This document shows, in pieces, positions 1 to 64,000 of a DNA stretch of 64,000 bases; the stretch's first letter is position 1, and each line of letters begins with the position of its first letter. The stretch is taken from contig NZ_MWVI01000050.1 of assembly GCF_002087295.1 (NCBI RefSeq), positions 248,001-312,000 of the forward strand, written 5' to 3'. This DNA comes from Vreelandella lionensis. Lineage in GTDB: Bacteria; Pseudomonadota; Gammaproteobacteria; Pseudomonadales; Halomonadaceae. The notes beneath the pieces were generated by a model. The model did not search any database, had not been told where the DNA came from, and saw only the letters and a list, made by a program, of their open reading frames with translations. Both the position numbers and the translations under genes were made by a program.

Positions 1-1
1 G

Positions 2-778
2 CACCCCGGCAACATCTTTGTGAACTGCGATGCCCCGGAAGACCCGCAATATATTGCGATTGACTGCGGCATTGTGGGCAGCTTAACGCGGGAAGATCAG
101 GACTACTTGGCCCGTAACCTGCTGGTGTTTTTCCATCAGGATTACTACGAGGTCGCCGCGCGGCACATTGAATCGGGCTGGGTAGGTGAAAACACCCGCG
201 CCAACGAATTTGCCGCCGCTATCCGCACAGTTTGCGAGCCCATTTTAGAGAAGCCGCTCAAGGACATCTCTTTTGGACAGGTGCTGCTCGGGCTTTTCCA
301 GACCGCCCGGCGTTTTAATATGGAAGTGCAGCCCCAACTGGTGCTGCTGCAAAAGACGCTACTCAATATTGAAGGCCTGGGCCGGAAGCACTACCCCGAC
401 CTGGACCTTTGGAGCACCGCCAAGCCCTATTTAGAGAAGTGGATGAAAGAGCGGGCAGGCATTGGCGGGCTGTGGGAGTCCCTCAAGCGCCACGCGCCGG
501 AGCTTTCTCATCAACTGCCCGAACTACCGGTGCTTGCTCATCAGGCGCTTAGCCGCATGGAGCATGAGCACCGTCAGCGCCATCAGCAAGTGACGGCGAT
601 CAGCCAGATGCGCCGCCAAATGAGTCAGCAAGGTAAGCGCCAGCATCGGCTGCGCATTGGCTTGGCCCTAGTCGCTATTGCGCTGGCTTGGCAGCCACTC
701 AGTAGTTGGGCTGCCACTCAGGATTGGCCGATACTCGCGGCTGCGGGTGCCGGCTTAATACTGCTGATCTGGCACTGA
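2..778 (+). CDS. ubiB: UbiB, ABC1/ADCK kinase-like ubiquinone biosynthesis protein (3' part only)
   Basis: C-terminal part of the atypical protein-kinase-like UbiB, required for coenzyme Q biosynthesis at the inner membrane. The frame is open from base 2 and begins inside the conserved catalytic segment HPGNIFVN, followed by [12 protein letters not shown], where the D of IDCG corresponds to the metal-binding DFG-like aspartate of the family. The rest of the kinase fold lies upstream of the window. The last ~45 residues form two hydrophobic segments (around [12 protein letters not shown] and [14 protein letters not shown]), the usual UbiB C-terminal membrane anchor. hisE follows within about 50 bp, so the genes are probably cotranscribed. 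The gamma-proteobacterial order ubiB-his-tat supports the call. Confidence 0.95.
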
Positions 779-830
779 TACGATGCAATCACTTGACGAA
801 ACGACGCCGCCGATTGATAAAGAGAACACC

Positions 831-1178
831 ATGACCGACGCTAACCATGTTCCTGTGCTTGACGCCCTTGCTGAGGTTTTAAAGCAGCGCCGCCACGCTA
901 ATCCAGAAGATTCTTATGTTGCCTCCTTGCATCATAAGGGTTTGAACAAGATACTCGAAAAAGTCGGCGAAGAAGCCACCGAAACGCTGCTGGCAGCCAA
1001 AGACGCCGAGCACGGCAGCGAACAGGACCGTGAAGCGTTGATCGCCGAAACGGCCGACCTGTGGTTTCATAGCCTTGTCATGCTGTCGCATCTGGATCTT
1101 GACCATCAGCGAGTACTTGATGAACTCGCCCGGCGGGTCGGTATTTCTGGCCACGACGATAAAGCGTCCCGATCATAA
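831..1178 (+). CDS. hisE: phosphoribosyl-ATP pyrophosphatase HisE
   Basis: Second step of histidine biosynthesis: hydrolysis of phosphoribosyl-ATP to phosphoribosyl-AMP in the cytoplasm. The ~115-residue all-alpha MazG-like protein shows the family motifs [14 protein letters not shown] and [13 protein letters not shown], which carry the metal-binding acidic residues. I chose ATG 831 because it is preceded by a purine-rich AAAGAGA and gives the usual length; an in-frame ATG at 783 would add 16 unconserved residues. The gene lies between ubiB and tatA. In Pseudomonas a separate hisI sits just upstream of hisE, but here only about 50 bp separate ubiB from hisE, so the cyclohydrolase must be encoded elsewhere. 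Confidence 0.95.
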
Positions 1179-1208
1179 CGTTAACCCTGCTTCGATGAGG
1201 AAATGCAT

Positions 1209-1481
1209 ATGTTAGGTGGTATCAGTATTTGGCAGTTGCTGATTGTTCTGGGCATTATCATCCTGATTTTCGGCACTAAAAAACTGCGTAACGTGGGCAC
1301 CGACTTAGGCGCTGCAGTGAAGGGCTTTAAGAAAGCCATGCACGAAGAGGAAAAAGAGGGCGATAAGAAAGACGCCGACCAGCCTCAAGCGAAAGTGAGC
1401 CACGAAGAAGCCGGCAATACCTACGACGTACAGGCGGAAGAGAAACGCGCTGCTGCTGACCGTAACGAAGAGCGCAAATAA
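1209..1481 (+). CDS. tatA: Sec-independent translocase subunit TatA
   Basis: Pore-forming subunit of the twin-arginine translocase, which exports folded proteins. It begins with a single N-terminal membrane helix ([19 protein letters not shown]), then the conserved FGTKKLRN hinge and an amphipathic helix ([11 protein letters not shown]), and ends in a highly charged, disordered tail. At 90 residues it has the normal length. Two ATGs are close together (1203 and 1209). The GAGG at 1197-1200 is correctly spaced only for 1209, so that start is used. It is the first gene of a tatABC run and may be cotranscribed with hisE. Confidence 0.97.
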
Positions 1482-1484
1482 GCC

Positions 1485-1904
1485 ATGCTGGATATCGGCT
1501 TTCTTGAACTCATGCTCATTGGCATCGTGGCGCTACTGGTGCTCGGCCCTGAGCGGCTGCCCAAAGCGGGACGCACGGCAGGGCTATGGATCGGCAAGAT
1601 CAAGCGTACGGTATCCGGCATGCAGCGTGAAATTAGCGCTCAACTGGAAGCGGAAGAGCTGCGGCAAAAGCTAAACGAACAGCAGAAGAAGCTCGACGAC
1701 AGCCTGGAGAAAGCCAAACAGGATGTAGAGAGCATTGCTGATGCGCCCGCTAGCAGCCGCGAAGGGGCTCCCGGCCAGGATGCCACCGAGCAGCGGGTGG
1801 CTAACGCCAGCGCCCGGCTAGACGACGCGCTGCAAACGGTACGTGAAGCCGCCCCTGCTCCCTCCGACAAGGCCGATCATCAAAAGGATAGCAACCACCA
1901 ATGA
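1485..1904 (+). CDS. tatB: Sec-independent translocase subunit TatB
   Basis: Partner of TatC in the twin-arginine signal-peptide receptor complex. It shows the TatB N-terminal helix ([21 protein letters not shown]), whose LGPERLP hinge distinguishes TatB from TatA, followed by an amphipathic helix. A long charged coiled-coil-like stretch (residues ~45-90, rich in E, K and Q) and an Ala-rich tail complete it. It starts 3 bp after tatA and its stop overlaps the tatC start by 4 bp (ATGA), indicating tight translational coupling. Confidence 0.97.
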
Positions 1905-2684
1905 GTATGTCTGGCGATTCCCAGGAGCCGCAAAACGACCAAAGCCAAGCGCCTCTCATTGAGCACCTCATCGAACTGCGTTCGCGCTTAATGAAGGCGA
2001 TTGTAGTGATATTGGTGGTTTTTCTTGGGCTCTACTCGTTTGCTAACGACATCTACAGCTTTGTGGCAGAGCCGCTGATGGCGCTACTGCCGGAAGGCTC
2101 GCAGATGATTGCCACCGAGGTCGCCTCGCCGTGTTTTTAGCTCCGTTCAAACTCACCCTGGTGGTGGCGGTCTTTATGGCTACCCCTTTGTGCTGCATCA
2201 AGCCTGGGCCTTCGTCGCGCCAGGGCTTTACGACAACGAGAAAATGCTGGCTATTCCTATTTTGGTTTCCAGCGTGGCGCTGTTTTATGCCGGTGCGGCC
2301 TTTGCCTATTACGTGGTATTTCCGCTGCTGTTTGAGTTTTTCACCCAAACCGGCCCGGAAAACGTTGCGGTAATGACCGACATTAACCAGTACCTCAACT
2401 TCGTACTGAAGCTGTTCTTTGCGTTTGGGGTGGCCTTTGAGATTCCCATTGCCACGTTCCTACTGATTTTGTCTGGTGCCACAACCGTTGAGAGTCTCTC
2501 CAAAAAGCGTCCTTACATTGTTTTAGGCTGCTTTGTGGTGGGTATGCTACTGACACCGCCGGATGTCATCTCCCAAAGCCTGCTAGCGATCCATATGTAT
2601 CTTTTATATGAGGTTGGTTTGCTCTTTGGCCGCTTGGTCCGCAAGCGCCGCGCAGAAGCAGACGCCGAAGATCAGGAGTCGTAA
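1901..2684 (+). CDS. tatC: Sec-independent translocase subunit TatC (frame broken twice)
   Basis: Polytopic signal-peptide receptor of the Tat system with six membrane helices. The N-terminus has the cytoplasmic motif [12 protein letters not shown] and the first helix. The conserved segment MIATEVASP ends the first frame near 2130; [16 protein letters not shown] continues in a second frame; and [14 protein letters not shown] runs to the end in a third from about 2180. All family blocks are present in order, so two small indels (near 2131-2137 and 2175-2188) explain the breaks better than gene decay. The helix pairs after [11 protein letters not shown] and the LTPPDVISQ motif are intact. A strong bidirectional terminator follows. 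Confidence 0.93.
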
Positions 2685-2704
2685 GCTCTCAAGCGCTCTA
2701 TGCT

Positions 2705-2742
2705 AAAAAGCCTCTGTCATCCCACGATGACAGAGGCTTTTT
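2705..2742. terminator. bidirectional intrinsic terminator between tatC and elbB
   Basis: A 17-bp perfect stem (2705-2721 pairing with 2726-2742, core GCCTCTGTCATC) has a 4-nt CCAC loop and A/T runs on both sides, so it can end transcription from both converging genes. Confidence 0.95.
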
Positions 2743-2769
2743 TCCTACTAATCGCTACCGTGCGGGCAC

Positions 2770-3429
2770 TTAGCACATCATTTCATCGATGCGATCTACC
2801 AGCTTAAAAATACCAGTAGCGGCTTCGCTGATACGCGTGGCGAGCATATATGCTGGCGTTGTCACTACGCGGTGTTCATGGTCTACCCCAATATCTTCCA
2901 CGCCGCAGCTGCGGTGCAAACCGCCCATGGCGCTAATCGCGCCAGATACGCTCGGGTCATGGCCAATAGTGACCGCAATGCCATCGCCTAGTAGGCGCGG
3001 CACCATCACCGGGGCAATACACATCAAGCCGATGGGCTTGGCGTCCTCTTTAAACCCGGCTAACGCCTCTTTGACGCTCTCCAGCACCTGCATGCTGTCG
3101 CTCTGCATGGCGAAATCAGAGAGGTTGTTAGCCACCCCAAAACCACCCGGCACGATCACTGCATCGAACTCATCAGAATCAAGCTCGGTAATCGGGCTAA
3201 TATCACCACGGGCCAAACGGGCAGACTCCTGCAGCACATTGCGGGTTTCGCCCTCTACCGGCGCTTGGTCTAGGTGATTAATCACATGGTGCTGAGCCAC
3301 ATCCGGGGCAAAGCAGCGATAACCGATCCCCAACTGGTCAAGGCGTAACAGCGTCAGGGTGGTCTCGTAAATTTCCGAGCCATCAAACACGCCACAACCC
3401 GCCAATACGATTGCTACCTGCTTCGTCAT
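2770..3429 (-). CDS. elbB: ElbB, DJ-1/PfpI-family glyoxalase-like protein
   Basis: Member of the DJ-1/PfpI superfamily known as enhancing-lycopene-biosynthesis protein 2; the E. coli homologue has weak glyoxalase activity and its physiological role is unclear. The N-terminus VAIVLAGCGVFDGSEIYE is characteristic. The nucleophile region is KPIGLMCIAP (Cys in the elbow), and the glycine-rich AVIVPGGFGVANNL precedes it. The ATG at 3429 is preceded by AAGGAG with 7-nt spacing; an upstream in-frame start at 3447 lacks this. Length (~219 aa) is normal. It is a single gene convergent with tatC and divergent from hemB. Confidence 0.92.
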   Translation of the reverse strand: MTKQVAIVLAGCGVFDGSEIYETTLTLLRLDQLGIGYRCFAPDVAQHHVINHLDQAPVEGETRNVLQESARLARGDISPITELDSDEFDAVIVPGGFGVANNLSDFAMQSDSMQVLESVKEALAGFKEDAKPIGLMCIAPVMVPRLLGDGIAVTIGHDPSVSGAISAMGGLHRSCGVEDIGVDHEHRVVTTPAYMLATRISEAATGIFKLVDRIDEMMC

Positions 3430-3478
3430 ACCTATCTCCTTGTCCAAGCCATCTCTGTGGCTGAATGGCTCACTTTAG

Positions 3479-4598
<1,120 letters not shown>

Positions 4599-4615
4599 CC
4601 GTCATTTATGCCATT

Positions 4616-4650
4616 AAGATGACAAATCGGTGACACCTATTTGTCATCTT
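4616..4650. promoter_or_regulatory. long inverted repeat downstream of hemB, with Pho-box-like repeats on the minus strand
   Basis: Arms AAGATGACAAAT (4616-4627) and ATTTGTCATCTT (4639-4650) are perfect 12-bp complements around an 11-nt spacer. No T-run follows, so termination of hemB is possible but not typical. Read on the minus strand, TGTCAC and TGTCAT lie 11 bp apart, as in the two halves of a PhoB box. ppk1 starts 73 bp downstream, but the box points away from it. Confidence 0.5.
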
Positions 4651-4722
4651 CCCCCTGCATACTCACCCTAATAAACGTTAAAACGCTATGATGAGTACGA
4701 ACCACTACCGCGGGGGGCAACC

Positions 4723-6925
4723 ATGGACGACAACGCTATAGATTCCACGCCAGCATTACCAGTACCGCCCAATGAGCAACTGAGCGGCGAAGCCGATATT
4801 GCACCGCTGCGTATTAACCGCACACCCACCGGGGTTCAAGCAAAAGAGTCGCATACTGAAGCTGACCTTGACGATCCGCAGCTCTACTTTAACCGCGAGC
4901 TTTCTCACCTACAGTTTAATATTCGTGTGTTAGAGCAGGCGTTAGACGATGCGCACCCACTTCTCAACCGGCTGATGTTCCTGCTGATTTTTTCCTCCAA
5001 CATGGATGAGTTTTTCGAGATTCGTGTGGCGGGATTAAAACATCAAATGGCCTTGGGCGATGACACTACCGCTGCTGATGGCCGCCTGCCAAAAGCCGTG
5101 CTGGCTGAGATTTCCGAGATTGCTCACCAACAGATTGCCCGCCAGTACGAGATTCTTCAACGACACGCTACTGCCTGCGCTAGAAGCCCAGGGGCTGCGT
5201 TTCCGCCGCCGCGACCAGTGGACCGACGCTCAAAAAGCTTGGGTGCGGGACTTTTTCGATAACGAAATCATGCCGGTGATTAGCCCCATTGGCCTGGACC
5301 CATCACACCCGTTCCCACGGCTGGTGAATAAGAGTCTCAACTTTATTGTCGAACTTGAAGGCAAAGATGCCTTTGGCCGAGCGGGCGGCATGGCGATTCT
5401 GCCCGCCCCACGCTCGCTGCCGCGCCTAATGGCGCTGCCCAAGGAGCTTTGCGCCGATGGCTTCTCTGAGTACGTATTCTTATCGTCAATGATTCACGCC
5501 CATGCCGAAGAGCTCTTTCCTGGCATGCGCGTGCGGGGCTGCTACCAGTTCCGCCTGACCCGCAACGCGGACATGACCGTTGATCCTGAAGAGGTATCCG
5601 ATCTTGCCTCGGCCCTGCGTGGGGAGCTGCTGGCCCGGCGCTACGGCAGCGGCGTGCGTTTGGAAGTCGCCGACAACTGCCCGGACGATTTGACCAACTT
5701 CCTACTGCGCCAGTTTGACTTGGAGAGCGGTGACCTTTATCGCGTTCAGGGGCCCGTAAACCTGACCCGCATGATGGCAGTGCTGGGCGATGTGGACCGT
5801 CCCGAGCTGCTCTACCGCCCGTTTGCCCCCAGCGTGCCCAAAGCGCTGAAAGGCGGCAGCTTATTTAGCGCCATCGCCAAAAGCGATATATTGCTGCACC
5901 ACCCCTTCCAGTCCTTCTCTCCCATTGAGGATTTGCTGCGGGAAGCCGCCCGGGACCCGGATGTGCTGGCCATCAAGCAAACGCTTTACCGCACCGGCTC
6001 AGACTCCCCCATCGTCAGCGCGCTGGTAGACGCTGCTAGCCAGGGTAAAGAAGTGACGGTGGTGATTGAGCTGCGGGCACGCTTTGACGAGGCGGATAAC
6101 CTGCAACTGGCCTCGCGCTTGCAGGAGGCAGGGGCTATCGTGATTTACGGCATTATGGCGTACAAGACCCACGCCAAGATGCTGCACATCGTGCGCCGTG
6201 AAAAAGGTGAGCTGCGCCACTATGTGCACCTGGGCACCGGCAACTACCACTCAAAAACCGCCAAGCTCTATACCGACTACAGCCTGCTTACCGCCAACGA
6301 GGCGCTTTGTGCCGACGTGCATAAAGTTTTCCAGCAGCTTTCGGGCATGGGCCGGGCGCGCAAAATTGATACGCTGCTGCATGCGCCCTTTACGCTGCAC
6401 GAGCGTCTCGTTGAAATGATCGATCGCGAGGCCCAGGTGGCACGTAAAGAAAAACGCGGGCATATCATCATTAAATGTAACTCGTTGACCGAGCCCAAAC
6501 TGATCAAGGCGCTGTATCGTGCCTCCCAGGCAGGCGTGGAGTGCGACCTCATCATTCGCGGCATGTGCTGCTTGAAGCCAGGCGTGCCAGGGGTATCAGA
6601 GAATATTCGCGTTCGATCGATTATCGGTCGCTTTCTTGAACACACGCGGGTGTTCCACTTCCATAACGACGGCAAGCCGGAAATTTGGTGTTCCAGCGCC
6701 GATTTCATGTCGCGCAATATGTTCCATCGGGTCGAAACCTGCTTCCCGCTGCTGGATAAGAAGCTCGCCACCCGGGTACGTAAAGACCTGGAAACCTACC
6801 TCGTAGATAACTGCCAAAGTTGGCTGTTACAGAGCGACGGCAGCTACCAGCTACAGGACCCCGGCAGCGGCGACGCGATTAGCGCCCAGGAAACGCTGCT
6901 TTACGCCTACGCCTCTAAGAGCTAA
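4723..6925 (+). CDS. ppk1: polyphosphate kinase PPK1 (one frameshift)
   Basis: Polymerises the gamma-phosphate of ATP into polyphosphate at the inner membrane. Domain order is normal: N-terminal segment ([19 protein letters not shown]), head domain, then the two phospholipase-D-like C-terminal domains. The phosphohistidine motif is in [15 protein letters not shown], and the [19 protein letters not shown] segment is present. The frame shifts near 5155-5165, between QYEIL and [13 protein letters not shown]; one lost base explains it. The N-terminus carries ~45 extra acidic residues before the conserved domain. The gene stands alone between hemB and the convergent metE. Confidence 0.94.
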
Positions 6926-6933
6926 TGCAAAAA

Positions 6934-6956
6934 CCCCGCTGCACTTAGCAGCGGGG
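6934..6956. terminator. intrinsic terminator between ppk1 and metE
   Basis: Stem CCCCGCTGC/GCAGCGGGG (6934-6942 with 6948-6956) with loop ACTTA. On the minus strand it is followed by TTTTT, so it mainly serves metE; it may also stop ppk1 transcripts. Confidence 0.88.
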
Positions 6957-6984
6957 TAAATTGCAGCCGAGCAGCCAGCTTGGC

Positions 6985-9284
6985 TTAAGCGTAGCGCTGA
7001 CGCAGCTGCTCAGCGGCCTCCACCATATTAGCGAGGGCTGGCTCTACTTCAGTCCATCCACGGGTTTTCAATCCGCAATCCGGGTTCACCCATAGGCGTT
7101 CGGCTGGGATTTTCTCCAGCGCTTTCTCCATCAGTGCCACCATCCACTCCACCTCGGGAATATTCGGCGTGTGGATATCATAGACGCCCGGCCCAATTTC
7201 ATTGGGGTAGGCAAAGTCCTGAAACGCATCCAGCAGTTGCATATCTGAACGCGACGTCTCGATGGTGATCACATCGGCATCCAGCGCTGCAATGGCACCA
7301 ATAATGTCATTGAACTCCGAATAGCACATATGGGTATGAATCTGCGTGCGGTCGGCCACGCCTGCGGCACTCAGTTGGAAGCTCTCAACAGCCCAGTCCA
7401 AGTACGCTTGCCACTCGCTTTGGCGCAGCGGAAGTCCTTCACGCAGCGCTGGCTCGTCAATTTGAATCACATGAATGCCAGCTTTTTCCAGGTCACACAC
7501 TTCGTCGCGCAGTGCCAAGGCGATCTGACGGCAGGTAGTGGCGCGGGGCTGGTCATCACGCACAAACGACCACTGCAGAATCGTCACCGGCCCGGTCAAC
7601 ATGCCTTTCATCGGCTTTTGCGTTAGCGTCTGGGCATACTCGCTCCAGCGTACGGTCCTCGGAGCAGGGCGTGTCACGTCACCAAAGATAATAGGCGGCT
7701 TCACACAGCGGGAGCCGTAGCTCTGCACCCAGCCAAAGCGGGTAAACGCAAAACCGTCGAGCTGCTCACCAAAGTACTCCACCATATCGTTACGTTCGGC
7801 TTCGCCGTGCACCGGCACGTCTAAGCCCAGCGCTTCCTGACGCTCCACGGCGTAAGCAATCTCTTCGCGCATCCGCGCTTCATAGTCCGCTTGGCTTAGT
7901 TCACCGGCTTTAAATGCCCGGCGTGCAGAGCGAATGGCATCCGTCTGCGGGAACGACCCAATCGTCGTCGTCGGGAAAAGCGGCAGCGCAAGCAGACGAC
8001 GCTGGGCTTGCGTACGCTGTGCATAGGGCGATTGACGCTGGCTATCCTGAGACGTGATAGCGGCTAGCCGCTCGCTCACCGCGGGCTGGGGAGAATACGC
8101 GTCGACTCCCGGCGCGCATCCAAGGCGCGGGTTGCCTCGCTCAGGCGCTGCTCATCTTCCGGCGTAGCACGGTTATCAATCAGTCGCGCCAGCGTGACCA
8201 CTTCATCCAGCTTCTGACGAGCAAACGCCAGCCCGTTCACCAGCTCAGCGTCTAGCTCGGTCTCTTGACGCAGGTCGACCGGCACGTGAAGCAGCGAGCA
8301 GCTAGGCGCGAGCCACAGCCGCTGGCCCAACCGCACTTTCAGCGGCAGCCGGCGCTCACGCAGTGCTGCCAAATCGGCCCGCCAGATATTCCGACCATCC
8401 ACTAAACCTACCGAGAGCACCTGATGCGGGATTAACCGGTCAATCACGCTCTCCACCTGCTCAGGAGCACGCACGGCATCAATATGCAGGCCCTCTACCG
8501 GTAGCCGCGTGGTGAGCGAAAGATTATCGCCCAGCGCGCAGAAGTAAGGGCCACCAGCAGCTTCAGCGGGGCCGACCGCAGGCGATGGTAAGCGCGCTCG
8601 TAGGCCTGCTGCCAAGCCAGCGGTAAATCCTGTACCAGCGCAGGCTCGTCTAGCTGCACCCACTCAATACCCTGAGTCGCTAGGCGGGAAAACGTCTCGC
8701 TGTAAACATCCAGTACGCTATTCAAGAAGCTCAAGACGGTCAAACTCACTGCCCTTGGTTTTGCCTAGCCATAGCCATGTCAGCGGCCCGGTCAGCGTTA
8801 CTTTAGGCGTAAAGCCCGCCTGCAGGGCTTCGTCTACCTCGTCAAATAGCCGCGTGGAGGCTAAGGTAAACGTCTGCCCTTTATGAAGCTCCGGCACTAG
8901 GTAGTGGTAGTTGGTATCGAAATATTTAGTCATCTCGCAGGCCGCCGCCGGGGTACCGCTCGGCGCGCGGCCACGGGCCATACGAAAGGCGGTATCCAGG
9001 TCGACGCGGCCTGCGCTGACCTCGTCTTGGGCGTGAAAGCGGTCAGGTACCGCCCCCAGCATCACAGAAACGTTCAGCACTTGGTCATAAAATGCGAAAT
9101 CACCCACGCTGACCATGTTCAGCCCCGCGGCTTGCTGAGTTTGCCAGTGGGTAAGACGCAGCGCTTGGCCTGCGGCTTCCAGTTCGTCACGGCTAACGTC
9201 GCCCTTCCAGTAAGCTTCCGTGACTTTTTTCAGCTCGCGCTGTGCGCCGATGCGGGGATAGCCGAGAATATGAGAAACTGTCAT
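6985..9284 (-). CDS. metE: cobalamin-independent methionine synthase MetE (three frameshifts)
   Basis: Transfers a methyl group from methyl-tetrahydrofolate to homocysteine, the last step of methionine synthesis without B12. The N-terminal barrel begins [17 protein letters not shown]; the C-terminal barrel begins [15 protein letters not shown] and contains [14 protein letters not shown], the zinc/homocysteine HTHMCYSEF segment and the final zinc region [12 protein letters not shown]. The frame breaks three times: near 8735 (one extra T in CTTCTTGAA), near 8560 (one base lost) and at ~8080 (one C lost from CCC). All blocks are collinear, so one full-length gene is inferred. ATG 9284 has GGAAGGA upstream. 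It is divergent from metR. Confidence 0.93.
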
Positions 9285-9300
9285 GATGAATCCTTCCAAC

Positions 9301-9314
9301 GTGAATGATTTCAC
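9301..9314. promoter_or_regulatory. inverted repeat in the metE-metR intergenic region, candidate MetR operator
   Basis: GTGAATGATTTCAC is a perfect GTGAA-N4-TTCAC inverted repeat 17 bp upstream of the metE start. It resembles the MetR consensus TGAA-N5-TTCA but with a spacer one base shorter. Further TGAA half-sites lie towards metR. Confidence 0.5.
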
Positions 9315-9383
9315 ACAGTTTGAGCGCCACCCAAACGTGAATCAAACTAAAGATTCTAATATCAAACATGAAAAATACTCACA

Positions 9384-10320
9384 ATGATTGAATTGCGCCA
9401 TTTGCGCACGCTGCTGGCCCTACGCGAAACCGGTTCTCTTGTAGAAGCCGCCGAGCGGGTGCACTTAACGCAGTCGGCCCTCTCACACCAATTGAAAGAT
9501 CTGGAAAGCCGCGTGGATAGCGCGCTGTTTGTGCGTAAAACACGGCCGGTAGAGTTTACCCGGGCAGGGCTGCGGCTGTTGGCGCTGGCTGATGAGATTC
9601 TGCCGGAGGTCCGCAAAGCTGAGCGGGACCTGGCCCGATTGGCGGGCACCGGGCAGGGGCGGCCACATGGCCATCGAGTGCCATAGCTGTTTTCAGTGGC
9701 TCATGCCCACGGTGGATTACTTCCGCGACCACTGGCCGGAAGTGGAGATCGATATTCCCAGTGGGCACCACTTTGACCCGCTGCCTGCGCTTGCCCGCGA
9801 GCAGTTGGACTTGGTGATCACCGCCGACCCACAACCCTTGGATGGTGTTCACTATGTGCCGCTGTTTCGCTATGAGGGGCTGCTAGCGGTTGCCCGGCAA
9901 CACAGCTTTGCGGGCCAACCCTATATTGAGCCTAGCGCGCTGGCCGAGGAGACACTGATCACCTACCCAGTGGAGCAGTCGCGCCTGGATGTCTTCACCC
10001 AATTTTTGGCCCCAGCCAACGTGCGCCCTAAAGAGATTCGCACCGCAGAGCTGACGCTTATGATGATGCAGCTGGTGGCCAGTGGCCGCGGCGTGTGTGC
10101 GCTGCCCAACTGGGCGCTCACGGAGTATTTAGAGCGCGACTACGTCAGCGCGGTGAAGCTAGGCGAGCACGGCATCTGGAGCACGCTCTACGCCGCTATT
10201 CGTGAGGAGTCGGCGGAAGCGCCGTGGATGCAAGACTTTTTGCGCACCGCCAAGGAGACCTCCTTTGCGGTGCTATCAGGGATTAACCCGGCGAACCGCG
10301 ACGAGGAATCAACAGCGTAA
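9384..10320 (+). CDS. metR: LysR-family regulator MetR (one frameshift)
   Basis: Homocysteine-responsive activator of methionine genes. The N-terminal winged HTH reads LRHLRTLLALRETGSLVEAA, then LTQSALSHQLKDLE. The effector domain carries the MetR hallmark IECHSCFQWLMPT, which in this family is the start of the homocysteine-sensing domain. The two halves are in different frames; one extra base around 9658-9665 (GGGCGGCCAC) would join LAGTGQGR to HMAIECHSCF. Its position divergent from metE is the classical arrangement and implies control of that gene. Its stop overlaps the convergent kinase gene end by about 38 bp. Confidence 0.93.
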
Positions 10321-11905
10321 AGCGTGCGCCGCCTGGCGCAGGGCTGCTGTCCACGGTGACACTACCACCGTGGCCAGCCATGATTTTCTGCACAATCGCC
10401 AGGCCAAGGCCGTAGCCACCAGAACTGCGGGCGCGGCTATCGTCCAGGCGCGCAAAGGGTTTGAAGATATCGGCTCGGGCATCGAAGGGAAGTCCCGGGC
10501 CGTCATCTTCTACATCAATACGCACTAGGCGCGGCTCATCCCAAAGGCGAATCACCACTTGAGATTTGCCGTAGCGGCAAGCATTGCCCACTAGGTTTTG
10601 TAGTGCCCGCTGCAGGTAGCGCGGCTCTGCCAACAGCTCAATATCAGGCCCCGGCACCAGGGTTAAGGTCTGCCCGCTGTGCAGCGGTGCTAGCGTATCA
10701 ATCACCCGCTCCGCCATAGACCGGCACTCCACCAACGCCATTTCCAGCTCTGCGCCATTGACCGTTTCGCCACCTAGGCGCGCATAGGTCAAAATTTCGT
10801 CCACTAACTCATCCAGTTCAGCAATATCTGCATCAATACCCTGGAGCTGACGCTGAATGGCAGGCTGGTCGGTCATGTCCTCGACCATCTGTACCGCAAA
10901 GCGGATGCGTGCCACCGGGGTGCGTAGCTCGTGGGAGACAGCGCGAATCATCTCTTGCTGACCACGCAGCAGGCTCTGCACTTGGTTCGCCATGCCATTA
11001 AAGGCCATCCCCAAGCGCCCCAGAAAGTCGCCGCTTTCGACGTTGACGCGGGTTTCCAACCGGCCACTGGCAATACGGGTTGCCGCCAGCTCTAGCCGCG
11101 CCATGCGCGACTCGATGCTGCGCATAATCAGATAAATGATCAGGCTTAGCACGACCATCAGCGCCACGAGCAGCGGCAAGTGCAAATTGAGCGGCAGCGT
11201 ATCGCCTCGGGAGATAGGCCCAGACTGAAGCCACTGGTCGGCCTCTCCCGAGGCATTAGGCAATTGATAAAGTAGCGTAATCGATAGCTTGTCTGTCACT
11301 AGCCGGGTTATCACACCCCCGAGCGTTAGCTGAAACTGCTGTTCGGTGGTCAAGTCGTCGGGAAGTGCGTTGAGCAGGCTTAACGCCAAACTGCCGGGGC
11401 GTAACTCGGCCAGCGCCGCCAGCCGCTCTTCCTCTGGCATGTCGGCCAGCCACTCACCCAACAACACCATGCTGCCCTGCCACTGGCGCTCGCTCCAAGC
11501 GTCAAACGTGGCTTCCAGCATCCATAGCTCTCCGCTGGTGTTAGCCGTGGGCAACCGCTGGCGCAGTTGCCAAGGCTCCTCTGCCACTAACACCGTGCCC
11601 CGCTCAATTCGCGACCGCTCGAAATAGCCTAACTGGGCGTCGTTCATGTCGCGCAGCACCAGCTGCATGCCTAGCTGCTCGGAAAAATCGCCTAACAGCG
11701 TTTCACGCTCATCTATGGGCACGCTGGCAAGCTGCTGTGTCATTAATGACATAGGCAGCGCGGCGAGCTGTTCGCGATAATCTTCCCGGCGCACCTGCTC
11801 TATAAAAGAACGCCCCCCTAGCGCAATAAAAAACACCACGCACAGCGCTAGGCCCAGCAGTAGGTAGAAGCGTAAAAACGAGCCGTGGCTAAGCACTCGC
11901 CGCAT
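10283..11905 (-). CDS. rstB: RstB-like sensor histidine kinase
   Basis: Membrane sensor kinase of 540 residues, paired with the upstream response regulator. Order: membrane helix (FYLLLGLALCVVFFIAL), a ~210-residue periplasmic sensor region, second helix (LLVALMVVLSLIIYLIM), HAMP linker, HisKA domain with phosphoacceptor AVSHELRTPVARIRFA, and HATPase_c with N-box VGNACRYG, G1 EDDGPGLP and G2 GYGLGLAIV. The kinase core resembles E. coli RstB. The periplasmic input domain is not one I recognise, so the signal is unknown. It is 17 bp downstream of the regulator gene and surely cotranscribed. Confidence 0.85.
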   Translation of the reverse strand: MRRVLSHGSFLRFYLLLGLALCVVFFIALGGRSFIEQVRREDYREQLAALPMSLMTQQLASVPIDERETLLGDFSEQLGMQLVLRDMNDAQLGYFERSRIERGTVLVAEEPWQLRQRLPTANTSGELWMLEATFDAWSERQWQGSMVLLGEWLADMPEEERLAALAELRPGSLALSLLNALPDDLTTEQQFQLTLGGVITRLVTDKLSITLLYQLPNASGEADQWLQSGPISRGDTLPLNLHLPLLVALMVVLSLIIYLIMRSIESRMARLELAATRIASGRLETRVNVESGDFLGRLGMAFNGMANQVQSLLRGQQEMIRAVSHELRTPVARIRFAVQMVEDMTDQPAIQRQLQGIDADIAELDELVDEILTYARLGGETVNGAELEMALVECRSMAERVIDTLAPLHSGQTLTLVPGPDIELLAEPRYLQRALQNLVGNACRYGKSQVVIRLWDEPRLVRIDVEDDGPGLPFDARADIFKPFARLDDSRARSSGGYGLGLAIVQKIMAGHGGSVTVDSSPAPGGARFTLLIPRRGSPG

Positions 11906-11922
11906 TAGGCGACCTCTCTTGT

Positions 11923-12680
11923 TTAACTGTCTTTAACAAACAGATAGCCTTTACTGCGCACGGTTTTAATACGGTGCGGCTGGTTAGGGTCGTCGCCAAT
12001 TTTTGGGCGAATACGCGATACGCGCACATCAATAGAGCGGGCTTGGCCGTCGTAATTAATGCCTCGCAAGTCGCTGAAAATCTCTTCGCGGGTCAGCACA
12101 CGGCCAGCATTACGCGCTAGCAGCCACAGCAGGTCGAATTCTGCGCTGGTCAGGTCGATACGCTCACCGGAGAGCCAGGCTTCCCGCGTGGCGTTATCAA
12201 TCTCCAGGTTCTCAAACTTAAGGCGCATTTCACCATCGGGGGCTGGCGCGTCCGCGCGACGCAGAAGCGCACGCATACGGGCTAGCAGCACGCGGGGCTG
12301 CACCGGTTTGGGCACATAGTCATCCGCGCCCATTTCTAGCCCGAGCACTTGATCAAGGTCATCGGGGCGGGCAGTCAGCATCATGATGGGGCCAGCAAAG
12401 TTGGGCCGCACGCGGCGGCAAATGGCCAACCATCTTCACCGGGTAGCATCAGATCCAAAATAACCAGGTCCGGCTGCAGCGTTAAAATACGATCTACGCC
12501 TTTGGCACCATCCGCTTCTAGCGTCACTTGAAAGCCGTTTGCTTCCAGATAATCGCGGGTGAGCTCGGCCAAGCGCTGATCATCTTCAATAATCAGCACA
12601 TGATCCTGGTCAGGGTAGTCGGGAGTTACCGATTCCTGCGCCCCAAGTGCTTGAAATTGCTGTTCCAAATGATCTACCAT
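11923..12680 (-). CDS. rstA: RstA-like OmpR-family response regulator (one frameshift)
   Basis: Response regulator with a receiver domain (acidic pair in LIIEDDQRLAEL, phosphoacceptor in LVILDLMLPGEDG, Lys in DDYVPKPVQP) and a C-terminal winged-helix DNA-binding domain (ARSIDVRVSRIRPKIGDDP, IKTVRSKGYLF), close to RstA. The frame breaks at about 12426: GGTTGGCC should read GGTTTGGCC, a lost T, joining GEDG to LAICRRVRP. An unusual ~25-residue N-terminal extension precedes the receiver domain. It is first gene of the operon with the kinase; its promoter must lie in 12681-12900. Confidence 0.88.
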
Positions 12681-12916
12681 CCTTTTTCTTCACTCCGCTT
12701 AGGCAGTTTGTATTATCACCCGCTCACCCTGTGCAAAAGCAGGTTGTGGATAGCTTCCAGGATACCTTAAAACCTTGCAAACGCCTGCCCCTTGATTAAC
12801 GTTGCGTATGCATCCTAGTTAGAGGGCGTCTTGAGCAACTTGATTCTTCCACCACCAAGCGCTAATGTGAGGTGGCGAACTGTCGACAATCTGACAGCAG
12901 GAGATCGCCATGGGAG

Positions 12917-13051
12917 ATGGCAAAGCCCAAAAGTGTCATTAAGCGTGTCTATGTACCAACGCAAGTGCGCGACCTGCCCAACGGAGAGAAGTTAAAAATT
13001 CCCGGGCACTATAAAGCGCCGCCCAGCGAAAGCAACGATTCGCTCGATTAA
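12917..13051 (+). CDS. small hypothetical protein (44 aa)
   Basis: Short open frame encoding a basic then acidic peptide (MAKPKSVIKRVYVPTQV at the N-terminus, ending SESNDSLD). No domain is recognised. Support: sensible amino-acid composition and an excellent terminator 17 bp downstream that otherwise has no gene to serve. Against: the start is ambiguous. The Shine-Dalgarno AGGAGA at 12899-12904 is better placed for an ATG at 12910, which opens a 10-codon frame; with the 12917 ATG the spacing is 12. A lost or gained base between the two ATGs is possible. Confidence 0.45.
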   Translation: MAKPKSVIKRVYVPTQVRDLPNGEKLKIPGHYKAPPSESNDSLD

Positions 13052-13067
13052 CGATGCGCAGATAAAG

Positions 13068-13099
13068 AAAAAGGCAGGGCTGTCGAGGCCTGCCTTTTT
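13068..13099 (+). terminator. intrinsic terminator
   Basis: AAAAAGGCAGG (13068-13078) pairs with CCTGCCTTTTT (13089-13099) around a 10-nt loop. The T-run suits rightward transcription from the small ORF, and the A-run lets it serve the leftward gene at 13124 as well. Confidence 0.88.
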
Positions 13100-13123
13100 A
13101 ATACGCCTTCATGGTTAAGATGG

Positions 13124-13303
13124 CTATCCCTTGGGGCCGAACAGGAGCCAAGCAATCAACCCCACCAGGGGAAACACCAGTAGCGCGATAATCCATAGCA
13201 ATTTGGCAAGCCCGCTAGCCGAGCTTTTTGCCACTTTAACGATGGCCCATACCACAATGATGAGCCAAATAAGACCGAGCAAACCACCGACTTCAATACC
13301 CAT
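13124..13303 (-). CDS. PLDc_N-type small membrane protein (59 aa)
   Basis: Two hydrophobic helices (LLGLIWLIIVVWAIVKVA and LLWIIALLVFPLVGLIAW) joined by a short basic-polar loop SSASGLAK and ending LLFGPKG. This two-helix pattern with a W-I-I-x-L-x-x-P-x-x-G second helix is typical of the phospholipase-D N-terminal-like (PLDc_N) family of small membrane proteins, whose role is unknown. An AAGGAG six bases before the ATG supports the start. It reads towards the terminator at 13068-13099. Confidence 0.8.
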   Translation of the reverse strand: MGIEVGGLLGLIWLIIVVWAIVKVAKSSASGLAKLLWIIALLVFPLVGLIAWLLFGPKG

Positions 13304-13374
13304 AGCAACTCCTTAGCGTGTTGGCATCGATGAGTCTTCAGCTAAGCACATGACTGAAGCGCGCACAAGTCGCC

Positions 13375-13890
13375 CTAAGGCTCTGGCAAGCGCAGCACCA
13401 TCTCCCCGCCGCGAATCTCAATCGCTAGCTGGTTTAAAAAGCTCATCCCAAGCAGCACCGTATCGCGCTCCATGCCGGGGCTGATAGAGCCCTGCACGTT
13501 GTTCATCTAAATACCGCCCAGCACTACTTCATCTAGCTGAGTCAGATTACCCTCGACACGGCCATTGGCGGTGTTAAACCAAGCACGACCCCCTGGCGCT
13601 AAGCTTAGCCTTTTAGCTAGCTCACTAGGCACCGCTACATAAGTGGCGCCGGTACTCAACAAAAACGTCACAGGCTCACCGTTGATCTGACCCGGTGCTT
13701 CAAAATGCCCTGCCCGGTTACGCTTTAGTGTTACCGGGCCGTTGTCTGGGGAGGTATTCATGATGTGCACGTTAGGGTTCAGCATGTCGTCAAGACCGCC
13801 CGGAATCCACCACGTTCCTACCGCCATTAACAGCACCCAAAATAGCAGCATCATCACAATGCCGCCCTGCTGTGGCCTGTGTCTTGCCAT
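13375..13890 (-). pseudogene. retropepsin-like clan AA aspartic protease, catalytic Asp lost and amber stop
   Basis: Single-pass membrane-anchored aspartic protease family (TIGR02281-like): N-terminal anchor MMLLFWVLLMAVGTWW, then a retropepsin fold. The catalytic DTGAT motif is present only as LSTGATYVAVP: the aspartate is serine (codon AGT). In addition TAG at 13507-13509 interrupts the frame after DEVVLGGI, yet the same frame continues as a good family C-terminus (NNVQGSISPGMERDTVLLG, then FLNQLAIEIRGGEMVLRLP) to a stop at 13375. Both changes are substitutions, unlike the indels elsewhere. Either the gene is decaying or the protein has become a non-catalytic fragment. Confidence 0.75.
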
Positions 13891-13906
13891 TATTCACCTC
13901 ACGGCA

Positions 13907-15252
13907 TCAAGAACTTTTCCAGGCCACTGCCGCCTCACGGCCACGGCGCTCATTTCCGCCTACGCAAATTAGCATCGCCGCAATAAATAGCCCAACACAT
14001 AAAAGAATAGACGCTTGAAGGCCAATCAGCGTTTGCAACACCCCTAACATGACGATGCCCAGCACCCCCGCCAGTTTGTTTGCCAAGCCCCAGAAGCCAA
14101 AAAACTCCGCTGATTTTTCCAGCGGTGAAAAGACACCCACCAGCGCGCGGCTGGCCGACTGGCTAGAGCCTAAACTCAACCCGGCTAAGCAGCCGACCAC
14201 TAAAAACAAGTGCTGTGCCTGCCACTGCCACCCAAACTGCTGATTGAGCCACTCGGTTAACGCCGGCGTTGCCCAAATCGCGACAATCGCCGCAACCCAG
14301 AGAGCAAGTGTCATTTGATAAGTGTGTTTAGCGCCCAGTTTATCTTGTAAAAACCCAAATCCGATGGCTCCCGCAGCAGCGGTGACCTGCACAATAATAA
14401 ACATGATATTGCGCACGCTCTCATCCCAGCCAATCACCTGGGCCCCGTAGATAAAAGCAAAGGCGATAATGATGTAAACGCCTGCCATCGAAAATAGAAG
14501 TGACACTAAGAAAACGCTTAAGTCTTTGAAGTAGCGCAGCTCATGAAAAGTACCCAAAATCCGCTGCTGGGCAATTTGCCGATAAGAAACGCCATGGGGT
14601 TTAGGTACGCCGCGCTCTTTCAGCCATAAAAAAGTGGGGATCGCCGCCACTAAAAAGAACCCTGCTGCAAAAGGTCCTACCCAGCGAATACGCTCAAAAT
14701 TGTCAGCCGTTGCCTCTCCTAGCACAATCAGCGTAAACCCTGCGGCCAATAGGCCGCCAATATAGCCCAATGCCCAACCAAAGCCGGAAATTTTACCCAG
14801 CGCATCGGCGGCCCTAACTCTGGCAGAAAAGCGGCAATAAACGACTCGCCCATGGAGTAGGCGTAGTTTGAGAGTACGATTAACAGAAGGCCTAACACCA
14901 CGTAGCCGGGCTCAACGAAGTAGAGCATGGCCGTGGTTGCCACCGTCGCCATGTAGCTAAACAGAAGAAAGCGCTTTTTTTCAGCGCGGTAATCCATGAT
15001 GGCGCCACACAGGGGAGCGCTGATCACCACCAGTAAATAACTGATGGCTAAGGCTAAGCTCCATAAAAAGTTAGCTAAGCGGTAGCCATCGTTACGCTCA
15101 CCGACAATTACGGTAGTAAACAGCTCACCAAATACCACGGTAATAATCAGCAGCGTATACGCTTGATTGGCAAAATCGAACATCGCCCAGCCGAAAATCT
15201 CACGGCGTGAAGCATAGGGAGACGCGGCCATTGTGGGGGTTGTGGGCGGCAT
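13907..15252 (-). CDS. MFS permease, UMF1 family (one frameshift)
   Basis: Multi-pass transporter of the UMF1 (autophagy-related Atg22-like) branch of the major facilitator superfamily. The hallmark is the first helix GWAMFDFANQAYTLLIITVVF; about twelve hydrophobic segments follow. The gene is split near 14805: the sequence fits if one base is missing in the GGGCCGCCGATG context, giving LGPPDALGKISGFGWALG across the join. Substrate is unknown for bacterial members. The start at 15252 has AAGAGAG 8-11 bp upstream. It is divergent from the 15396 operon. Confidence 0.85.
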
Positions 15253-15395
15253 AGTGTGCTCTCTTAAAAAGAGGAATAAGACTACCAGCTAGCTGTGATG
15301 CATCGTTATGGGTAGCGTTAACAGAATAAAGATGACATCGCCACAAAGTTAATCTAACTTTACTGGATTCCCTAACCACAGGAGGGCGCAATTAA

Positions 15396-16184
15396 ATGGC
15401 GTATGGCACCGTTATAAAAAAGCGTTTACTAGCCACTCTTTCACTCTTGCTAGGGTGCGCTTTTGCTATTCTGCCGTTGTCTGCTGACACCCTTCCCTCC
15501 TCTCTTGCCTCCCTGACATTTAGTACCGAAGAGTACCCACCTTACAATTATCGCGATGGCGGCCAAATGGTTGGCACGTCGGTGAACCTCTTAGAAGACA
15601 TGCTAGCACATGCGGAGACCCAGCTAGATCGCAGCAATATTCGCTATTATCCCGGGGTGCGTGGCTATGACCTCGCGCTCAGCCAACCCAACACCGTGCT
15701 CTTTTCGACGACTCGCACGCCCGCCAGAGAAGCACAGTTTCACTGGGTTGGCCCGATTGCCCAGGACCAAGTAGTGCTGCTTCCCCGTCGCAATACGCCT
15801 CTTCACATCCGCTCTCTTGACGCTGCGATTGAGCAAGGGCTGAGCGTTGCCGTCATTCGTGAAGATATCGGCGCTCAGGCACTGGTAGAAGCCGGTTATC
15901 CAGAGGCGCTGATTAGGCCTGCTATGGACAACCGCAGCGCACTGCATATGCTGCTACATGAGCGAGTCGACCTATGGGCCTACAGTGCCGATGTCGCGAA
16001 GTGGATTGCCGAGCAGGAAGGGTATTCCAAGGACATTGTGACGCCTCTCTACACACTCAGCGAATCTTATTTATACTTTGCCATCAATCTTGGCACAGAC
16101 CCGCAGCTAGTCGCCGAATTGCAGCACGCTTTTGATAGTGTCACTTCCTTCTCAGCGGCCACACAGGTAGGTAGTGATGGTTAG
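15396..16184 (+). CDS. periplasmic solute-binding protein, SBP_bac_3 type (first of a tandem pair)
   Basis: Secreted binding protein of the amino-acid-type family 3. A signal peptide (basic MAYGTVIKKRLLA, then hydrophobic core, cleavage probably after LPLSA) is followed by the classic entry strand TFSTEEYPPYNYRDGG. The middle carries YYPGVRGYDLALSQ and STTRTPAREAQFHWVGP, which recur in the next gene. No ABC permease or ATPase genes are nearby; instead a second paralogue and a diguanylate cyclase follow with overlapping ends, so a sensing rather than uptake role is inferred. ATG 15396 has AGGAGGGC upstream. Confidence 0.85.
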   Translation: MAYGTVIKKRLLATLSLLLGCAFAILPLSADTLPSSLASLTFSTEEYPPYNYRDGGQMVGTSVNLLEDMLAHAETQLDRSNIRYYPGVRGYDLALSQPNTVLFSTTRTPAREAQFHWVGPIAQDQVVLLPRRNTPLHIRSLDAAIEQGLSVAVIREDIGAQALVEAGYPEALIRPAMDNRSALHMLLHERVDLWAYSADVAKWIAEQEGYSKDIVTPLYTLSESYLYFAINLGTDPQLVAELQHAFDSVTSFSAATQVGSDG

Positions 16185-16914
16185 ACAGCTGTTCTCCCCC
16201 GCAAAGCCTTACTGGGTACTGGTTGTCCGAGGTGTATTGTTTAGCGGACATACCAGTAGCATAGCATTCGCCCAGGCACCGTCGCTCACCATCAATACGG
16301 AAGAGTACCCGCCTTTTAACTATCAAAACGATCAAGGCATTGTGGTGGGTATTGCCACCCAGCAGTTGCGTAATGCGCTGCGCCATGCAGGCATTGAGGC
16401 TCGCTTTCGGATACTGCCCTGGGCACGCGCCTATACCGAGGCACGACTGCGCGAGCATCACTGTGTTTACTCCACCACGCGCACTGCCGCTAGAGAGCCA
16501 CAATTTCGCTGGGTGGGGCCGCTGGTGATTAACGAGTGGTCAGTCTTTGGCCTAGCAGAACGGCAACTGTCATTGGCACAGCTTACTGACCTACACCATT
16601 GGCAAGTAGGTAGCTTTCGAGAAGATGCCATAGGCGATTATGTGGAAGAACGGGGTATTAACGTACTCCGCGCGCCTACCGAGCGTGAAAACATGGCACG
16701 ACTGGCCGCCGGGCTACTGGATGTTATCGTTACCGGGCGCGCTACTGGCGAGTACCTTGCCGAAGAGCAAGGGCTCAAGCTTGAACACCTGCTCACCTTC
16801 TTTTATGCGCCCCTTTACCTCGCCTGCCACCCAAGCGTCGAGATGGACACGATTAACCGCCTTCAGCGGCATCTTGACACCTCGTTTGTTACCCCAATGG
16901 AGTCGATGCCGTGA
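16177..16914 (+). CDS. periplasmic solute-binding protein, SBP_bac_3 type (second of a tandem pair)
   Basis: Paralogue of the preceding gene: shares TEEYPPFNY, PWARAYTEARLRE and STTRTAAREPQFRWVGP, so the pair arose by duplication of a binding-protein gene. The N-terminus is a signal peptide ending near IAFAQA. It overlaps the end of the first gene by 8 bp and its own stop overlaps the GTG of the diguanylate cyclase, a three-gene translationally coupled unit. ATG 16177 has AGGTAGG upstream; a GTG at 16174 is the alternative. Ligand unknown; sequence divergence between the two suggests different ligands or one as an accessory. Confidence 0.82.
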   Translation: MVRQLFSPAKPYWVLVVRGVLFSGHTSSIAFAQAPSLTINTEEYPPFNYQNDQGIVVGIATQQLRNALRHAGIEARFRILPWARAYTEARLREHHCVYSTTRTAAREPQFRWVGPLVINEWSVFGLAERQLSLAQLTDLHHWQVGSFREDAIGDYVEERGINVLRAPTERENMARLAAGLLDVIVTGRATGEYLAEEQGLKLEHLLTFFYAPLYLACHPSVEMDTINRLQRHLDTSFVTPMESMP

Positions 16915-18176
16915 GTGTCGCCAAGCCCCCATTAGCCAGCGGCCGTTTAACGCTCAAGCAGGCACTACTTACCCTGCTGATTGCGATTGTCATTAGCCTT
17001 ATTGCGGGCAGCATTGAGCTACTCGGCCACGCCAGCAGCATGCGTGAAAATGTGCAACAGCGCACCTCACAGCAGCTCGCTATTGTTAATGGCGCGGCGG
17101 CGGAAGCCCCCTTCCAGCTTAACCCTGACTTAGCGCACCAAATCGCTTTTGGTTTATTTAGCAATAGCGAGATTTCCCAGGTGGCCATTCGCGACGACTT
17201 TGGGCGCGCCCTGGCGGAGTTCTACCCTACACAGCCCAATGCATCCAACTGGCTCAGCAAGCAGCTATTTGGGGATATTGTTTATCATGAGATGCCGCTG
17301 CGGTATTACATGGGTAGCGATACCCCAGAAGCGACAGTCGGTGAGATATCGCTCTCCCTGGATACGGTGTACTTGACCCGAGAGTTCTTAGCCCGTGGTT
17401 ATGCGGTGGTAGGAAGAAGCATTTTGGAGGCTTTTTTACTCAGTGGTCTAGTGATTGCGTTATTTCATATTTTTATTACGCGGCCCTTGTTAAAAGTGCA
17501 CGCGGCGATCACGCAAACTGACCCAACGCGGCCAGGCCAGTGGCCCAAACCCACTCTGAAGGGCCATCACGATGACGAGCTTGGCCACTTGGTGGAAAGC
17601 TTGGATCACCTGCTGAATGAGTTTCAGGCAGGGTTAGCGCAGCGTGATCATTTGCACCAGCTTTCCACATACGATGGTTTAACCGGCGTGGCCAACGGTC
17701 GCCACTTCGATATGTTTTTAGCGCAACAGTGGCAGTGGGCAACGCGTGCTAAGCAACCGTTATCGGCTATTTTTATCGATATCGACAATTTTAAAGAGTT
17801 TAACGACCACTATGGTCATAGCATGGGCGATGACACCCTGCGTGCAGTAGCCACGGTACTCAATCAGTGTATCGACTCAAGCTGCGACCTGCTGGCCCGC
17901 TACGGCGGTGAAGAGTTTATCTGTGTACTGCCTGGCAAAGATGCCAATGAGGCGATGAATATTGCCAACTTCCTGCGCCAAGCCATTCTGTCACTGGCTA
18001 TTCCACATGCCTACTCCAGCCCTCATTCGCACCTAACGGCTAGCATGGGCATTGCCACCACGACACCTGAGCAGCCGCTTAGCCCTGATGACCTGCTCAA
18101 CAAAGCCGATCAACAGCTCTACCATGCCAAACGACGCGGCAGGAACCGCATCGAGATACACGAACGCCCGGCGTAG
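16911..18176 (+). CDS. membrane diguanylate cyclase with periplasmic sensor region
   Basis: Makes cyclic di-GMP from two GTP. Order: membrane helix (~residues 20-40, LTLLIAIVISLIAGSIELL), a ~115-residue periplasmic domain, second helix (~165-180, LLSGLVIALFHIFI), HAMP-like linker, and a GGDEF domain (~250-415). The catalytic motif is RYGGEEF at ~330, with IDIDNFKEFNDHYGH for metal/GTP binding, so it should be active. The residues where the RxxD inhibitory site would lie read SSCD, so product inhibition at that site is probably absent. GTG start overlaps the preceding stop. The upstream binding proteins are its likely input partners, as with NspS-MbaA in Vibrio. Confidence 0.88.
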   Translation: MSVAKPPLASGRLTLKQALLTLLIAIVISLIAGSIELLGHASSMRENVQQRTSQQLAIVNGAAAEAPFQLNPDLAHQIAFGLFSNSEISQVAIRDDFGRALAEFYPTQPNASNWLSKQLFGDIVYHEMPLRYYMGSDTPEATVGEISLSLDTVYLTREFLARGYAVVGRSILEAFLLSGLVIALFHIFITRPLLKVHAAITQTDPTRPGQWPKPTLKGHHDDELGHLVESLDHLLNEFQAGLAQRDHLHQLSTYDGLTGVANGRHFDMFLAQQWQWATRAKQPLSAIFIDIDNFKEFNDHYGHSMGDDTLRAVATVLNQCIDSSCDLLARYGGEEFICVLPGKDANEAMNIANFLRQAILSLAIPHAYSSPHSHLTASMGIATTTPEQPLSPDDLLNKADQQLYHAKRRGRNRIEIHERPA

Positions 18177-18190
18177 CCGGGCGTTCGTGT
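18158..18190. terminator. strong hairpin at the end of the diguanylate cyclase gene
   Basis: ACACGAACGCCCGGC and GCCGGGCGTTCGTGT form a perfect 15-bp stem with a 3-nt loop that contains part of the TAG stop. There is no T-run after it, so factor-dependent termination or mRNA 3'-end protection is possible. Confidence 0.6.
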
Positions 18191-18210
18191 AGGCATCAAT
18201 CGGCTCTACG

Positions 18211-18357
18211 TCACAGCAACCAGTGGGCAATGACCGCTGACAAGCCGACCACCATCGCAGTGACTACCGCAACGGTGACCACCCGATCTAACCAACGGTC
18301 GAAGGCAGCTCCTTTTGGCTGCCTTCGCGTTGCCCCGTGACGTCCCTGTCGAGCCAT
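18211..18357 (-). CDS. small single-helix membrane protein downstream of the BCCT gene (48 aa)
   Basis: Short frame with a basic N-terminus (MARQGRHGATRRQPKG) followed by one strongly hydrophobic helix (VTVAVVTAMVVGLSAVIAHW), a positive-inside single-span topology. It lies 44 bp downstream of the BCCT transporter in the same direction, suggesting a small partner. A GTG at 18363 with GGAAA upstream is another possible start. I do not recognise a family. The N-terminal coding region contains a 9-bp inverted repeat (GAAGGCAGC/GCTGCCTTC), which could instead mean part of this is a transcript hairpin. Confidence 0.5.
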   Translation of the reverse strand: MARQGRHGATRRQPKGAAFDRWLDRVVTVAVVTAMVVGLSAVIAHWLL

Positions 18358-18401
18358 CAGCACGCTGTTTCCATAGGTGCTTCCTCTATCGAAGCCGTTG
18401 T

Positions 18402-20026
18402 TTAGCTATTCATACGCCGATTGACCACGCTGGGCGCACGGCGCAGACGCTCCTCTTCCCCTAACTGCTCCGCCTCAAAGGCATCAGCCCCCACGGGGGT
18501 CTCACCGTGGCGACGGTAGAGCTGGGTCAGCATCGCTTTACGATCCGCACGCAGCTCGCGTACCAGCACAATCACCATCATATACAGAATAAAGGTAAAC
18601 GGCAGCGCTGACAGCACAGCCGCAGACTGCAAGCCGGAAAGACCGCCCGCCACGATAAGCGTAAGGCAAATCGCCGCGATCAGCACGCCCCATACCACGC
18701 GCTTATAGAGTGGTGGATTGATGGAACCATTATCCGTCATCTGCGCCACAATATACGAAGCGGAGTCTGCTGAAGTCACTAGGAAAATAAAAATCAGCAG
18801 CATGGCCACCACGGAGAGCACGCCCGAGAACGGCATCAAATCAAACATCTCAAACAGGGCGACGGTGATGGTTGGCTTCGGTGGCCGCAGCCAGGCCTAC
18901 ATCGGTGCCGTTCAGCTCCAGGTTAAGCGCCGCACCACCAAATACGCCGATCCACAAGCACGCCAAAAGCGGCGGCACAAATAACACCCCAAATACGTAC
19001 TCTTTAATAGTACGCCCGCGAGACACACGTGCCACAATGGTGCCCACAAAGGGCGACCAGGCAATCACCCAAGCCCAGTAGAAGATGGTCCAGCTACTGG
19101 CCCACTGATTGTCGCTATAGGGCGAAATCCGCAGACTCATTCCAATAAAGTTTTGCAGATAATCGCCTATACCGAGAGTAATGGTCTCCAGGATGGCGAT
19201 AGTAGGCCCTGTGACCAGCACATAGAGCATTAGGCCGATACATAGCACCATATTTAAGTTGGATAGGCGCTTAATACCTTTATCTAACCCTGACCAAGTA
19301 GATGCCATGTAGGCGCAGAACATCACAAATAGAATGACAAACTGCCAAAGCCCATTCTCTGGCAAGCCAAATACCGCGTTAAGACCGCCATTCATTTGTA
19401 ATACGCCAAGTCCTAGCGACGTCGCCACCCCCATTACGGTTGCAACCACGGAAATACATCCAACCAAGAAGCATAAGGACGTACGAGAGGATGCTTAGCC
19501 GTCACCGACGAGAGTACGGAAGACACCAAGCCTGCCTGTCCCTTCCGGAACTGGAAGTAAGCAACAACCAGCCCCACCACAGAGAATGCCGCCCATTGGT
19601 GAATACCCCAGTTAAAATAGCTGTACTGGATGGCATAGCGTGCAGCCGCTTCGCTTTCTGCAGGGACATCTCCGTAAGGCGGACTAATGTAAGGCGTCAT
19701 AGGCTCTGCCATGCCGTAAAACACCAGGCCAACACCAAAACCTGCCGCTAATAGCATGCTGATCCATGAGAAAAAGCTGTAGCTGGGCGTACTGTCCTGG
19801 GGTCCCAGACGTACTTTGCCGTATTTACTGAGCGCAAGGCCGATCAGGAACACCACAAAGCCAAATACAGAGAAGAGATAGAACCAGCCAAATAGCTCGG
19901 TAATCGATGTGAGGGCGGCCTCAGCAGCATTACCAAACGCGACAGGAAACGCGGCCCCACAATCACTAAGACGAAAATAATCACTGCCGATGCGATAAAC
20001 ACCGACTTCCCTCCATGATTTGTCAT
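18402..20026 (-). CDS. BCCT-family betaine/carnitine/choline transporter (three frameshifts)
   Basis: Sodium- or proton-coupled uptake of a quaternary ammonium compatible solute or precursor, fitting a halophile. Family marks: SWISMLLAAGFGVGLVFYGMA, GIHQWAAFSVVGL, the substrate-box region FYWAWVIAWSPFVGTIVARV and FLVTSADSASYIVAQM. Breaks: near 19955 (a lost G: GTGGGGCC), near 19455, and near 18868 (an extra C in AACCATCACC); repairing them joins VLVIVG-AAFPVAFG, YAS-VGCISVV and TEAN-ITVALFEMF. ATG 20026 has AGGGTGG upstream. The exact substrate cannot be told from sequence alone. Short cytoplasmic tail. Confidence 0.88.
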
Positions 20027-20265
20027 AGCACCACCCTGGTTAATGAAAATACTGGTTAATAAATGCGTGGATTTATAAAAACACGGCACTTTATTTTAGT
20101 GCGCTCAATTAAATCCTAACATCCGAGGCTAGCAATCGCATGTTAAGGGCTTAATACAGCAAAATTAGCACCAACTGATATATTAGCTTCAACTCTCGAA
20201 AAGAAGCAGTGAACTTGCTCGCTCTGCTATGTTCCAATGGTGGCAAACGAACGATGGAGGCTTTC

Positions 20266-20616
20266 ATGCCACAGATGAATCGCGACCAACGCAATGCCGC
20301 TTGGCAAGCTGCTAACCAGTGGCGCGCCCGTGCTGCACAAACGCAGCCAAATGGGCTAATGGGCAGCTTGAAACTGTTGTTGACGTGGCTAGCGTTTGGC
20401 GCACTGATGATTGTTGGCGTTGTGCTGGGGCTATTTTTCCTGCTGATTGGCTGGGCGATGATGCCGTTTGTGCGCCATAAGATGAAAAAGCGTATGGAGC
20501 AGATGCGTGCCGATCACGCTCAAGACATTGGCGGCGGCTACGCTGGCGATCAGCCATCTAGGCAGCACGATGCTCTGGAAGGTAGCTACGAAGTAAAAGA
20601 CGAGACACGCCGTTAG
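20266..20616 (+). CDS. small membrane protein of unknown function
   Basis: Protein of 116 residues: a polar N-terminus (MPQMNRDQRNAAWQAANQWR), one long hydrophobic segment that could be a hairpin or two short helices (LLLTWLAFGALMIVGVVLGLFFLLIGWAM), then a basic stretch HKMKKRMEQMR and an acidic, Gly-rich tail. I do not recognise the family. ATG 20266 is preceded by GGAGG with 6-nt spacing; an upstream ATG at 20209 would add 19 residues. Its stop overlaps the convergent AEC gene stop. It is divergent from the BCCT gene. Confidence 0.75.
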   Translation: MPQMNRDQRNAAWQAANQWRARAAQTQPNGLMGSLKLLLTWLAFGALMIVGVVLGLFFLLIGWAMMPFVRHKMKKRMEQMRADHAQDIGGGYAGDQPSRQHDALEGSYEVKDETRR

Positions 20617-21507
20617 GGCGGCGGCTGGATCCAGGCGAAGGCCGCCGCCAGCGTTAGCGGCATGACGATCAAACTTCCCAAGTTACCGATCAACACCAAC
20701 GACGCCACCTTATGAGGGGCGAGCTTGTACTGCTCTGCGACCAAGTAATTCAATACGGCTGGCGGCAACGCGGCAAATACTAACAAGGTGGCTGTTTGCA
20801 ACGGATTCAGCGGCAGCAGCCACATGAGCGGCAGCGCAATCACCAGCCCAGAGAGCGGGCAAAGCACCGCCCCCAGCAGCCCTGTTCGCCAGTCGCTAAA
20901 GTCGATTTCCAGCAGGCGCACGCCCAGCGCAAATAGCATTAGCGGAATGCACACACCACCCAGCATATGCATGGCTTCCAGCAGCCAGCCGGGTAACGCT
21001 ACGGCCCCCAACATTAACCAATAGCCCCGCAACGCTTGCAGCCACAATCGGCATACGCAGCATCCGCCACAGCGAAGTACGCGGGTCTAGAATGAAAAGC
21101 CCCACCAAAAAGTGCAGCAGCATCCCAAAGATAACCCCCACCACCGCCGCTGGCAGCGCTTCCGGCCCAAAAGCCAGCACCAGCAGCGGCACCCCCATAT
21201 TGCCGGAATTATTGAACATCATTGGCGGCAGGAAGACCTTACTGTCCAACCCAAGCCACTTCACCACCGGCCACAGCACTAACCCTGACCCCAACACCAC
21301 CAGCGCAGCAGCGCTGGCGAGCCAGGCGTACTCCGCCAGGGGCGCTTGGCGGTCGGCTAGCACGGCAAACACCAGCAGTGGAACAAACAGCTCCATATTT
21401 AGGGTGTTTAAACTGCGAATATCGGGAGTGCGGAATCGTCCGTAGGCGGCACCGCTACCGGCAATCAAAAACACCGGCAGCAGCGTGGCTAAAATTTGAC
21501 CGATCAT
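20613..21507 (-). CDS. AEC-family (auxin efflux carrier-like) permease (one frameshift)
   Basis: Ten-helix permease of the AEC superfamily, whose bacterial members move malate, malonate or other small organic acids. N-terminal half: LATLLPVFLIAGSGAAYGRF, MFNNSGNMGVPLLVLAFG (the conserved N-N-S-G-N motif before the family's unwound helix); C-terminal half: GGVCIPLMLFALGVRL and LPPAVLNYLVAEQY. The halves join near 21020 if one G is removed from a run of five (GTTGGGGGCC), giving LLVNVGAVALPGWLLEAM. The gene has no obvious partner; the substrate is unknown. Confidence 0.85.
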
Positions 21508-21575
21508 TGACCAGCCACCTCGCTGCGAGGCCGCACAGGAAAAGGAGTGCGCATTGTGTCGTCCTTGTTTTTATT

Positions 21576-21604
21576 GGAACTGCTGTTATGGGAACTGCTG
21601 TTAT
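21576..21604 (+). repeat. short tandem repeat upstream of glnE/AEC intergenic region
   Basis: GGAACTGCTGTTAT occurs twice (21576-21589 and 21591-21604) in the 188-bp spacer between the AEC gene start and the glnE end. It could be a direct-repeat operator for the AEC gene or a chance duplication; nothing else is seen in this spacer. Confidence 0.4.
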
Positions 21605-21695
21605 TAAAACGATTGATATGGGAGCAGCCGTTTTAGGCCAGTCGTTATCAGGCTAGCTTTTTACTGATGCTACTGAAAAACGCCCTGCCCGCCAA

Positions 21696-24686
21696 TCAAG
21701 GTTCCAGAAAACGCTGCCACAGTGCGGTCACTATCTGACGGTGCTCCGCAAACTCTTTAACCTGCCCTAACGCCTTTTCACCGGTCAACGCCACGCGGTG
21801 AGTACGACTGCGGTAGGCCAGGTAAGCCTCGCGTAGCTGCTCAGCCTCCACGTGGGTGATGTGCCCGCTCTCGGCCAGGGTTTCCAAAATGCGAATATTA
21901 TCGCTATAGGCGATCTGCGCGGGCGTTTGATGGGAGAGCGCGAGCACGGCGTACTGGCAGAGAAACTCGATATCCACCATGCCGCCTGCATCGTGCTTCA
22001 AGCTAAACGTGGCGTCTGTGCTGGCATTTTCGCCATCGCCCCGCTCAGATTTGGCGCCCTCGCCTTTCGTGCCCAAGTGATCACGCATTTTATGGCGCAT
22101 GCTCACCACATCATCACGCAGCGCCTGCGGGTCGCGCTCGCGGCGTAAAATCGAGCCACGCAGCTCGTCAAACTTGTCGGCCAGCGCCTCACTGCCCGCC
22201 ACCACTCTGGCCCGCACCAGCGCCTGATGCTCCCAGGTCCAGGCATTTTGATGCTGATACTCGGCCAACGCGTCCAGCGACGTGACGAGCAGCCCCGCAT
22301 TCCCTGATGGACGAAGGCGCATGTCCACTTCATAAAGACTGCCCGCCGGGGTTACCGCAGTCAGCAGATGAATGATGCGCTGGCTCAGGCGAGTGAAAAA
22401 CACCGGCGTATCCAAAGGCCGAGGGCCGTCGGTACTGCCTTTACCGTCGTTATCGTGCAGGAACACCAGATCCAGGTCAGAGCCGTAGCCCAGCTCAATG
22501 CCGCCCAGCTTGCCGTAACCAATAATCAAAAAAGCAGGTTCGCGGTTGTTACACCCCGCAGGCGCACCGTGCTTGCGAGTGACATGCTTCCATGCCATCG
22601 CCAGCACCGCGTCTAAAATAACTTCCGCGATATAGGTTAAGTAATCGCTTACTTTCATAAGATGACGCGTACCGGCCACATCCGAGGCGGCCACGTGCAG
22701 CATCTGCGCATGCTTGAACACCCGCAGTGCTTCTAGCTGCGCTTCTTCATCGTCCTCGGGTAAACGGTTGAGCGTTTGACGCAATTCGTCGGCAAGCCGC
22801 GATTTATCGGCGGGCGTGTAGAGCGTATCAGGGGTTAACAAATCATCCAGCAGGATGGGGGAGCGTGCCAGCTGTTCAGCAATCCAAGGGCTCGCCGAAC
22901 ATAGCCGCATCAAATGCTTAAGGGGATGCGGATTTTCGCGCAGCAGCGCCAGATAGGCCGTGCGTCGTAGCACTGCCTCGATCAACGGCTGCACCCGAGC
23001 CAGGGCCGTGTCCGGCGTATCGCTCTGCGCCACGGCAGCCAGTAGCAGCGGCATCAGTGCATCCAAGCGCTCAAAACCAATACGCTGCATGCTCTGCACG
23101 GCGCGCGAGTGATAAAGGCTTTTTAATCGTTTGAGTGCTTTTTCCGATTCGTTAAAGCCCGCTTCGCTGAGAAGGGCCTGAGCCTCATCCTCTTCAAGCT
23201 CACCGCGCCACAAGAGCCGCCACTGGGAGAGGCTGGCGTCGCTTTGCTCTTCATCGGCCTCTTCTTCAGGGTCGGCGATCACTGCATCAAAGTGCTGGCG
23301 CACCCGTTCGCGGACCTCATCTAGCTGTGCAATAAGCCCGGGCCAATCCTCGTGCCCCATGGCGAAAGCGACGCGCTCGCGGTCCTCATCATCGGTGGGC
23401 AGCATTTGGGTTTGGCGATCTTCCAGCGCTTGAATGGCGTGCTCCACATCGCGCAGGAAGGCGTAATCCGGCAGTAGCTCGTCCACCACGGTTTGAGGCA
23501 GCAGCCCAAGCTCGGGCAAGCGCTTGAGCGCTGTTTGCAGCGAGGTGACCTGCAGCTCAGTATCACGCCCGCCGCGAATCAGCTGAAACGCCTGCACCAC
23601 GAACTCCACCTCGCGAATGCCCCCCGGCCCCAGCTTGATGTTGCTCTGCATGCCTTTGCGTTTCACTTCGCGATTGATCATCGCCTTCAGCTCGCGCAGC
23701 GACTCAATGGCCCCAAAATCCAGATAGCGGCGATACACAAACGGCCGCAGGCTAGCCAGCAGCTCTTGGCCCGCGTCGATATCCCCTGCTATCGGGCGCG
23801 CCTTCAGCATAGCGTAGCGCTCCCACTCACGGCCTTGGTCTTGATAGTAGCTGGAGAGCATCGAAAAGCTGCCTACCAGCGGGCCGCCATCGCCCAGCGG
23901 GCGCAAGCGCATATCTACGCGGAACACAAAACCATCCGCCGTCATGGCATCCAGGGCGGCGATCAGGCACTGGCCAAGCTTGGTGAAGTACTCTTGATGC
24001 TCTAGCGGTTTGCGACCGCCTTCAGTCTCGCCCTTTTCAGGGAAGGCAAAAATCAGATCGATATCCGACGAGAGGTTGAGTTCACCCGCGCCCAACTTAC
24101 CCATACCCAGTACCACCAGCCGCTGAGGCTCACCATCACTGCGAGCGGCAGGCGGCCCCCAGCGGGATGCATAAAAACGCTCCAGCCAGCCAAGCGCCGC
24201 TTCGGTGCACACTTCCGCCAGCCAAGAGACCGATCGGGCGGTATCCCACATGGTGGCACCGTCGAGGCGATTTAGATCGCGCCAAACAATGCCCAGCATG
24301 CGCGCTCGACGAAAACGGCGCAGCGCCCGGTGCAGGGCATCTTCGTCCTCGGCGCTCTCCAGGGCATCATCCAACCACTGAGTCAGCGCTTCTCTGCTGG
24401 GCGCGCTATCCAACTCCCCTGCCGCATCCAGCTCGGCCAGCCAGTGGGGAAAGCGCGCCAGCGTATCAAGGGCGAAGGTGGAGATAGTGACCACTCGAGC
24501 CAGCGCTTCCCGGCGGGCAGGAGCGAGCGCCTCCCAACTGCTGGAGGGCCGCGGCTGCTTGGTCATTGAGGCGATATTATCCGCCTGGCTTAGGGCCTCG
24601 CTGAGGCGCTGCTGTGCCTGTTCGGCAGCAGGTGCAAGCGCTTTGGGAAGCGTTGTCGTGGGGAATAACGCATCATTGGTCTGCAT
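21696..24686 (-). CDS. glnE: bifunctional glutamine synthetase adenylyltransferase/deadenylase GlnE
   Basis: Controls glutamine synthetase by adenylylation and deadenylylation of a tyrosine in response to PII. The 996-residue protein has the duplicated nucleotidyltransferase architecture: N-terminal deadenylase with ELNLSSDIDLIFAF (residues ~205) and C-terminal adenylylase with IELGYGSDLDLVFLHD (~705), each followed by helical regulatory segments. Length matches the family. ATG 24686 follows GAGAGG at 5-nt spacing; a GTG two codons upstream is less likely. The long frames on the opposite strand here are shadows of its GC-rich coding sequence. Confidence 0.96.
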   Translation of the reverse strand: MQTNDALFPTTTLPKALAPAAEQAQQRLSEALSQADNIASMTKQPRPSSSWEALAPARREALARVVTISTFALDTLARFPHWLAELDAAGELDSAPSREALTQWLDDALESAEDEDALHRALRRFRRARMLGIVWRDLNRLDGATMWDTARSVSWLAEVCTEAALGWLERFYASRWGPPAARSDGEPQRLVVLGMGKLGAGELNLSSDIDLIFAFPEKGETEGGRKPLEHQEYFTKLGQCLIAALDAMTADGFVFRVDMRLRPLGDGGPLVGSFSMLSSYYQDQGREWERYAMLKARPIAGDIDAGQELLASLRPFVYRRYLDFGAIESLRELKAMINREVKRKGMQSNIKLGPGGIREVEFVVQAFQLIRGGRDTELQVTSLQTALKRLPELGLLPQTVVDELLPDYAFLRDVEHAIQALEDRQTQMLPTDDEDRERVAFAMGHEDWPGLIAQLDEVRERVRQHFDAVIADPEEEADEEQSDASLSQWRLLWRGELEEDEAQALLSEAGFNESEKALKRLKSLYHSRAVQSMQRIGFERLDALMPLLLAAVAQSDTPDTALARVQPLIEAVLRRTAYLALLRENPHPLKHLMRLCSASPWIAEQLARSPILLDDLLTPDTLYTPADKSRLADELRQTLNRLPEDDEEAQLEALRVFKHAQMLHVAASDVAGTRHLMKVSDYLTYIAEVILDAVLAMAWKHVTRKHGAPAGCNNREPAFLIIGYGKLGGIELGYGSDLDLVFLHDNDGKGSTDGPRPLDTPVFFTRLSQRIIHLLTAVTPAGSLYEVDMRLRPSGNAGLLVTSLDALAEYQHQNAWTWEHQALVRARVVAGSEALADKFDELRGSILRRERDPQALRDDVVSMRHKMRDHLGTKGEGAKSERGDGENASTDATFSLKHDAGGMVDIEFLCQYAVLALSHQTPAQIAYSDNIRILETLAESGHITHVEAEQLREAYLAYRSRTHRVALTGEKALGQVKEFAEHRQIVTALWQRFLEP

Positions 24687-24739
24687 AAACACCTCTCTGC
24701 CAAGCGCCTGTTATGGTTATTGAAGGAGCAGCGGGCGAA

Positions 24740-25112
24740 CTAGCCCATCCATTTTTCCCAGCCTAACAGCCCCCAGGTCAGGCCCGCCATCATCAGCGAC
24801 AGCATCACTGCCGCTGAGCCAATGTCCTTTGCACGCCCAGATAGCTCGTGGTGTTCGGTGCCAATACGGTCGACCACGTGCTCAATCGCGCTGTTCAATA
24901 GCTCGACGATCAACACTAAAAACAAGCTGCCGACCAGCAGCAGCCAGCCTTAATGGGCCTTCGCCGATCCACCAGGCAAACGGCAGCAGCACGGCGGTAA
25001 TCGCCAACTCCTGACGAAAGGCAGACTCATTACGAAACGCCGCCTTCAGGCCTTTCCAAGAGTAGCGCGTGGAGTGCAGTAAATGGGTTAACCCCGTGTG
25101 ACGTGGCTTCAT
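24740..25112 (-). CDS. dgkA: diacylglycerol kinase DgkA (one frameshift)
   Basis: Small trimeric inner-membrane kinase that phosphorylates diacylglycerol. Conserved features: N-terminal YSWKGLKAAFRNESAFRQEL, then catalytic helix IVELLNSAIEHVVDRIG (Glu and Asn of the active site) and HELSGRAKDIGSAAVML. The frame is broken at about 24950: removing one base in TTAAGG joins WWIGEGPL to GWLLLVGSLFLVLIVE. Length after repair (~123 aa) is normal. It is between glnE and dacB on the same strand. Confidence 0.93.
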
Positions 25113-25138
25113 GCCCGTTGCCTCACCTAAGCGTTTAA

Positions 25139-26617
25139 TTAATTAGCTAAAATCATTGCATCTAGATCTAACGACAGTGGGTCAAGCACCTCGGGCCAGC
25201 TGAGATAGGGCGTACTGCCGCTACCGTTCACTAACACGCTAAACACCCCCCAGCGCCCTTGGGCCGTGCGGAAATAGCCCGCCGCGGCACGTACGGCAAA
25301 CGGCTGGTTGAGCGTGCCGGTTTTCAGCATGACGTTATTTTGAAAGGTAGGTGAGCCACGACGGATAAAGCGCATCACGCCGTTGGCGGGCGACTGGAAA
25401 GAGGCCACGAAGCTTGGGAACAGCGCGCTTTGGCGGAACATGTCCTCCAGCATTACGTTGACACCGTGCGCCGAGGTGCGGTTATCGGTGGTTAAACCGC
25501 TGCCGCTGTGCAGTGTGACCGGGCCGTGCCCAGGCAAGCTCTGCACATAGGTTTCAATGGCCTGCCCTGCCTGACGCAGCTGCGCTTGGGGTGTTTCCAC
25601 CAAGTTCAGCGCCAGCACGTCGGCCATATAGTTATTGGAGTAGTTCATGGTGCGCAGTATCAGCTCCTGGAGCGGCTGGCTATCCACTGCGGCAAGGCGC
25701 TGGGCGCTGCTTGGCGGCTGGGTTGAGCTTACCCGCCACGGGTCACGCACGCTAACGCCCGCCTGATTGAGCATGCTGAGCATTACCTGAGCGGTTTTTT
25801 CAGCGGCGTCACCTGCGCCACGGTAAACATCCCGAGCGATAGCGTTGGTGGAAATTTGCCCCGTCAGGCGTATGACATCGCCCCGCTCGTCAGTAATTCG
25901 CTCGGCACTGATTTCCGTACCGCTATTCGCCGGGCGTGTGACCACCTGATTATCAATAGTCACCAGCGGCGCCTGGCTATCACATAGCCCTACCCGCGCA
26001 GGCTCGCCGGGGGTTGCCGCAGGTGCGACGTTGACACACCAAGTGCCGAAGTTAACCCCAGCGGAGGTTAACGGCGCACTATAGGCATTGGCAACGCGCG
26101 TACGTGCATTGCAGCGGTCAGTGGTAATGCACTCCACCGGGCCAAAGCGCCACTGGCTGACCACCAGCGCTCCCTCTACCCGCTTGACCCCAGCGAGCTG
26201 CAGCCGCTGGACGAGCCGCCAAAGATCTTCCGTCGTCAGGCCAGGGTCACCACCACCTTCAAAGACCAAATCACCGCGTAGCACGCCGTTATCCACTTGG
26301 CCGGTACTCACTAACTGGCTAGTGAAGCGATGCTGGGGGCCGAAACGATTAAGCAGCGCGGCCGACATATAGGCTTTTGTCACCGAGGCGGGTGAGAGCT
26401 GACGCTCTGGATTAAGTCTGCCCAGCAGCGGGTTGCTGCCGCTATCCGCATCCAGCAAGCGCGCCTCGGCGCTCACCGAAAACCCTTTGGCCTCTAGCTG
26501 GCTCAACCGGGTAAAATCTGCCCAGAGCATTGAACTGACACATAGCGCAGCGGTCGCCACGCCCGCTACCACGCTGCCGCGCAGCCATCGCCCAGGTAAG
26601 TTAAGAAAACACGTCAC
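25139..26617 (-). CDS. dacB: D-alanyl-D-alanine carboxypeptidase/endopeptidase, PBP4 type
   Basis: Periplasmic low-molecular-mass penicillin-binding protein (class C) that trims peptidoglycan. An N-terminal signal segment (VVAGVATAALCVSSMLWA) precedes the enzyme. The three active-site motifs are present: SPASVTKAYMSA (S-x-x-K), MNYSNNYMADVLA (S-x-N) and VMLKTGTLNQPF (K-T-G). The large insertion between S-x-x-K and S-x-N, including a pair of cysteines (ECITTDRCN), matches PBP4-type enzymes. At 492 residues it is normal in length, and the frame is intact. Confidence 0.92.
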   Translation of the reverse strand: MTCFLNLPGRWLRGSVVAGVATAALCVSSMLWADFTRLSQLEAKGFSVSAEARLLDADSGSNPLLGRLNPERQLSPASVTKAYMSAALLNRFGPQHRFTSQLVSTGQVDNGVLRGDLVFEGGGDPGLTTEDLWRLVQRLQLAGVKRVEGALVVSQWRFGPVECITTDRCNARTRVANAYSAPLTSAGVNFGTWCVNVAPAATPGEPARVGLCDSQAPLVTIDNQVVTRPANSGTEISAERITDERGDVIRLTGQISTNAIARDVYRGAGDAAEKTAQVMLSMLNQAGVSVRDPWRVSSTQPPSSAQRLAAVDSQPLQELILRTMNYSNNYMADVLALNLVETPQAQLRQAGQAIETYVQSLPGHGPVTLHSGSGLTTDNRTSAHGVNVMLEDMFRQSALFPSFVASFQSPANGVMRFIRRGSPTFQNNVMLKTGTLNQPFAVRAAAGYFRTAQGRWGVFSVLVNGSGSTPYLSWPEVLDPLSLDLDAMILAN

Positions 26618-26628
26618 GTGCCACTACC

Positions 26629-26958
26629 TCAATGCACATTCATTTTAGAGAAGACCTGCAGAGTGACCACCCCGGCCACAATCAGGCTGATGCCAAACAC
26701 CGCAGGCAGGTCGGGCTTTTCACCAAAGACGACAATCCCGACCAGGGTGACCAAGACAATACCTAAGCCCGCCCAAATGGCGTAGGTAATCCCTACCGGC
26801 AGCGTACGTAGTACCAGGCTCAATAAATAGAACGCCACCCCGTAGCCTCCAACGACCAGCAGGCTCGGCAGTGGCCGAGTAAAACCCACAGAGGCTTTTA
26901 ACGCACTGGTGGCAATCACCTCTGCCACAATCGCGAGAATCAAATAAACAAACGTCAT
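26629..26958 (-). CDS. small multidrug resistance (SMR) family transporter
   Basis: Four-helix SMR protein of 109 residues, proton-coupled efflux of cationic compounds or guanidinium-like substrates. The essential membrane glutamate is in YLILAIVAEVIATSALKAS (position ~13), and GITYAIWAGLGIVLVTLVG carries the conserved Tyr and Trp of the EmrE branch. EmrE/QacE-type efflux is more likely than Gdx/SugE because of the AEVxATSALK pattern. The ATG overlaps the stop of the upstream methyltransferase gene (ATGA), so the two are cotranscribed. Confidence 0.9.
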   Translation of the reverse strand: MTFVYLILAIVAEVIATSALKASVGFTRPLPSLLVVGGYGVAFYLLSLVLRTLPVGITYAIWAGLGIVLVTLVGIVVFGEKPDLPAVFGISLIVAGVVTLQVFSKMNVH

Positions 26959-27620
26959 GGGCGCTCCAGGTCGATGCACAAACGCCAAAGTGTTTGGCCA
27001 CTTTGGTCATATTTGGCTTCAAACGGGGTGAGATAGTCACCGTTAGGGTGCAGCGGGGCAACGCTTGCCACTTGGCCGGTGACGACCGCCACGGCCTGGG
27101 CAAACTCTTCCACATAGAGCTGCCAGTTCGAACGCAGCTCCAGCTGTCCGCCCAGGGCTAACAGTGTGGGGAAAACCGGATGGCCATGCCAGCGCATTTT
27201 CAAGTGTGCTGATTTAGGATAAGGGTTGGGATACAGCAGGTAGTGGCGCTCGGGCTTCCAGCCTGCTTCCAGGGCCAGTCGCCAGAAATCGACCAGATCG
27301 GCACGCACCAGCAGGGCGTTTTCCGGCAGCTCACCGTGCTCCCGGCCCAGACGATCCTCACTTCGGTCAACGCCAATCACGCTGTGGTGGGGGAACTGTA
27401 TGGCTATCCGCCGGGTCGATAGCCCTACCCCGCAACCTGCGTCGAGAATCAACGGTGCAGAGTGCTGCTGGCGCCACGCATCGGCCTGCTCAAACGCTCG
27501 GCGCGTGTGGTCAGCAATGGGTTTGCGCAGCGGATGCGCTAACGCGCGCGCTACTCGGCGCGCCACATCGTGATGCGGACCTGGCTGATTGGAAATCACT
27601 GGCCGTGAGGTGTGCTGCAT
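26955..27620 (-). CDS. TrmB-like tRNA (guanine-N7)-methyltransferase homologue
   Basis: SAM-dependent methyltransferase of the TrmB fold: SAM motif ILDAGCGVGLSTRRIA, acidic loop GVDRSEDRL, NALLVRADLVDFWR, and the family signature HYLLYPNPYPKSAHLKMRWHG. In standard TrmB that signature is PDPWPK(K/R)RH; here Asp is Asn and Trp is Tyr. The C-terminal segment ends FEAKYDQSGQTLWRLCI, close to the TrmB T-K-F-E-R-R-G region but altered. It may be a divergent paralogue with another substrate. It heads a two-gene unit with the SMR pump. Confidence 0.75.
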   Translation of the reverse strand: MQHTSRPVISNQPGPHHDVARRVARALAHPLRKPIADHTRRAFEQADAWRQQHSAPLILDAGCGVGLSTRRIAIQFPHHSVIGVDRSEDRLGREHGELPENALLVRADLVDFWRLALEAGWKPERHYLLYPNPYPKSAHLKMRWHGHPVFPTLLALGGQLELRSNWQLYVEEFAQAVAVVTGQVASVAPLHPNGDYLTPFEAKYDQSGQTLWRLCIDLERP

Positions 27621-27814
27621 GCCATCCCCTGGGTTAAAAAAAGCGTGATTCTATCAGTCTCCCGCGCACTCGGCATGACGCCGTTGCACGCCCGGTGCTA
27701 TGATCACGCCCGAGCCTTTTTGTAAGCTCACTATTAAGCTCAGATCGGTTAAGGTTTTCGACACGGTCTGACAATAACCGTTATTAAAAACCACCGCACC
27801 ACGAGGAACCCGGC

Positions 27815-30214
<2,400 letters not shown>

Positions 30215-30237
30215 CTATCGATATTGTTGAGTAAAAC

Positions 30238-30260
30238 ACTCGGGTATCTAAAACCCGAGT
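30238..30260. terminator. hairpin between coaD and the ferredoxin gene
   Basis: ACTCGGGT and ACCCGAGT form a perfect 8-bp stem around ATCTAAA, 24 bp after the coaD stop. There is no T-run, so it may attenuate or process the transcript rather than end it. Confidence 0.5.
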
Positions 30261-30276
30261 GACACGCCATTCGTGA

Positions 30277-30534
<258 letters not shown>

Positions 30535-30584
30535 CTTTCCCACTTAAGATGTGCCTGAACGTCTGCGAGCGAAGGTCACTCTGA

Positions 30585-31898
30585 ATGCGTATTTGGACCC
30601 TCGCTTGGCCCATCATTTTGTCAAATATCACCGTGCCCTTGCTGGGCCTGGTAGATACCGCTGTGGTCGGGCATCTACCCGACTCCCGCTATTTAGCCGG
30701 CGTTACCCTCGGTGCCACCCTATTTAGCTTCCTTTATTGGGGCTTTGGCTTTTTGCGCATGGGCACCACAGGGCTGGTGGCCCAGGCGATAGGGCGCGAG
30801 TCGCCTAGTGACGTGCGCAACTTGCTAGGCCAGTCGCTGATCATGGCAGGTGTCATCGGCACACTATTAATCGTGTTTGGCACACCGCTCATCTCGCTTG
30901 GCCTGTGGCTACTAGATGGCAGCGTACAGGCCACGCCGCTGGCCCGCGAGTATGCCGAGATTCGCCTCTGGTCTGCCCCTGCCGTACTGGCCAACTACGC
31001 CATTTTGGGGTGGATTTTAGGGCAGCAGAACTCCCGCGTCACGCTGATGATTCTAGTACTGACCAACAGCGTCAATATCGTGCTTGACCTATGGTTTGTG
31101 GTGGGCCTGGGGATGACCAGTAACGGCGTAGCGCTGGCTAGCGTGCTCGCTGACTACAGCGCGCTGCTGTTCGGTGGCTACTTGGTGCTGCGCCAGCTGG
31201 GGCATCTTGAAGGCCACTTTCAACGCCAGCGCCTATTGGCACTGCAGGCCTATTCGGCGCTATTTAGTGTTAATGCGAACCTGTTTGTGCGAACGCTTGG
31301 ACTACTGTTTGCCATGGCGTTTTTTACAGCGCAAGGCGCCCGTCAGGGCGATACCGTGCTCGCCGCCAATGCCGTGCTGCTGCAATTTATTATGCTGACC
31401 AGCTACGCGCTGGATGGCTTTGCCCACGCGGCTGAGTCGCTAGTAGGGCGCGCTTACGGGCGTCGCGATTGGCGAGAGTTTGCCGCCACGGTGCGGGCCA
31501 CGGCACAGTTTTCTTTCTGGACATCCGCTGCGGCGGCGCTGCTTTTTGCCCTGGGTGGTAATCAACTGATCGCAATGCTGACCGGATTGAGCGACGTGCG
31601 CGCCACCGCCGCCAGCTATTTGCCGTGGATGGTGGTCATGCCGCTGATTGCCGTCTGGAGCTACCTGCTTGACGGCGTGTTTATCGGCACCACGGCGGTA
31701 CGCGAGATGCGCAACAGCATTTTTGCGGGCCTCGCGGTCTACCTGCCTACTTGGTGTTTCTGCCAGGGGCTGGGCAATCACGGCCTCTGGCTGGCGTTTA
31801 CGCTCTTCACCCTTACCCGCTCGGCCGTGCTGATTGGCTACTACCGCCGCTACCGGCTTACCCGCTGGCGTGCGTCTTCCAGCGTTTCTCACCTTTGA
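30585..31898 (+). CDS. MATE-family efflux transporter, DinF branch
   Basis: Twelve-helix multidrug and toxin extrusion antiporter. Starts directly with the first helix (IWTLAWPIILSNITVPLLGLVDTAVVG), where the P-x-x-x-x-N and D-T-A-V-V-G elements are family marks; the second half begins near YSALFSVNANLFVRTLGL and carries ALDGFAHAAESLVGRAYG, typical of the DinF subgroup. Intact frame, 437 residues. The substrate is unknown. Only 50 bp separate it from the ferredoxin gene. Confidence 0.92.
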   Translation: MRIWTLAWPIILSNITVPLLGLVDTAVVGHLPDSRYLAGVTLGATLFSFLYWGFGFLRMGTTGLVAQAIGRESPSDVRNLLGQSLIMAGVIGTLLIVFGTPLISLGLWLLDGSVQATPLAREYAEIRLWSAPAVLANYAILGWILGQQNSRVTLMILVLTNSVNIVLDLWFVVGLGMTSNGVALASVLADYSALLFGGYLVLRQLGHLEGHFQRQRLLALQAYSALFSVNANLFVRTLGLLFAMAFFTAQGARQGDTVLAANAVLLQFIMLTSYALDGFAHAAESLVGRAYGRRDWREFAATVRATAQFSFWTSAAAALLFALGGNQLIAMLTGLSDVRATAASYLPWMVVMPLIAVWSYLLDGVFIGTTAVREMRNSIFAGLAVYLPTWCFCQGLGNHGLWLAFTLFTLTRSAVLIGYYRRYRLTRWRASSSVSHL

Positions 31899-32064
31899 TC
31901 AGCAGCGTTGAACGCCACAACGGGCAGGGCTAGCAAACTGCGCTAACGTAACGTTATGTGTAGAAGCTAAGCACTCTGCGCATTGGCCGTTGAGGGGTGA
32001 AAATTGTGCCGCACCGCCGTATATTAGCCGCGCACTTCCTAATAACGAATAAAGTGAGCACTCC

Positions 32065-33375
32065 ATGCTAAAACTCATATCAAAACCAGCAGTTAAGCTG
32101 GTCGAGCGTTATTTACCAGACCCGTATATCTTCGTTCTATTGTTGACCCTGATTGCCGCTGTGGCCGCCATTGCAGTGGAGCGTCAAACGCCCTTGGCCG
32201 TGCTGCGTATGTGGGGCGACGGTTTCTGGGGGCTACTCACCTTCTCGATGCAGATGCTGCTCGTGCTGGTCACCGGTTTTATGCTGGCAAGCTCACCACC
32301 GGTAAAACGCATTCTGCAAAAAATTGCCGGTACGGCGAAGTCACCCGGCGGCGCAATTATTCTCGTCACGCTGGTCTCTTTAGCCGCTAGCTGGATCAAC
32401 TGGGGCTTTGGCTTGGTGGTCGGTGCCCTGTTCGCCAAAGAGCTGGCGCGTGTGATTAAGGTTGATTACCGCCTGCTGGTGGCCAGTGCCTACTCGGGCT
32501 TCGTGGTGTGGCACGGAGGCTTGGCAGGCTCGGTGCCGCTGACGATTGCCACCGAAGGCCACTTCTCTGCGGACCAGATCGGCGTGATTGGCACTGGCTC
32601 GACTATTTTCGCCTTCTTCAACCTGGCCCTTGTGGTGTGTCTCTTTATCGCCGTGCCGCTGGTCAACCGTATGATGCTGCCCGATGAAAAAGACAGCGTG
32701 TACGTCGATCCCAAACTGCTCGACGACGAGCCAGAACCCGTGGGCCGTATTACTCGCCCTGCTGAAAAGCTTGAAAACAGCATGCCGCTGGCGCTGCTGG
32801 TGGGCGTGCCGGGCCTACTGTTCCTGCTGGATCACTTCCTGCTGCGCGACGGTGGTTTGAACTTGAACGTGGTGAACTTCATGTTCCTGTTCCTGGCCAT
32901 TGTGTTGCACCGCACGCCCCGTAACCTGCTCATCAGCCTGAACGAGGCCATTAAAGGCGGCGCGGGTATCGTGATTCAGTTCCCCTTTTATGCGGGCATT
33001 ATGGCGATCATGGTGCAGTCGGGCCTGGCCCAGAGCATGTCGGAGTGGCTGGTCTCGTTTGCAACCGCTAACTCGCTGCCGTTCTGGTCGTTTATTAGTG
33101 CCGGTATCGTGAACCTGTTTGTGCCTTCCGGTGGTGGCCAGTGGGCGGTACAGGCGCCGGTCATGCTGCCTGCCGCAGAAGCGCTGGGTGCCGATATTGC
33201 CCGCGTGGCGATGGCGGTGGCTTGGGGCGATGCCTGGACTAACCTGCTGCAGCCGTTCTGGGCACTGCCAGTGCTGGCGATTGCCGGCTTGAAAGCTAAG
33301 GACATCATGGGCTTCTGCCTGATCCAGCTGTTCATTACCGGTATTATCATTTCCGTGGGCTTAGTGTGGTTCTAA
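32065..33375 (+). CDS. atoE: short-chain fatty acid transporter AtoE
   Basis: Permease for short-chain fatty acids such as acetoacetate or butyrate. Signature segments: LVERYLPDPYIFVLLLTL at the N-terminus, SLAASWINWGFGLVVGALFAK, and NLFVPSGGGQWAVQAPVM near the C-terminus, all found in the AtoE/TIGR00366 family. About ten hydrophobic segments. It is not next to ato genes here, but a hotdog acyl-CoA thioesterase follows, which fits short-chain acyl metabolism. Frame intact, 436 residues. Confidence 0.92.
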   Translation: MLKLISKPAVKLVERYLPDPYIFVLLLTLIAAVAAIAVERQTPLAVLRMWGDGFWGLLTFSMQMLLVLVTGFMLASSPPVKRILQKIAGTAKSPGGAIILVTLVSLAASWINWGFGLVVGALFAKELARVIKVDYRLLVASAYSGFVVWHGGLAGSVPLTIATEGHFSADQIGVIGTGSTIFAFFNLALVVCLFIAVPLVNRMMLPDEKDSVYVDPKLLDDEPEPVGRITRPAEKLENSMPLALLVGVPGLLFLLDHFLLRDGGLNLNVVNFMFLFLAIVLHRTPRNLLISLNEAIKGGAGIVIQFPFYAGIMAIMVQSGLAQSMSEWLVSFATANSLPFWSFISAGIVNLFVPSGGGQWAVQAPVMLPAAEALGADIARVAMAVAWGDAWTNLLQPFWALPVLAIAGLKAKDIMGFCLIQLFITGIIISVGLVWF

Positions 33376-33396
33376 GCAGCTAAGCACGACGTCAAC

Positions 33397-33428
33397 GCCC
33401 GTCCCTGTGGTATCGCCTGGGGGCGGGC
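33397..33428 (+). terminator. intrinsic terminator after atoE
   Basis: GCCCGTCCC (33397-33405) pairs with GGGGCGGGC (33420-33428) with one G-T wobble, followed by ATTTTT. It lies between atoE and the thioesterase gene. Confidence 0.82.
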
Positions 33429-33452
33429 ATTTTTAATCGTAAGGTGACCTTT

Positions 33453-33998
33453 ATGTCCGACGCCTCTGCTGTACCCAATGCCCCAGACCAGGGCCTTGAA
33501 CACAGCGCCTTACCGGGCCAGCACGAGCTCTCCATGACGGTCTTGATGACGCCGGACATGGCGAACTTCAGCGGTAAAGTGCACGGCGGTGCTATTCTTA
33601 AAAAGCTCGATGAAGTCGCCTACGCCTGCGCCAGCCGCTACTCCGGCCACTACGTGGTAACGCTCTCGGTGGATCAGGTACTGTTCAAACAGCCGATCCA
33701 TGTAGGCGAGCTGGTGACGTTTCTCGCCAGCGTGAATCACGTGGGGCGCTCCTCCATGGAAATTGGCATTAAGGTAGTGGCCGAGGATATTCGCCAGAAG
33801 CTGATTCGCCATACCAATAGCTGTTACCTCACCATGGTGGCCGTGGACGCCGACGGCAAACCTGCCCGGGTGCCGCCCCTGGCGCTGGAGACCCCGCTGC
33901 AGAAGCTGCGCTTCGAAAAAGCCGCGCTGCGCAAGAAGCTACGCAAACAGGCAGAGCGTGAAGAGGAGCTGACCCAGCAGCATCACCAGCAGCGCTAA
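33453..33998 (+). CDS. acyl-CoA thioesterase, YciA-like hotdog
   Basis: Hydrolyses acyl-CoA thioesters. One hotdog domain (residues ~25-140): MTPDMANFSGKVHGGAILK, where N-x-x-G-x-x-H-G-G carries the catalytic region, then DEVAYACASRYSG and VTLSVDQVLFKQPIHVGE. A charged C-terminal tail rich in Lys, Arg and Gln follows. ATG 33453 is preceded by AAGG at 8-nt spacing; the GTG at 33444 overlaps that site. It may take its expression from its own promoter because a terminator precedes it. Confidence 0.92.
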   Translation: MSDASAVPNAPDQGLEHSALPGQHELSMTVLMTPDMANFSGKVHGGAILKKLDEVAYACASRYSGHYVVTLSVDQVLFKQPIHVGELVTFLASVNHVGRSSMEIGIKVVAEDIRQKLIRHTNSCYLTMVAVDADGKPARVPPLALETPLQKLRFEKAALRKKLRKQAEREEELTQQHHQQR

Positions 33999-34031
33999 GC
34001 GCTGCTCTACTTTCAACGACAAGGAGTCATC

Positions 34032-35036
34032 ATGCCCATCAGGCAGCGCTATCCCCACCTGCCCAAGGCCGTTGAGTATGCGCACATCGGCTGGGATCTG
34101 CTGATCCTCGCCGCCGTTATTATTAACCTTAGCCTGCTGCTGTTTGACTCGCTGTTTCTGATTGGCCCGATCAACCAAGCGATTGCCGCTATCGCGCCCG
34201 GTTTTCACCGTTTTTACGATACGGCGATTCACAGCCGATTTATTGCCATTGATTTGGTCTTTGTCAGTTTCTTTATTGCCGATGTGCTGCTGGGCTGGGC
34301 CGTGGCAATTGCCGAGCGGCGCTATCACCGCTGGTTCTTTTACCCCTTTGTGCACTGGTACGACGTACTAGGCTGCATTCCGCTCAGCGGGTTCCGTTGG
34401 CTGCGCGTGTTTCGCGTTATAGCGCTCCTGCACCGTTTGCATCGGCTGCGCTTGATTAACGTCACCCACTGGACGATCTATCAGTTCTTCGCTAAGTACT
34501 ACGATATTCTGCTGGAAGAACTCTCTGACCGTATTGCGCTACGCCTGCTGGGCAATGTTCAGGAGCAGATCGTGGCCAGCGACTCGCTCACCGAGCGCGT
34601 CATTGAGCGGGTGATCATGCCGCGTAAAACCCAGCTGATCCATGAAATTGCCGAGCGCTTGGAAGCCACGGCAGGCCGAGCCTATCAGCAAAATCGCCCC
34701 GCCATTATGGCGGCCATCGATGATCTGGTGAGCCGCACGCTGCGGGAGAGCCCGGAAATTCGACGGCTGCACCGCTTACCCATGGGGCAGACCGCGTCCA
34801 GTGCGATGCAAGCCTCGATCAGCAGCGTCGCCCAGCGGTTGGTAGATGAAATGGCCCAGGGCATGCACTCCCCCGCCTTCCGCCAGCTCGTGGAGCGCAC
34901 GGCTGAAAATGGCTTTGACAGCTGGCTAACCGTCGACGACACCAGCGCAAAAGTGACCGAGCAAGTGCTTTACGACGTACTCGAAATGCTTAAAGAGCAG
35001 GTACGCCACCAAGGCTGGAAAGACCGCTACGACTAA
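34032..35036 (+). CDS. voltage-sensor-like membrane protein without a pore domain
   Basis: Protein of 334 residues with four N-terminal hydrophobic segments arranged like S1-S4 of ion channels: S1 WDLLILAAVIINLSLLLF, S2 FIAIDLVFVSFFIADVLLG (acidic residues inside), S3 around HWYDVLGCIPL, and S4 RWLRVFRVIALLHRLHRLRL with basic residues about every third position. No pore helix or selectivity filter follows; residues ~150-334 are a soluble, mostly helical domain with ELSDRIALRLL, VERTAENGFDSWL and charged stretches. Function unknown. Starts after AAGGAG; isolated gene, convergent with the MocR gene. Confidence 0.75.
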   Translation: MPIRQRYPHLPKAVEYAHIGWDLLILAAVIINLSLLLFDSLFLIGPINQAIAAIAPGFHRFYDTAIHSRFIAIDLVFVSFFIADVLLGWAVAIAERRYHRWFFYPFVHWYDVLGCIPLSGFRWLRVFRVIALLHRLHRLRLINVTHWTIYQFFAKYYDILLEELSDRIALRLLGNVQEQIVASDSLTERVIERVIMPRKTQLIHEIAERLEATAGRAYQQNRPAIMAAIDDLVSRTLRESPEIRRLHRLPMGQTASSAMQASISSVAQRLVDEMAQGMHSPAFRQLVERTAENGFDSWLTVDDTSAKVTEQVLYDVLEMLKEQVRHQGWKDRYD

Positions 35037-36434
35037 CTAGACCGTTGCGGTTGCCAGGGGCGGCTGCTCAAGGCTCGCTCGAAGGATCACCAGCGCACGC
35101 TTGAGCGCCGTTTGGTCGGCGGCGGCCCCGATGCAAATCCGCACCGCCTGGGGTGCGGGGGCGCTGCCCACGCAGAAGGGTTCCGCGTTGGTCACTTTGA
35201 CGCCCTGCTGACTGAGCCGTTCGCACAGCTCTAGCGCCCGCACGCCATCGGGTAGCGTTAGCCATACATTGCTGCCGTTTGGCTGGCGGCTCAGCGAATA
35301 GCCCGCCAGATAGTCCGTCACGATCTGCTGGCGCGCTGCCAGCTCCTGGGTTTGCCACGCCAGCAGCTCGTGTGCGGTGGGCTGGCTCACCCAGTGGCAG
35401 ACCAAATCCACCATGAGCGGTGGCACCATCCAACTTTGAGCCCTCAATGCCGCCGCCAGCCGCTCCAACAACGCAGGCGGCGCGCGCAGCACGCCCATAC
35501 GCAGCCCGCCTGCCAGTACTTTCGCCGTGCTAAACACAAACAGCGTGCGCTCTGGCGCGAGCTGATACAGCGGCGTGCCGCGCTGTTCAACGGGTAGGTA
35601 CTGCACGCCATCCTCCAGCAGCCATATATCGTAGCGCCTTGCTAACGCCACGAGCTGCTCCCGGCGCGCTTCGCTCAGGCAGAGGCCGGTGGGGTTGTTT
35701 TGATCGGGGGTGAGGTAAATCAAGCGGGGCGGCTGGCGAGCGCACTGTGCTTCCAACGCCTCCATACACATCCCATCTTGATCAAAGGGAATGCCGACCA
35801 CCTTGAGATGCGCCTGCTGGGCTGCGCTAATCGCCCCTGGGTACGTCAGCGCATCCGCGGCGATCAGCTCCCCCGGGCGCAAAAGTGTGCCGAGCGCCAG
35901 GCTAATGCCGTGCTGCCCGCCTTGAGTAATCAGCAGTTCGTCAGCACTCAGGGTCATGCCTAACTGCGTGAGCCACTGGGAGAGATAAGCGCGGTGGTAG
36001 TCGCTGCCCTGGGAGCTTGAGTAAGCCACGCTGCGCCTGAGCGCATCCGCCGAGGTGCTTAACGCACTCAGTGCCGTGCTCATCGCCTGCTCTCGCAGGG
36101 GGTGGGGCGGCGGTAGACTGAGGCTTAAATCAATCGTGTCGTCACCGGCTTGCGTGGCAGGCTGACCGCCAAATACACGGGCTGGCCCGCGCTGTTTCAC
36201 GTAGGTGCCGCTGCCTACCCGGGCACTCACCCAGCCGCGATGCTCTGCTTCGGCATAGCCACGGGTGACCGTGCCCACGGTGACGCCTAACGCATCCGCC
36301 AATCGTCGCTGAGGCGGCAGCTTGTCATCTGGCGCTAATTCACCGCTGGTAATGGCATCACCAATCGCCTGGGCAATCGCCCGATAGCGCGGTCCGGTTA
36401 TGTGTTCAAGCGTAGGCACCCAAATTGTCATGGT
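35037..36434 (-). CDS. MocR/PdxR-type regulator (GntR HTH fused to aminotransferase domain)
   Basis: N-terminal GntR winged HTH (residues ~5-75: YRAIAQAIGDAITSGELAP, DDKLPPQRRLADALGVTVGTVTRGY) joined by a linker to a fold-type I aminotransferase domain with YLTPDQNNPTGLCLS and the PLP lysine in FVFSTAKVLAGGLRMG. Such proteins use PLP or an aldimine as effector. It is divergently oriented from a LysE-type exporter and a perfect inverted repeat overlaps its start, suggesting it controls that exporter and itself. ATG 36434 places the HTH directly at the N-terminus; 36467 is an alternative start. Confidence 0.9.
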   Translation of the reverse strand, partial: TMTIWVPTLEHITGPRYRAIAQAIGDAITSGELAPDDKLPPQRRLADALGVTVGTVTRGYAEAEHRGWVSARVGSGTYVKQRGPARVFGGQPATQAGDDTIDLSLSLPPPHPLREQAMSTALSALSTSADALRRSVAYSSSQGSDYHRAYLSQWLTQLGMTLSADELLITQGGQHGISLALGTLLRPGELIAADALTYPGAISAAQQAHLKVVGIPFDQDGMCMEALEAQCARQPPRLIYLTPDQNNPTGLCLSEARREQLVALARRYDIWLLEDGVQYLPVEQRGTPLYQLAPERTLFVFSTAKVLAGGLRMGVLRAPPALLERLAAALRAQSWMVPPLMVDLVCHWVSQPTAHELLAWQTQELAARQQIVTDYLAGYSLSRQPNGSNVWLTLPDGVRALELCERLSQQGVKVTNAEPFCVGSAPAPQAVRICIGAAADQTALKRALVILRASLEQPPLATATV

Positions 36435-36440
36435 GACAAT
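36424..36440. promoter_or_regulatory. perfect 17-bp inverted repeat over the MocR gene start
   Basis: ATTGTCATGGTGACAAT has 7-bp arms around TGG and covers the ATG at 36434. A related palindrome ACAATTGT lies at 36507-36514, just before the LysE gene. Both share the ACAAT half and are candidate sites for the MocR regulator. Confidence 0.5.
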
Positions 36441-36514
36441 AAAACCTTTGACGTGAAAATTAGCCACATTATGCTAACAAAAACGCCCACCAACAACTCA
36501 ATCATCACAATTGT

Positions 36515-37132
36515 ATGGGTACAAAAATGAATAGTGAATGGCTAATCCTTGGCCCTGCCGCGCTCTATATGATGTCGATGACGCTCACCCCTGGGCCCAA
36601 TAACATCATGCTTACCGCCTCGGGGGCTAACTTTGGCTTTCGACGTACGATGCCACATATGTGGGGGATTTTAGGAGGCTGCTTTTTACTGTTTGCCGGC
36701 ATTGCGCTGGGGTTAGGCGTACTGTTTGAACGCTTCCCGGTGGTGCAAACCACGCTGCGCTGGGTAGGGAGTGCTTATTTGCTCTACCTCGCCTGGAAAA
36801 TCGCCACCGCACCGCCGCCCAACTTACACGGTAGCCAGCACGGGGTGCCGCTGACCTTTTGGCAGGCGGCCATGTTCCAGTTCGCTAACCCCAAAGCGTG
36901 GGTGATGGGGCTGGCGCTGATGGCGGGTTTTCTACCGGAAACCGGCCAGCCGGTCATCAATGCCTTAGTACTGGCCGGGTTTGCGGAGCTAGTGGCGCTG
37001 CCCTGCATTGCGCTGTGGGCAGCGTTTGGCAGCGCCATCGGGCAGTGGATCAAAAGCGATCGAGCATGGCGCGGGTTTAACATCACCATGGGCGTACTCA
37101 CCGCCGCCTGCGTGTGGCTGATTTTGCGTTAG
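36515..37132 (+). CDS. LysE/RhtB-family amino-acid exporter
   Basis: Six-helix exporter of amino acids or analogues. The hallmark MTLTPGPNNIMLTASGANFGF (T-P-G-P-N) is near the N-terminus, followed by PHMWGILGGCFLLFAG and the conserved LRWVGSAYLLYLAWK and FQFANPKAW(V) segments. Length 205 residues is normal. A second in-frame ATG at 36527 is an equally possible start. Divergent from the MocR-type regulator, so export is probably induced by a metabolite sensed there. Substrate unknown. Its stop overlaps that of the next convergent gene. Confidence 0.92.
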   Translation: MGTKMNSEWLILGPAALYMMSMTLTPGPNNIMLTASGANFGFRRTMPHMWGILGGCFLLFAGIALGLGVLFERFPVVQTTLRWVGSAYLLYLAWKIATAPPPNLHGSQHGVPLTFWQAAMFQFANPKAWVMGLALMAGFLPETGQPVINALVLAGFAELVALPCIALWAAFGSAIGQWIKSDRAWRGFNITMGVLTAACVWLILR

Positions 37133-37467
37133 CCGCAGCGCAGCGCCTCGATCATGTCGTTGCTTTCCAAGTGAATATTAAGCCGATCATCGCGGTAGTC
37201 CATGGTCGCGGCGCTGCCGGGGCGCAGCACACGCACCTGACGGGCGCCGCTCTGCTCTTCGAGCGTCGCCATGTTGGCCTCATCAAAGGGCGCACCAATG
37301 GCATACTGCACGGCGCTGGCATCGCATGCTTGGCTAGTTGGCGCGGTTTGATCAACCGTCGGCGGGTTAGGCGCGGCAGGCTCATTGGGCGCGCTGCTAC
37401 ACCCGGCTAGCAGCATCACGGCCAGCGCACTGCCCAGACCTTTTATATGGCGCTGAGTGATGGTCAT
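37129..37467 (-). CDS. I78-family peptidase inhibitor lipoprotein
   Basis: Small secreted lipoprotein: lipobox LLAGC after a hydrophobic signal, a Pro/Ala-rich spacer (EPAAPNPPTVDQTAP), then a C-terminal I78 domain (residues ~50-112) with QYAIGAPFDEANMATL, VRVLRPGSAATMDYRDDRLN and a terminal Cys (ALRCG). I78 members inhibit serine proteases; as an outer-membrane lipoprotein it might protect the envelope, which is inference. ATG 37467 has AGGA 9 bp upstream. Followed in the opposite sense by the LysE gene. Confidence 0.85.
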   Translation of the reverse strand: MTITQRHIKGLGSALAVMLLAGCSSAPNEPAAPNPPTVDQTAPTSQACDASAVQYAIGAPFDEANMATLEEQSGARQVRVLRPGSAATMDYRDDRLNIHLESNDMIEALRCG

Positions 37468-37525
37468 CCAAAGCTTTCCTGGCGTCATTGTTTACCTCCC
37501 TCCACAAATCCCTGTCTCGATAGCA

Positions 37526-37557
37526 GTGCGGGCCAGGCATTGCTGCCTAGCCCGCAC
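37526..37557. terminator. hairpin between entericidin and I78 lipoprotein genes
   Basis: GTGCGGGC-c-AGGCA pairs with TGCCT-a-GCCCGCAC around TTGC, a 13-bp stem with one mismatch, 28 bp past the entericidin stop. No T-run follows on either strand. Confidence 0.55.
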
Positions 37558-37585
37558 ATTGCACAACAAGCCGTTAGACCGAACC

Positions 37586-37717
37586 TTAACTCGCGGCGTC
37601 CTGTACTGCTTGGCCGCCCTCTTCAACGTCTTGTCCTGCCCCTGCAATGGTGTTGCAGCCCGCTAGAGCACCCGCAGTGATGAGCAGAATAAAGCTAGTC
37701 GCCAGTAGTTTTTTCAT
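37586..37717 (-). CDS. entericidin EcnA/B-family lipoprotein (43 aa)
   Basis: Tiny lipoprotein: basic start MKKLLATSF, hydrophobic signal, lipobox ALAGC, then NTIAGAGQDVEEGGQAVQDA, the typical amphipathic entericidin tail. E. coli entericidins are an antidote/toxin pair of stationary-phase lipoproteins; only one copy is seen here, so a toxin-antitoxin role cannot be claimed. AAGGAG six bases before the ATG strongly supports the start. Too short to be found by length-based gene calling. Confidence 0.88.
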   Translation of the reverse strand: MKKLLATSFILLITAGALAGCNTIAGAGQDVEEGGQAVQDAAS

Positions 37718-37844
37718 CGTGTTCTCCTTAACAAGTCATTCAACATCGGGAAGCTCCGGCGGCAGCCTTACCGCCTGGGAGTGTTTTCAGCGTAACAGAT
37801 TTTAATAATTTCGCCTGTTTTCCCTGAGTTATCCGCTGCCTGCT

Positions 37845-38303
37845 ATGATGCTTGCCAAACCGTTTGGCTTAGGAGCACTCCGCTTGGCAACCTTTGAACT
37901 CGACCCACGCTTAGAAGCAGATACCCTACCCTTAGCGGATCTTCCGCTCTGCCGAGCGCTGTTGATGAATGACGCCCGTTATCCCTGGGTCGTGCTCGTG
38001 CCCAAGGTGGCATCGGTCAGCGAAGTGTTTGAACTCAGTCAAGAGGAGCAAGCGCAGCTCTGGCAGGAGGCCACTCAACTGGGCGCTGCCATGAAAGAGG
38101 CCTTCCAGGGCGACAAGCTCAATATCGCCACGCTGGGCAACGTGGTCAGCCAGCTACATATCCATTTAGTGGTGCGCTATACCGATGACGCTAGCTGGCC
38201 CGCGCCGGTGTGGGGCAACGGCACTCCCAAGCCTTATGAGCTCGCCCAGCAGGGGGAGCGACGGGAACAGCTGCTAGCGCAAATTGAGGGGCTGGCACTT
38301 TAG
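37845..38303 (+). CDS. HIT-family nucleotide hydrolase/transferase
   Basis: Histidine-triad protein with the motif SQLHIHLVVRY near the C-terminus, where the second histidine of H-x-H acts as nucleophile in the family; the third His of the triad is Val-Arg here, as in the Pseudomonas-type single-domain members. The N-terminal strand is FELDPRLEADT. ATG 37845 gives an unconserved leader; TTG at 37884 with GGAG upstream may be the true start. The 3' end lies opposite the reading frame of the next gene. Confidence 0.85.
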   Translation: MMLAKPFGLGALRLATFELDPRLEADTLPLADLPLCRALLMNDARYPWVVLVPKVASVSEVFELSQEEQAQLWQEATQLGAAMKEAFQGDKLNIATLGNVVSQLHIHLVVRYTDDASWPAPVWGNGTPKPYELAQQGERREQLLAQIEGLAL

Positions 38304-39309
38304 ACTTAACCGCCAGCAGCGAACCACGCGCGGGCGGCTCGTTGAGTAACGGGCCGCTGGCAGGCTGTGCCGCACCGGCCAGCGCCAAGGAAATACCCAG
38401 CGCAACAATCACTGCCCCACCGGTGAGCGCCGCCCAGCCCGCGGCTTTCTCGACCCGCTGCTGGCTCTGCTTCTGAAGCCGCTTGGTGGCCCACCCTCGG
38501 GCTACAATACTCGCCAGGGCCAGTATCGACACGGTAATGCCCGTGCCCAGCGACATCGCCACCACCGACGCGACCCCCACGTAAAATTGGCCCAAAAGGC
38601 TCGCGGCACCTAGCATCAAGATCGCTCCGCTGCAGGGGCGCATACCAATCGCCCCGACGGTCATCAAGGCCGTACGCCAATCCAACGCCTGCTCGGGTTC
38701 AAGGTGATGGGCACCGCCACAGCAGTGGGTATGGTCGTGGCTGTGGTCATGAGCATGCGTGTGCTCTACCACGGGCTTATTGCGAGCCGCGTAGGCGTGG
38801 CGCAGCTGCTTCACCGCCCGCCAGCAGAGCCAAGCCCCTAATAGCGCTACCAGCAGAAAGCTGGCCTGCTCCACCCATACCACGCTGCCCATGGCTTGAC
38901 GCGTCACCCAGCCTAGCCCGAGTACCAATACCGCCACCATCGCAATGGCCGTTACGCCCTGCAGCAGCGATGCGGCAAACGAGAGCCCCAGCGCCCGGCG
39001 AGTCGCACCGCCATGAGACGCCAAATAGGTGGCCAATACTGCTTTACCGTGCCCCGGCCCAGCGGCATGAAACACGCCGTAGGAGAAGCTCACGCCAAGC
39101 AGCGTTAGCCACGTGCCGGTGGAGGGCGTGCGTGACAACTCGGTAATCGCCAGGGTCAGGCTCCGGTGTAACTCGCGCTGCCACGTAAGTAGCTGCAGGC
39201 TGGCACCCTGTAAGTTCGCCTGTACCGCCCACACCAGCAGCGCCACGCCTAATAGCACCAGGGCACCGGTGGCCAACTGCGTCCCGTTAACAGCATTCCC
39301 CCTCCGCAC
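38191..39309 (-). CDS. NicO/RcnA-type nickel/cobalt exporter (ends uncertain)
   Basis: Metal permease with six to seven helices. Signatures: GVFHAAGPGHGKAVLATYLAS (the H-x4-G-H-G-K motif of the NicO family), a histidine-rich cytoplasmic loop HTHAHDHSHDHTHCCGGAHH, and GAIGMRPCSGAILMLG. Both ends are doubtful. The 5' end lacks a good start in frame (GTG 39309 is used here), while GGAGG with an ATG lies in another frame nearby. The 3' end overlaps the HIT gene by 113 bp antisense, whereas a shifted frame stops at 38306, just beside it. A base error at each end is plausible. Partner of the upstream DUF1007 gene. Confidence 0.8.
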   Translation of the reverse strand: MRRGNAVNGTQLATGALVLLGVALLVWAVQANLQGASLQLLTWQRELHRSLTLAITELSRTPSTGTWLTLLGVSFSYGVFHAAGPGHGKAVLATYLASHGGATRRALGLSFAASLLQGVTAIAMVAVLVLGLGWVTRQAMGSVVWVEQASFLLVALLGAWLCWRAVKQLRHAYAARNKPVVEHTHAHDHSHDHTHCCGGAHHLEPEQALDWRTALMTVGAIGMRPCSGAILMLGAASLLGQFYVGVASVVAMSLGTGITVSILALASIVARGWATKRLQKQSQQRVEKAAGWAALTGGAVIVALGISLALAGAAQPASGPLLNEPPARGSLLAVKSKVPAPQFALAAVPVAPPAGRAHKAWECRCPTPARAS

Positions 39310-39315
39310 AAAAGA

Positions 39316-39334
39316 TATAAAGTAACACTTTATA
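39316..39334. promoter_or_regulatory. perfect 19-bp palindrome upstream of the metal exporter
   Basis: TATAAAGTAACACTTTATA: 8-bp arms around AAC, located between the DUF1007 stop and the exporter gene. Its form (AT-rich, short spacer) suits a Fur/Zur-family or other dimeric metal regulator, but it does not match a consensus closely enough to name one. Confidence 0.45.
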
Positions 39335-39355
39335 CATGAACGCCCTAGCTGGACG

Positions 39356-40030
39356 CTAGCGGCAATCGACCCGCCCCGTTTCCGCAAAGCGGCGACCTAG
39401 CCCTGGCTCACCCGCTTCGTCCGCATCCAGCAGGGCCGCCTGCATAACCAGCTCTGGGTCTGGGTCGGCGGACAGTACGCTGAGCGCGCACTCAGGTTCG
39501 CCGTTGAGAATCAGCGCCTGAGGAGAGGGCTCGTCGCCCTCCTCCTCGTGTACCATCTCGATGTAGTACGTGGGGTCGAAGACTTGATACTCCAGCACCT
39601 GACCGCTCAAAGGCTGGGGTGAGGTCAGCGGTAAAATAAACATAAAGGTTAAACGGCCGTCCCGCTCCAGTGCGGTGTACTCGGTCACATCACCAAAGGA
39701 CTGTTTTTCGCTGCCGATGCGCACTTCGGTAAAGTAGTGTTGGGCCGCCAGATTATCGCGAATTTCTCCTCCGAGCTGGTCAAGCCCCTCTTCCATGCTG
39801 CCGCCCGGTACCTGCTGCAACTCCTCAAACACGACCAAACTATAAAAAGGGTCCATCCGCCCTGTTTGGTGAAGCCCGGTTGCCACACCGTTATCATCGG
39901 TGATGACCCGCACGCTCATATCGATCCAGCCATGGGGGTGCGCCATAGCTAAATGGCTAGCCAACAGGCTACCCACCACCAACGCCTGACAGGTGCGCCG
40001 AACCGATACCCGTGGCCATGCTCTTATCAC
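39356..40030 (-). CDS. DUF1007-family periplasmic protein
   Basis: Secreted protein: signal peptide ending SHLAMA, mature N-terminus HPHGWIDMSVRVI, where the leading H-P-H is typical of DUF1007 and may bind metal. Other marks: MDPFYSLVVFEEL, VTEYTALERDGRLTFMF. The family is routinely encoded next to NicO-type exporters, as here, and is thought to serve them in the periplasm. Its start overlaps the upstream lipoprotein gene end. Two acidic stretches near the C-terminus, including MVHEEEGDE, are noticeable. Confidence 0.85.
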   Translation of the reverse strand: MIRAWPRVSVRRTCQALVVGSLLASHLAMAHPHGWIDMSVRVITDDNGVATGLHQTGRMDPFYSLVVFEELQQVPGGSMEEGLDQLGGEIRDNLAAQHYFTEVRIGSEKQSFGDVTEYTALERDGRLTFMFILPLTSPQPLSGQVLEYQVFDPTYYIEMVHEEEGDEPSPQALILNGEPECALSVLSADPDPELVMQAALLDADEAGEPGLGRRFAETGRVDCR

Positions 40031-40401
40031 GGTAATTCTCCTAATTTGCGCTGTAACTCCACGAGCCAGGGATCTAGCACATAATGCGGTATCGGCTGTC
40101 TACCGCGCAGCGCCGACACGCTCACTAAGCTGCCTCCTTGTGCATCGCTTACTTGTCGTTGGATGCGATACTCCGGCCAGCGTGCCAGGCTTGCCTCGGC
40201 GCGCCCTAAGGTCAAGTCAGCGTGGCGTATCACATCGCCCTGCTCCATCATCAGTGCCACCGCCTCGCGGAAGGTTTGCTCCATTGGCGCGCTATAGCGC
40301 AGCTCGCGCGGTTCCAGAGGCTGCGTGGTGGCACAGCCTGCCAACCATAACGCAGCGCATAGCGTAAGTGCTGGATATAAGGCGCGGCGGAACGATGTCA
40401 T
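40027..40401 (-). CDS. uncharacterised lipoprotein in the DUF1007-exporter operon
   Basis: Lipoprotein of 124 residues: signal and lipobox LWLAGC (then ATTQPLEP), followed by a compact soluble domain with REAVALMMEQGDVIRHADLT and EYRIQRQVSDAQGGSLV. I do not recognise the family. It is flanked by 4-bp overlaps on both sides, so it is made as part of a four-gene unit with another lipoprotein, the DUF1007 protein and the metal exporter. Role unknown; delivery or scavenging of metal is only a guess. Confidence 0.8.
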   Translation of the reverse strand: MTSFRRALYPALTLCAALWLAGCATTQPLEPRELRYSAPMEQTFREAVALMMEQGDVIRHADLTLGRAEASLARWPEYRIQRQVSDAQGGSLVSVSALRGRQPIPHYVLDPWLVELQRKLGELP

Positions 40402-40962
40402 GATGCCCCCTGCGGTGTGACGGATGACGAGAAAGCTTCCTGGAAACGGCCACAGAAATCATCGTTACTGGCGCTGTAGGATTCGCGCAGGTCGCCAAGA
40501 TGGTCAAAGCGGCGAATGTCCCTTGAAATGCGCAGATGGCCATCGCGGGCAAGCAGCGATACCCGCTCTACCTCAACGGGCTGCTGGCAAAAACCTGGGC
40601 CGAAGGACCCCCCCACGCCAATCCCTCCGCCGCGACCAATACCAAACCCGCCAAACAGGCGAAAGCCGCTGCCGTAGCCATAGTCGTAGTCATAGCGGTC
40701 GTAGTAGCCGATCAGCTCGCGCTCCCGGGAGGCACTCACTAGCCCAAGTTCAGTATCAGTGGTCTCCAACGAAAACCCCCAGGCTTCCAGCACGTCGATG
40801 CTATCCGTCAAAACGCTCAGCGTTTCATCTAACGCAGACTGGCCAGGTGGGGAAGTAGCACGCCGCCGCTGGCGCAGCCTCCGCTTGGGGCAGCCGGTAA
40901 GGAACCGTCTGACAACCCGCCAGTGCCAACAGGCAGGTAATGCTAAGGGGTATGGCCTTCAT
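40398..40962 (-). CDS. Tyr/Gly-rich lipoprotein, first gene of the metal-exporter operon (one frameshift)
   Basis: Begins MKAIPLSITCLLALAGC with a clear lipobox and GAGG 8 bp before the ATG. The frame breaks around 40855-40865 (GCGGCGGCGTGCT region); the continuation reads PPGQSALDETLSVLTDSIDV and then an unusual low-complexity tract, YYDRYDYDYGYGSGFR followed by GGFGIGRGGGIGVGG, before a C-terminal domain with RISRDIRRFDHLGDL and a Cys. I do not recognise the family. Head of the leftward unit; the upstream region 40963-41079 must hold its promoter, divergent from glycerate kinase. Confidence 0.75.
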
Positions 40963-41079
40963 GATAAATCCTCTCGCTACCTTCGTGGCTGGTGTGTCAC
41001 CAAGCAGCGCGCTAAGCTCGCCAACAGACATTAAAAAGAACGACAACACGCTGAGACAACGTTTTAAGGAGGTTGTGCG

Positions 41080-42214
41080 ATGAATGTACAGCTTTGCACT
41101 GACAGTTTTAAGGACGCCTTGGGCGCCGAAGAGGCCGCCAAGGCCATGGCACAAGGTATTCAACGGGCAGCGCCCAACGCCATCACACAGCTCTGCCCCC
41201 TGGCGGATGGCGGCGAAGGCAGCCTTGATGCCTTAATTGCCGCCACCCATGCCGAGCGCCGTACGCTCACGGTGCAAGACGCCCTTGGGCGGCCACGTCA
41301 AGCCGCCTGGGGCTGGCTAAGCGAGCAGCGTACCGCGTTTATCGAGCTGGCAGAAGCCAGCGGCCTGCAGCACCTGACCGGCGAAGAGCGCAACGCCCTG
41401 CATACCACCACCTTTGGCGTAGGCGAGCTGTTTCTCGCTGCCCTAGAAGCAGGCGCCACCCATGCCTTACTGCTACTTGGTGGTAGCGCCACCAACGACG
41501 CCGGTGCCGGTATGCTGCAAGCATTGGGGGCCACGCTACTAGATGCCCAGGGCCAGCCGCTGCCCCCAGGCGGAGGCGCACTCCAGCAGCTTGCGACCCT
41601 GGATCTTTCGACGTTAGACCCGCGCTTAGCCGAATTACGCGTAGAGGCCGCCGTGGATGTGGATAACCCACTGCTGGGCGAACGCGGGGCTAGCGCCGGC
41701 TTCGGCCCGCAAAAGGGCGCGACAGACGCCGATGTGGCAACGCTAGACCGCGCGATCGGCCGCTTTGCTGACCTCACAGCCAAAGCGCTCGGCAAAGATG
41801 ACAGAGCACTGCCGGGAGCGGGGGCGGCAGGCGGCATGGGGTTTGCGGCGCACTGCTTTTTGAACGCGGCGCTAACGCCGGGCATTGAAATGATCATGCA
41901 GCAGGCGAATTTTGCCCAATTGCTGAACGATGCTGATTTAGTGATTACCGGCGAGGGCCGCCTAGATGGCCAGAGCTTTGGTGGGCAAAACGCCGATTGG
42001 CGTCTCCCGCGCCGCTAAACGCCAGGGCAAGCCGGTAATTGTGCTCGCGGGTAGCCTGGGCGACGGCTGGCAAGCCTGCACGGAAGAGGGCGTCACCGCC
42101 GCCTTTGCGCTGGCCGATGGCCTAATGACATTAGAACAGGCGCTACCCCGTACGGCAGAGCTTCTGGCAGACCGCTGCGAAAGCATCACACGCCTTTGGC
42201 TGTCAAGCCGCTGA
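41080..42214 (+). CDS. glycerate 2-kinase, GarK/GlxK family (one frameshift)
   Basis: Phosphorylates D-glycerate to 2-phosphoglycerate. Family marks: CTDSFKDALGAEEAA and LADGGEGSLDAL at the N-terminus, LLLLGGSATNDAGAGMLQALG, and DLVITGEGRLDGQS near the end. The frame breaks at 41977-41979: removing one T from TTT joins DGQS to LVGKTPIGVSRAAKRQGKP and gives a normal ~377-residue enzyme. AAGGAGG with 8-nt spacing precedes ATG 41080. It stands alone, so feeding from hydroxypyruvate or sugar-acid catabolism is only inferred. Confidence 0.92.
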
Positions 42215-42340
42215 GCATGCTTTTAAGCGAGCCTTGACGATAAGCCCCTTGAAATGACGCGCCTGCGCCTACATCTCTTTATTCATCAGCGATGAGTCAG
42301 CCGTCGCCAGCTCACCGCTCTAATGGTAGGGCGCTATAGC

Positions 42341-42370
42341 TGCGATGCAAAAAACCTGTTTTGCATCGCA
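42341..42370. promoter_or_regulatory. 12-bp inverted repeat upstream of dps
   Basis: TGCGATGCAAAA and TTTTGCATCGCA are perfect 12-bp arms around AACCTG, 80 bp before the dps start. It could be an operator, or a hairpin ending the glycerate kinase transcript 127 bp upstream. Confidence 0.5.
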
Positions 42371-42390
42371 AGCACAGCGTCCTAAGCTAG

Positions 42391-42405
42391 ATCAAACGAT
42401 TTGAT
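42391..42405. promoter_or_regulatory. second inverted repeat upstream of dps
   Basis: ATCAAACGATTTGAT: 6-bp perfect arms around CGA, about 45 bp before the dps ATG, where it would overlap or flank a promoter. The regulator is not identifiable from sequence. Confidence 0.4.
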
Positions 42406-42449
42406 GGCCGTACTTTTTCAGCGCGGCTCCAACCATGGAGGAGCACACA

Positions 42450-42926
42450 ATGGATGATATGAACAGCATTGGCCTACACGAAGGCAGCGCCAGCCAGCTG
42501 GCAGAGAAACTCAATCACCTGCTGGCCAACTATCAGATTTTTTACATGAATGTGCGTGGCTACCACTGGAACGTGAAGGGCAACGATTTCTTTGAACTGC
42601 ACGCCAAGTTTGAGGAGTTCTACACTGACCTGCTGACCAAAGTAGATGAAGTGGCCGAACGTATTCTTACCCTGGGGCATAAGCCGGTACACGCCTACAG
42701 CGATTACGTGAAGCTATCGAGCATTCAGGAAGACAAAGACGTTCACGATGGTAAAACCTGCGTGAAGGGCGTTCTCACCGGCTACCAAACGCTGATTGAG
42801 CTACAGCGCGAGCTGCTCTCTTTGGCTTCTGACGCCGATGATGAAGGCACTGCGGCCCAAGCGGGCGACTACATCCGCGAGCAGGAAAAAACCGTGTGGA
42901 TGCTTAACGCCTATTTAGGTAAATAA
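42450..42926 (+). CDS. dps: DNA-binding ferritin-like protein Dps
   Basis: Dodecameric iron-storing protein that protects DNA from peroxide. Ferroxidase-centre residues lie in GYHWNVKGNDFFELHAKFEEFY (His, Asp and Glu of the Dps signature), and TKVDEVAERILTLGHKPV follows as in the family. The N-terminus is short and lacks a lysine-rich DNA-binding tail. ATG 42450 is preceded by GGAGGAG at ~6-nt spacing; that sequence itself contains an earlier in-frame ATG (42435), which is less likely. Terminator follows; two palindromes precede. Confidence 0.94.
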   Translation: MDDMNSIGLHEGSASQLAEKLNHLLANYQIFYMNVRGYHWNVKGNDFFELHAKFEEFYTDLLTKVDEVAERILTLGHKPVHAYSDYVKLSSIQEDKDVHDGKTCVKGVLTGYQTLIELQRELLSLASDADDEGTAAQAGDYIREQEKTVWMLNAYLGK

Positions 42927-42966
42927 GTGCGTTAAACAGCCCTGGTTAACAGGTAGTGAATAAAAA

Positions 42967-42990
42967 CGGCACCTCGGTGCCGTTTTTTTT
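42967..42990 (+). terminator. intrinsic terminator after dps
   Basis: CGGCAC-CTCG-GTGCCG followed by eight T; preceded by AAAAA, so it also works for the convergent pepD. Confidence 0.93.
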
Positions 42991-43018
42991 GTTGCGGGTG
43001 AGTGGCATGAGCACGGCG

Positions 43019-44476
43019 TTACTTCGCCAGCGCTTCCACCAGATCGCGCAGCATAGCCCAGAACTCCGCCACAGACGCTATTTCCACTCGCTCATCTGGA
43101 GAGTGCGCGCCGCGAATCAGCGGGCCAAAGGAAATCATATCCAGGTGGGGGTATTTGCTGCCTAAAATGCCGCACTCAAGCCCCGCGTGGATCACTTTCA
43201 CCTCGGGCGCGTGGCCCATCAGCGCCGCATGGCGTGCCTTAAACGTCGCCAGCAGGGGGCTTTCGGGGTTGGGTGCCCAGCCGGGGTAGCCGTTCTCGAC
43301 TTTTACCCGTGCGCCCATCAGACCAAACAGCGCCTGAAAGCGCCCAGCCATTGCCTCGGCAGCGCTGTCGTGCAGTGAACGCACTAAAGCACAGAGGTGG
43401 AAGCGCCCTTGCTCAACGCTTAGCACGCCTAGGTTATTGGAGGTTTCAACCACGCCGGGCACGTCTGCGCTCATGCGCTCGACGCCGCAGGGGGCGGCAT
43501 GAAGCGCGGCCAGCAGCATGGCGCTGGAGTCCAGGGTCAGCGGCTCGGCGTCGGCCTGTTCGGCACGAGCGGCGGTCAATACCAAGCCGCTGTCCCCGCT
43601 GCCAAGCTCGGCTTTGAGAGTAGCGGCCAGCTTCTCGACAGTTGCCAGAGCGGCGTGCATATCGTCGGCGGGCAGCGCTACCTGGGCAAAGGCTTCACGG
43701 GGAATGGCGTTGCGCAGCGTGCCGCCCTGGTAGCTCACCAAGCGGGCATCGAAGGCCTCCAGTGCCCACAGCACGCGCACCAACGGGCGGTTAGCGTTCC
43801 CCAAAGGCTTATGGATATCCATGCCCGAGTGGCCGCCTTTCAGGCCGGTGAGCGAGAGAGAAAGCAGCTGCTCATGCTCCTGCAGGACAGCGCTGGGCAG
43901 CTGCGCATCGACCACGACATCCGCGCCGCCCGCACAGCCGATATACACCTCGCCGCGATCTTCACTATCCAAGTTGAGCAGCAGCGAGCCTTCCAACCAG
44001 TTTTCGGCAAGATTTAGCGCACCGCCCATGGAGGTCTCTTCTTCCAGGGTGAACAGCGCTTCCAGCGGGCCATGGGTCAGTTCGGGGTCTTCCAGCACGG
44101 CCAAAATGGCCGCTACGCCCATGCCATTATCCGCCCCTAGAGTGGTGCCTTCAGCGTGAAGCCAGCCCTCTTTGACCACGGTGCGAATGGGGTCACGGGT
44201 AAAGTCGTGCTCATGCCCCGAGTTGGCCTGGGCCACCATATCCAGGTGCCCCTGCAGCACGATACCGGGAGCGCCTTCACAGCCCGGCGTTGCGGGCTTG
44301 CGAATGCGCAGGTTGCCAAAGGCATCCCGGTCGTGGGTGAGCCCCTGAGCATCGGCCCAGGCTTCTAACGTCGCCACCAAAGCGGCTTCATGGCCGGAGG
44401 GGCGCGGCGTGTTACACAGGGTGCGAAAGTGCTGCCATACAAGGCGTGGTTCGAGCGCTGCTAGATGTGCGTTCAT
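43019..44476 (-). CDS. pepD: aminoacyl-histidine dipeptidase PepD
   Basis: Cytosolic M20-family zinc dipeptidase with broad specificity, including carnosine-like Xaa-His. Metal and catalytic residues are in VLQGHLDMVAQAN (His-x-Asp), TTLGADNGMGVAAILA (bridging Asp), LFTLEEETSMGGALN (Glu-Glu) and the C-terminal HAGLECGILGSK His. At 485 residues length and domain order (catalytic, lid domain at ~210-400, catalytic) are normal. Single gene, frame intact. Confidence 0.94.
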   Translation of the reverse strand: MNAHLAALEPRLVWQHFRTLCNTPRPSGHEAALVATLEAWADAQGLTHDRDAFGNLRIRKPATPGCEGAPGIVLQGHLDMVAQANSGHEHDFTRDPIRTVVKEGWLHAEGTTLGADNGMGVAAILAVLEDPELTHGPLEALFTLEEETSMGGALNLAENWLEGSLLLNLDSEDRGEVYIGCAGGADVVVDAQLPSAVLQEHEQLLSLSLTGLKGGHSGMDIHKPLGNANRPLVRVLWALEAFDARLVSYQGGTLRNAIPREAFAQVALPADDMHAALATVEKLAATLKAELGSGDSGLVLTAARAEQADAEPLTLDSSAMLLAALHAAPCGVERMSADVPGVVETSNNLGVLSVEQGRFHLCALVRSLHDSAAEAMAGRFQALFGLMGARVKVENGYPGWAPNPESPLLATFKARHAALMGHAPEVKVIHAGLECGILGSKYPHLDMISFGPLIRGAHSPDERVEIASVAEFWAMLRDLVEALAK

Positions 44477-44508
44477 GGAAACTCTTCATTATCGATAACG
44501 CGCTTACT

Positions 44509-46712
44509 TTACCGCTCTGGCTCACTGGGGAAAAGCGCACATGCTTCGAACACCTGCTGTACAGCCTGACGTAAGCGTTGTACGGCCTCTTTTTGAGCCT
44601 TCGCTAACGGCTGATTTTGGTAGGCCCAAGAAGCGAGCTGCTGATGCGCCTGCTGGGCCTCACCTAACGGTTGGCGGCTGGCTTCACGCGCCAGCGCCTG
44701 CAGCGCCGAGCGAGCCAGGGCGGGGTCGCGGCGGGCATAGGCTACGTCGTGAATAGCCTGATGCTCGGCTGCGCTAAGCGGCTGGCCGGAGAGCGAGGTG
44801 AGCAACAGCGCCACCACCGGAGCGGGCAGTGTTGCCAACTCAAACGCCAACAGGCCGGGTAGCGAAGCGGCAAAGCCTGCGGTTAATTCACCGAGCCCCG
44901 ACTGACCCTCTTGGTTGAGCGGTTTGGCGACCATCACGGCGTATTCGCCAGTGGCGGCTTCTCGGGTAATGCCTAAACGCACCGGCACAAACCCCAGCGC
45001 CAGCCAAAATTGGAGCAACCCTGCCTCAGCACCAAAAGTAGCCCCATACAGCACAATACCTTGCTGAGCGGCGCTGACCATATCCTCTTCCAACAGCTGC
45101 CGCCCCAGCCCTTCGCGACGGCGCTGTGGGTGGGCAGCAATGCGCGCCACCCGCCGCCAGCGGGCGGTTAGCGCCTCACGGCTGCCGCAATGGGCCGCCA
45201 GCGACTGCGCCAACAAATGCCCCTGAGGTCTGCGCTCGCCTCGCGCTACCTGCTCGGCAAGCGCGGCATCAAAGCCGCCCTCCTCTCGCGTGACCAGTAC
45301 CGCTTGGGGGCCAGCCCCATCGCTGCCTAGCACCATGCGCAGCGACGTGCCGGGGCCATCCAGCAGTTGGCGTAAATCACTCGGCGTGGTGCGGTAGTGG
45401 GACTGCACCAGCAGGCCAAACATCTGTTCCAGCAAAGCCCCCCGCTCCGCTAGCTGCGCTTGGCTAATCACCATGCTGGGAAGCCGCTCGCCCTGGTGTG
45501 GCTCTACTTTGGGCAGCGGCGCATCGAGTAAAAGCAGGTGCTGAATGACGGCTGCCAGCGGGTCACCGGCTGACCAGCGTATTGGCGCTTGCAGCGTCAA
45601 TTCACGCCACTGGGGCGCTTGGCGGTCCAATATATCGCGAAAACGCAGCGCAAAGCCGCGCCCCGAGCCTTCGTAGCCATGCACCGTCGTGGCAAACGCA
45701 ATGCGCGGAAAAGCCACCAGCCAGCGGGCCAGCAACGACGCCGGAATGGCGGCGGCTTCATCCACCAGCAGCATACTGCCGCTGCCTCCTGGCGTGCCCT
45801 GCTCTACCTGCTCCGTCAGTACATCCGGCGGCAAAAAGCGCAGCCGACTGCCGTTGGGAAGCGACCCCTCGGGGGGGCGTGGTGCTGGGCTTCAGGGCAC
45901 AGCGCCGCCACTCGGCTAAAGAAGCTCTCCACTGCGCTAAGCCGAGGGGCCGTAAGCAGGAGTTCTACGTCACCGCTTTGCTGCAGTAAGCGCGCGCAGG
46001 CTATGCCCAAAGCGGCACTTTTGCCTCGCCCCCGGTCGGCAGTCACTACCAGCGGGCGGCGGCGTTTGAGCTTGACCAGCGCGCTCACTGCGCTGGCTTG
46101 GTCTAGAGTGAGGCAGTCAGCATCGTTCCAGTGCGCGGCGGCTGCTTGCCGTTTGCTCAACGCGGGTAGCCATAACGCACCACCAACGGGCCAGCGGATC
46201 ACGGCGTTAGACTCGCCCAACTGACAGGCCAGCCGCGCTAAATAGTGCGCGCTGAGCGCTTCCCACTGCCAAGGGTAATCGGCAAAGCGGGCGTAGTCCG
46301 GGTCGGGCTGACTCCCCCAGGCGCTAGGCGACACCAGTACCAAGAGACCACCTGCACTGACGGTGCCTGCCAGCGCCCCCAACGCATCAGGGTCCAATCC
46401 CTGGTGGCCGCTGGCATCAAAAACGATCAATTGATGTTCTGCCCCTAAACGCGTGCGCGCTTTACGGCTTGGTAAGCTTGGTGATACGGGGGCCTGCTGG
46501 GTGTCCCCTACCCGCAGAGGTGCCTGCCAGCCAGCGGCCTGCCACAGCGCCAGCGCCTGCTGGCGAGCCTGTTCAGGCGAGCCTTCAAGCCACACTAATC
46601 CACGCCAACCACGCCGTTTAAGGCGAATTGCATAATGAGTGAACAACGCCGCCTGCTGTGCGACAGCAGCGCAGGGCTCTGGGATAGACTCGACATGGTA
46701 TGACCCACCCAT
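44509..46712 (-). CDS. tmcA: tRNA(Met) cytidine acetyltransferase TmcA (one frameshift)
   Basis: Acetylates the wobble cytidine of elongator tRNA-Met, driven by ATP. Order: DUF1726 N-terminal domain, RecA-like helicase module (Walker A VVTADRGRGKSAALG, Walker B GSMLLVDEAAAIPA), GNAT acetyltransferase (VARIAAHPQRRREGLGRQLL), C-terminal tRNA-binding domain. The frame changes at the run of seven G (C on the coding strand) at 45871-45877; eight, or five, would join CPEAQHHAPP to EGSLPNGSRLRF. ATG 46712 has GAGGGG upstream. Divergent from the TRAP operon. Confidence 0.92.
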
Positions 46713-47044
46713 GGCAGCCCCTCAGGCAAAAATTCTCTTACAACTTTGGTTTCACAAAGCCGCACTTTTCAACGTTTTCTCACTCTTTAGCGGCCATAAA
46801 AAAACGCATATAATCTCAATAAACCAATGTTTTATATGTATTTTTTAAAATAAAACGCCGACATTTTACGCGTTAACTTCCTAGAATTACTGATATTGCG
46901 TTGCAGCGGGTGGTGTGTGCTAGCTTAGCAATTCAGCGCAGCGTTGTTTTACTTTACGTAAACGTCAGCCTGCTCGCTGTACTTTCCTGCTTTCAGGTCT
47001 CCAACACTAATAACGCTAACCGCCAAAGTACCAGGAAACACACA
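46713..47044 (+). promoter_or_regulatory. upstream region of the TRAP transporter operon
   Basis: A 332-bp non-coding, AT-rich stretch between the divergent tmcA and dctP genes. A good -10 element TATAAT lies at 46809-46814; the -35 is weak (TTTAGC at 46786-46791). A CG-centred palindrome TTTACGTAAA at 46953-46962 could be an operator for the LacI-type regulator at 50112. An open frame from 46901 into dctP is not supported by a ribosome site. Confidence 0.45.
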
Positions 47045-48149
47045 ATGAAAAAGATTACAAAATTCGCATTGACCAGCCTTGCCGCTGGCGTCGCTTTCGC
47101 CGCCCTCACGTCTACCGCCCAAGCCCAAGAGCAGTGGACCATGACCACCACTTGGCCGGAGAACTTGGATCTGATCAAGATTGATCAGCACTGGGCCGAG
47201 CTGGTCAACCAGCTGGCCGGTGACGAAGTGCAGATCAATTTCCGTGCAGGCGGCACGCTGATGCCTGGCACCGAAGTGTTTGATGCCACCGAAACCGGTG
47301 CGATCCAAGCCGCAGGTGACTGGCCAGGCTACTGGGCCGGCCTGAACCCAGCGTTCTCGCCGCTGGCCACAACGACCAGCCTGTTTAACGCCGTTGACTA
47401 TATCAACTGGATTCAGCAGTGGGGCGGCCGTGAACTCTATGAAGAGATCTATGGCCAGTACAACATGATGTACCTGCCCTACGCCGCCCTGAATAACGAG
47501 TCAGGCTTTATGGGCCGCACGCCGATTGAGAGCATTGCGGACCTGGAAGGCAAGCGCCTGCGTCTTTCTGGCCGTGACCAAGGTCGCGTGCTTGAAGAGC
47601 TAGGCGGTTCACAGGTCACGCTGGCCGGTGGCGAAGTGTACCAAGCCATTGAGCGCGGCGTGATTGACGCGGGTGAATTCTCCACCCCCGGCGTTGACTT
47701 CAATGCAGGCTTTGCCGAAGTAGCCGAGTACTGGGCCACCCCAGGCTGGCACCAGTCCGCTAGCGTATTCGGCGTCATGATCAACCTTGATGCGTGGAAT
47801 GCGCTGTCAGAAGAGACTCAGCAAAAGCTGAGAATTGCGGCTGACGCCACCATGGCATGGTCACTGGCTTGGTCTGAAGCGCGAATCCACAGACGCTACC
47901 CAGAAATTTATTGATGCCGGCGTTACCATCAATCAGTTCTCTGACGAAGACTTGGCGCGCATCCAAGAGATCACGAACGAAGTGATCGTGCGCGGTGCCT
48001 GTGAAAACCCAGACCACGCCAAGGTCTACCACTCCATGGTGACCTACCTTGAAGACTACGCACAATGGCGTGACGTGTCGGCTCCCTTCAACATGAGCCG
48101 TACCATGGAGAGCCTGCCCTCACTGGAAGAGATCGAAGCCTGCCTATAA
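47045..48149 (+). CDS. TRAP transporter substrate-binding protein DctP (one frameshift)
   Basis: Periplasmic binding component of a TRAP importer. Signal peptide MKKITKFALTSLAAGVAF...AQA, then WTMTTTWPENLDLIKIDQHW, GDWPGYWAGLNPAF and the DctP ligand region LEGKRLRLSGRDQGRVLEELG with GVIDAGEFSTPGVDF. The W-P-E-N and G-E-x-x-x-P-G features resemble TakP-like proteins that bind carboxylates; the true ligand is unknown. The C-terminus shifts frame at ~47882 (one extra A in GCGAATCC), joining AWSEARSTDATQKF. ATG 47045 has AGGA 8 bp upstream. Terminator follows before dctQ. Confidence 0.9.
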
Positions 48150-48161
48150 GGCGCTTCTGTG

Positions 48162-48190
48162 CCGCCCCGGGGGACCGGGGCGGTTTTTTT
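48162..48190 (+). terminator. intrinsic terminator/attenuator between dctP and dctQ
   Basis: CCGCCCCGG-GGGA-CCGGGGCGG followed by seven T. Partial readthrough would give more binding protein than membrane subunits, as expected for TRAP systems. Confidence 0.93.
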
Positions 48191-48212
48191 GTGCTGACTG
48201 CGGAGATCTTCC

Positions 48213-48716
48213 ATGAACGCGATTGCCAAGGCGATCGATGCATTTAACGAGCTGTTTGGCCGTATAGTCGCACCGTTAATTGCCATCATTACCCTGATTG
48301 TTCTGTACGACATTGCCTCACGTTTTTTCTTTGGCCGCCCCAGCGACTGGGCGTTTGACGTCACCAAAATGTTGTTTGGTGCTCACTTTATGCTGATGGC
48401 CGCTTATGGGCTGCGCCACCACGCTCACGTCGAGGTCGACGTGGTGAAGCGTCTGCTATCTCGCAAGAAACAGGCCGTGTTTGAAGTAATTGGATACCTC
48501 GTCTTTTTCGTTCCGTTTATTTGGCTGTTGCTCACCTATGGCTGGAGCTTCTTTGAGCGCTCTTTTTCCCGTGGTGAAACGACTTACGGCATGGTTTCAA
48601 TTCCTGTTTATCCGGTAAAAGGCGTTATCGTCGTGGCAGCAGTGCTTATTTTGCTACAGGCGGTTGCCATCGTGCTGCGCGCCATCATGCAGCTGCGTGA
48701 GGAGAAATCCGCATGA
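48213..48716 (+). CDS. TRAP transporter small membrane subunit DctQ
   Basis: Four-helix small subunit of a TRAP transporter, which associates with the large subunit. Features: IVAPLIAIITLIVLYDIASRFFF with the following GRPSDWAFDVTKMLFG, HHAHVEVDVVKRLL, and a last helix VIVVAAVLILLQAVAIVL. At 167 residues it is typical. It overlaps dctM by 4 bp. The R-F-F-F-G-R-P region after helix 1 is a family mark. Confidence 0.93.
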   Translation: MNAIAKAIDAFNELFGRIVAPLIAIITLIVLYDIASRFFFGRPSDWAFDVTKMLFGAHFMLMAAYGLRHHAHVEVDVVKRLLSRKKQAVFEVIGYLVFFVPFIWLLLTYGWSFFERSFSRGETTYGMVSIPVYPVKGVIVVAAVLILLQAVAIVLRAIMQLREEKSA

Positions 48717-50035
48717 GTGCCGAACTGCTAACGCTAGTAATGTTTGGTGGGCTGCTAGTTGGCCTATTTATGGGCCATCCGCTGGCGTTCGTGCTGGGCG
48801 GCATGGCGGTGATTGGTGCCTACCTCGGTCCTGGCATTAATACCCTGGGCATTATTATTAACAACGTCTATGGCAACGCCATGGATAACTATGTACTGGT
48901 CGCCATTCCGCTGTTTATTTTGATGGCACGTTTTCTCAACGACTCCGGCGTGACAGAAAAGATGTTTGACGCCATGCGTTTGCTGCTGGCGAACGTGCGC
49001 GGCGGCCTCGCCTTCACCGTCGTTGTTGTTTCCGTACTGCTGGCAGCCACGACCGGGATCGTCGGGGCCTTATTGCCGTGATGGGCATGATCGCCATGGT
49101 GCCCATGCTTAAGTCCGGCTACAACAAAGAGCTAAGCGCGGGTGCATTATGGCCAGCGGCTGCCTGGGCATTCTGATTCCGCCCAGCATCATGCTGATTC
49201 TAATGGCCAGCTACTCGCCTGTGTCGGTGGGTGCGCTGTTTGCCGGGGCACTGCTTCCTGGCCTACTGTTAGGCGTGATGTACGCCTGTATGTGGTGCTT
49301 ATCTGCTGGCTGAAACCCAGCTACGGCCCCAAGGTGCCGAAAGAGGAGCGCGCGGAAGTCAGCACCAAAGAGCTGCTTATTATGCTGGGCAAGCACGTGG
49401 TGCCGCCGATGTCGCTGATTTTGGGCGTACTGGGCGCACTCTTCACCGGCATTGCCACCGCCACGGAAGCGTCCGCAATTGGTGTGTTTATCGCGTTTGT
49501 GCTGTTTTTAATCTTTGGCGCCCGCAAGCTCTCTACCTGCTACAACACGCTCATCGAAGCGGGTAAAACCACCACCATGGTGATGCTGGTACTGGTAGGG
49601 GCAACGGCATTTACCGGCGTGTTCTCCATTGGTGGCGGCATGACTGTGATCAGTGATTTTGTACTCGCCATGCCGGGCGGCACCTTTGGTGCGCTGCTGC
49701 TGATGCTGTTCCTGGTCTTTATTCTGGGTATGTTCCTGGATTGGACTGGCATCGTGCTGCTGAGCTTCCCGATTATGCTACCGATCATTTCCCAGATGGG
49801 CGTTGACGTACTGTGGTTCGTGGTGATGGTCGCTGTGGTGCTGCAAACCTCCTTCCTCACACCACCGTTTGGCTATGCACTGTTCTATCTGAAAGGGGTT
49901 GCCCCGCCTGGGGTTGAAATCGTTGACCTCTATAAAGCAGTGGTACCTTTTGTCGCGATCATTATCATCGCGTGTATTCTGATGTCGATCTTCCCTGTCC
50001 TGATCACAGGACTCCCCAGTATGCTGTTAGGCTAA
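48713..50035 (+). CDS. TRAP transporter large membrane subunit DctM (three frameshifts)
   Basis: The sodium-coupled translocating subunit, about 12 helices. N-terminal FGGLLVGLFMGHPLAFVLGG, then VYGNAMDNYVLVAIPLFILM. The protein shifts frame at ~49068 (GIVGA to AVMGMIAMVPML), ~49147 (ELSAG to IMASGCLGILIPPSIMLIL) and ~49284 (VMYA to LYVVLICWLKP), each by one missing base. After repair, the conserved IPPSIMLILMASYSPVSVGALF and the C-terminal FLTPPFGYALFYLKGVAP are in one chain. A terminator follows that also faces the LacI gene. Confidence 0.92.
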
Positions 50036-50060
50036 CCATCGCTAACGCAGCATTTTTAAA

Positions 50061-50086
50061 CGCCGCCTTGTTCTCACAAGGCGGCG
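50061..50086. terminator. terminator between dctM and the LacI-type gene
   Basis: CGCCGCCTTG and CAAGGCGGCG (10-bp stem, loop TTCTCA), with A/T-rich flank TTTTTAAA on its left side. It is shared by two convergent transcripts. Confidence 0.75.
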
Positions 50087-50111
50087 TGTTCGTTTCGGGT
50101 TGGTGAATCAC

Positions 50112-51119
50112 TCAACGCTGCGAGCGGGCACTGTCTCGTACAATGGGCGTCACCGGCAGCACTTTGCGTTCGCCGGTCACCTGCCCGCTGGCAATTTGCC
50201 CCAGCAGTAAGGCGGTGGCTTCGTCGACCATCGCTTCAATAGGCTGTTGCACGGTGGTGAGTTGATAGCTGGGCCACGCGGCGACCGGAATATTATCGAA
50301 CCCCACCACCGCCACCTCATTGGGCACCTGCAAACCTAGCTCTGCTTTCAAGGTATCGATCACCGCAATGGCCATATGATCGTTGGCCGCAAACACCGCA
50401 TCGGGATAAACGTCTGCTTTAAAGAGCGCTCGCGTGGCGGCTTGTGCGGTGGCAAAGTCATAGTCACCGACGGCTTCTGCCCAACAGGCCACACCGTGCT
50501 CGGTAAGTGCATCTAGAAACCCCTGCCGCCGCTGGCTGCTGGTGGAGGAGTCTGCCAACCCTGCCAAAAACGCGATGCGCTCGCAGCCACTTTCCACCAA
50601 ATGTTGGCCCACCCAATATCCGCCGCGATAGTTATCGCTGGCGACTTGGCTAACGCCTTCAAAAGCGACCGTGCGATTGATCATCACCACAGGAATGCCC
50701 CTGGCAACACACTCTTTGGCCAGGGACGACGACAGCGTGGCGGCTAACATCAAGATGCCGTCTGCTTGGCTTTGCAGAATATCCGACATCACGCTGGCGG
50801 TTTCCTGCTCATCGCTGCTCATAAACAGCAGCAGGTGATAGCCGTGCTGCTGAAAACGCCTTGATGCGTACTCAAGCATTTGCGCATAAAAAGGGTTATC
50901 CAACTGCGACATCACCACCGCAATGGTGCGCGATGAGCGGGTAATCAGCGAACGGGCAATCGCATTGGGTCGATAGCCGAGCTGCTGAGCAGCGGCCAGC
51001 ACTTTCTCCTTCGTTTTGGGTGCAATACTCGCGTTTGGGGAGAAGCAGCGGCTCACCGCTGATTGCGACACCCCGGCAAGGTTAGCCACTTCCTGGGAGG
51101 TTACTGGCCGTTTTCTCAT
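50112..51119 (-). CDS. LacI-family transcriptional regulator
   Basis: N-terminal HTH TSQEVANLAGVSQSAVSRCF (first helix and recognition helix of the LacI type) with hinge GYRPNAIARSLI, then a periplasmic-binding-protein-like effector domain (SRTIAVVMSQLDNPFYAQML, AVFAANDHMAIAVIDTL, VAVVGFDNIPVAAW). Lies between a TRAP operon and the dehydrogenase genes and is the evident local regulator, probably a repressor relieved by the transported substrate or its product. Just 25 bp downstream of the 51145 gene on the same strand, so likely cotranscribed with it. Confidence 0.93.
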   Translation of the reverse strand: MRKRPVTSQEVANLAGVSQSAVSRCFSPNASIAPKTKEKVLAAAQQLGYRPNAIARSLITRSSRTIAVVMSQLDNPFYAQMLEYASRRFQQHGYHLLLFMSSDEQETASVMSDILQSQADGILMLAATLSSSLAKECVARGIPVVMINRTVAFEGVSQVASDNYRGGYWVGQHLVESGCERIAFLAGLADSSTSSQRRQGFLDALTEHGVACWAEAVGDYDFATAQAATRALFKADVYPDAVFAANDHMAIAVIDTLKAELGLQVPNEVAVVGFDNIPVAAWPSYQLTTVQQPIEAMVDEATALLLGQIASGQVTGERKVLPVTPIVRDSARSQR

Positions 51120-51144
51120 GATTACCTCTGTGATAGGCAGGCCG

Positions 51145-52083
51145 CTACGACGCGGGCTGCTGGCGTTTGTGGCCCATTAACGCCATTAAACGCCGGTCAC
51201 GCCATACCTGGCGCTCGGCAAGTTCGTGGCTCGCCAACGCTGCGCGTCGTTCGTCGTCTAAGCGCTGCAACGTGACGTCTTCCCACGGGTTATCGCCGCT
51301 ACGCTGAAGGTCTACATCACGATACAGCGGGCCATAGCGGCTGGCGTAGTCGACCACACCGGCAGGCGCATTTAAATCAATCGTTTCAAAGGGACCCATA
51401 AACGACCAGCGCAGCCCTAGGCCATGTTTCACGGTTCTATCCAAGTCTTCTGCGGAAACGTAGCCATCGCGAAACAAACGCAGCGCCTCATTCAGCAGCG
51501 CCCCCTGCAAACGGTTCAGGATAAACCCTTGCACCTCTTTTGCCACCAGGATGGGCTCTTGGCCCACCTGATGCATCAGTGCCATGGTGCGCTCGACGGT
51601 GTCGGTACTCGTGGTGTCACTAGGCGCGACTTCCACCAGCGGAATTAGGTAAGGGGGGTTCACCGGGTGAGCCACCAAACAGCGCTCTGGGTGCGTTAAA
51701 TGGCCCGTAAATCGCGACGCCACGATGCCAGACGTCGAACTCGCCAAAATCGTCTTCGCCTCCACCACGGCTTCTAGCTGGGTATACATCGCCTGCTTGA
51801 CCGCTACATTTTCTGGCCCACACTCCTGCACATACTCAACGCCAACCATGGCAAGCGCCAGGTCTGGCTGGCATTCAATACGCGCCAAAATAGCCGCAGG
51901 CTCCTCATCAACTAACCCGGCCCGATGCAGGTCTTGCAGTGACGCAGCGATAAACTCGCCAGCGTTTGCAAGCTGCGCGGCATCCACATCGTATAGCCGC
52001 ACCGGCAAGCCTGCCCGCGCAAACACAATCGCCCACGCACGTCCAATCACCCCAGCCCCTACTACCGCCACTTGAGTCGCCAT
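51145..52083 (-). CDS. 3-hydroxyacyl-CoA dehydrogenase-like oxidoreductase (L-gulonate 3-dehydrogenase/carnitine dehydrogenase group)
   Basis: NAD-binding Rossmann domain QVAVVGAGVIGRAWAIVFARAG followed by catalytic region ILASSTSGIVASRFTGHL and PERCLVAHPVNPPYLIPLVEV (catalytic His), and a helical C-terminal domain with GFILNRLQGALLNEALRLF. The close relatives that act on free hydroxy acids (lambda-crystallin/L-gulonate 3-dehydrogenase, carnitine dehydrogenase) share these motifs, so a hydroxy acid and not an acyl-CoA is the likely substrate. ATG 52083 removes a 9-residue unconserved leader. Divergent from the HisD-like gene, with a candidate operator between. Confidence 0.88.
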   Translation of the reverse strand: MATQVAVVGAGVIGRAWAIVFARAGLPVRLYDVDAAQLANAGEFIAASLQDLHRAGLVDEEPAAILARIECQPDLALAMVGVEYVQECGPENVAVKQAMYTQLEAVVEAKTILASSTSGIVASRFTGHLTHPERCLVAHPVNPPYLIPLVEVAPSDTTSTDTVERTMALMHQVGQEPILVAKEVQGFILNRLQGALLNEALRLFRDGYVSAEDLDRTVKHGLGLRWSFMGPFETIDLNAPAGVVDYASRYGPLYRDVDLQRSGDNPWEDVTLQRLDDERRAALASHELAERQVWRDRRLMALMGHKRQQPAS

Positions 52084-52194
52084 TATTCGTCCCGCCTTTG
52101 TTGTTAGCATGTTATGAGCAGCGTTTTACCCCTCACGATAACGGCCCGCTCAGCACTCGTTATCGCATCTCAACATAGCATGGCAACAAAGCAT

Positions 52195-52210
52195 TTGCAT
52201 TCGTATGCAA
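52195..52210. promoter_or_regulatory. LacI-type operator candidate in the divergent promoter region
   Basis: TTGCATTCGTATGCAA: 6-bp perfect arms TTGCAT/ATGCAA around TCGT with the central CG typical of LacI-family operators. It lies in the 236-bp spacer between the divergent 51145 and 52320 genes, next to the regulator gene. Confidence 0.6.
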
Positions 52211-52319
52211 CAGCGCCTAGCCTTACGCAATGCCAGCGTCCAAACGATGTCTTCATAACAATGCTGGCCGTGATTCCTTCACCTTCCTGCGACCACCACA
52301 ATACCAATAAGGAGCGTTT

Positions 52320-53630
52320 ATGATTCGCCACCTCAAAGCCGGTGCCTCCGTTGAAACCCGCGCCGAAGCCGACCGCCAAGTACGTGAAACCGTCGAAAAA
52401 ACCTTGGCTGACATTCAAGCCCGCGGCGACCAAGCCGTGCGCGATCTATCGGAAAAATTTGATAACTGGTCACCTGAAAGCTTTCGCCTGAGCGATGCTG
52501 ATATTGCACACGCGATGAGCCAAGTCGCCGAACGCGATTTGGAAGATATCCGCTTTGCCCAGGCGCAAATCCGTCGTTTTGCAGAAGCCCAGCTGGCCTC
52601 TATGCAGCCGGTGGAAATTGAGACCCGTCCTGGCGTCATCCTTGGCCACAAGCATGTGCCGATCAACGCAGTGGGCTGCTATATCCCTGGCGGTGCTTAC
52701 CCCATGGTGGCGTCAGCCCATATGAGCGTTCTGACGGCAAAAATTGCCGGTGTGAAGCGCGTCATTGCCGCAGCCCCACCCTACAAGGGCAAACCGCACC
52801 CGGCGATTGTGACCGCCATGCATTTCGCCGGTGCCGATGAAATATTAGTTCTGGGCGGAGTGCAGGCCGTCGGTGCGATGGCCATTGGCACCGACACCAT
52901 CGAGCCGGTCGATATGCTGGTAGGCCCAGGCAATGCGTTTGTTGCCGAAGCTAAGCGCCAGCTATATGGCCGTGTGGGTATTGACCTGTTTGCAGGTCCC
53001 ACCGAAACACTAGTGATTGCCGATGAGAGCGTCGATGGCCTGCTGTGTGCCACCGACTTACTGGGGCAAGCGGAACACGGCCCAACCTCTCCTGCGGCGC
53101 TACTCACCAACTCTGAAAAACTGGCACAGGACACCCTAGCGGCTATTGATGAGCTGCTACAAAAACTGCCCACCGCCGAGATTGCGCGCCAAGCGTGGGA
53201 AACCCATGGGGAAATTATTGTCTGCGACAGCCATGACGAAATGCTGCAAGTCGCCAACGACATGGCCTACGAGCACGTGCAGGTGATGACGGAAGACCCG
53301 GACTTTTACCTTAACAATATGACCAACTACGGGGCGCTGTTCCTTGGCCCGCGCACCAACGTCGCTTACGGCGACAAGGTCATCGGCACTAATCACACCT
53401 TGCCGACGAAAAAAGCGGCGCGTTATACCGGCGGCCTGTGGGTCGGTAAATTCTTGAAAACCTGCACTTACCAACGCGTATTAACCGACGAAGCCTCGGC
53501 TGAGATTGGCAGCTACTGCTCACGGCTATGCACCCTGGAAGGGTTTGCAGGCCACGCCGAGCAAGCCAACGAGCGGGTACGCCGCTATGGTAAGCGAGAC
53601 GTTCCTTACGCCTCGGCGGTGGATGCATGA
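52320..53630 (+). CDS. HisD-like zinc-dependent alcohol dehydrogenase (sulfopropanediol dehydrogenase HpsN-type)
   Basis: Homologue of histidinol dehydrogenase of 436 residues. Putative zinc ligands are conserved at HisD-like spacing: Gln ~250 and His ~253 in [12 protein letters not shown], Asp ~351 in [13 protein letters not shown], His ~412 in [10 protein letters not shown]; the catalytic E-H pair is in MAYEHVQVM. Differences from true HisD (GPTET for GPSE-, the T-N-H-T-L-P-T-K-K segment followed by [12 protein letters not shown]) place it nearer HpsN, which oxidises 2,3-dihydroxypropane-1-sulfonate. With no his genes and a TRAP/SDR context, a catabolic diol or polyol oxidation is inferred. 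AAGGAG precedes ATG. Confidence 0.85.
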
Positions 53631-54381
53631 ACCTACCGCGCACGCCCAGCCTACAGTTAACCGGAAAGCGCGCGCTGGTCACCGGCGCAAGCCAAGGTAT
53701 TGGCTTTGCTTGCGCCTGCGCACTCGCTCAGGCGGGTGCGTGTGTCACTTTGATAGCACGCAATGAAGAGACGTTAAATAGTGCTGTTAGCGCCCTGCGT
53801 GCGGCTGGCTTGCAGGCCAAAGGGCTTGCCTTGGATGTCAGCGACCACGCTGCACTGCAGAAAGCAATCGCAGGACAAGCGTTCGATATTCTGGTCAATA
53901 ATGCGGGCACTAACCGGCCTAAACCGCTCAACGAGATCACCGACGATGACTAATGCAGCGGTCATGGATCTCAATGTTCGTGCTATGTATTTCATCACCC
54001 AAGCCGTGGTGAAGCATATGCCTGCGGGCGGCAGCGTGATCAATATCTCATCGCAAATGGGTCATGTGGGGGCGGTTAATCGTAGCCTCTACTGCGCCTC
54101 TAAAAGCCGCCGTAGAAGGAATGACAAAAGCCATGGCGGTAGAGTTAGGCCCAAGGGAAATTCGCGTAAACACCTTGTGCCCGACCTTTATCGAAACCCC
54201 CATGACAAAGCCCTTCTTTGAAGAGCCCGGCTTTAGGGAGCGTGTGCTGGCTAACATCCCCTTGGGGCGATTAGGCCAGATTGAAGACCTGATGGGCCCG
54301 GTGGTGTTTTTAGCTTCTCCTGCGTCCGCCTTGGTAACGGGCAGCGCGCTAATGGTCGATGGCGGCTGGACTGCACATTAA
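53627..54381 (+). CDS. SDR-family oxidoreductase (two frameshifts)
   Basis: Short-chain dehydrogenase: cofactor loop [18 protein letters not shown] (T-G-x3-G-x-G), NNAG in [11 protein letters not shown], catalytic Ser in [11 protein letters not shown] and Tyr-x3-Lys in LYCASK. The ATG overlaps the HisD-like gene stop, so they form one unit. Two extra A bases break the frame: at ~53951 (GACTAATG for GACTATG) and at ~54105 (four A for three in TCTAAAAGCC); repair gives [14 protein letters not shown] and [13 protein letters not shown]. Closest to gluconate 5-dehydrogenase-type members; substrate unknown, probably the second alcohol of the same compound. Confidence 0.88.
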
Positions 54382-54416
54382 CCGCTCGCTGTCTGTCTAA
54401 AGCGCCTGTCACAACG

Positions 54417-54442
54417 AACCCTGCCCTTCGGCAGGGTTTTTT
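54417..54442 (+). terminator. intrinsic terminator after the SDR gene
   Basis: AACCCTGCC-CTTC-GGCAGGGTT with a run of six T: a 9-bp stem closing the HisD-like/SDR unit before the iron importer. Confidence 0.93.
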
Positions 54443-54479
54443 AATCGTCAGAGGGTTAGCTGCACCCCACTGACGCAAG

Positions 54480-54494
54480 TGATACTATTTGCAA
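54480..54494 (+). promoter_or_regulatory. weak Fur-box-like site before the iron permease
   Basis: TGATACTATTTGCAA has a near-complete first half-site of the TGATAAT-N-ATTATCA Fur 15-mer and the same ATTTGCA core as the site at 57425. Match is partial. Confidence 0.35.
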
Positions 54495-54550
54495 CCGCTA
54501 TTTTTTCGCATTGACGAGCCATGCTGCCCCTCGTCCAAGGAGCCAACGAC

Positions 54551-56251
54551 GTGTCTACACCTGCTCGCCGGTCACCATCGGCTCTGCTTTCAGGTTTCGC
54601 ATCACGCTTTACGCTGTCGCTTAACCCTTGGTCAATTGCACTTTTTCTGATTGCCCTGATTGTGGCACTGCCTATTTTGGTCGTGCTTGGCCATATCGTG
54701 ATGCCCACCGAAGGCGTTTGGCAGCACTTGGCCAGCACGGTTCTGCCTCGCTACTTATCCAACACCTTCTGGCTGGTACTGTGGGTGGGGTTAGGCACAC
54801 TGGTAATTGGCACAGGGACCGCTTGGCTGGTGGTGATGTGTCGCTTCCCCGGCAAGCGCCTATTTGAGTGGGCGCTACTGCTGCCGCTGGCGGTGCCGAC
54901 CTATGTGATTGCTTATGCCTACACCGATTTTCTACAGGTGGCGGGGCCGCTACAAAGCCTGCTGCGGGAGTGGTTTCACTGGCAGGTCGGCGACTACTAC
55001 TTCCCCAATGTACGCTCGTTGGGGGGCGCTGCCACGCTGATCACCTTCGTGCTTTACCCCTATGTGTACCTGCTGGCCCGCGCTTCCTTCTTAGAGCAGT
55101 CGGTGTGCGTCTTGGATGTCGGCCGCACGCTAGGGCGCGGCCCCTGGCGTTTATTTGCCAGCGTTGCGCTGCCGCTGGCGCGCCCAGCGCTGGTGGGTGG
55201 CGTGTCGCTGGTGTTGATGGAGACGCTCAATGAGTTTGGCGCGGTGCAGTTCTTTGGCGTGGACACATTTACCACCGGTATTTACCGTACCTGGTTTGGC
55301 CTGGGCGAGCCGATTGCCGCTGCCCAGCTCGCCGCCTGCTTGCTTACTTTTGTGATTGCCTTTGTGCTGCTGGAGCGCTGGTCACGAGGTAAGCGTCGCT
55401 ACTTCCATACCACCAACCGCTATCAGCAGTTGCCGGAGTATCGCCTGCACGGCTGGCACGCAGTGGGCGCGACGCTGGCTTGTCTGCTCCCCGTTACCAT
55501 CGGCTTTATGCTACCCAGCGGTATTCTGCTGGAAATGGCGATTACTACCGGCGACAGCCTATTTGGCACGCGTTTTATCGGCTTTGCCATGAACAGTTTA
55601 AGCCTGGCTACGGGGGCAGCGCTGATTGCGGTGGGGCTGGCGGTGCTGCTGAGCTACGGCGTGCGGCTGGACAACTCCCCCAGCGCGCGACTGTTTACCC
55701 GCATTGCGGCGATGGGTTACGCCATTCCTGGCTCGGTGGTGGCCGTGGGTATTTTGATTCCGTTTGCCTGGCTGGATAACGCGCTCAACACTTGGCTTCA
55801 CACCCATTACGATAAGATCATCGGGCTGGTGTTTAGCGGCACGGCGTTCATCTTGATTTACGCCTATGTGGTGCGCTTTTTGGCGGTGTCGTTTAACGCA
55901 GTAGAGGCGAGCCTGGGCAAAGTGACGCCAAGCATGGACGCCGCCTCGCGCACCTTAGGGCAAACTGCCGGCGGCACATTGCGGCGCATTCATACGCCAC
56001 TGATGCGCAGCAGCCTATTGGCCGCGGGCATTCTGGTGTTTGTGGATGTGATGAAGGAGCTGCCCGCCACGATTATTTTGCGCCCGTTTAACTTCGATAC
56101 GCTGGCGGTGCGTGCTCACAGTTTGGCGTCCGATGAGCGCTTGGCGGAGGCCTCGACGGCCTCGTTGACAATTGTGGTAGTCGGCATCTTGCCGGTGATT
56201 CTACTCAGCCTGGCGATGCGCCGGGCGCGCCCAGGCAGCCAAGCTGAGTAA
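54551..56251 (+). CDS. fbpB: ferric iron ABC transporter permease, FbpB type
   Basis: Large fused permease with about 12 helices and two permease halves, each with a coupling loop of the E-A-A type: RTLGRGPWRLFASVALPLARPAL and SRTLGQTAGGTLRRIHTPLMRSSL. This duplicated form is typical of FbpB/CysT-like iron(III) importers. The GTG at 54551 is chosen because AAGGAG lies 8 bp upstream; the ATG at 54521 has no good site. The C-terminal half ends with DVMKELPATIILRPFNFDTLA, a family mark. Its ATPase partner is convergent and its binding protein is beyond that. Confidence 0.9.
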   Translation: MSTPARRSPSALLSGFASRFTLSLNPWSIALFLIALIVALPILVVLGHIVMPTEGVWQHLASTVLPRYLSNTFWLVLWVGLGTLVIGTGTAWLVVMCRFPGKRLFEWALLLPLAVPTYVIAYAYTDFLQVAGPLQSLLREWFHWQVGDYYFPNVRSLGGAATLITFVLYPYVYLLARASFLEQSVCVLDVGRTLGRGPWRLFASVALPLARPALVGGVSLVLMETLNEFGAVQFFGVDTFTTGIYRTWFGLGEPIAAAQLAACLLTFVIAFVLLERWSRGKRRYFHTTNRYQQLPEYRLHGWHAVGATLACLLPVTIGFMLPSGILLEMAITTGDSLFGTRFIGFAMNSLSLATGAALIAVGLAVLLSYGVRLDNSPSARLFTRIAAMGYAIPGSVVAVGILIPFAWLDNALNTWLHTHYDKIIGLVFSGTAFILIYAYVVRFLAVSFNAVEASLGKVTPSMDAASRTLGQTAGGTLRRIHTPLMRSSLLAAGILVFVDVMKELPATIILRPFNFDTLAVRAHSLASDERLAEASTASLTIVVVGILPVILLSLAMRRARPGSQAE

Positions 56252-56264
56252 TTAAAACGCGCAA

Positions 56265-57363
56265 CTAACGCGGAAAGATAAACACTTGGGAGTGGTCGTG
56301 GTCGATATCGATCGGCTGCCCCTCCTGGGGCAGGAAGACCCCTGGCACCCGGGCGTGCAGGTGCGCTTCTTGGCCATCAGCACCGTGGGCACATAGGTGA
56401 ATCAAGCTAGTGCGGCCCAGTAGTTTCGCCATCACCACGTGGCTGTGGCTGTGGGTTTCCGCAGGCAGGTCGCGCTCTTTGATACGCAGCGCCTCCGGGC
56501 GGATCATCACCTGGGCCTGGCTACCCTCTGGCAGCCAGCTGGCATCTATGTCGCCTACCGGCGTTTGTACCACGCCTCCTTCCAACCATCCCTTCAAGCT
56601 CGTTCACTTCCCCAAAGAAGGTCACCACAAATGGGTCGACGGGAGCGCAGTAAAGCTCCCGCGGGGTACCCGTTTGGACGATTTTGCCATCGCGCATCAA
56701 GGCGATGCGGTCGGCCATAAACATCGCTTCTTCCGGGTCGTGAGTCACCAGCAGCGTGGCCGAGCCCAGCTTTTTCAACACGTGCAGCGTATCGTCGCGA
56801 ATCCGAGCACGCAGCCGAGCGTCCAGGCTGGAGAAGGGTTCATCCAACAGCATTAGCTTGGGCGTAGGTGCCAGAGCTCGGGCCAGCGCCACGCGCTGCT
56901 GCTGACCGCCGGAGAGCATATGCGGGTAGGTATCGGCGTAGTCAGCCATGCCAAGCTGGGTTAATAGCTCCAGCGCACGTTCACGGCGCTGGCTGGAGGG
57001 CAGATGCTTTAAGCCGAAAGTGCCATTTTCCAACACGCTAAGATGGGGGAACAGCGCCGAATCCTGAAACGCCAGCCCGACGTTGCGCTTTTCCGGCGGT
57101 ACATGGCGTTTGCCGGGGGCGGCAATGGCCTGCCCTTCCAGGCTGACGGTGCCTTCTTGGACCACTTCCAGCCCTGCCGCAATGCGCAGTAGCGTGGTTT
57201 TACCGCAGCCGGAAGGGCCAGGCAGGCAGACCACTTCGCCCTGAGCAATGTCGGGATCAATACCTTTAACAACTTTGTTAGCCGCACACGTATGCTGAAC
57301 ATCGCGTAGCGACAGCGCCGATGCAGGTGCTGCCACCTCAGAAAGGGACACAGTTGCCGTCAT
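56265..57363 (-). CDS. fbpC: ferric iron ABC transporter ATPase, FbpC type (one frameshift)
   Basis: ABC ATPase with Walker A GPSGCGKTTLLRIAAGLE, Q-loop LAFQDSALFPHL, signature LSGGQQQRVALARAL, Walker B KLMLLDEPFSSLD and H-loop VTHDPEEAMFMAD. A TOBE-like C-terminal domain follows, shifted in frame at 56590-56592: GGGA should be GGA, joining VNELEG to WLEGGVVQTPVGD. The C-terminal MIRPEALRI is typical of the regulatory domain. It is convergent with the permease and divergent from the binding protein, so the three parts are on three transcripts. ATG 57375 is an alternative start. Confidence 0.9.
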
Positions 57364-57424
57364 TCGTTCACCCATGGTTTGTTCGCCGGGAGAGCGCTGA
57401 CCGCTCAGCCATTGCGAACACGGT

Positions 57425-57439
57425 TGAAAGTTATTTGCA
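57425..57439. promoter_or_regulatory. Fur-box-like site 1 between fbpC and fbpA
   Basis: TGAAAGTTATTTGCA, 10 of 14 positions of the 7-1-7 Fur model, about 60 bp upstream of the divergent fbpC start. Confidence 0.45.
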
Positions 57440-57486
57440 TTCTATTTTCTATTGGCGTGAGATGCACGTCTAGGCACAAAAAGTGA

Positions 57487-57501
57487 TGCGAGTCATTAGC
57501 A
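57487..57501. promoter_or_regulatory. Fur-box-like site 2 between fbpC and fbpA
   Basis: TGCGAGTCATTAGCA, 10 of 14 positions of the 7-1-7 Fur model, with a good second half (ATTAGCA). Confidence 0.4.
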
Positions 57502-57551
57502 TTTCGCTTGACGTCCGTCGAACAAGGCGTTTCAATACGCCATGACGGTAA

Positions 57552-57566
57552 TGCAACTTATTATCA
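57552..57566. promoter_or_regulatory. Fur-box-like site 3 before fbpA
   Basis: TGCAACTTATTATCA, 11 of 14 positions with a perfect ATTATCA half, ending 21 bp before the fbpA ATG. The three sites are spaced 62 and 65 bp apart. Confidence 0.5.
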
Positions 57567-57587
57567 TAAACATTCAGGGTATTTGTT

Positions 57588-58613
57588 ATGAAACAAGCAC
57601 GTCTTACGGCCTCCGTAGCTGCCATCATGGCCGGTTCTGCGTTCGCCAGCAGCGCACTCGCTAATGAAGTCAACATCTACTCCGCACGCCATTACGACTC
57701 TGACGAAATTCTCTACCAAGCGTTCACTGAAGAGACAGGCATTGAAGTAAACGTGCTGGAAGGCGATGCCAACCAACTGATGGAGCGTATGCAGCGTGAA
57801 GGCGTGGCTAGCCCCGCCGACGTTATGCTGACCGTAGATGCAGGCAACCTGTGGCGCGCCGAGCAAGACGGCATTTTTCAAAGCGTAGACTCTGATGTTC
57901 TCAACGAGCGCCTGCCGGAATCCATGCGTCACCCAGAAGGCATGTGGTTTGGCTTTAGCCAGCGCGCCCGCGTGATCTACTACAACCGCGAAAACTTCGA
58001 CCCGAGCCAGATTGCTACCTACGAAGATCTTGCCGACCCGCAGTTTGAAGGCCAAGTGTGTATCCGTTCTTCCAACAACATCTACAACCAGTCACTACTG
58101 GCATCGCTGATTGAACACCACGGCGAAGAGGGCGCGCAGGAGTGGGCCCAGGGCGTTGTGAACAACATGGCCCGCGACCCCGAAGGCGGTGATACCGATC
58201 AGATTCTTGGCGTTGCCAGCGGCGAGTGCAACCTAGCGGTTGGTAACCACTACTACTACGTGCGTATGCTGCACTCTGACGATGCCGCCGAGCGTGAAGC
58301 CGCGCGCAAAGTCGGCGTGATCTTCCCCAACCAGGATGACCGCGGTACCCACGTGAACGTAGGTGGTGCAGGCTTAGTCGCCAACGCGCAAAACCCGGAA
58401 AACGGCATTCGCTTCCTGGAGTTCCTGGCCTCTGACCAAGCGCAAGAAGTGCTGGCCGAGCGTAACTACGAGTTCCCGGTGGTAGAAGGCGTGAAGAAAA
58501 ACCCGGTCCTGGAGTCTTGGGGCGATTTCGCTAAAGACGACATCAACATCAGCATCCTGGGTGAGAACAACCCGGAAGCGGTACGTATCTTCGACCGCGT
58601 CGGCTGGCGTTAA
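57588..58613 (+). CDS. fbpA: periplasmic ferric iron-binding protein, FbpA/IdiA type
   Basis: Binding protein of the iron(III) ABC importer. Signal peptide (basic MKQARLTASVAAIM, cleavage after SSALA), then VNIYSARHYDSDEILYQAF, the family entry strand. The iron-ligating tyrosine cluster is in GNHYYYVRML, and ADVMLTVDAGNLWRAEQDG is typical. Length 341 residues. Located downstream of Fur-like sites and separate from the permease, its own strong terminator implies independent, high expression. Intact frame. Confidence 0.93.
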   Translation: MKQARLTASVAAIMAGSAFASSALANEVNIYSARHYDSDEILYQAFTEETGIEVNVLEGDANQLMERMQREGVASPADVMLTVDAGNLWRAEQDGIFQSVDSDVLNERLPESMRHPEGMWFGFSQRARVIYYNRENFDPSQIATYEDLADPQFEGQVCIRSSNNIYNQSLLASLIEHHGEEGAQEWAQGVVNNMARDPEGGDTDQILGVASGECNLAVGNHYYYVRMLHSDDAAEREAARKVGVIFPNQDDRGTHVNVGGAGLVANAQNPENGIRFLEFLASDQAQEVLAERNYEFPVVEGVKKNPVLESWGDFAKDDINISILGENNPEAVRIFDRVGWR

Positions 58614-58663
58614 GCGCGGCTTGGGCACACGCTTTTGAAGCCGGTGCCTAAGTAACGCACTAA

Positions 58664-58699
58664 ACACAACCCCCGCAGCGACCACTGCGGGGGTTGTGT
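58664..58699. terminator. terminator between fbpA and polA
   Basis: Perfect 15-bp stem (ACACAACCCCCGCAG with CTGCGGGGGTTGTGT) around CGACCA. There is no long T-run, but two converging genes meet here. Confidence 0.8.
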
Positions 58700-58725
58700 G
58701 TTATAGGCGAGTACTCACTCGTTCG

Positions 58726-61490
58726 TTAGTGAGCTTCATCCCAATTCGCGCCGCTTTGCGCTTCCACAATCAGCGGAACGCTGAGCGATGCTGCGGCCTG
58801 CATGCGTGTCTGCACTTGCTCAATAAAGCTATCTACCTGCTGCTCGGCTACTTCAAACACCAGTTCATCATGCACCTGCATGACCATCAGCGCATCGAAC
58901 TCCCCTTCCGCTAGCCACGCATCCACATCAATCATCGCCTGTTTGATAATATCCGCCGCCGTGCCCTGCATCGGCGCGTTGATTGCCGTGCGCTCGGCCC
59001 CTTGGCGGCGGTTGCGGTTTTGCGAGTGAATCTCTGGCAGGTATAAAGCCGTCCCATCACGGTTTCGACGAAGCCATCTTCCGCTGCTTGGGTACGAATG
59101 CGGTCCATATAGCGGGCGACACCTGGGTAGCGGTCAAAGTAGCGGTCGATGTAGGTTTGGGCCTGGTTGCGGTCAATACGCAGCTGACGGGCCAGCCCCC
59201 AGGCGCTCATGCCGTAAATCAAGCCAAAGTTAATCGCCTTAGCGCTGCGCCGCTGGTCGCCGGACACCTTCTCCAGCGAGGTGCCAAAAACTTCTGCCGC
59301 GGTAGCGGTGTGGATATCGCGCCCTTCGGCAAACGCTTCCAGCAGCCCTTTATCTTCCGAAAGGTGCGCCATAATACGCAGCTCGATCTGCGAGTAGTCC
59401 GCCGCCACAATACGGTAGCCAGGGCGCGCCACGAATGCTTGGCGAATCTTACGGCCCTCTTCGGTGCGGATGGGAATATTCTGCAGGTTGGGGTCTGACG
59501 ACGACAGCCGCCCGGTGGCCGTAACCGCCTGATGATAGCTGGTGTGTACCCGCCCGGTGGTTTTGTTGAGCAGGCGCGGCAGCTTATCGGTGTAGGTGGA
59601 TTTCAGCTTGGCCAGCCCGCGGTGCTGCATAATCACCTTGGGCAGCGGGTAGTCCAGCGCCAACTCCTCGAGCACCGCCTCCGCCGTGGAGGGCGCGCCT
59701 TTGGGGGTTTTCTTGATGACTGGGATTTTCTGCTCTTCAAACAGAATCTGCCCCAGTTGCTTGGGCGAGCCCAAATTGAACTCACGGCCCGCCAGCTCGA
59801 AAGCTTCACTCTCTAACTCGCGAATACGCTGATCCAACTGCTGGCTCTGCTCGTACAGGCGCTCGGCATCCACGGCCACGCCGTTACGCTCGATGCGCGA
59901 CAGCACGCTGATTAGCGGTAGCTCAAGGTGGTCGAGCACCTCGGCCAAGCGCCCTTCCCGCTCCACTTGGGGGCGCAGCGTGTCCTGTAGGCGCAGGGTG
60001 ATATCTACATCCTCGCAGGCGTAGGGAGCCGCTTGCTCTAGGGCAATCTGGTTAAAGGTGAGCTGCTTGGCGCCTTTGCCCGCGATCTCTTCAAACGAAA
60101 TGGTTTTCTCGCCCAGGTACTTCAGCGCCAGCGAATCCATATCGTGACGCGTCGCAGTGGAGTTGAGCACGTAGGAGGCCAGCATGGTATCGGCAAACGG
60201 GCCAACGACAGAAATGTCGTAGTTCGCCAGTACGGAAATATCGTATTTGAGGTTTTGACCAATTTTGGTTTTGGCCGGATCTTCCAGCAGTGGTTTTAAC
60301 GCTGCCAGCACCGCTTTGCGATCAAGCTGCTGGGGGGCATCCAAGTAATCATGGGCCACCGGAATATAGGCAGCTTCCCCGGCTTCCAGCGACACGCCGA
60401 TACCCACAATTTCTGCATCCATGTAGTTGAGGCTGGTGGTTTCCAAGTCGAAGCAGAAACGTTCGGCCTTGCTCAACCGCTCAAGCCCACGCATTCAGCT
60501 CAGCCTGCTCGGTAACCACGTAGTCATGGCGCTGGCTAGGGGCGGCGTCCAGCGTATCATCAGCGCTTGCGGGGGCAGGCTCGCCGCCTTTTACATCGTC
60601 CACGCCTTCGTCGTTGCCTTCCAGCAATTCCGCCAGCCACTGCTTAAACTCCATCGTTTTATAGAGTTCCACCAACGCTTCGCGGTCCGGGTGGGCAATG
60701 TCTAAATCATCCAGCCCCACCGGCAGGTCGCAGTCGGTTTTGATCGTCGCTAACTGATAGGAGAGAAACGCTTGCTCGCGGTGCTCTTCAAGCTTTTTAG
60801 GCAGCGTTTTGGCACCACGAAAACCAAGGGTGGTCACGCGCTCTAAATCGCCATAAATCGTGTCTAAACCGCCGCCCATTCCTTGCAAAAGGCCAATGGC
60901 GGTTTTCCCGCCCACCCCAGGCACGCCGGGGATGTTGTCCACCTTGTCGCCCATCAGTGCGAGGAAGTCGATAATCAACGCCGGCGGCAGGCCGAACTTC
61001 TCCTCGACTCCCGCTTCATCGAGGGTCTCGTCTTTCATGGTATTTACCAGCGTGATGTGGCCATTTACCAGCTGAGCCATATCTTTATCGCCGGTGGAGA
61101 TCACCGCATCGCGGCCTGCCTGGGTAGCGTGGTGGGCCAGGGTGCCAATCACGTCGTCCGCCTCGACGCCTTCAACGCACAGCAGCGGCAAGCCCAGCGC
61201 TTTAACACAGGCGTGCAGCGGCTCGATCTGGCTGCGTAGGTCATCCGGCATGGGTGGGCGGTGGGCCTTGTACTCGCTATACATCTCATCGCGAAAGGTT
61301 TTGCCCGGCGCATCGAACACCACTGCCATGGGGCTATCGGGGTAGTCTTAATCAGCCGTTTGAGCATATTCAGCACGCCCTTCACGGCCCCGGTCGGCTG
61401 ACCGTGAGAGGTCGTTAGCGGCGGCAGCGCATGAAACGCGCGATAGAGGTACGAAGAGCCATCGACAAGCACGATTGGGGCACGGGCCAT
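58726..61490 (-). CDS. polA: DNA polymerase I (three frameshifts)
   Basis: Repair and Okazaki-fragment polymerase. Order: 5'-3' nuclease domain ([38 protein letters not shown]), 3'-5' exonuclease ([17 protein letters not shown]), polymerase with motif [17 protein letters not shown], motif [15 protein letters not shown] and motif [11 protein letters not shown]. Breaks: near 61348 (one A lost, ATTAAGAC for ATTAAAGAC), near 60488 (extra G before CTTGAGCGG), and near 59048 (one G lost, CGGCTTTATAC for CGGCGTTTATAC). ATG 61490 follows a weak GGA. Confidence 0.95.
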
Positions 61491-61662
61491 AACCAAATTC
61501 CATAGTCAGCAAAACGGTAAGAACATCTGCTCTCTATGATACGCGCTCAACGCCTAACCTGCAGAAAAGAGCCCTAAAACTCGCTACTCTTCACCACACA
61601 ACGCTGCCAACTGGCGCGGCAAGCCGCTACAATAATCGCTTAGCAACCTGGGCGAGATTCTC

Positions 61663-62622
61663 ATGGCAGTATTCACCCCGCTTAGCGACGCACAGGTCGC
61701 CGCGTTTTTGGAAAAATTTGATGTTGGCAGCTTTGTTGCGCTTCAAGGCGTGGCAGGCGGCACGGAGAACTCGACGTTTTTCGTGACCACCGACCGCCGC
61801 GAGCTGGTGCTCACCCTGTTTGAGCAAGGCGAACACGAAGAGCTGCCGTTTTTTGTTGAGTTGCTCGATTACTTAGACGAGCACCGCTTGCCGGTGCCCG
61901 GCACTATTCATGACCGCGAAGGCGTGGCGCTGCACAGCCTGGCGGGCAAGCCTGCGCTGCTGTTCCCGCGCCTGCCGGGCAAGCACCCCAGCGCCCCCAA
62001 CCTTGCCCAGTGCCAAGCGTTGGGCAGCACGCTTGGGCAGATGCATAAAGTATCGCAGCACTTTCCCGGGCATCGCCCCAACCCCCGTGACCTGCACTGG
62101 CTGCGGGCGGTACACCATAAGGTGCTCACCTACATCAGCCCTGACGATCAAACGCTGATGAAGAACGCAGTGGATGATTTCGAGAGCGAATTTAGCCAGC
62201 ATGGCGAGCTCCCCCAAGGAGCAGTGCATGGCGATTTGTTCCGCGATAACACGCTGTTCGAGGGCGACGCCCTGGGCGGTATTATCGATTTTTATAACGG
62301 CTGCACCGGTGACTTGCTGTTTGATCTGGCGATTGTAATTAACGACTGGGCCTCCAATGAGGACGGTTCGCTGAACGCCGAGCGTTACAACGCCATTTTA
62401 AGCGCCTATCAAGCGCGCCGCCCGCTGACCGAATCCGAACGCACGCTTTGGCCGACGATGCTGCGCATGACCGCACTGCGTTATTGGCTGTCACGGCTGC
62501 TGGTGGTGTATGTCGACCCACCGGCCCATGACTTAACTCCCCACGACCCCGAGCGCTTCCGCGTGATTCTTAAAGCACGCATCGCGTTTGGCGCACTCCC
62601 GATTCCAGAGGCATCTTCATGA
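61663..62622 (+). CDS. thrB: homoserine kinase ThrB, choline-kinase-like type
   Basis: Phosphorylates homoserine in threonine synthesis. This is the aminoglycoside phosphotransferase-fold form found in Pseudomonas and relatives, not the GHMP form. Marks: QGVAGGTENSTFFVTT (nucleotide loop), the Brenner catalytic segment GAVHGDLFRDNTLFEG and metal site GGIIDFYNGCTGDLLFDLA. Length 319 aa, frame intact. Its stop overlaps the speA start by 4 bp. Confidence 0.93.
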   Translation: MAVFTPLSDAQVAAFLEKFDVGSFVALQGVAGGTENSTFFVTTDRRELVLTLFEQGEHEELPFFVELLDYLDEHRLPVPGTIHDREGVALHSLAGKPALLFPRLPGKHPSAPNLAQCQALGSTLGQMHKVSQHFPGHRPNPRDLHWLRAVHHKVLTYISPDDQTLMKNAVDDFESEFSQHGELPQGAVHGDLFRDNTLFEGDALGGIIDFYNGCTGDLLFDLAIVINDWASNEDGSLNAERYNAILSAYQARRPLTESERTLWPTMLRMTALRYWLSRLLVVYVDPPAHDLTPHDPERFRVILKARIAFGALPIPEASS

Positions 62623-64000
62623 GTGAAATGGCAACGACCAGCAGCCCCGCCGTGCGTGCCCGCCGCACTTGGAACATGGACCAGTGGGGCAGCGGCTACT
62701 TTGACGTCGACGACCACGGCCAAGCCCTGGTGCGCCCGCTGGGCAGCGATGCGGAAGGCCCGGCGCTGCCTATCAGTGCGTTAGTCCGTCAGTTACAGGC
62801 GGCGGGGTTACGCTTACCGGTGCTGGTGCGCTTTAGCGATATTCTTCACGATCGCGTCGAACAGCTCTGCGGTGCCTTTGACGCCGCCATGCAGGACGTG
62901 GACTACCAGGGCGGCTATACCGCGGTTTACCCGATTAAGGTGAACCAGCAGCGTCGGGTGGTAGAAGAGATTCTCGCTACCTCTGAGCGGGGTAATGGCC
63001 GTGTGGGCTTGGAAGCGGGCAGCAAGCCTGAACTGCTGGCGGTGCTGGCGCTGTCAGATAGCGGCTCCTCACTGATCGTGTGTAACGGCTACAAAGACCG
63101 CGAGTACGTGCGCCTTGCGCTCCTGGGCGAGAAGCTCGGCCACAAAGTGTATCTGGTGGTGGAGAAGCTCTCCGAGCTGGAGCTGATTTTAGAAGAGGCC
63201 CGCGAGCTGGACGTAACCCCGCGCATTGGCCTGCGCGCGCGGCTGGCCTCGGTGGGTAAAGGCAAGTGGCAGAATACTGGCGGTGAGAAGTCGAAGTTCG
63301 GTCTCACCGCCAGCCAGATTCTGGAAGTGGTCGAAACCCTACGCGCCCAGGACGCTCTGGCCAGCCTACAGCTGGTGCATTTCCACCTGGGGTCGCAAAT
63401 CGCCAACATCCGCGATATTCAGCGCGGCCTGCGGGAGTGCGCGCGCTTCTATCAAAACCTGATGAGCCTGGGCGCGCCCATCGACACCGTCGATGTGGGC
63501 GGCGGCTTAGGGATCGACTACGAAGGCACCCGTTCGCGCAGCTACTGCTCGGCTAACTACTCCATGCAGGAGTACGCCCGCAACGTGGTTAGCGCGTTCT
63601 CACAGCTCTGCCAGGAAGCCGACCTGCCCCAGCCGCACCTGATCAGTGAATCCGGCCGTTCGCTCACCGCCCACCATGCGGTGCTGATCACCAATGTCAT
63701 TGGTGAAGAGCGCGTCAACGACACGCCGCCAGAGCGCGCAACCCAGGAAGAAGATCCGCAGGTAGAAGAGCTGTGGCGGGTGTTTGACCAGTTGGCCGAC
63801 ACCCAAGAGCCGCGGGTGCTGGTAGAAGCCTGGCACGACTTGCTGCAGGCGGTGAGCGAGCTACACGACCGTTTTGTACTAGGGCTGAGTAACATCAATG
63901 CCCGCGCCGAAGGCGAGCGCCTCTACATGGCCGCCTGCACGCGCCTGCGTGGGAAGCTGGATACCCGCAACCGCGCGCACCGGGAAATCATGGACGAGCT
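62619..64000 (+). CDS. speA: biosynthetic arginine decarboxylase SpeA (5' part, cut by window end)
   Basis: Converts arginine to agmatine on the way to putrescine. It is PLP-dependent fold type III. The PLP lysine lies in AVYPIKVNQQRRVVEEI; other marks are VGLEAGSKPELLAVLAL, GEKSKFGLTASQ, LQLVHFHLGSQIANIRDI and DVGGGLGIDYEGTRS. The reading frame is open to the window edge after 460 residues, so about a quarter of the usual ~630 residues is missing. ATG 62619 overlaps the thrB stop. Frame intact over this stretch. Confidence 0.95.
   Translation, partial: MSEMATTSSPAVRARRTWNMDQWGSGYFDVDDHGQALVRPLGSDAEGPALPISALVRQLQAAGLRLPVLVRFSDILHDRVEQLCGAFDAAMQDVDYQGGYTAVYPIKVNQQRRVVEEILATSERGNGRVGLEAGSKPELLAVLALSDSGSSLIVCNGYKDREYVRLALLGEKLGHKVYLVVEKLSELELILEEARELDVTPRIGLRARLASVGKGKWQNTGGEKSKFGLTASQILEVVETLRAQDALASLQLVHFHLGSQIANIRDIQRGLRECARFYQNLMSLGAPIDTVDVGGGLGIDYEGTRSRSYCSANYSMQEYARNVVSAFSQLCQEADLPQPHLISESGRSLTAHHAVLITNVIGEERVNDTPPERATQEEDPQVEELWRVFDQLADTQEPRVLVEAWHDLLQAVSELHDRFVLGLSNINARAEGERLYMAACTRLRGKLDTRNRAHREIMDE

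Follow-up and report, generated by a model that had tools for sequence, protein, structure and literature searches.

Two paralogous solute-binding proteins and a YfiN-like diguanylate cyclase as a likely signalling unit in Halomonadaceae

Altogether our results lead us to consider it likely that two solute-binding proteins, SBP1 and SBP2, and a membrane diguanylate cyclase encoded beside them in Vreelandella lionensis act as one signalling unit, in which a split, BvgS-like tandem Venus-flytrap sensor would be docked on a YfiN-type cyclase. The gene structure, the obligate co-occurrence of the components, their fusion and one-sided loss in relatives, the kind of sensor that the cyclase carries and the lack of an orphan polar amino-acid permease in the genomes searched argue for this model. 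Export of the two proteins, the complex, its docking site, the class of ligand and the direction of control are parts that we propose. Among the matches listed from open-licence PubMed Central papers we found none on this operon; the Halomonas cyclase DgcY, described as having a six-TM domain (PMC12421958), is a different protein.

Gene layout, co-occurrence and fusion

The window, by which we mean the whole 64,000-nucleotide stretch of DNA that was analysed, carries the three genes head to tail (Table 1). SBP1 and SBP2 overlap by 11 nt, or by 8 nt with the next codon, an ATG, as the start of SBP2, and the overlap of SBP2 with the cyclase is 4 nt (GTGA); a preliminary description of this DNA had the overlapping genes, their coordinates and their frames right. 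This layout is not due to chance, because among 58 sampled genomes, the window's own included, all 15 further full orthologues keep the trio and its order. The neighbours on the opposite strand read by eye (ORFs 11000-23000) as split MFS and BCCT transporter genes, and a promoter and terminator scan of the locus gave nothing clearly exceeding the shuffled level.

Table 1. Features of the SBP1-SBP2-cyclase locus, in window coordinates
Feature	Position	Strand	Basis
SBP1, predicted exported family-3 solute-binding protein	15396..16184	+	reading frame, Pfam, alignment
SBP2, predicted exported family-3 solute-binding protein, partner adjoining all cyclase copies examined	16174..16914	+	
Diguanylate cyclase: TM helix, periplasmic CHASE8/YfiN-like domain, TM helix, HAMP-like linker, GGDEF	16911..18176	+	
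Sensor domain of the cyclase in the periplasm, residues ~42-155; probable homologue of the CHASE8/YfiN-type domain bound by YfiR	17034..17375	+	
Cyclase residues 61-83, top-conserved periplasmic block; proposed docking surface	17091..17159	+	
GGEEF active-site motif, cyclase residues 332-336; SxxD at the I-site position	17904..17918	+	

The co-occurrence survey that the preliminary description had envisaged bears out its grouping of the genes. A profile of the cyclase sensor gave 51 strong matches (E <1e-100) among 201 sampled genomes of the family, and SBP2 adjoins the cyclase in 51 of 51 copies, with no copy lacking it. SBP2 is present in 52 of the 201 genomes, the same 51 and one with a deletion remnant (G015), and this joint remnant is the sole case of SBP2 without the cyclase. 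Strong SBP1 matches occur in 50 genomes, the same 51 minus G569.

SBP1 and SBP2 lie in one open reading frame in 21 of the 51 survey copies and in separate genes in 29. Among 46 named halomonad loci (L041-L086, that is, 47 minus L087, which is from a betaproteobacterial genome), whose genomes overlap with those of the survey, 14 are fused. The two proteins are joined to each other, never to the cyclase, and the sequences of these relatives show no evident linker and no second signal peptide. SBP1 alone has been lost at least three times among the fused relatives, at three different junctions, and the three losses hold in both of our cyclase trees. The first tree, of 47 cyclases, gave one fused clade, and we dropped the single origin of fusion that it implied when a second tree, of all 51 survey copies and nine named ones, disagreed: in it the Billgrantia-type group leaves out five fused copies of two other genera. 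These sequences allow either one origin or two, since the starred branches require only a single change in the two-gene state whereas the best tree needs two. Two cases tell against the model: G436 has one stop inside the SBP2 frame, and in L050 both binding-protein frames are broken.

From operon linkage and fusion one can conclude that function is shared, not that the proteins touch. Fusion of SBP1 and SBP2 in cousins of the window's system is a strong hint, from sequence, that they work as a pair, and fusion in so many copies together with the loss of SBP1 alone points to a single composite sensor with unequal parts. We weighed this against a scheme in which SBP1 and SBP2 would be independent receptors competing for the cyclase, one binding a ligand and the other an antagonist. 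The separate genes of the window and of the 29 copies would suit such competition, as would the different amino-acid preferences of the tandem domains in CdgH (PMC5431781), but free exchange is impossible where the pair is fused without evident linker and the losses are one-sided, and we regard this scheme as unlikely. The preliminary description had suggested two ligands or an antagonist, which has become less probable in the sense of two separate receptors, although a composite sensor could still bind two ligands.

An AlphaFold2 model of one SBP1-SBP2 fusion (pLDDT 85.8) is consistent with the composite sensor. Its best five Foldseek chains are all tandem flytraps, namely two chains of GlnPQ SBD1-SBD2, BvgS, EvgS and 5gzs (CdgH), and in the VIA rows for this model coverage is mostly of a single domain.

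The binding proteins and the transporter question

SBP1 and SBP2 are paralogous, as previously noticed (30% identity across 215 aligned positions, E 5e-20), and both are SBP_bac_3 binding proteins. SBP2 passes the curated cut-off of the Pfam model PF00497 (30.0 versus 26.4 bits); SBP1 is slightly below it (24.3 versus 26.4 bits), yet it shares the stated identity with SBP2, and the fold matches of the fused relative also accord with membership. When four copies are compared in pairs, dN/dS of either protein lies at 0.07-0.16, a rough range with many dS values >1 and one SBP2 pair undefined. Conservation was read from an alignment of 98 SBP2 and 94 SBP1 rows, in which named and family-survey loci are mixed, the window is included and some genomes appear twice. 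R107, C97 and C218 of SBP2 are invariant in 98 of 98 rows, and the pocket motifs TEEYPP and STTRTxxRE are conserved in SBP1 and SBP2 alike. SBP1 retains the carboxylate-binding arginine (R111), and its amine-binding aspartate is replaced by serine (S197), or by glycine in some relatives. We infer that the ligand of the pair is probably a small carboxylate other than a standard alpha-amino acid.

The invariant cysteines raise the alternative that the pair responds to redox or envelope stress instead of a ligand, as reported for YfiR, which has two conserved cysteine pairs of which one is redox-sensitive (PMC4655355). C97 and C218 also occur in the SBP2 relative at locus L091, and the equivalent SBP1 positions are not cysteine. 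By alignment, however, both residues lie in strands that the family fold would place next to each other in lobe 1, where a plain structural disulfide is equally likely, and a pure redox sensor would have no need of the pocket motifs kept in both proteins. We consider this alternative quite improbable and continue to favor a ligand-binding pair.

Family-3 binding proteins usually work with ABC importers, and it is conceivable that SBP1 and SBP2 serve an importer encoded elsewhere, with the cyclase merely co-transcribed. There is some precedent for coexistence, since in V. cholerae NspS has a signalling role alongside a polyamine importer that is separate from it (PMC8967002). In agreement with the preliminary description, inspection by eye of ORFs 11000-23000 revealed no ABC permease or ATPase, and a genome search for polar amino-acid permeases (TIGR01726) gave no match on the window's contig. 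A distant permease, which would have told against its reading, was sought in the same family and rejected: each of the 59 permeases over cut-off in five complete genomes, and each of the five in the window's genome, has another SBP_bac_3 gene no more than 3.3 kb away (one further match in the window's genome and eight in the complete genomes are below cut-off and are not counted). Over that cut-off there is thus no orphan polar amino-acid permease in any of these genomes, and no cognate TIGR01726 permease for SBP1 or SBP2; in the complete genomes the permease nearest to the system is >96 kb away. Taken with the strict co-occurrence of SBP2 with the cyclase across the 201 genomes, the joint remnant excepted, these findings on polar amino-acid permeases make the importer very unlikely and support the earlier view that the binding proteins belong to the cyclase.

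A probable divergent CHASE8/YfiN-type sensor on the cyclase

By its sequence the third protein, of 421 aa, is a diguanylate cyclase, with a GGDEF domain scoring 166 bits in Pfam and an intact GG[DE]EF motif. No EAL match was found in it with Pfam, so that it does not have the GGDEF plus EAL composition of the NspS-MbaA and ScrB-ScrC systems. In an AlphaFold2 model the periplasmic segment is flanked by two long helices, and in both structure searches the 50 matches listed for this model are all GGDEF-containing entries; pTM is low in this model and in that of the fusion (0.54 and 0.44 for the two), which leaves the relative placement of domains unsure. The periplasmic domain between two helices, the intact GGEEF and the lack of RxxD in the window's cyclase had all been correctly described. 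The further claim that feedback inhibition is lacking fits the window's genus, where RxxD is found at the I-site in 0 of 25 copies, and fails in other genera, where 26 of 26 copies have it; judged from these copies, I-site loss is clade-specific and not a property of the whole system.

The membrane sensor of the cyclase is, on profile comparisons, probably a divergent member of the CHASE8/YfiN type. HHalign gave 99.1% for the N-terminal half and 89.8% for the periplasmic part alone against a 21-row alignment of CHASE8/YfiN-type receptors that includes L087 and E. coli DgcN. L087, a receptor that passes the CHASE8 cut-off and adjoins a YfiR gene, gave 96.6% by itself, and the N-terminal half of E. 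coli DgcN alone reached a probability of only 7.5%. The Pfam CHASE8 model matches just 2 of 16 sensor rows, with a best E of 0.047, under cut-off. Residues 61-83 lie in the segment in which YfiR-insensitive mutations of P. aeruginosa YfiN are reported (PMC3375315), a placement made through the CHASE8 rows and E. coli DgcN, as P. aeruginosa YfiN itself is not in the alignment.

A CHASE8 survey gave 43 matches in 31 of 185 genomes, and 23 of the 30 loci examined have a YfiR gene in their flank; the seven others include one (L218) with a PhnD-like binding protein by eye. The YfiR (DUF4154) profile, iterated from two seeds on the same loci on which it was scored, finds these 23 of 30 loci and none of those of the SBP1-SBP2-cyclase family, and the SBP1 and SBP2 profiles have no match in any of the 30. 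We infer that the SBP pair occupies beside this cyclase the place that YfiR has beside typical CHASE8 receptors. Homology of the binding proteins to YfiR was dropped, the SBP2 profile giving a probability of 0.4% against E. coli YfiR and no sequence relationship. The YfiR fold is reported to resemble one lobe of an ABC-type binding protein (PMC4655355).

Proposed mechanism, known systems and wider relatives

We envision a scenario in which SBP1 and SBP2 are exported and pair up, so that two chains make one tandem Venus-flytrap sensor that corresponds to the periplasmic part of BvgS, EvgS or CdgH. SBP2 would dock on the periplasmic CHASE8/YfiN-like domain of the cyclase, where YfiR sits in YfiR-YfiN, and SBP1, membrane-distal, would rest on SBP2 and modulate it. 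The flytraps would open and close on a periplasmic ligand, and this movement, relayed by way of both TM helices and the HAMP-like linker, would reach the GGEEF domains and there set the c-di-GMP output.

The precedent originally named, NspS-MbaA of Vibrio cholerae, is apt in kind, since its membrane c-di-GMP enzyme is under the control of a binding protein in the periplasm (PMC8967002), but it has a single binding protein, GGDEF and EAL domains in MbaA and polyamine ligands, and four other systems are closer in one respect or another. ScrB-ScrC of Vibrio parahaemolyticus combines in one operon the periplasmic signal-binding ScrB and ScrC, which makes and degrades c-di-GMP (PMC10269520); unlike the system described here, it has one binding protein, a bifunctional enzyme and a signal producer, ScrA, in the operon. 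CdgH of V. cholerae, whose output is a diguanylate cyclase (PMC5431781), and BvgS/EvgS signal across the membrane through tandem family-3-type domains (PMC5431781, PMC4352136). Structure searches with the fused pair place them among its best matches, and the pair likewise has two family-3 flytraps in tandem; in the window these are two adjacent genes. Their flytraps are covalent with the membrane protein, whereas here they are separate and the cyclase has a periplasmic domain of its own. YfiR-YfiN (DgcN/TpbB; YfiBNR) offers a membrane GGDEF enzyme that has HAMP and, in the periplasm, a PAS-like CHASE8 domain, a periplasmic regulator gene just upstream and a sensor module reused with other outputs (PMC3375315), but our loci have an SBP_bac_3 pair, no YfiR that we could find and a sensor under the Pfam CHASE8 cut-off.

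Relatives of the sensor extend beyond the strict gene trio. At E 1e-6 the sensor profile matches 77 of the 201 family genomes, of which the 26 without a strong match carry more distant receptors, and at the class level it matches 16 of 369 genomes. The L091 operon, from another family, combines an SBP2 relative with the same sensor; the output there is a SpoIIE-type phosphatase, and DUF6272, SiaC and GGDEF genes adjoin. It resembles the SiaABCD layout of P. aeruginosa, from which the window differs in that its sensor is fused straight to GGDEF and no Sia gene was noticed alongside. Neighbours were listed for 17 of twenty distant loci (L162-L181, all but L163-L165), and Pfam was run on ten neighbour proteins from nine of them. 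At five loci a neighbour passes the curated cut-off as a periplasmic binding protein: SBP_bac_3 at L166, L170 and L175, Peripla_BP_4 at L171 and NMT1_3 at L176. The neighbouring binding protein at L172 is marginally under the cut-off, and the neighbours at L173, L178 (two proteins) and L180 have no Pfam match. An SBP2-profile match of 32 bits lies close by on the opposite strand at L177; at L162 and L168 no binding-protein neighbour was recognised, the adjoining genes reading as trp genes, and the SBP1 and SBP2 profiles have no match at L037-L040. By eye only, L167 and L169 look like L166.

We tentatively raise the possibility, which we would not yet call probable, that YfiN/CHASE8-type receptors serve generally as a socket into which periplasmic binding proteins fit. 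YfiR would be one plug and the split BvgS-like tandem flytrap of the Halomonadaceae another, with single SBP_bac_3, Peripla_BP_4 or NMT1-like proteins elsewhere, and plug and socket may jointly acquire new outputs (GGDEF, GGDEF-EAL, histidine kinase, Sia phosphatase).

Characterised receptors that binding proteins stimulate have been described as relatively few (PMC9602780), and of the domains in the periplasmic-binding-protein clan only SBP_bac_3 has, according to a 2022 review, been studied in connection with c-di-GMP networks (PMC8846402). The SBP1-SBP2-cyclase system joins two separately studied systems, YfiR-controlled cyclases and tandem Venus-flytrap sensors. One family holds a natural set of variants, with separate, fused and SBP1-less forms and with or without the c-di-GMP feedback site, and thus provides material for asking how a binding protein drives a cyclase, what a second flytrap contributes and what the I-site is worth.

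A conserved three-gene unit

The preliminary description placed two paralogous binding-protein genes and a cyclase gene in one row, and the sequence bears out their positions (see table). SBP1 (262 aa) and SBP2 (246 aa) are 30% identical and score 24.3 and 30.0 bits against SBP_bac_3 (cut-off 26.4), and the 421-aa cyclase matches GGDEF with 166 bits; the genes overlap by 11 nt (SBP1/SBP2) and 4 nt (SBP2/cyclase). The DgcN/YfiN model of NCBIfam spans cyclase residues 29-407 with a score under the model's cut-off, and the closest named cyclase, from Vreelandella lutescens, is 87% identical. By eye, several genes near the system (window 10283-20089) are apparently frameshift-split, which points to indel errors or decay in this assembly or lineage; SBP1, SBP2 and the cyclase gene are intact.

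Features and their coordinates
Feature	Locus	Coordinates	Remarks
SBP1	window	15396-16184 (+)	
SBP2	window	16174-16914 (+)	
Cyclase	window	16911-18176 (+)	GGEEF
Response regulator	window	11923-12680	apparently split, by eye
MFS	window	13907-15252	apparently split, by eye
BCCT	window	18402-20089	apparently split, by eye
Second cyclase + paired SBP_bac_3	L093 (window's genome, contig C72)	5271-7777	cyclase frame broken; family search
Second cyclase + paired SBP_bac_3	L221	3947-7168	motif LDGDEF
Second cyclase + paired SBP_bac_3	L223	3753-7013	
791-aa SBP_bac_3-PAS-GGDEF-EAL protein	L092 (window's genome)	2710-5085	
Two exported proteins beside sensor-bearing gene	L178	2417-4316	
SBP2 core run into cyclase C-terminus	L036 (G015)	8005-8692	

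SBP1, SBP2 and the cyclase form a real, selected and obligate signalling unit. An initial search, of 58 genomes including the window's own, found the order SBP1-SBP2-cyclase in 15 of 15 full orthologues outside the window. In a sample of 201 Halomonadaceae genomes, 51 have a strong match to the cyclase's sensor profile; SBP2 is matched in 52, namely these 51 and G015, and SBP1 strongly in 50, the same 51 minus G569, with two extra weak matches to the SBP1 profile in G427 and G458. SBP2 adjoins the cyclase in all 51 survey copies, and the SBP2 frame of G436 holds one stop. In G015, SBP1 is gone and the locus is a joint deletion remnant of the system. Weaker sensor matches in 26 more genomes of the family belong to more distant receptors in other settings.

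SBP1 and SBP2 are a single ORF in 21 of the 51 survey copies, two genes in 29 and reduced to SBP2 in 1; the 46 named halomonad loci comprise 14 fused, 29 two-gene (the frame-broken L050 included) and 3 SBP2-only. No linker or second signal peptide is evident between the two domains in the fusions read. Trees of 47 cyclases and of 60 rows, the latter including all 51 survey copies, both have two sides: the window's genus is two-gene throughout, and the other genera mix fused, two-gene (Litchfieldella, Aidingimonas, G436) and SBP2-only copies. Because the fused copies split into two groups in the second tree, fusion may have had one or two origins. Well-supported branches of both trees force three changes to the SBP2-only state, and in the three genes a signal peptide is joined to SBP2 at or near a shared TEEYPP motif through differing junctions, the pattern that three deletions between repeated domains would leave. 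No cyclase copy without an SBP2 gene occurs among those examined, so SBP2 is the part that is not spared.

Permeases and feedback inhibition

The alternative named in the preliminary description, that the pair serves a distant ABC permease, found no candidate among TIGR01726 polar amino-acid permeases: the 5 that pass the cut-off in the window's genome, which is about 80% complete, and the 59 that pass it in five complete relatives all lie at most 3.3 kb from another SBP_bac_3 gene, and none in the five complete genomes lies less than 96 kb from the system. With respect to this permease family, the SBP pair is not part of a transporter.

The cyclase was also described as lacking RxxD, the feedback-inhibition site. 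This holds for the window and its genus (RxxD in 0 of 25 survey copies) but fails as a family trait, since all 26 survey copies from other genera have it. Among the named loci, whose genomes are partly the same, GGEEF is present in all 46 copies, as in the window, and RxxD in 20/20 on the Billgrantia/Litchfieldella/Aidingimonas side and in none of 27 on the Vreelandella side, window included. Unrestrained output is thus possible in the window but is not the family's design.

Other pairings of binding proteins and outputs

G279, from another family of the same class, encodes an SBP2 relative that is 43% identical to the window's SBP2 and 47% to that of the named locus L077 and keeps the two cysteines invariant in SBP2. 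Its overlapping gene row runs SBP, DUF6272 (read as SiaB), SiaC, GGDEF and then a sensor plus SpoIIE phosphatase protein, the sensor being 36% identical to the window's. G274 encodes a hybrid kinase of 1202 aa in which, by eye, three flytraps are apparent, an SBP2-like domain being the first.

The window's genome, G029 and G005 each carry another, unrelated cyclase gene, with two paralogous SBP_bac_3 genes following it. Binding-protein pairs next to a cyclase apparently evolved on two occasions; the family search covered L093. The layout of the L092 protein resembles that of RmcA. The exported proteins at L178 are adjacent and similar-looking, have no Pfam match and lie beside a gene read as a kinase; the locus reads as another paired-partner layout. 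In three genomes of one genus (L166, L167, L169), an SBP-like gene (for L166 also by Pfam), a sensor gene read as a histidine kinase and a gene for a response regulator lie side by side, by eye; L166 and L167 also have, by eye, a sugar-binding-protein-like gene.

Sensor domain and tandem flytraps

The AlphaFold2 model of the cyclase (pLDDT 78.8, pTM 0.44) comprises a long helix, a four-strand domain, a long helix, a linker and GGDEF; the periplasmic sensor domain covers residues about 42-155. In a profile comparison with an alignment of 21 CHASE8/YfiN-type sensors, the N-terminal half of the cyclase scores 99.1% and the periplasmic part alone 89.8% (E 2e-7). Direct matches are weak, both to Pfam CHASE8 (2 of 16 sensor rows, best E 0.047) and to E. 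coli DgcN alone (7.5%), which suggests that the sensor is a divergent member or a sister of the CHASE8/YfiN kind. A YfiR gene lies in the flank of 23 of 30 CHASE8 loci examined, and an SBP1/SBP2-like gene in none of the 30; the same YfiR profile finds no YfiR in the Halomonadaceae loci, and its sole match among the other loci searched is in a betaproteobacterial locus, L087.

According to passages of PMC3375315, changes that remove control or binding by YfiR lie in one segment of P. aeruginosa YfiN, and the most conserved block of the periplasmic part, residues 61-83, falls in this segment when mapped via CHASE8 rows rather than the P. aeruginosa sequence. The same passages present YfiR-YfiN as modular, with other outputs, and do not describe binding proteins in YfiR's place. 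The fold of YfiR is similar to that of a single lobe in ABC-type binding proteins (PMC4655355).

The best Foldseek chains of a fused-pair model (pLDDT 85.8, pTM 0.54) are tandem Venus-flytraps: GlnPQ SBD1-SBD2, BvgS, EvgS and 5gzs, the CdgH structure. The best single-domain match, by the SBP2 half, is the histidine-kinase flytrap 3h7m (Z 24.6, rmsd 1.9, 205 aligned; next row 23.5). Arg occupies the carboxylate-binding position in all aligned rows (SBP1 R111, 94/94; SBP2 R107, 98/98), and the amino-acid binders' Asp position holds Ser or Gly in SBP1 and mostly Gly in SBP2 (90/98), roles that we assume from LAO/HisJ-type proteins. In BvgS the membrane-proximal flytrap is closed in the absence of ligand and the distal one is mobile (PMC4352136), a picture that fits an SBP2 that is needed and an SBP1 that can be dispensed with. 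We infer a mechanism, though a well constrained one, in which a tandem flytrap is set on a YfiN-type cyclase.
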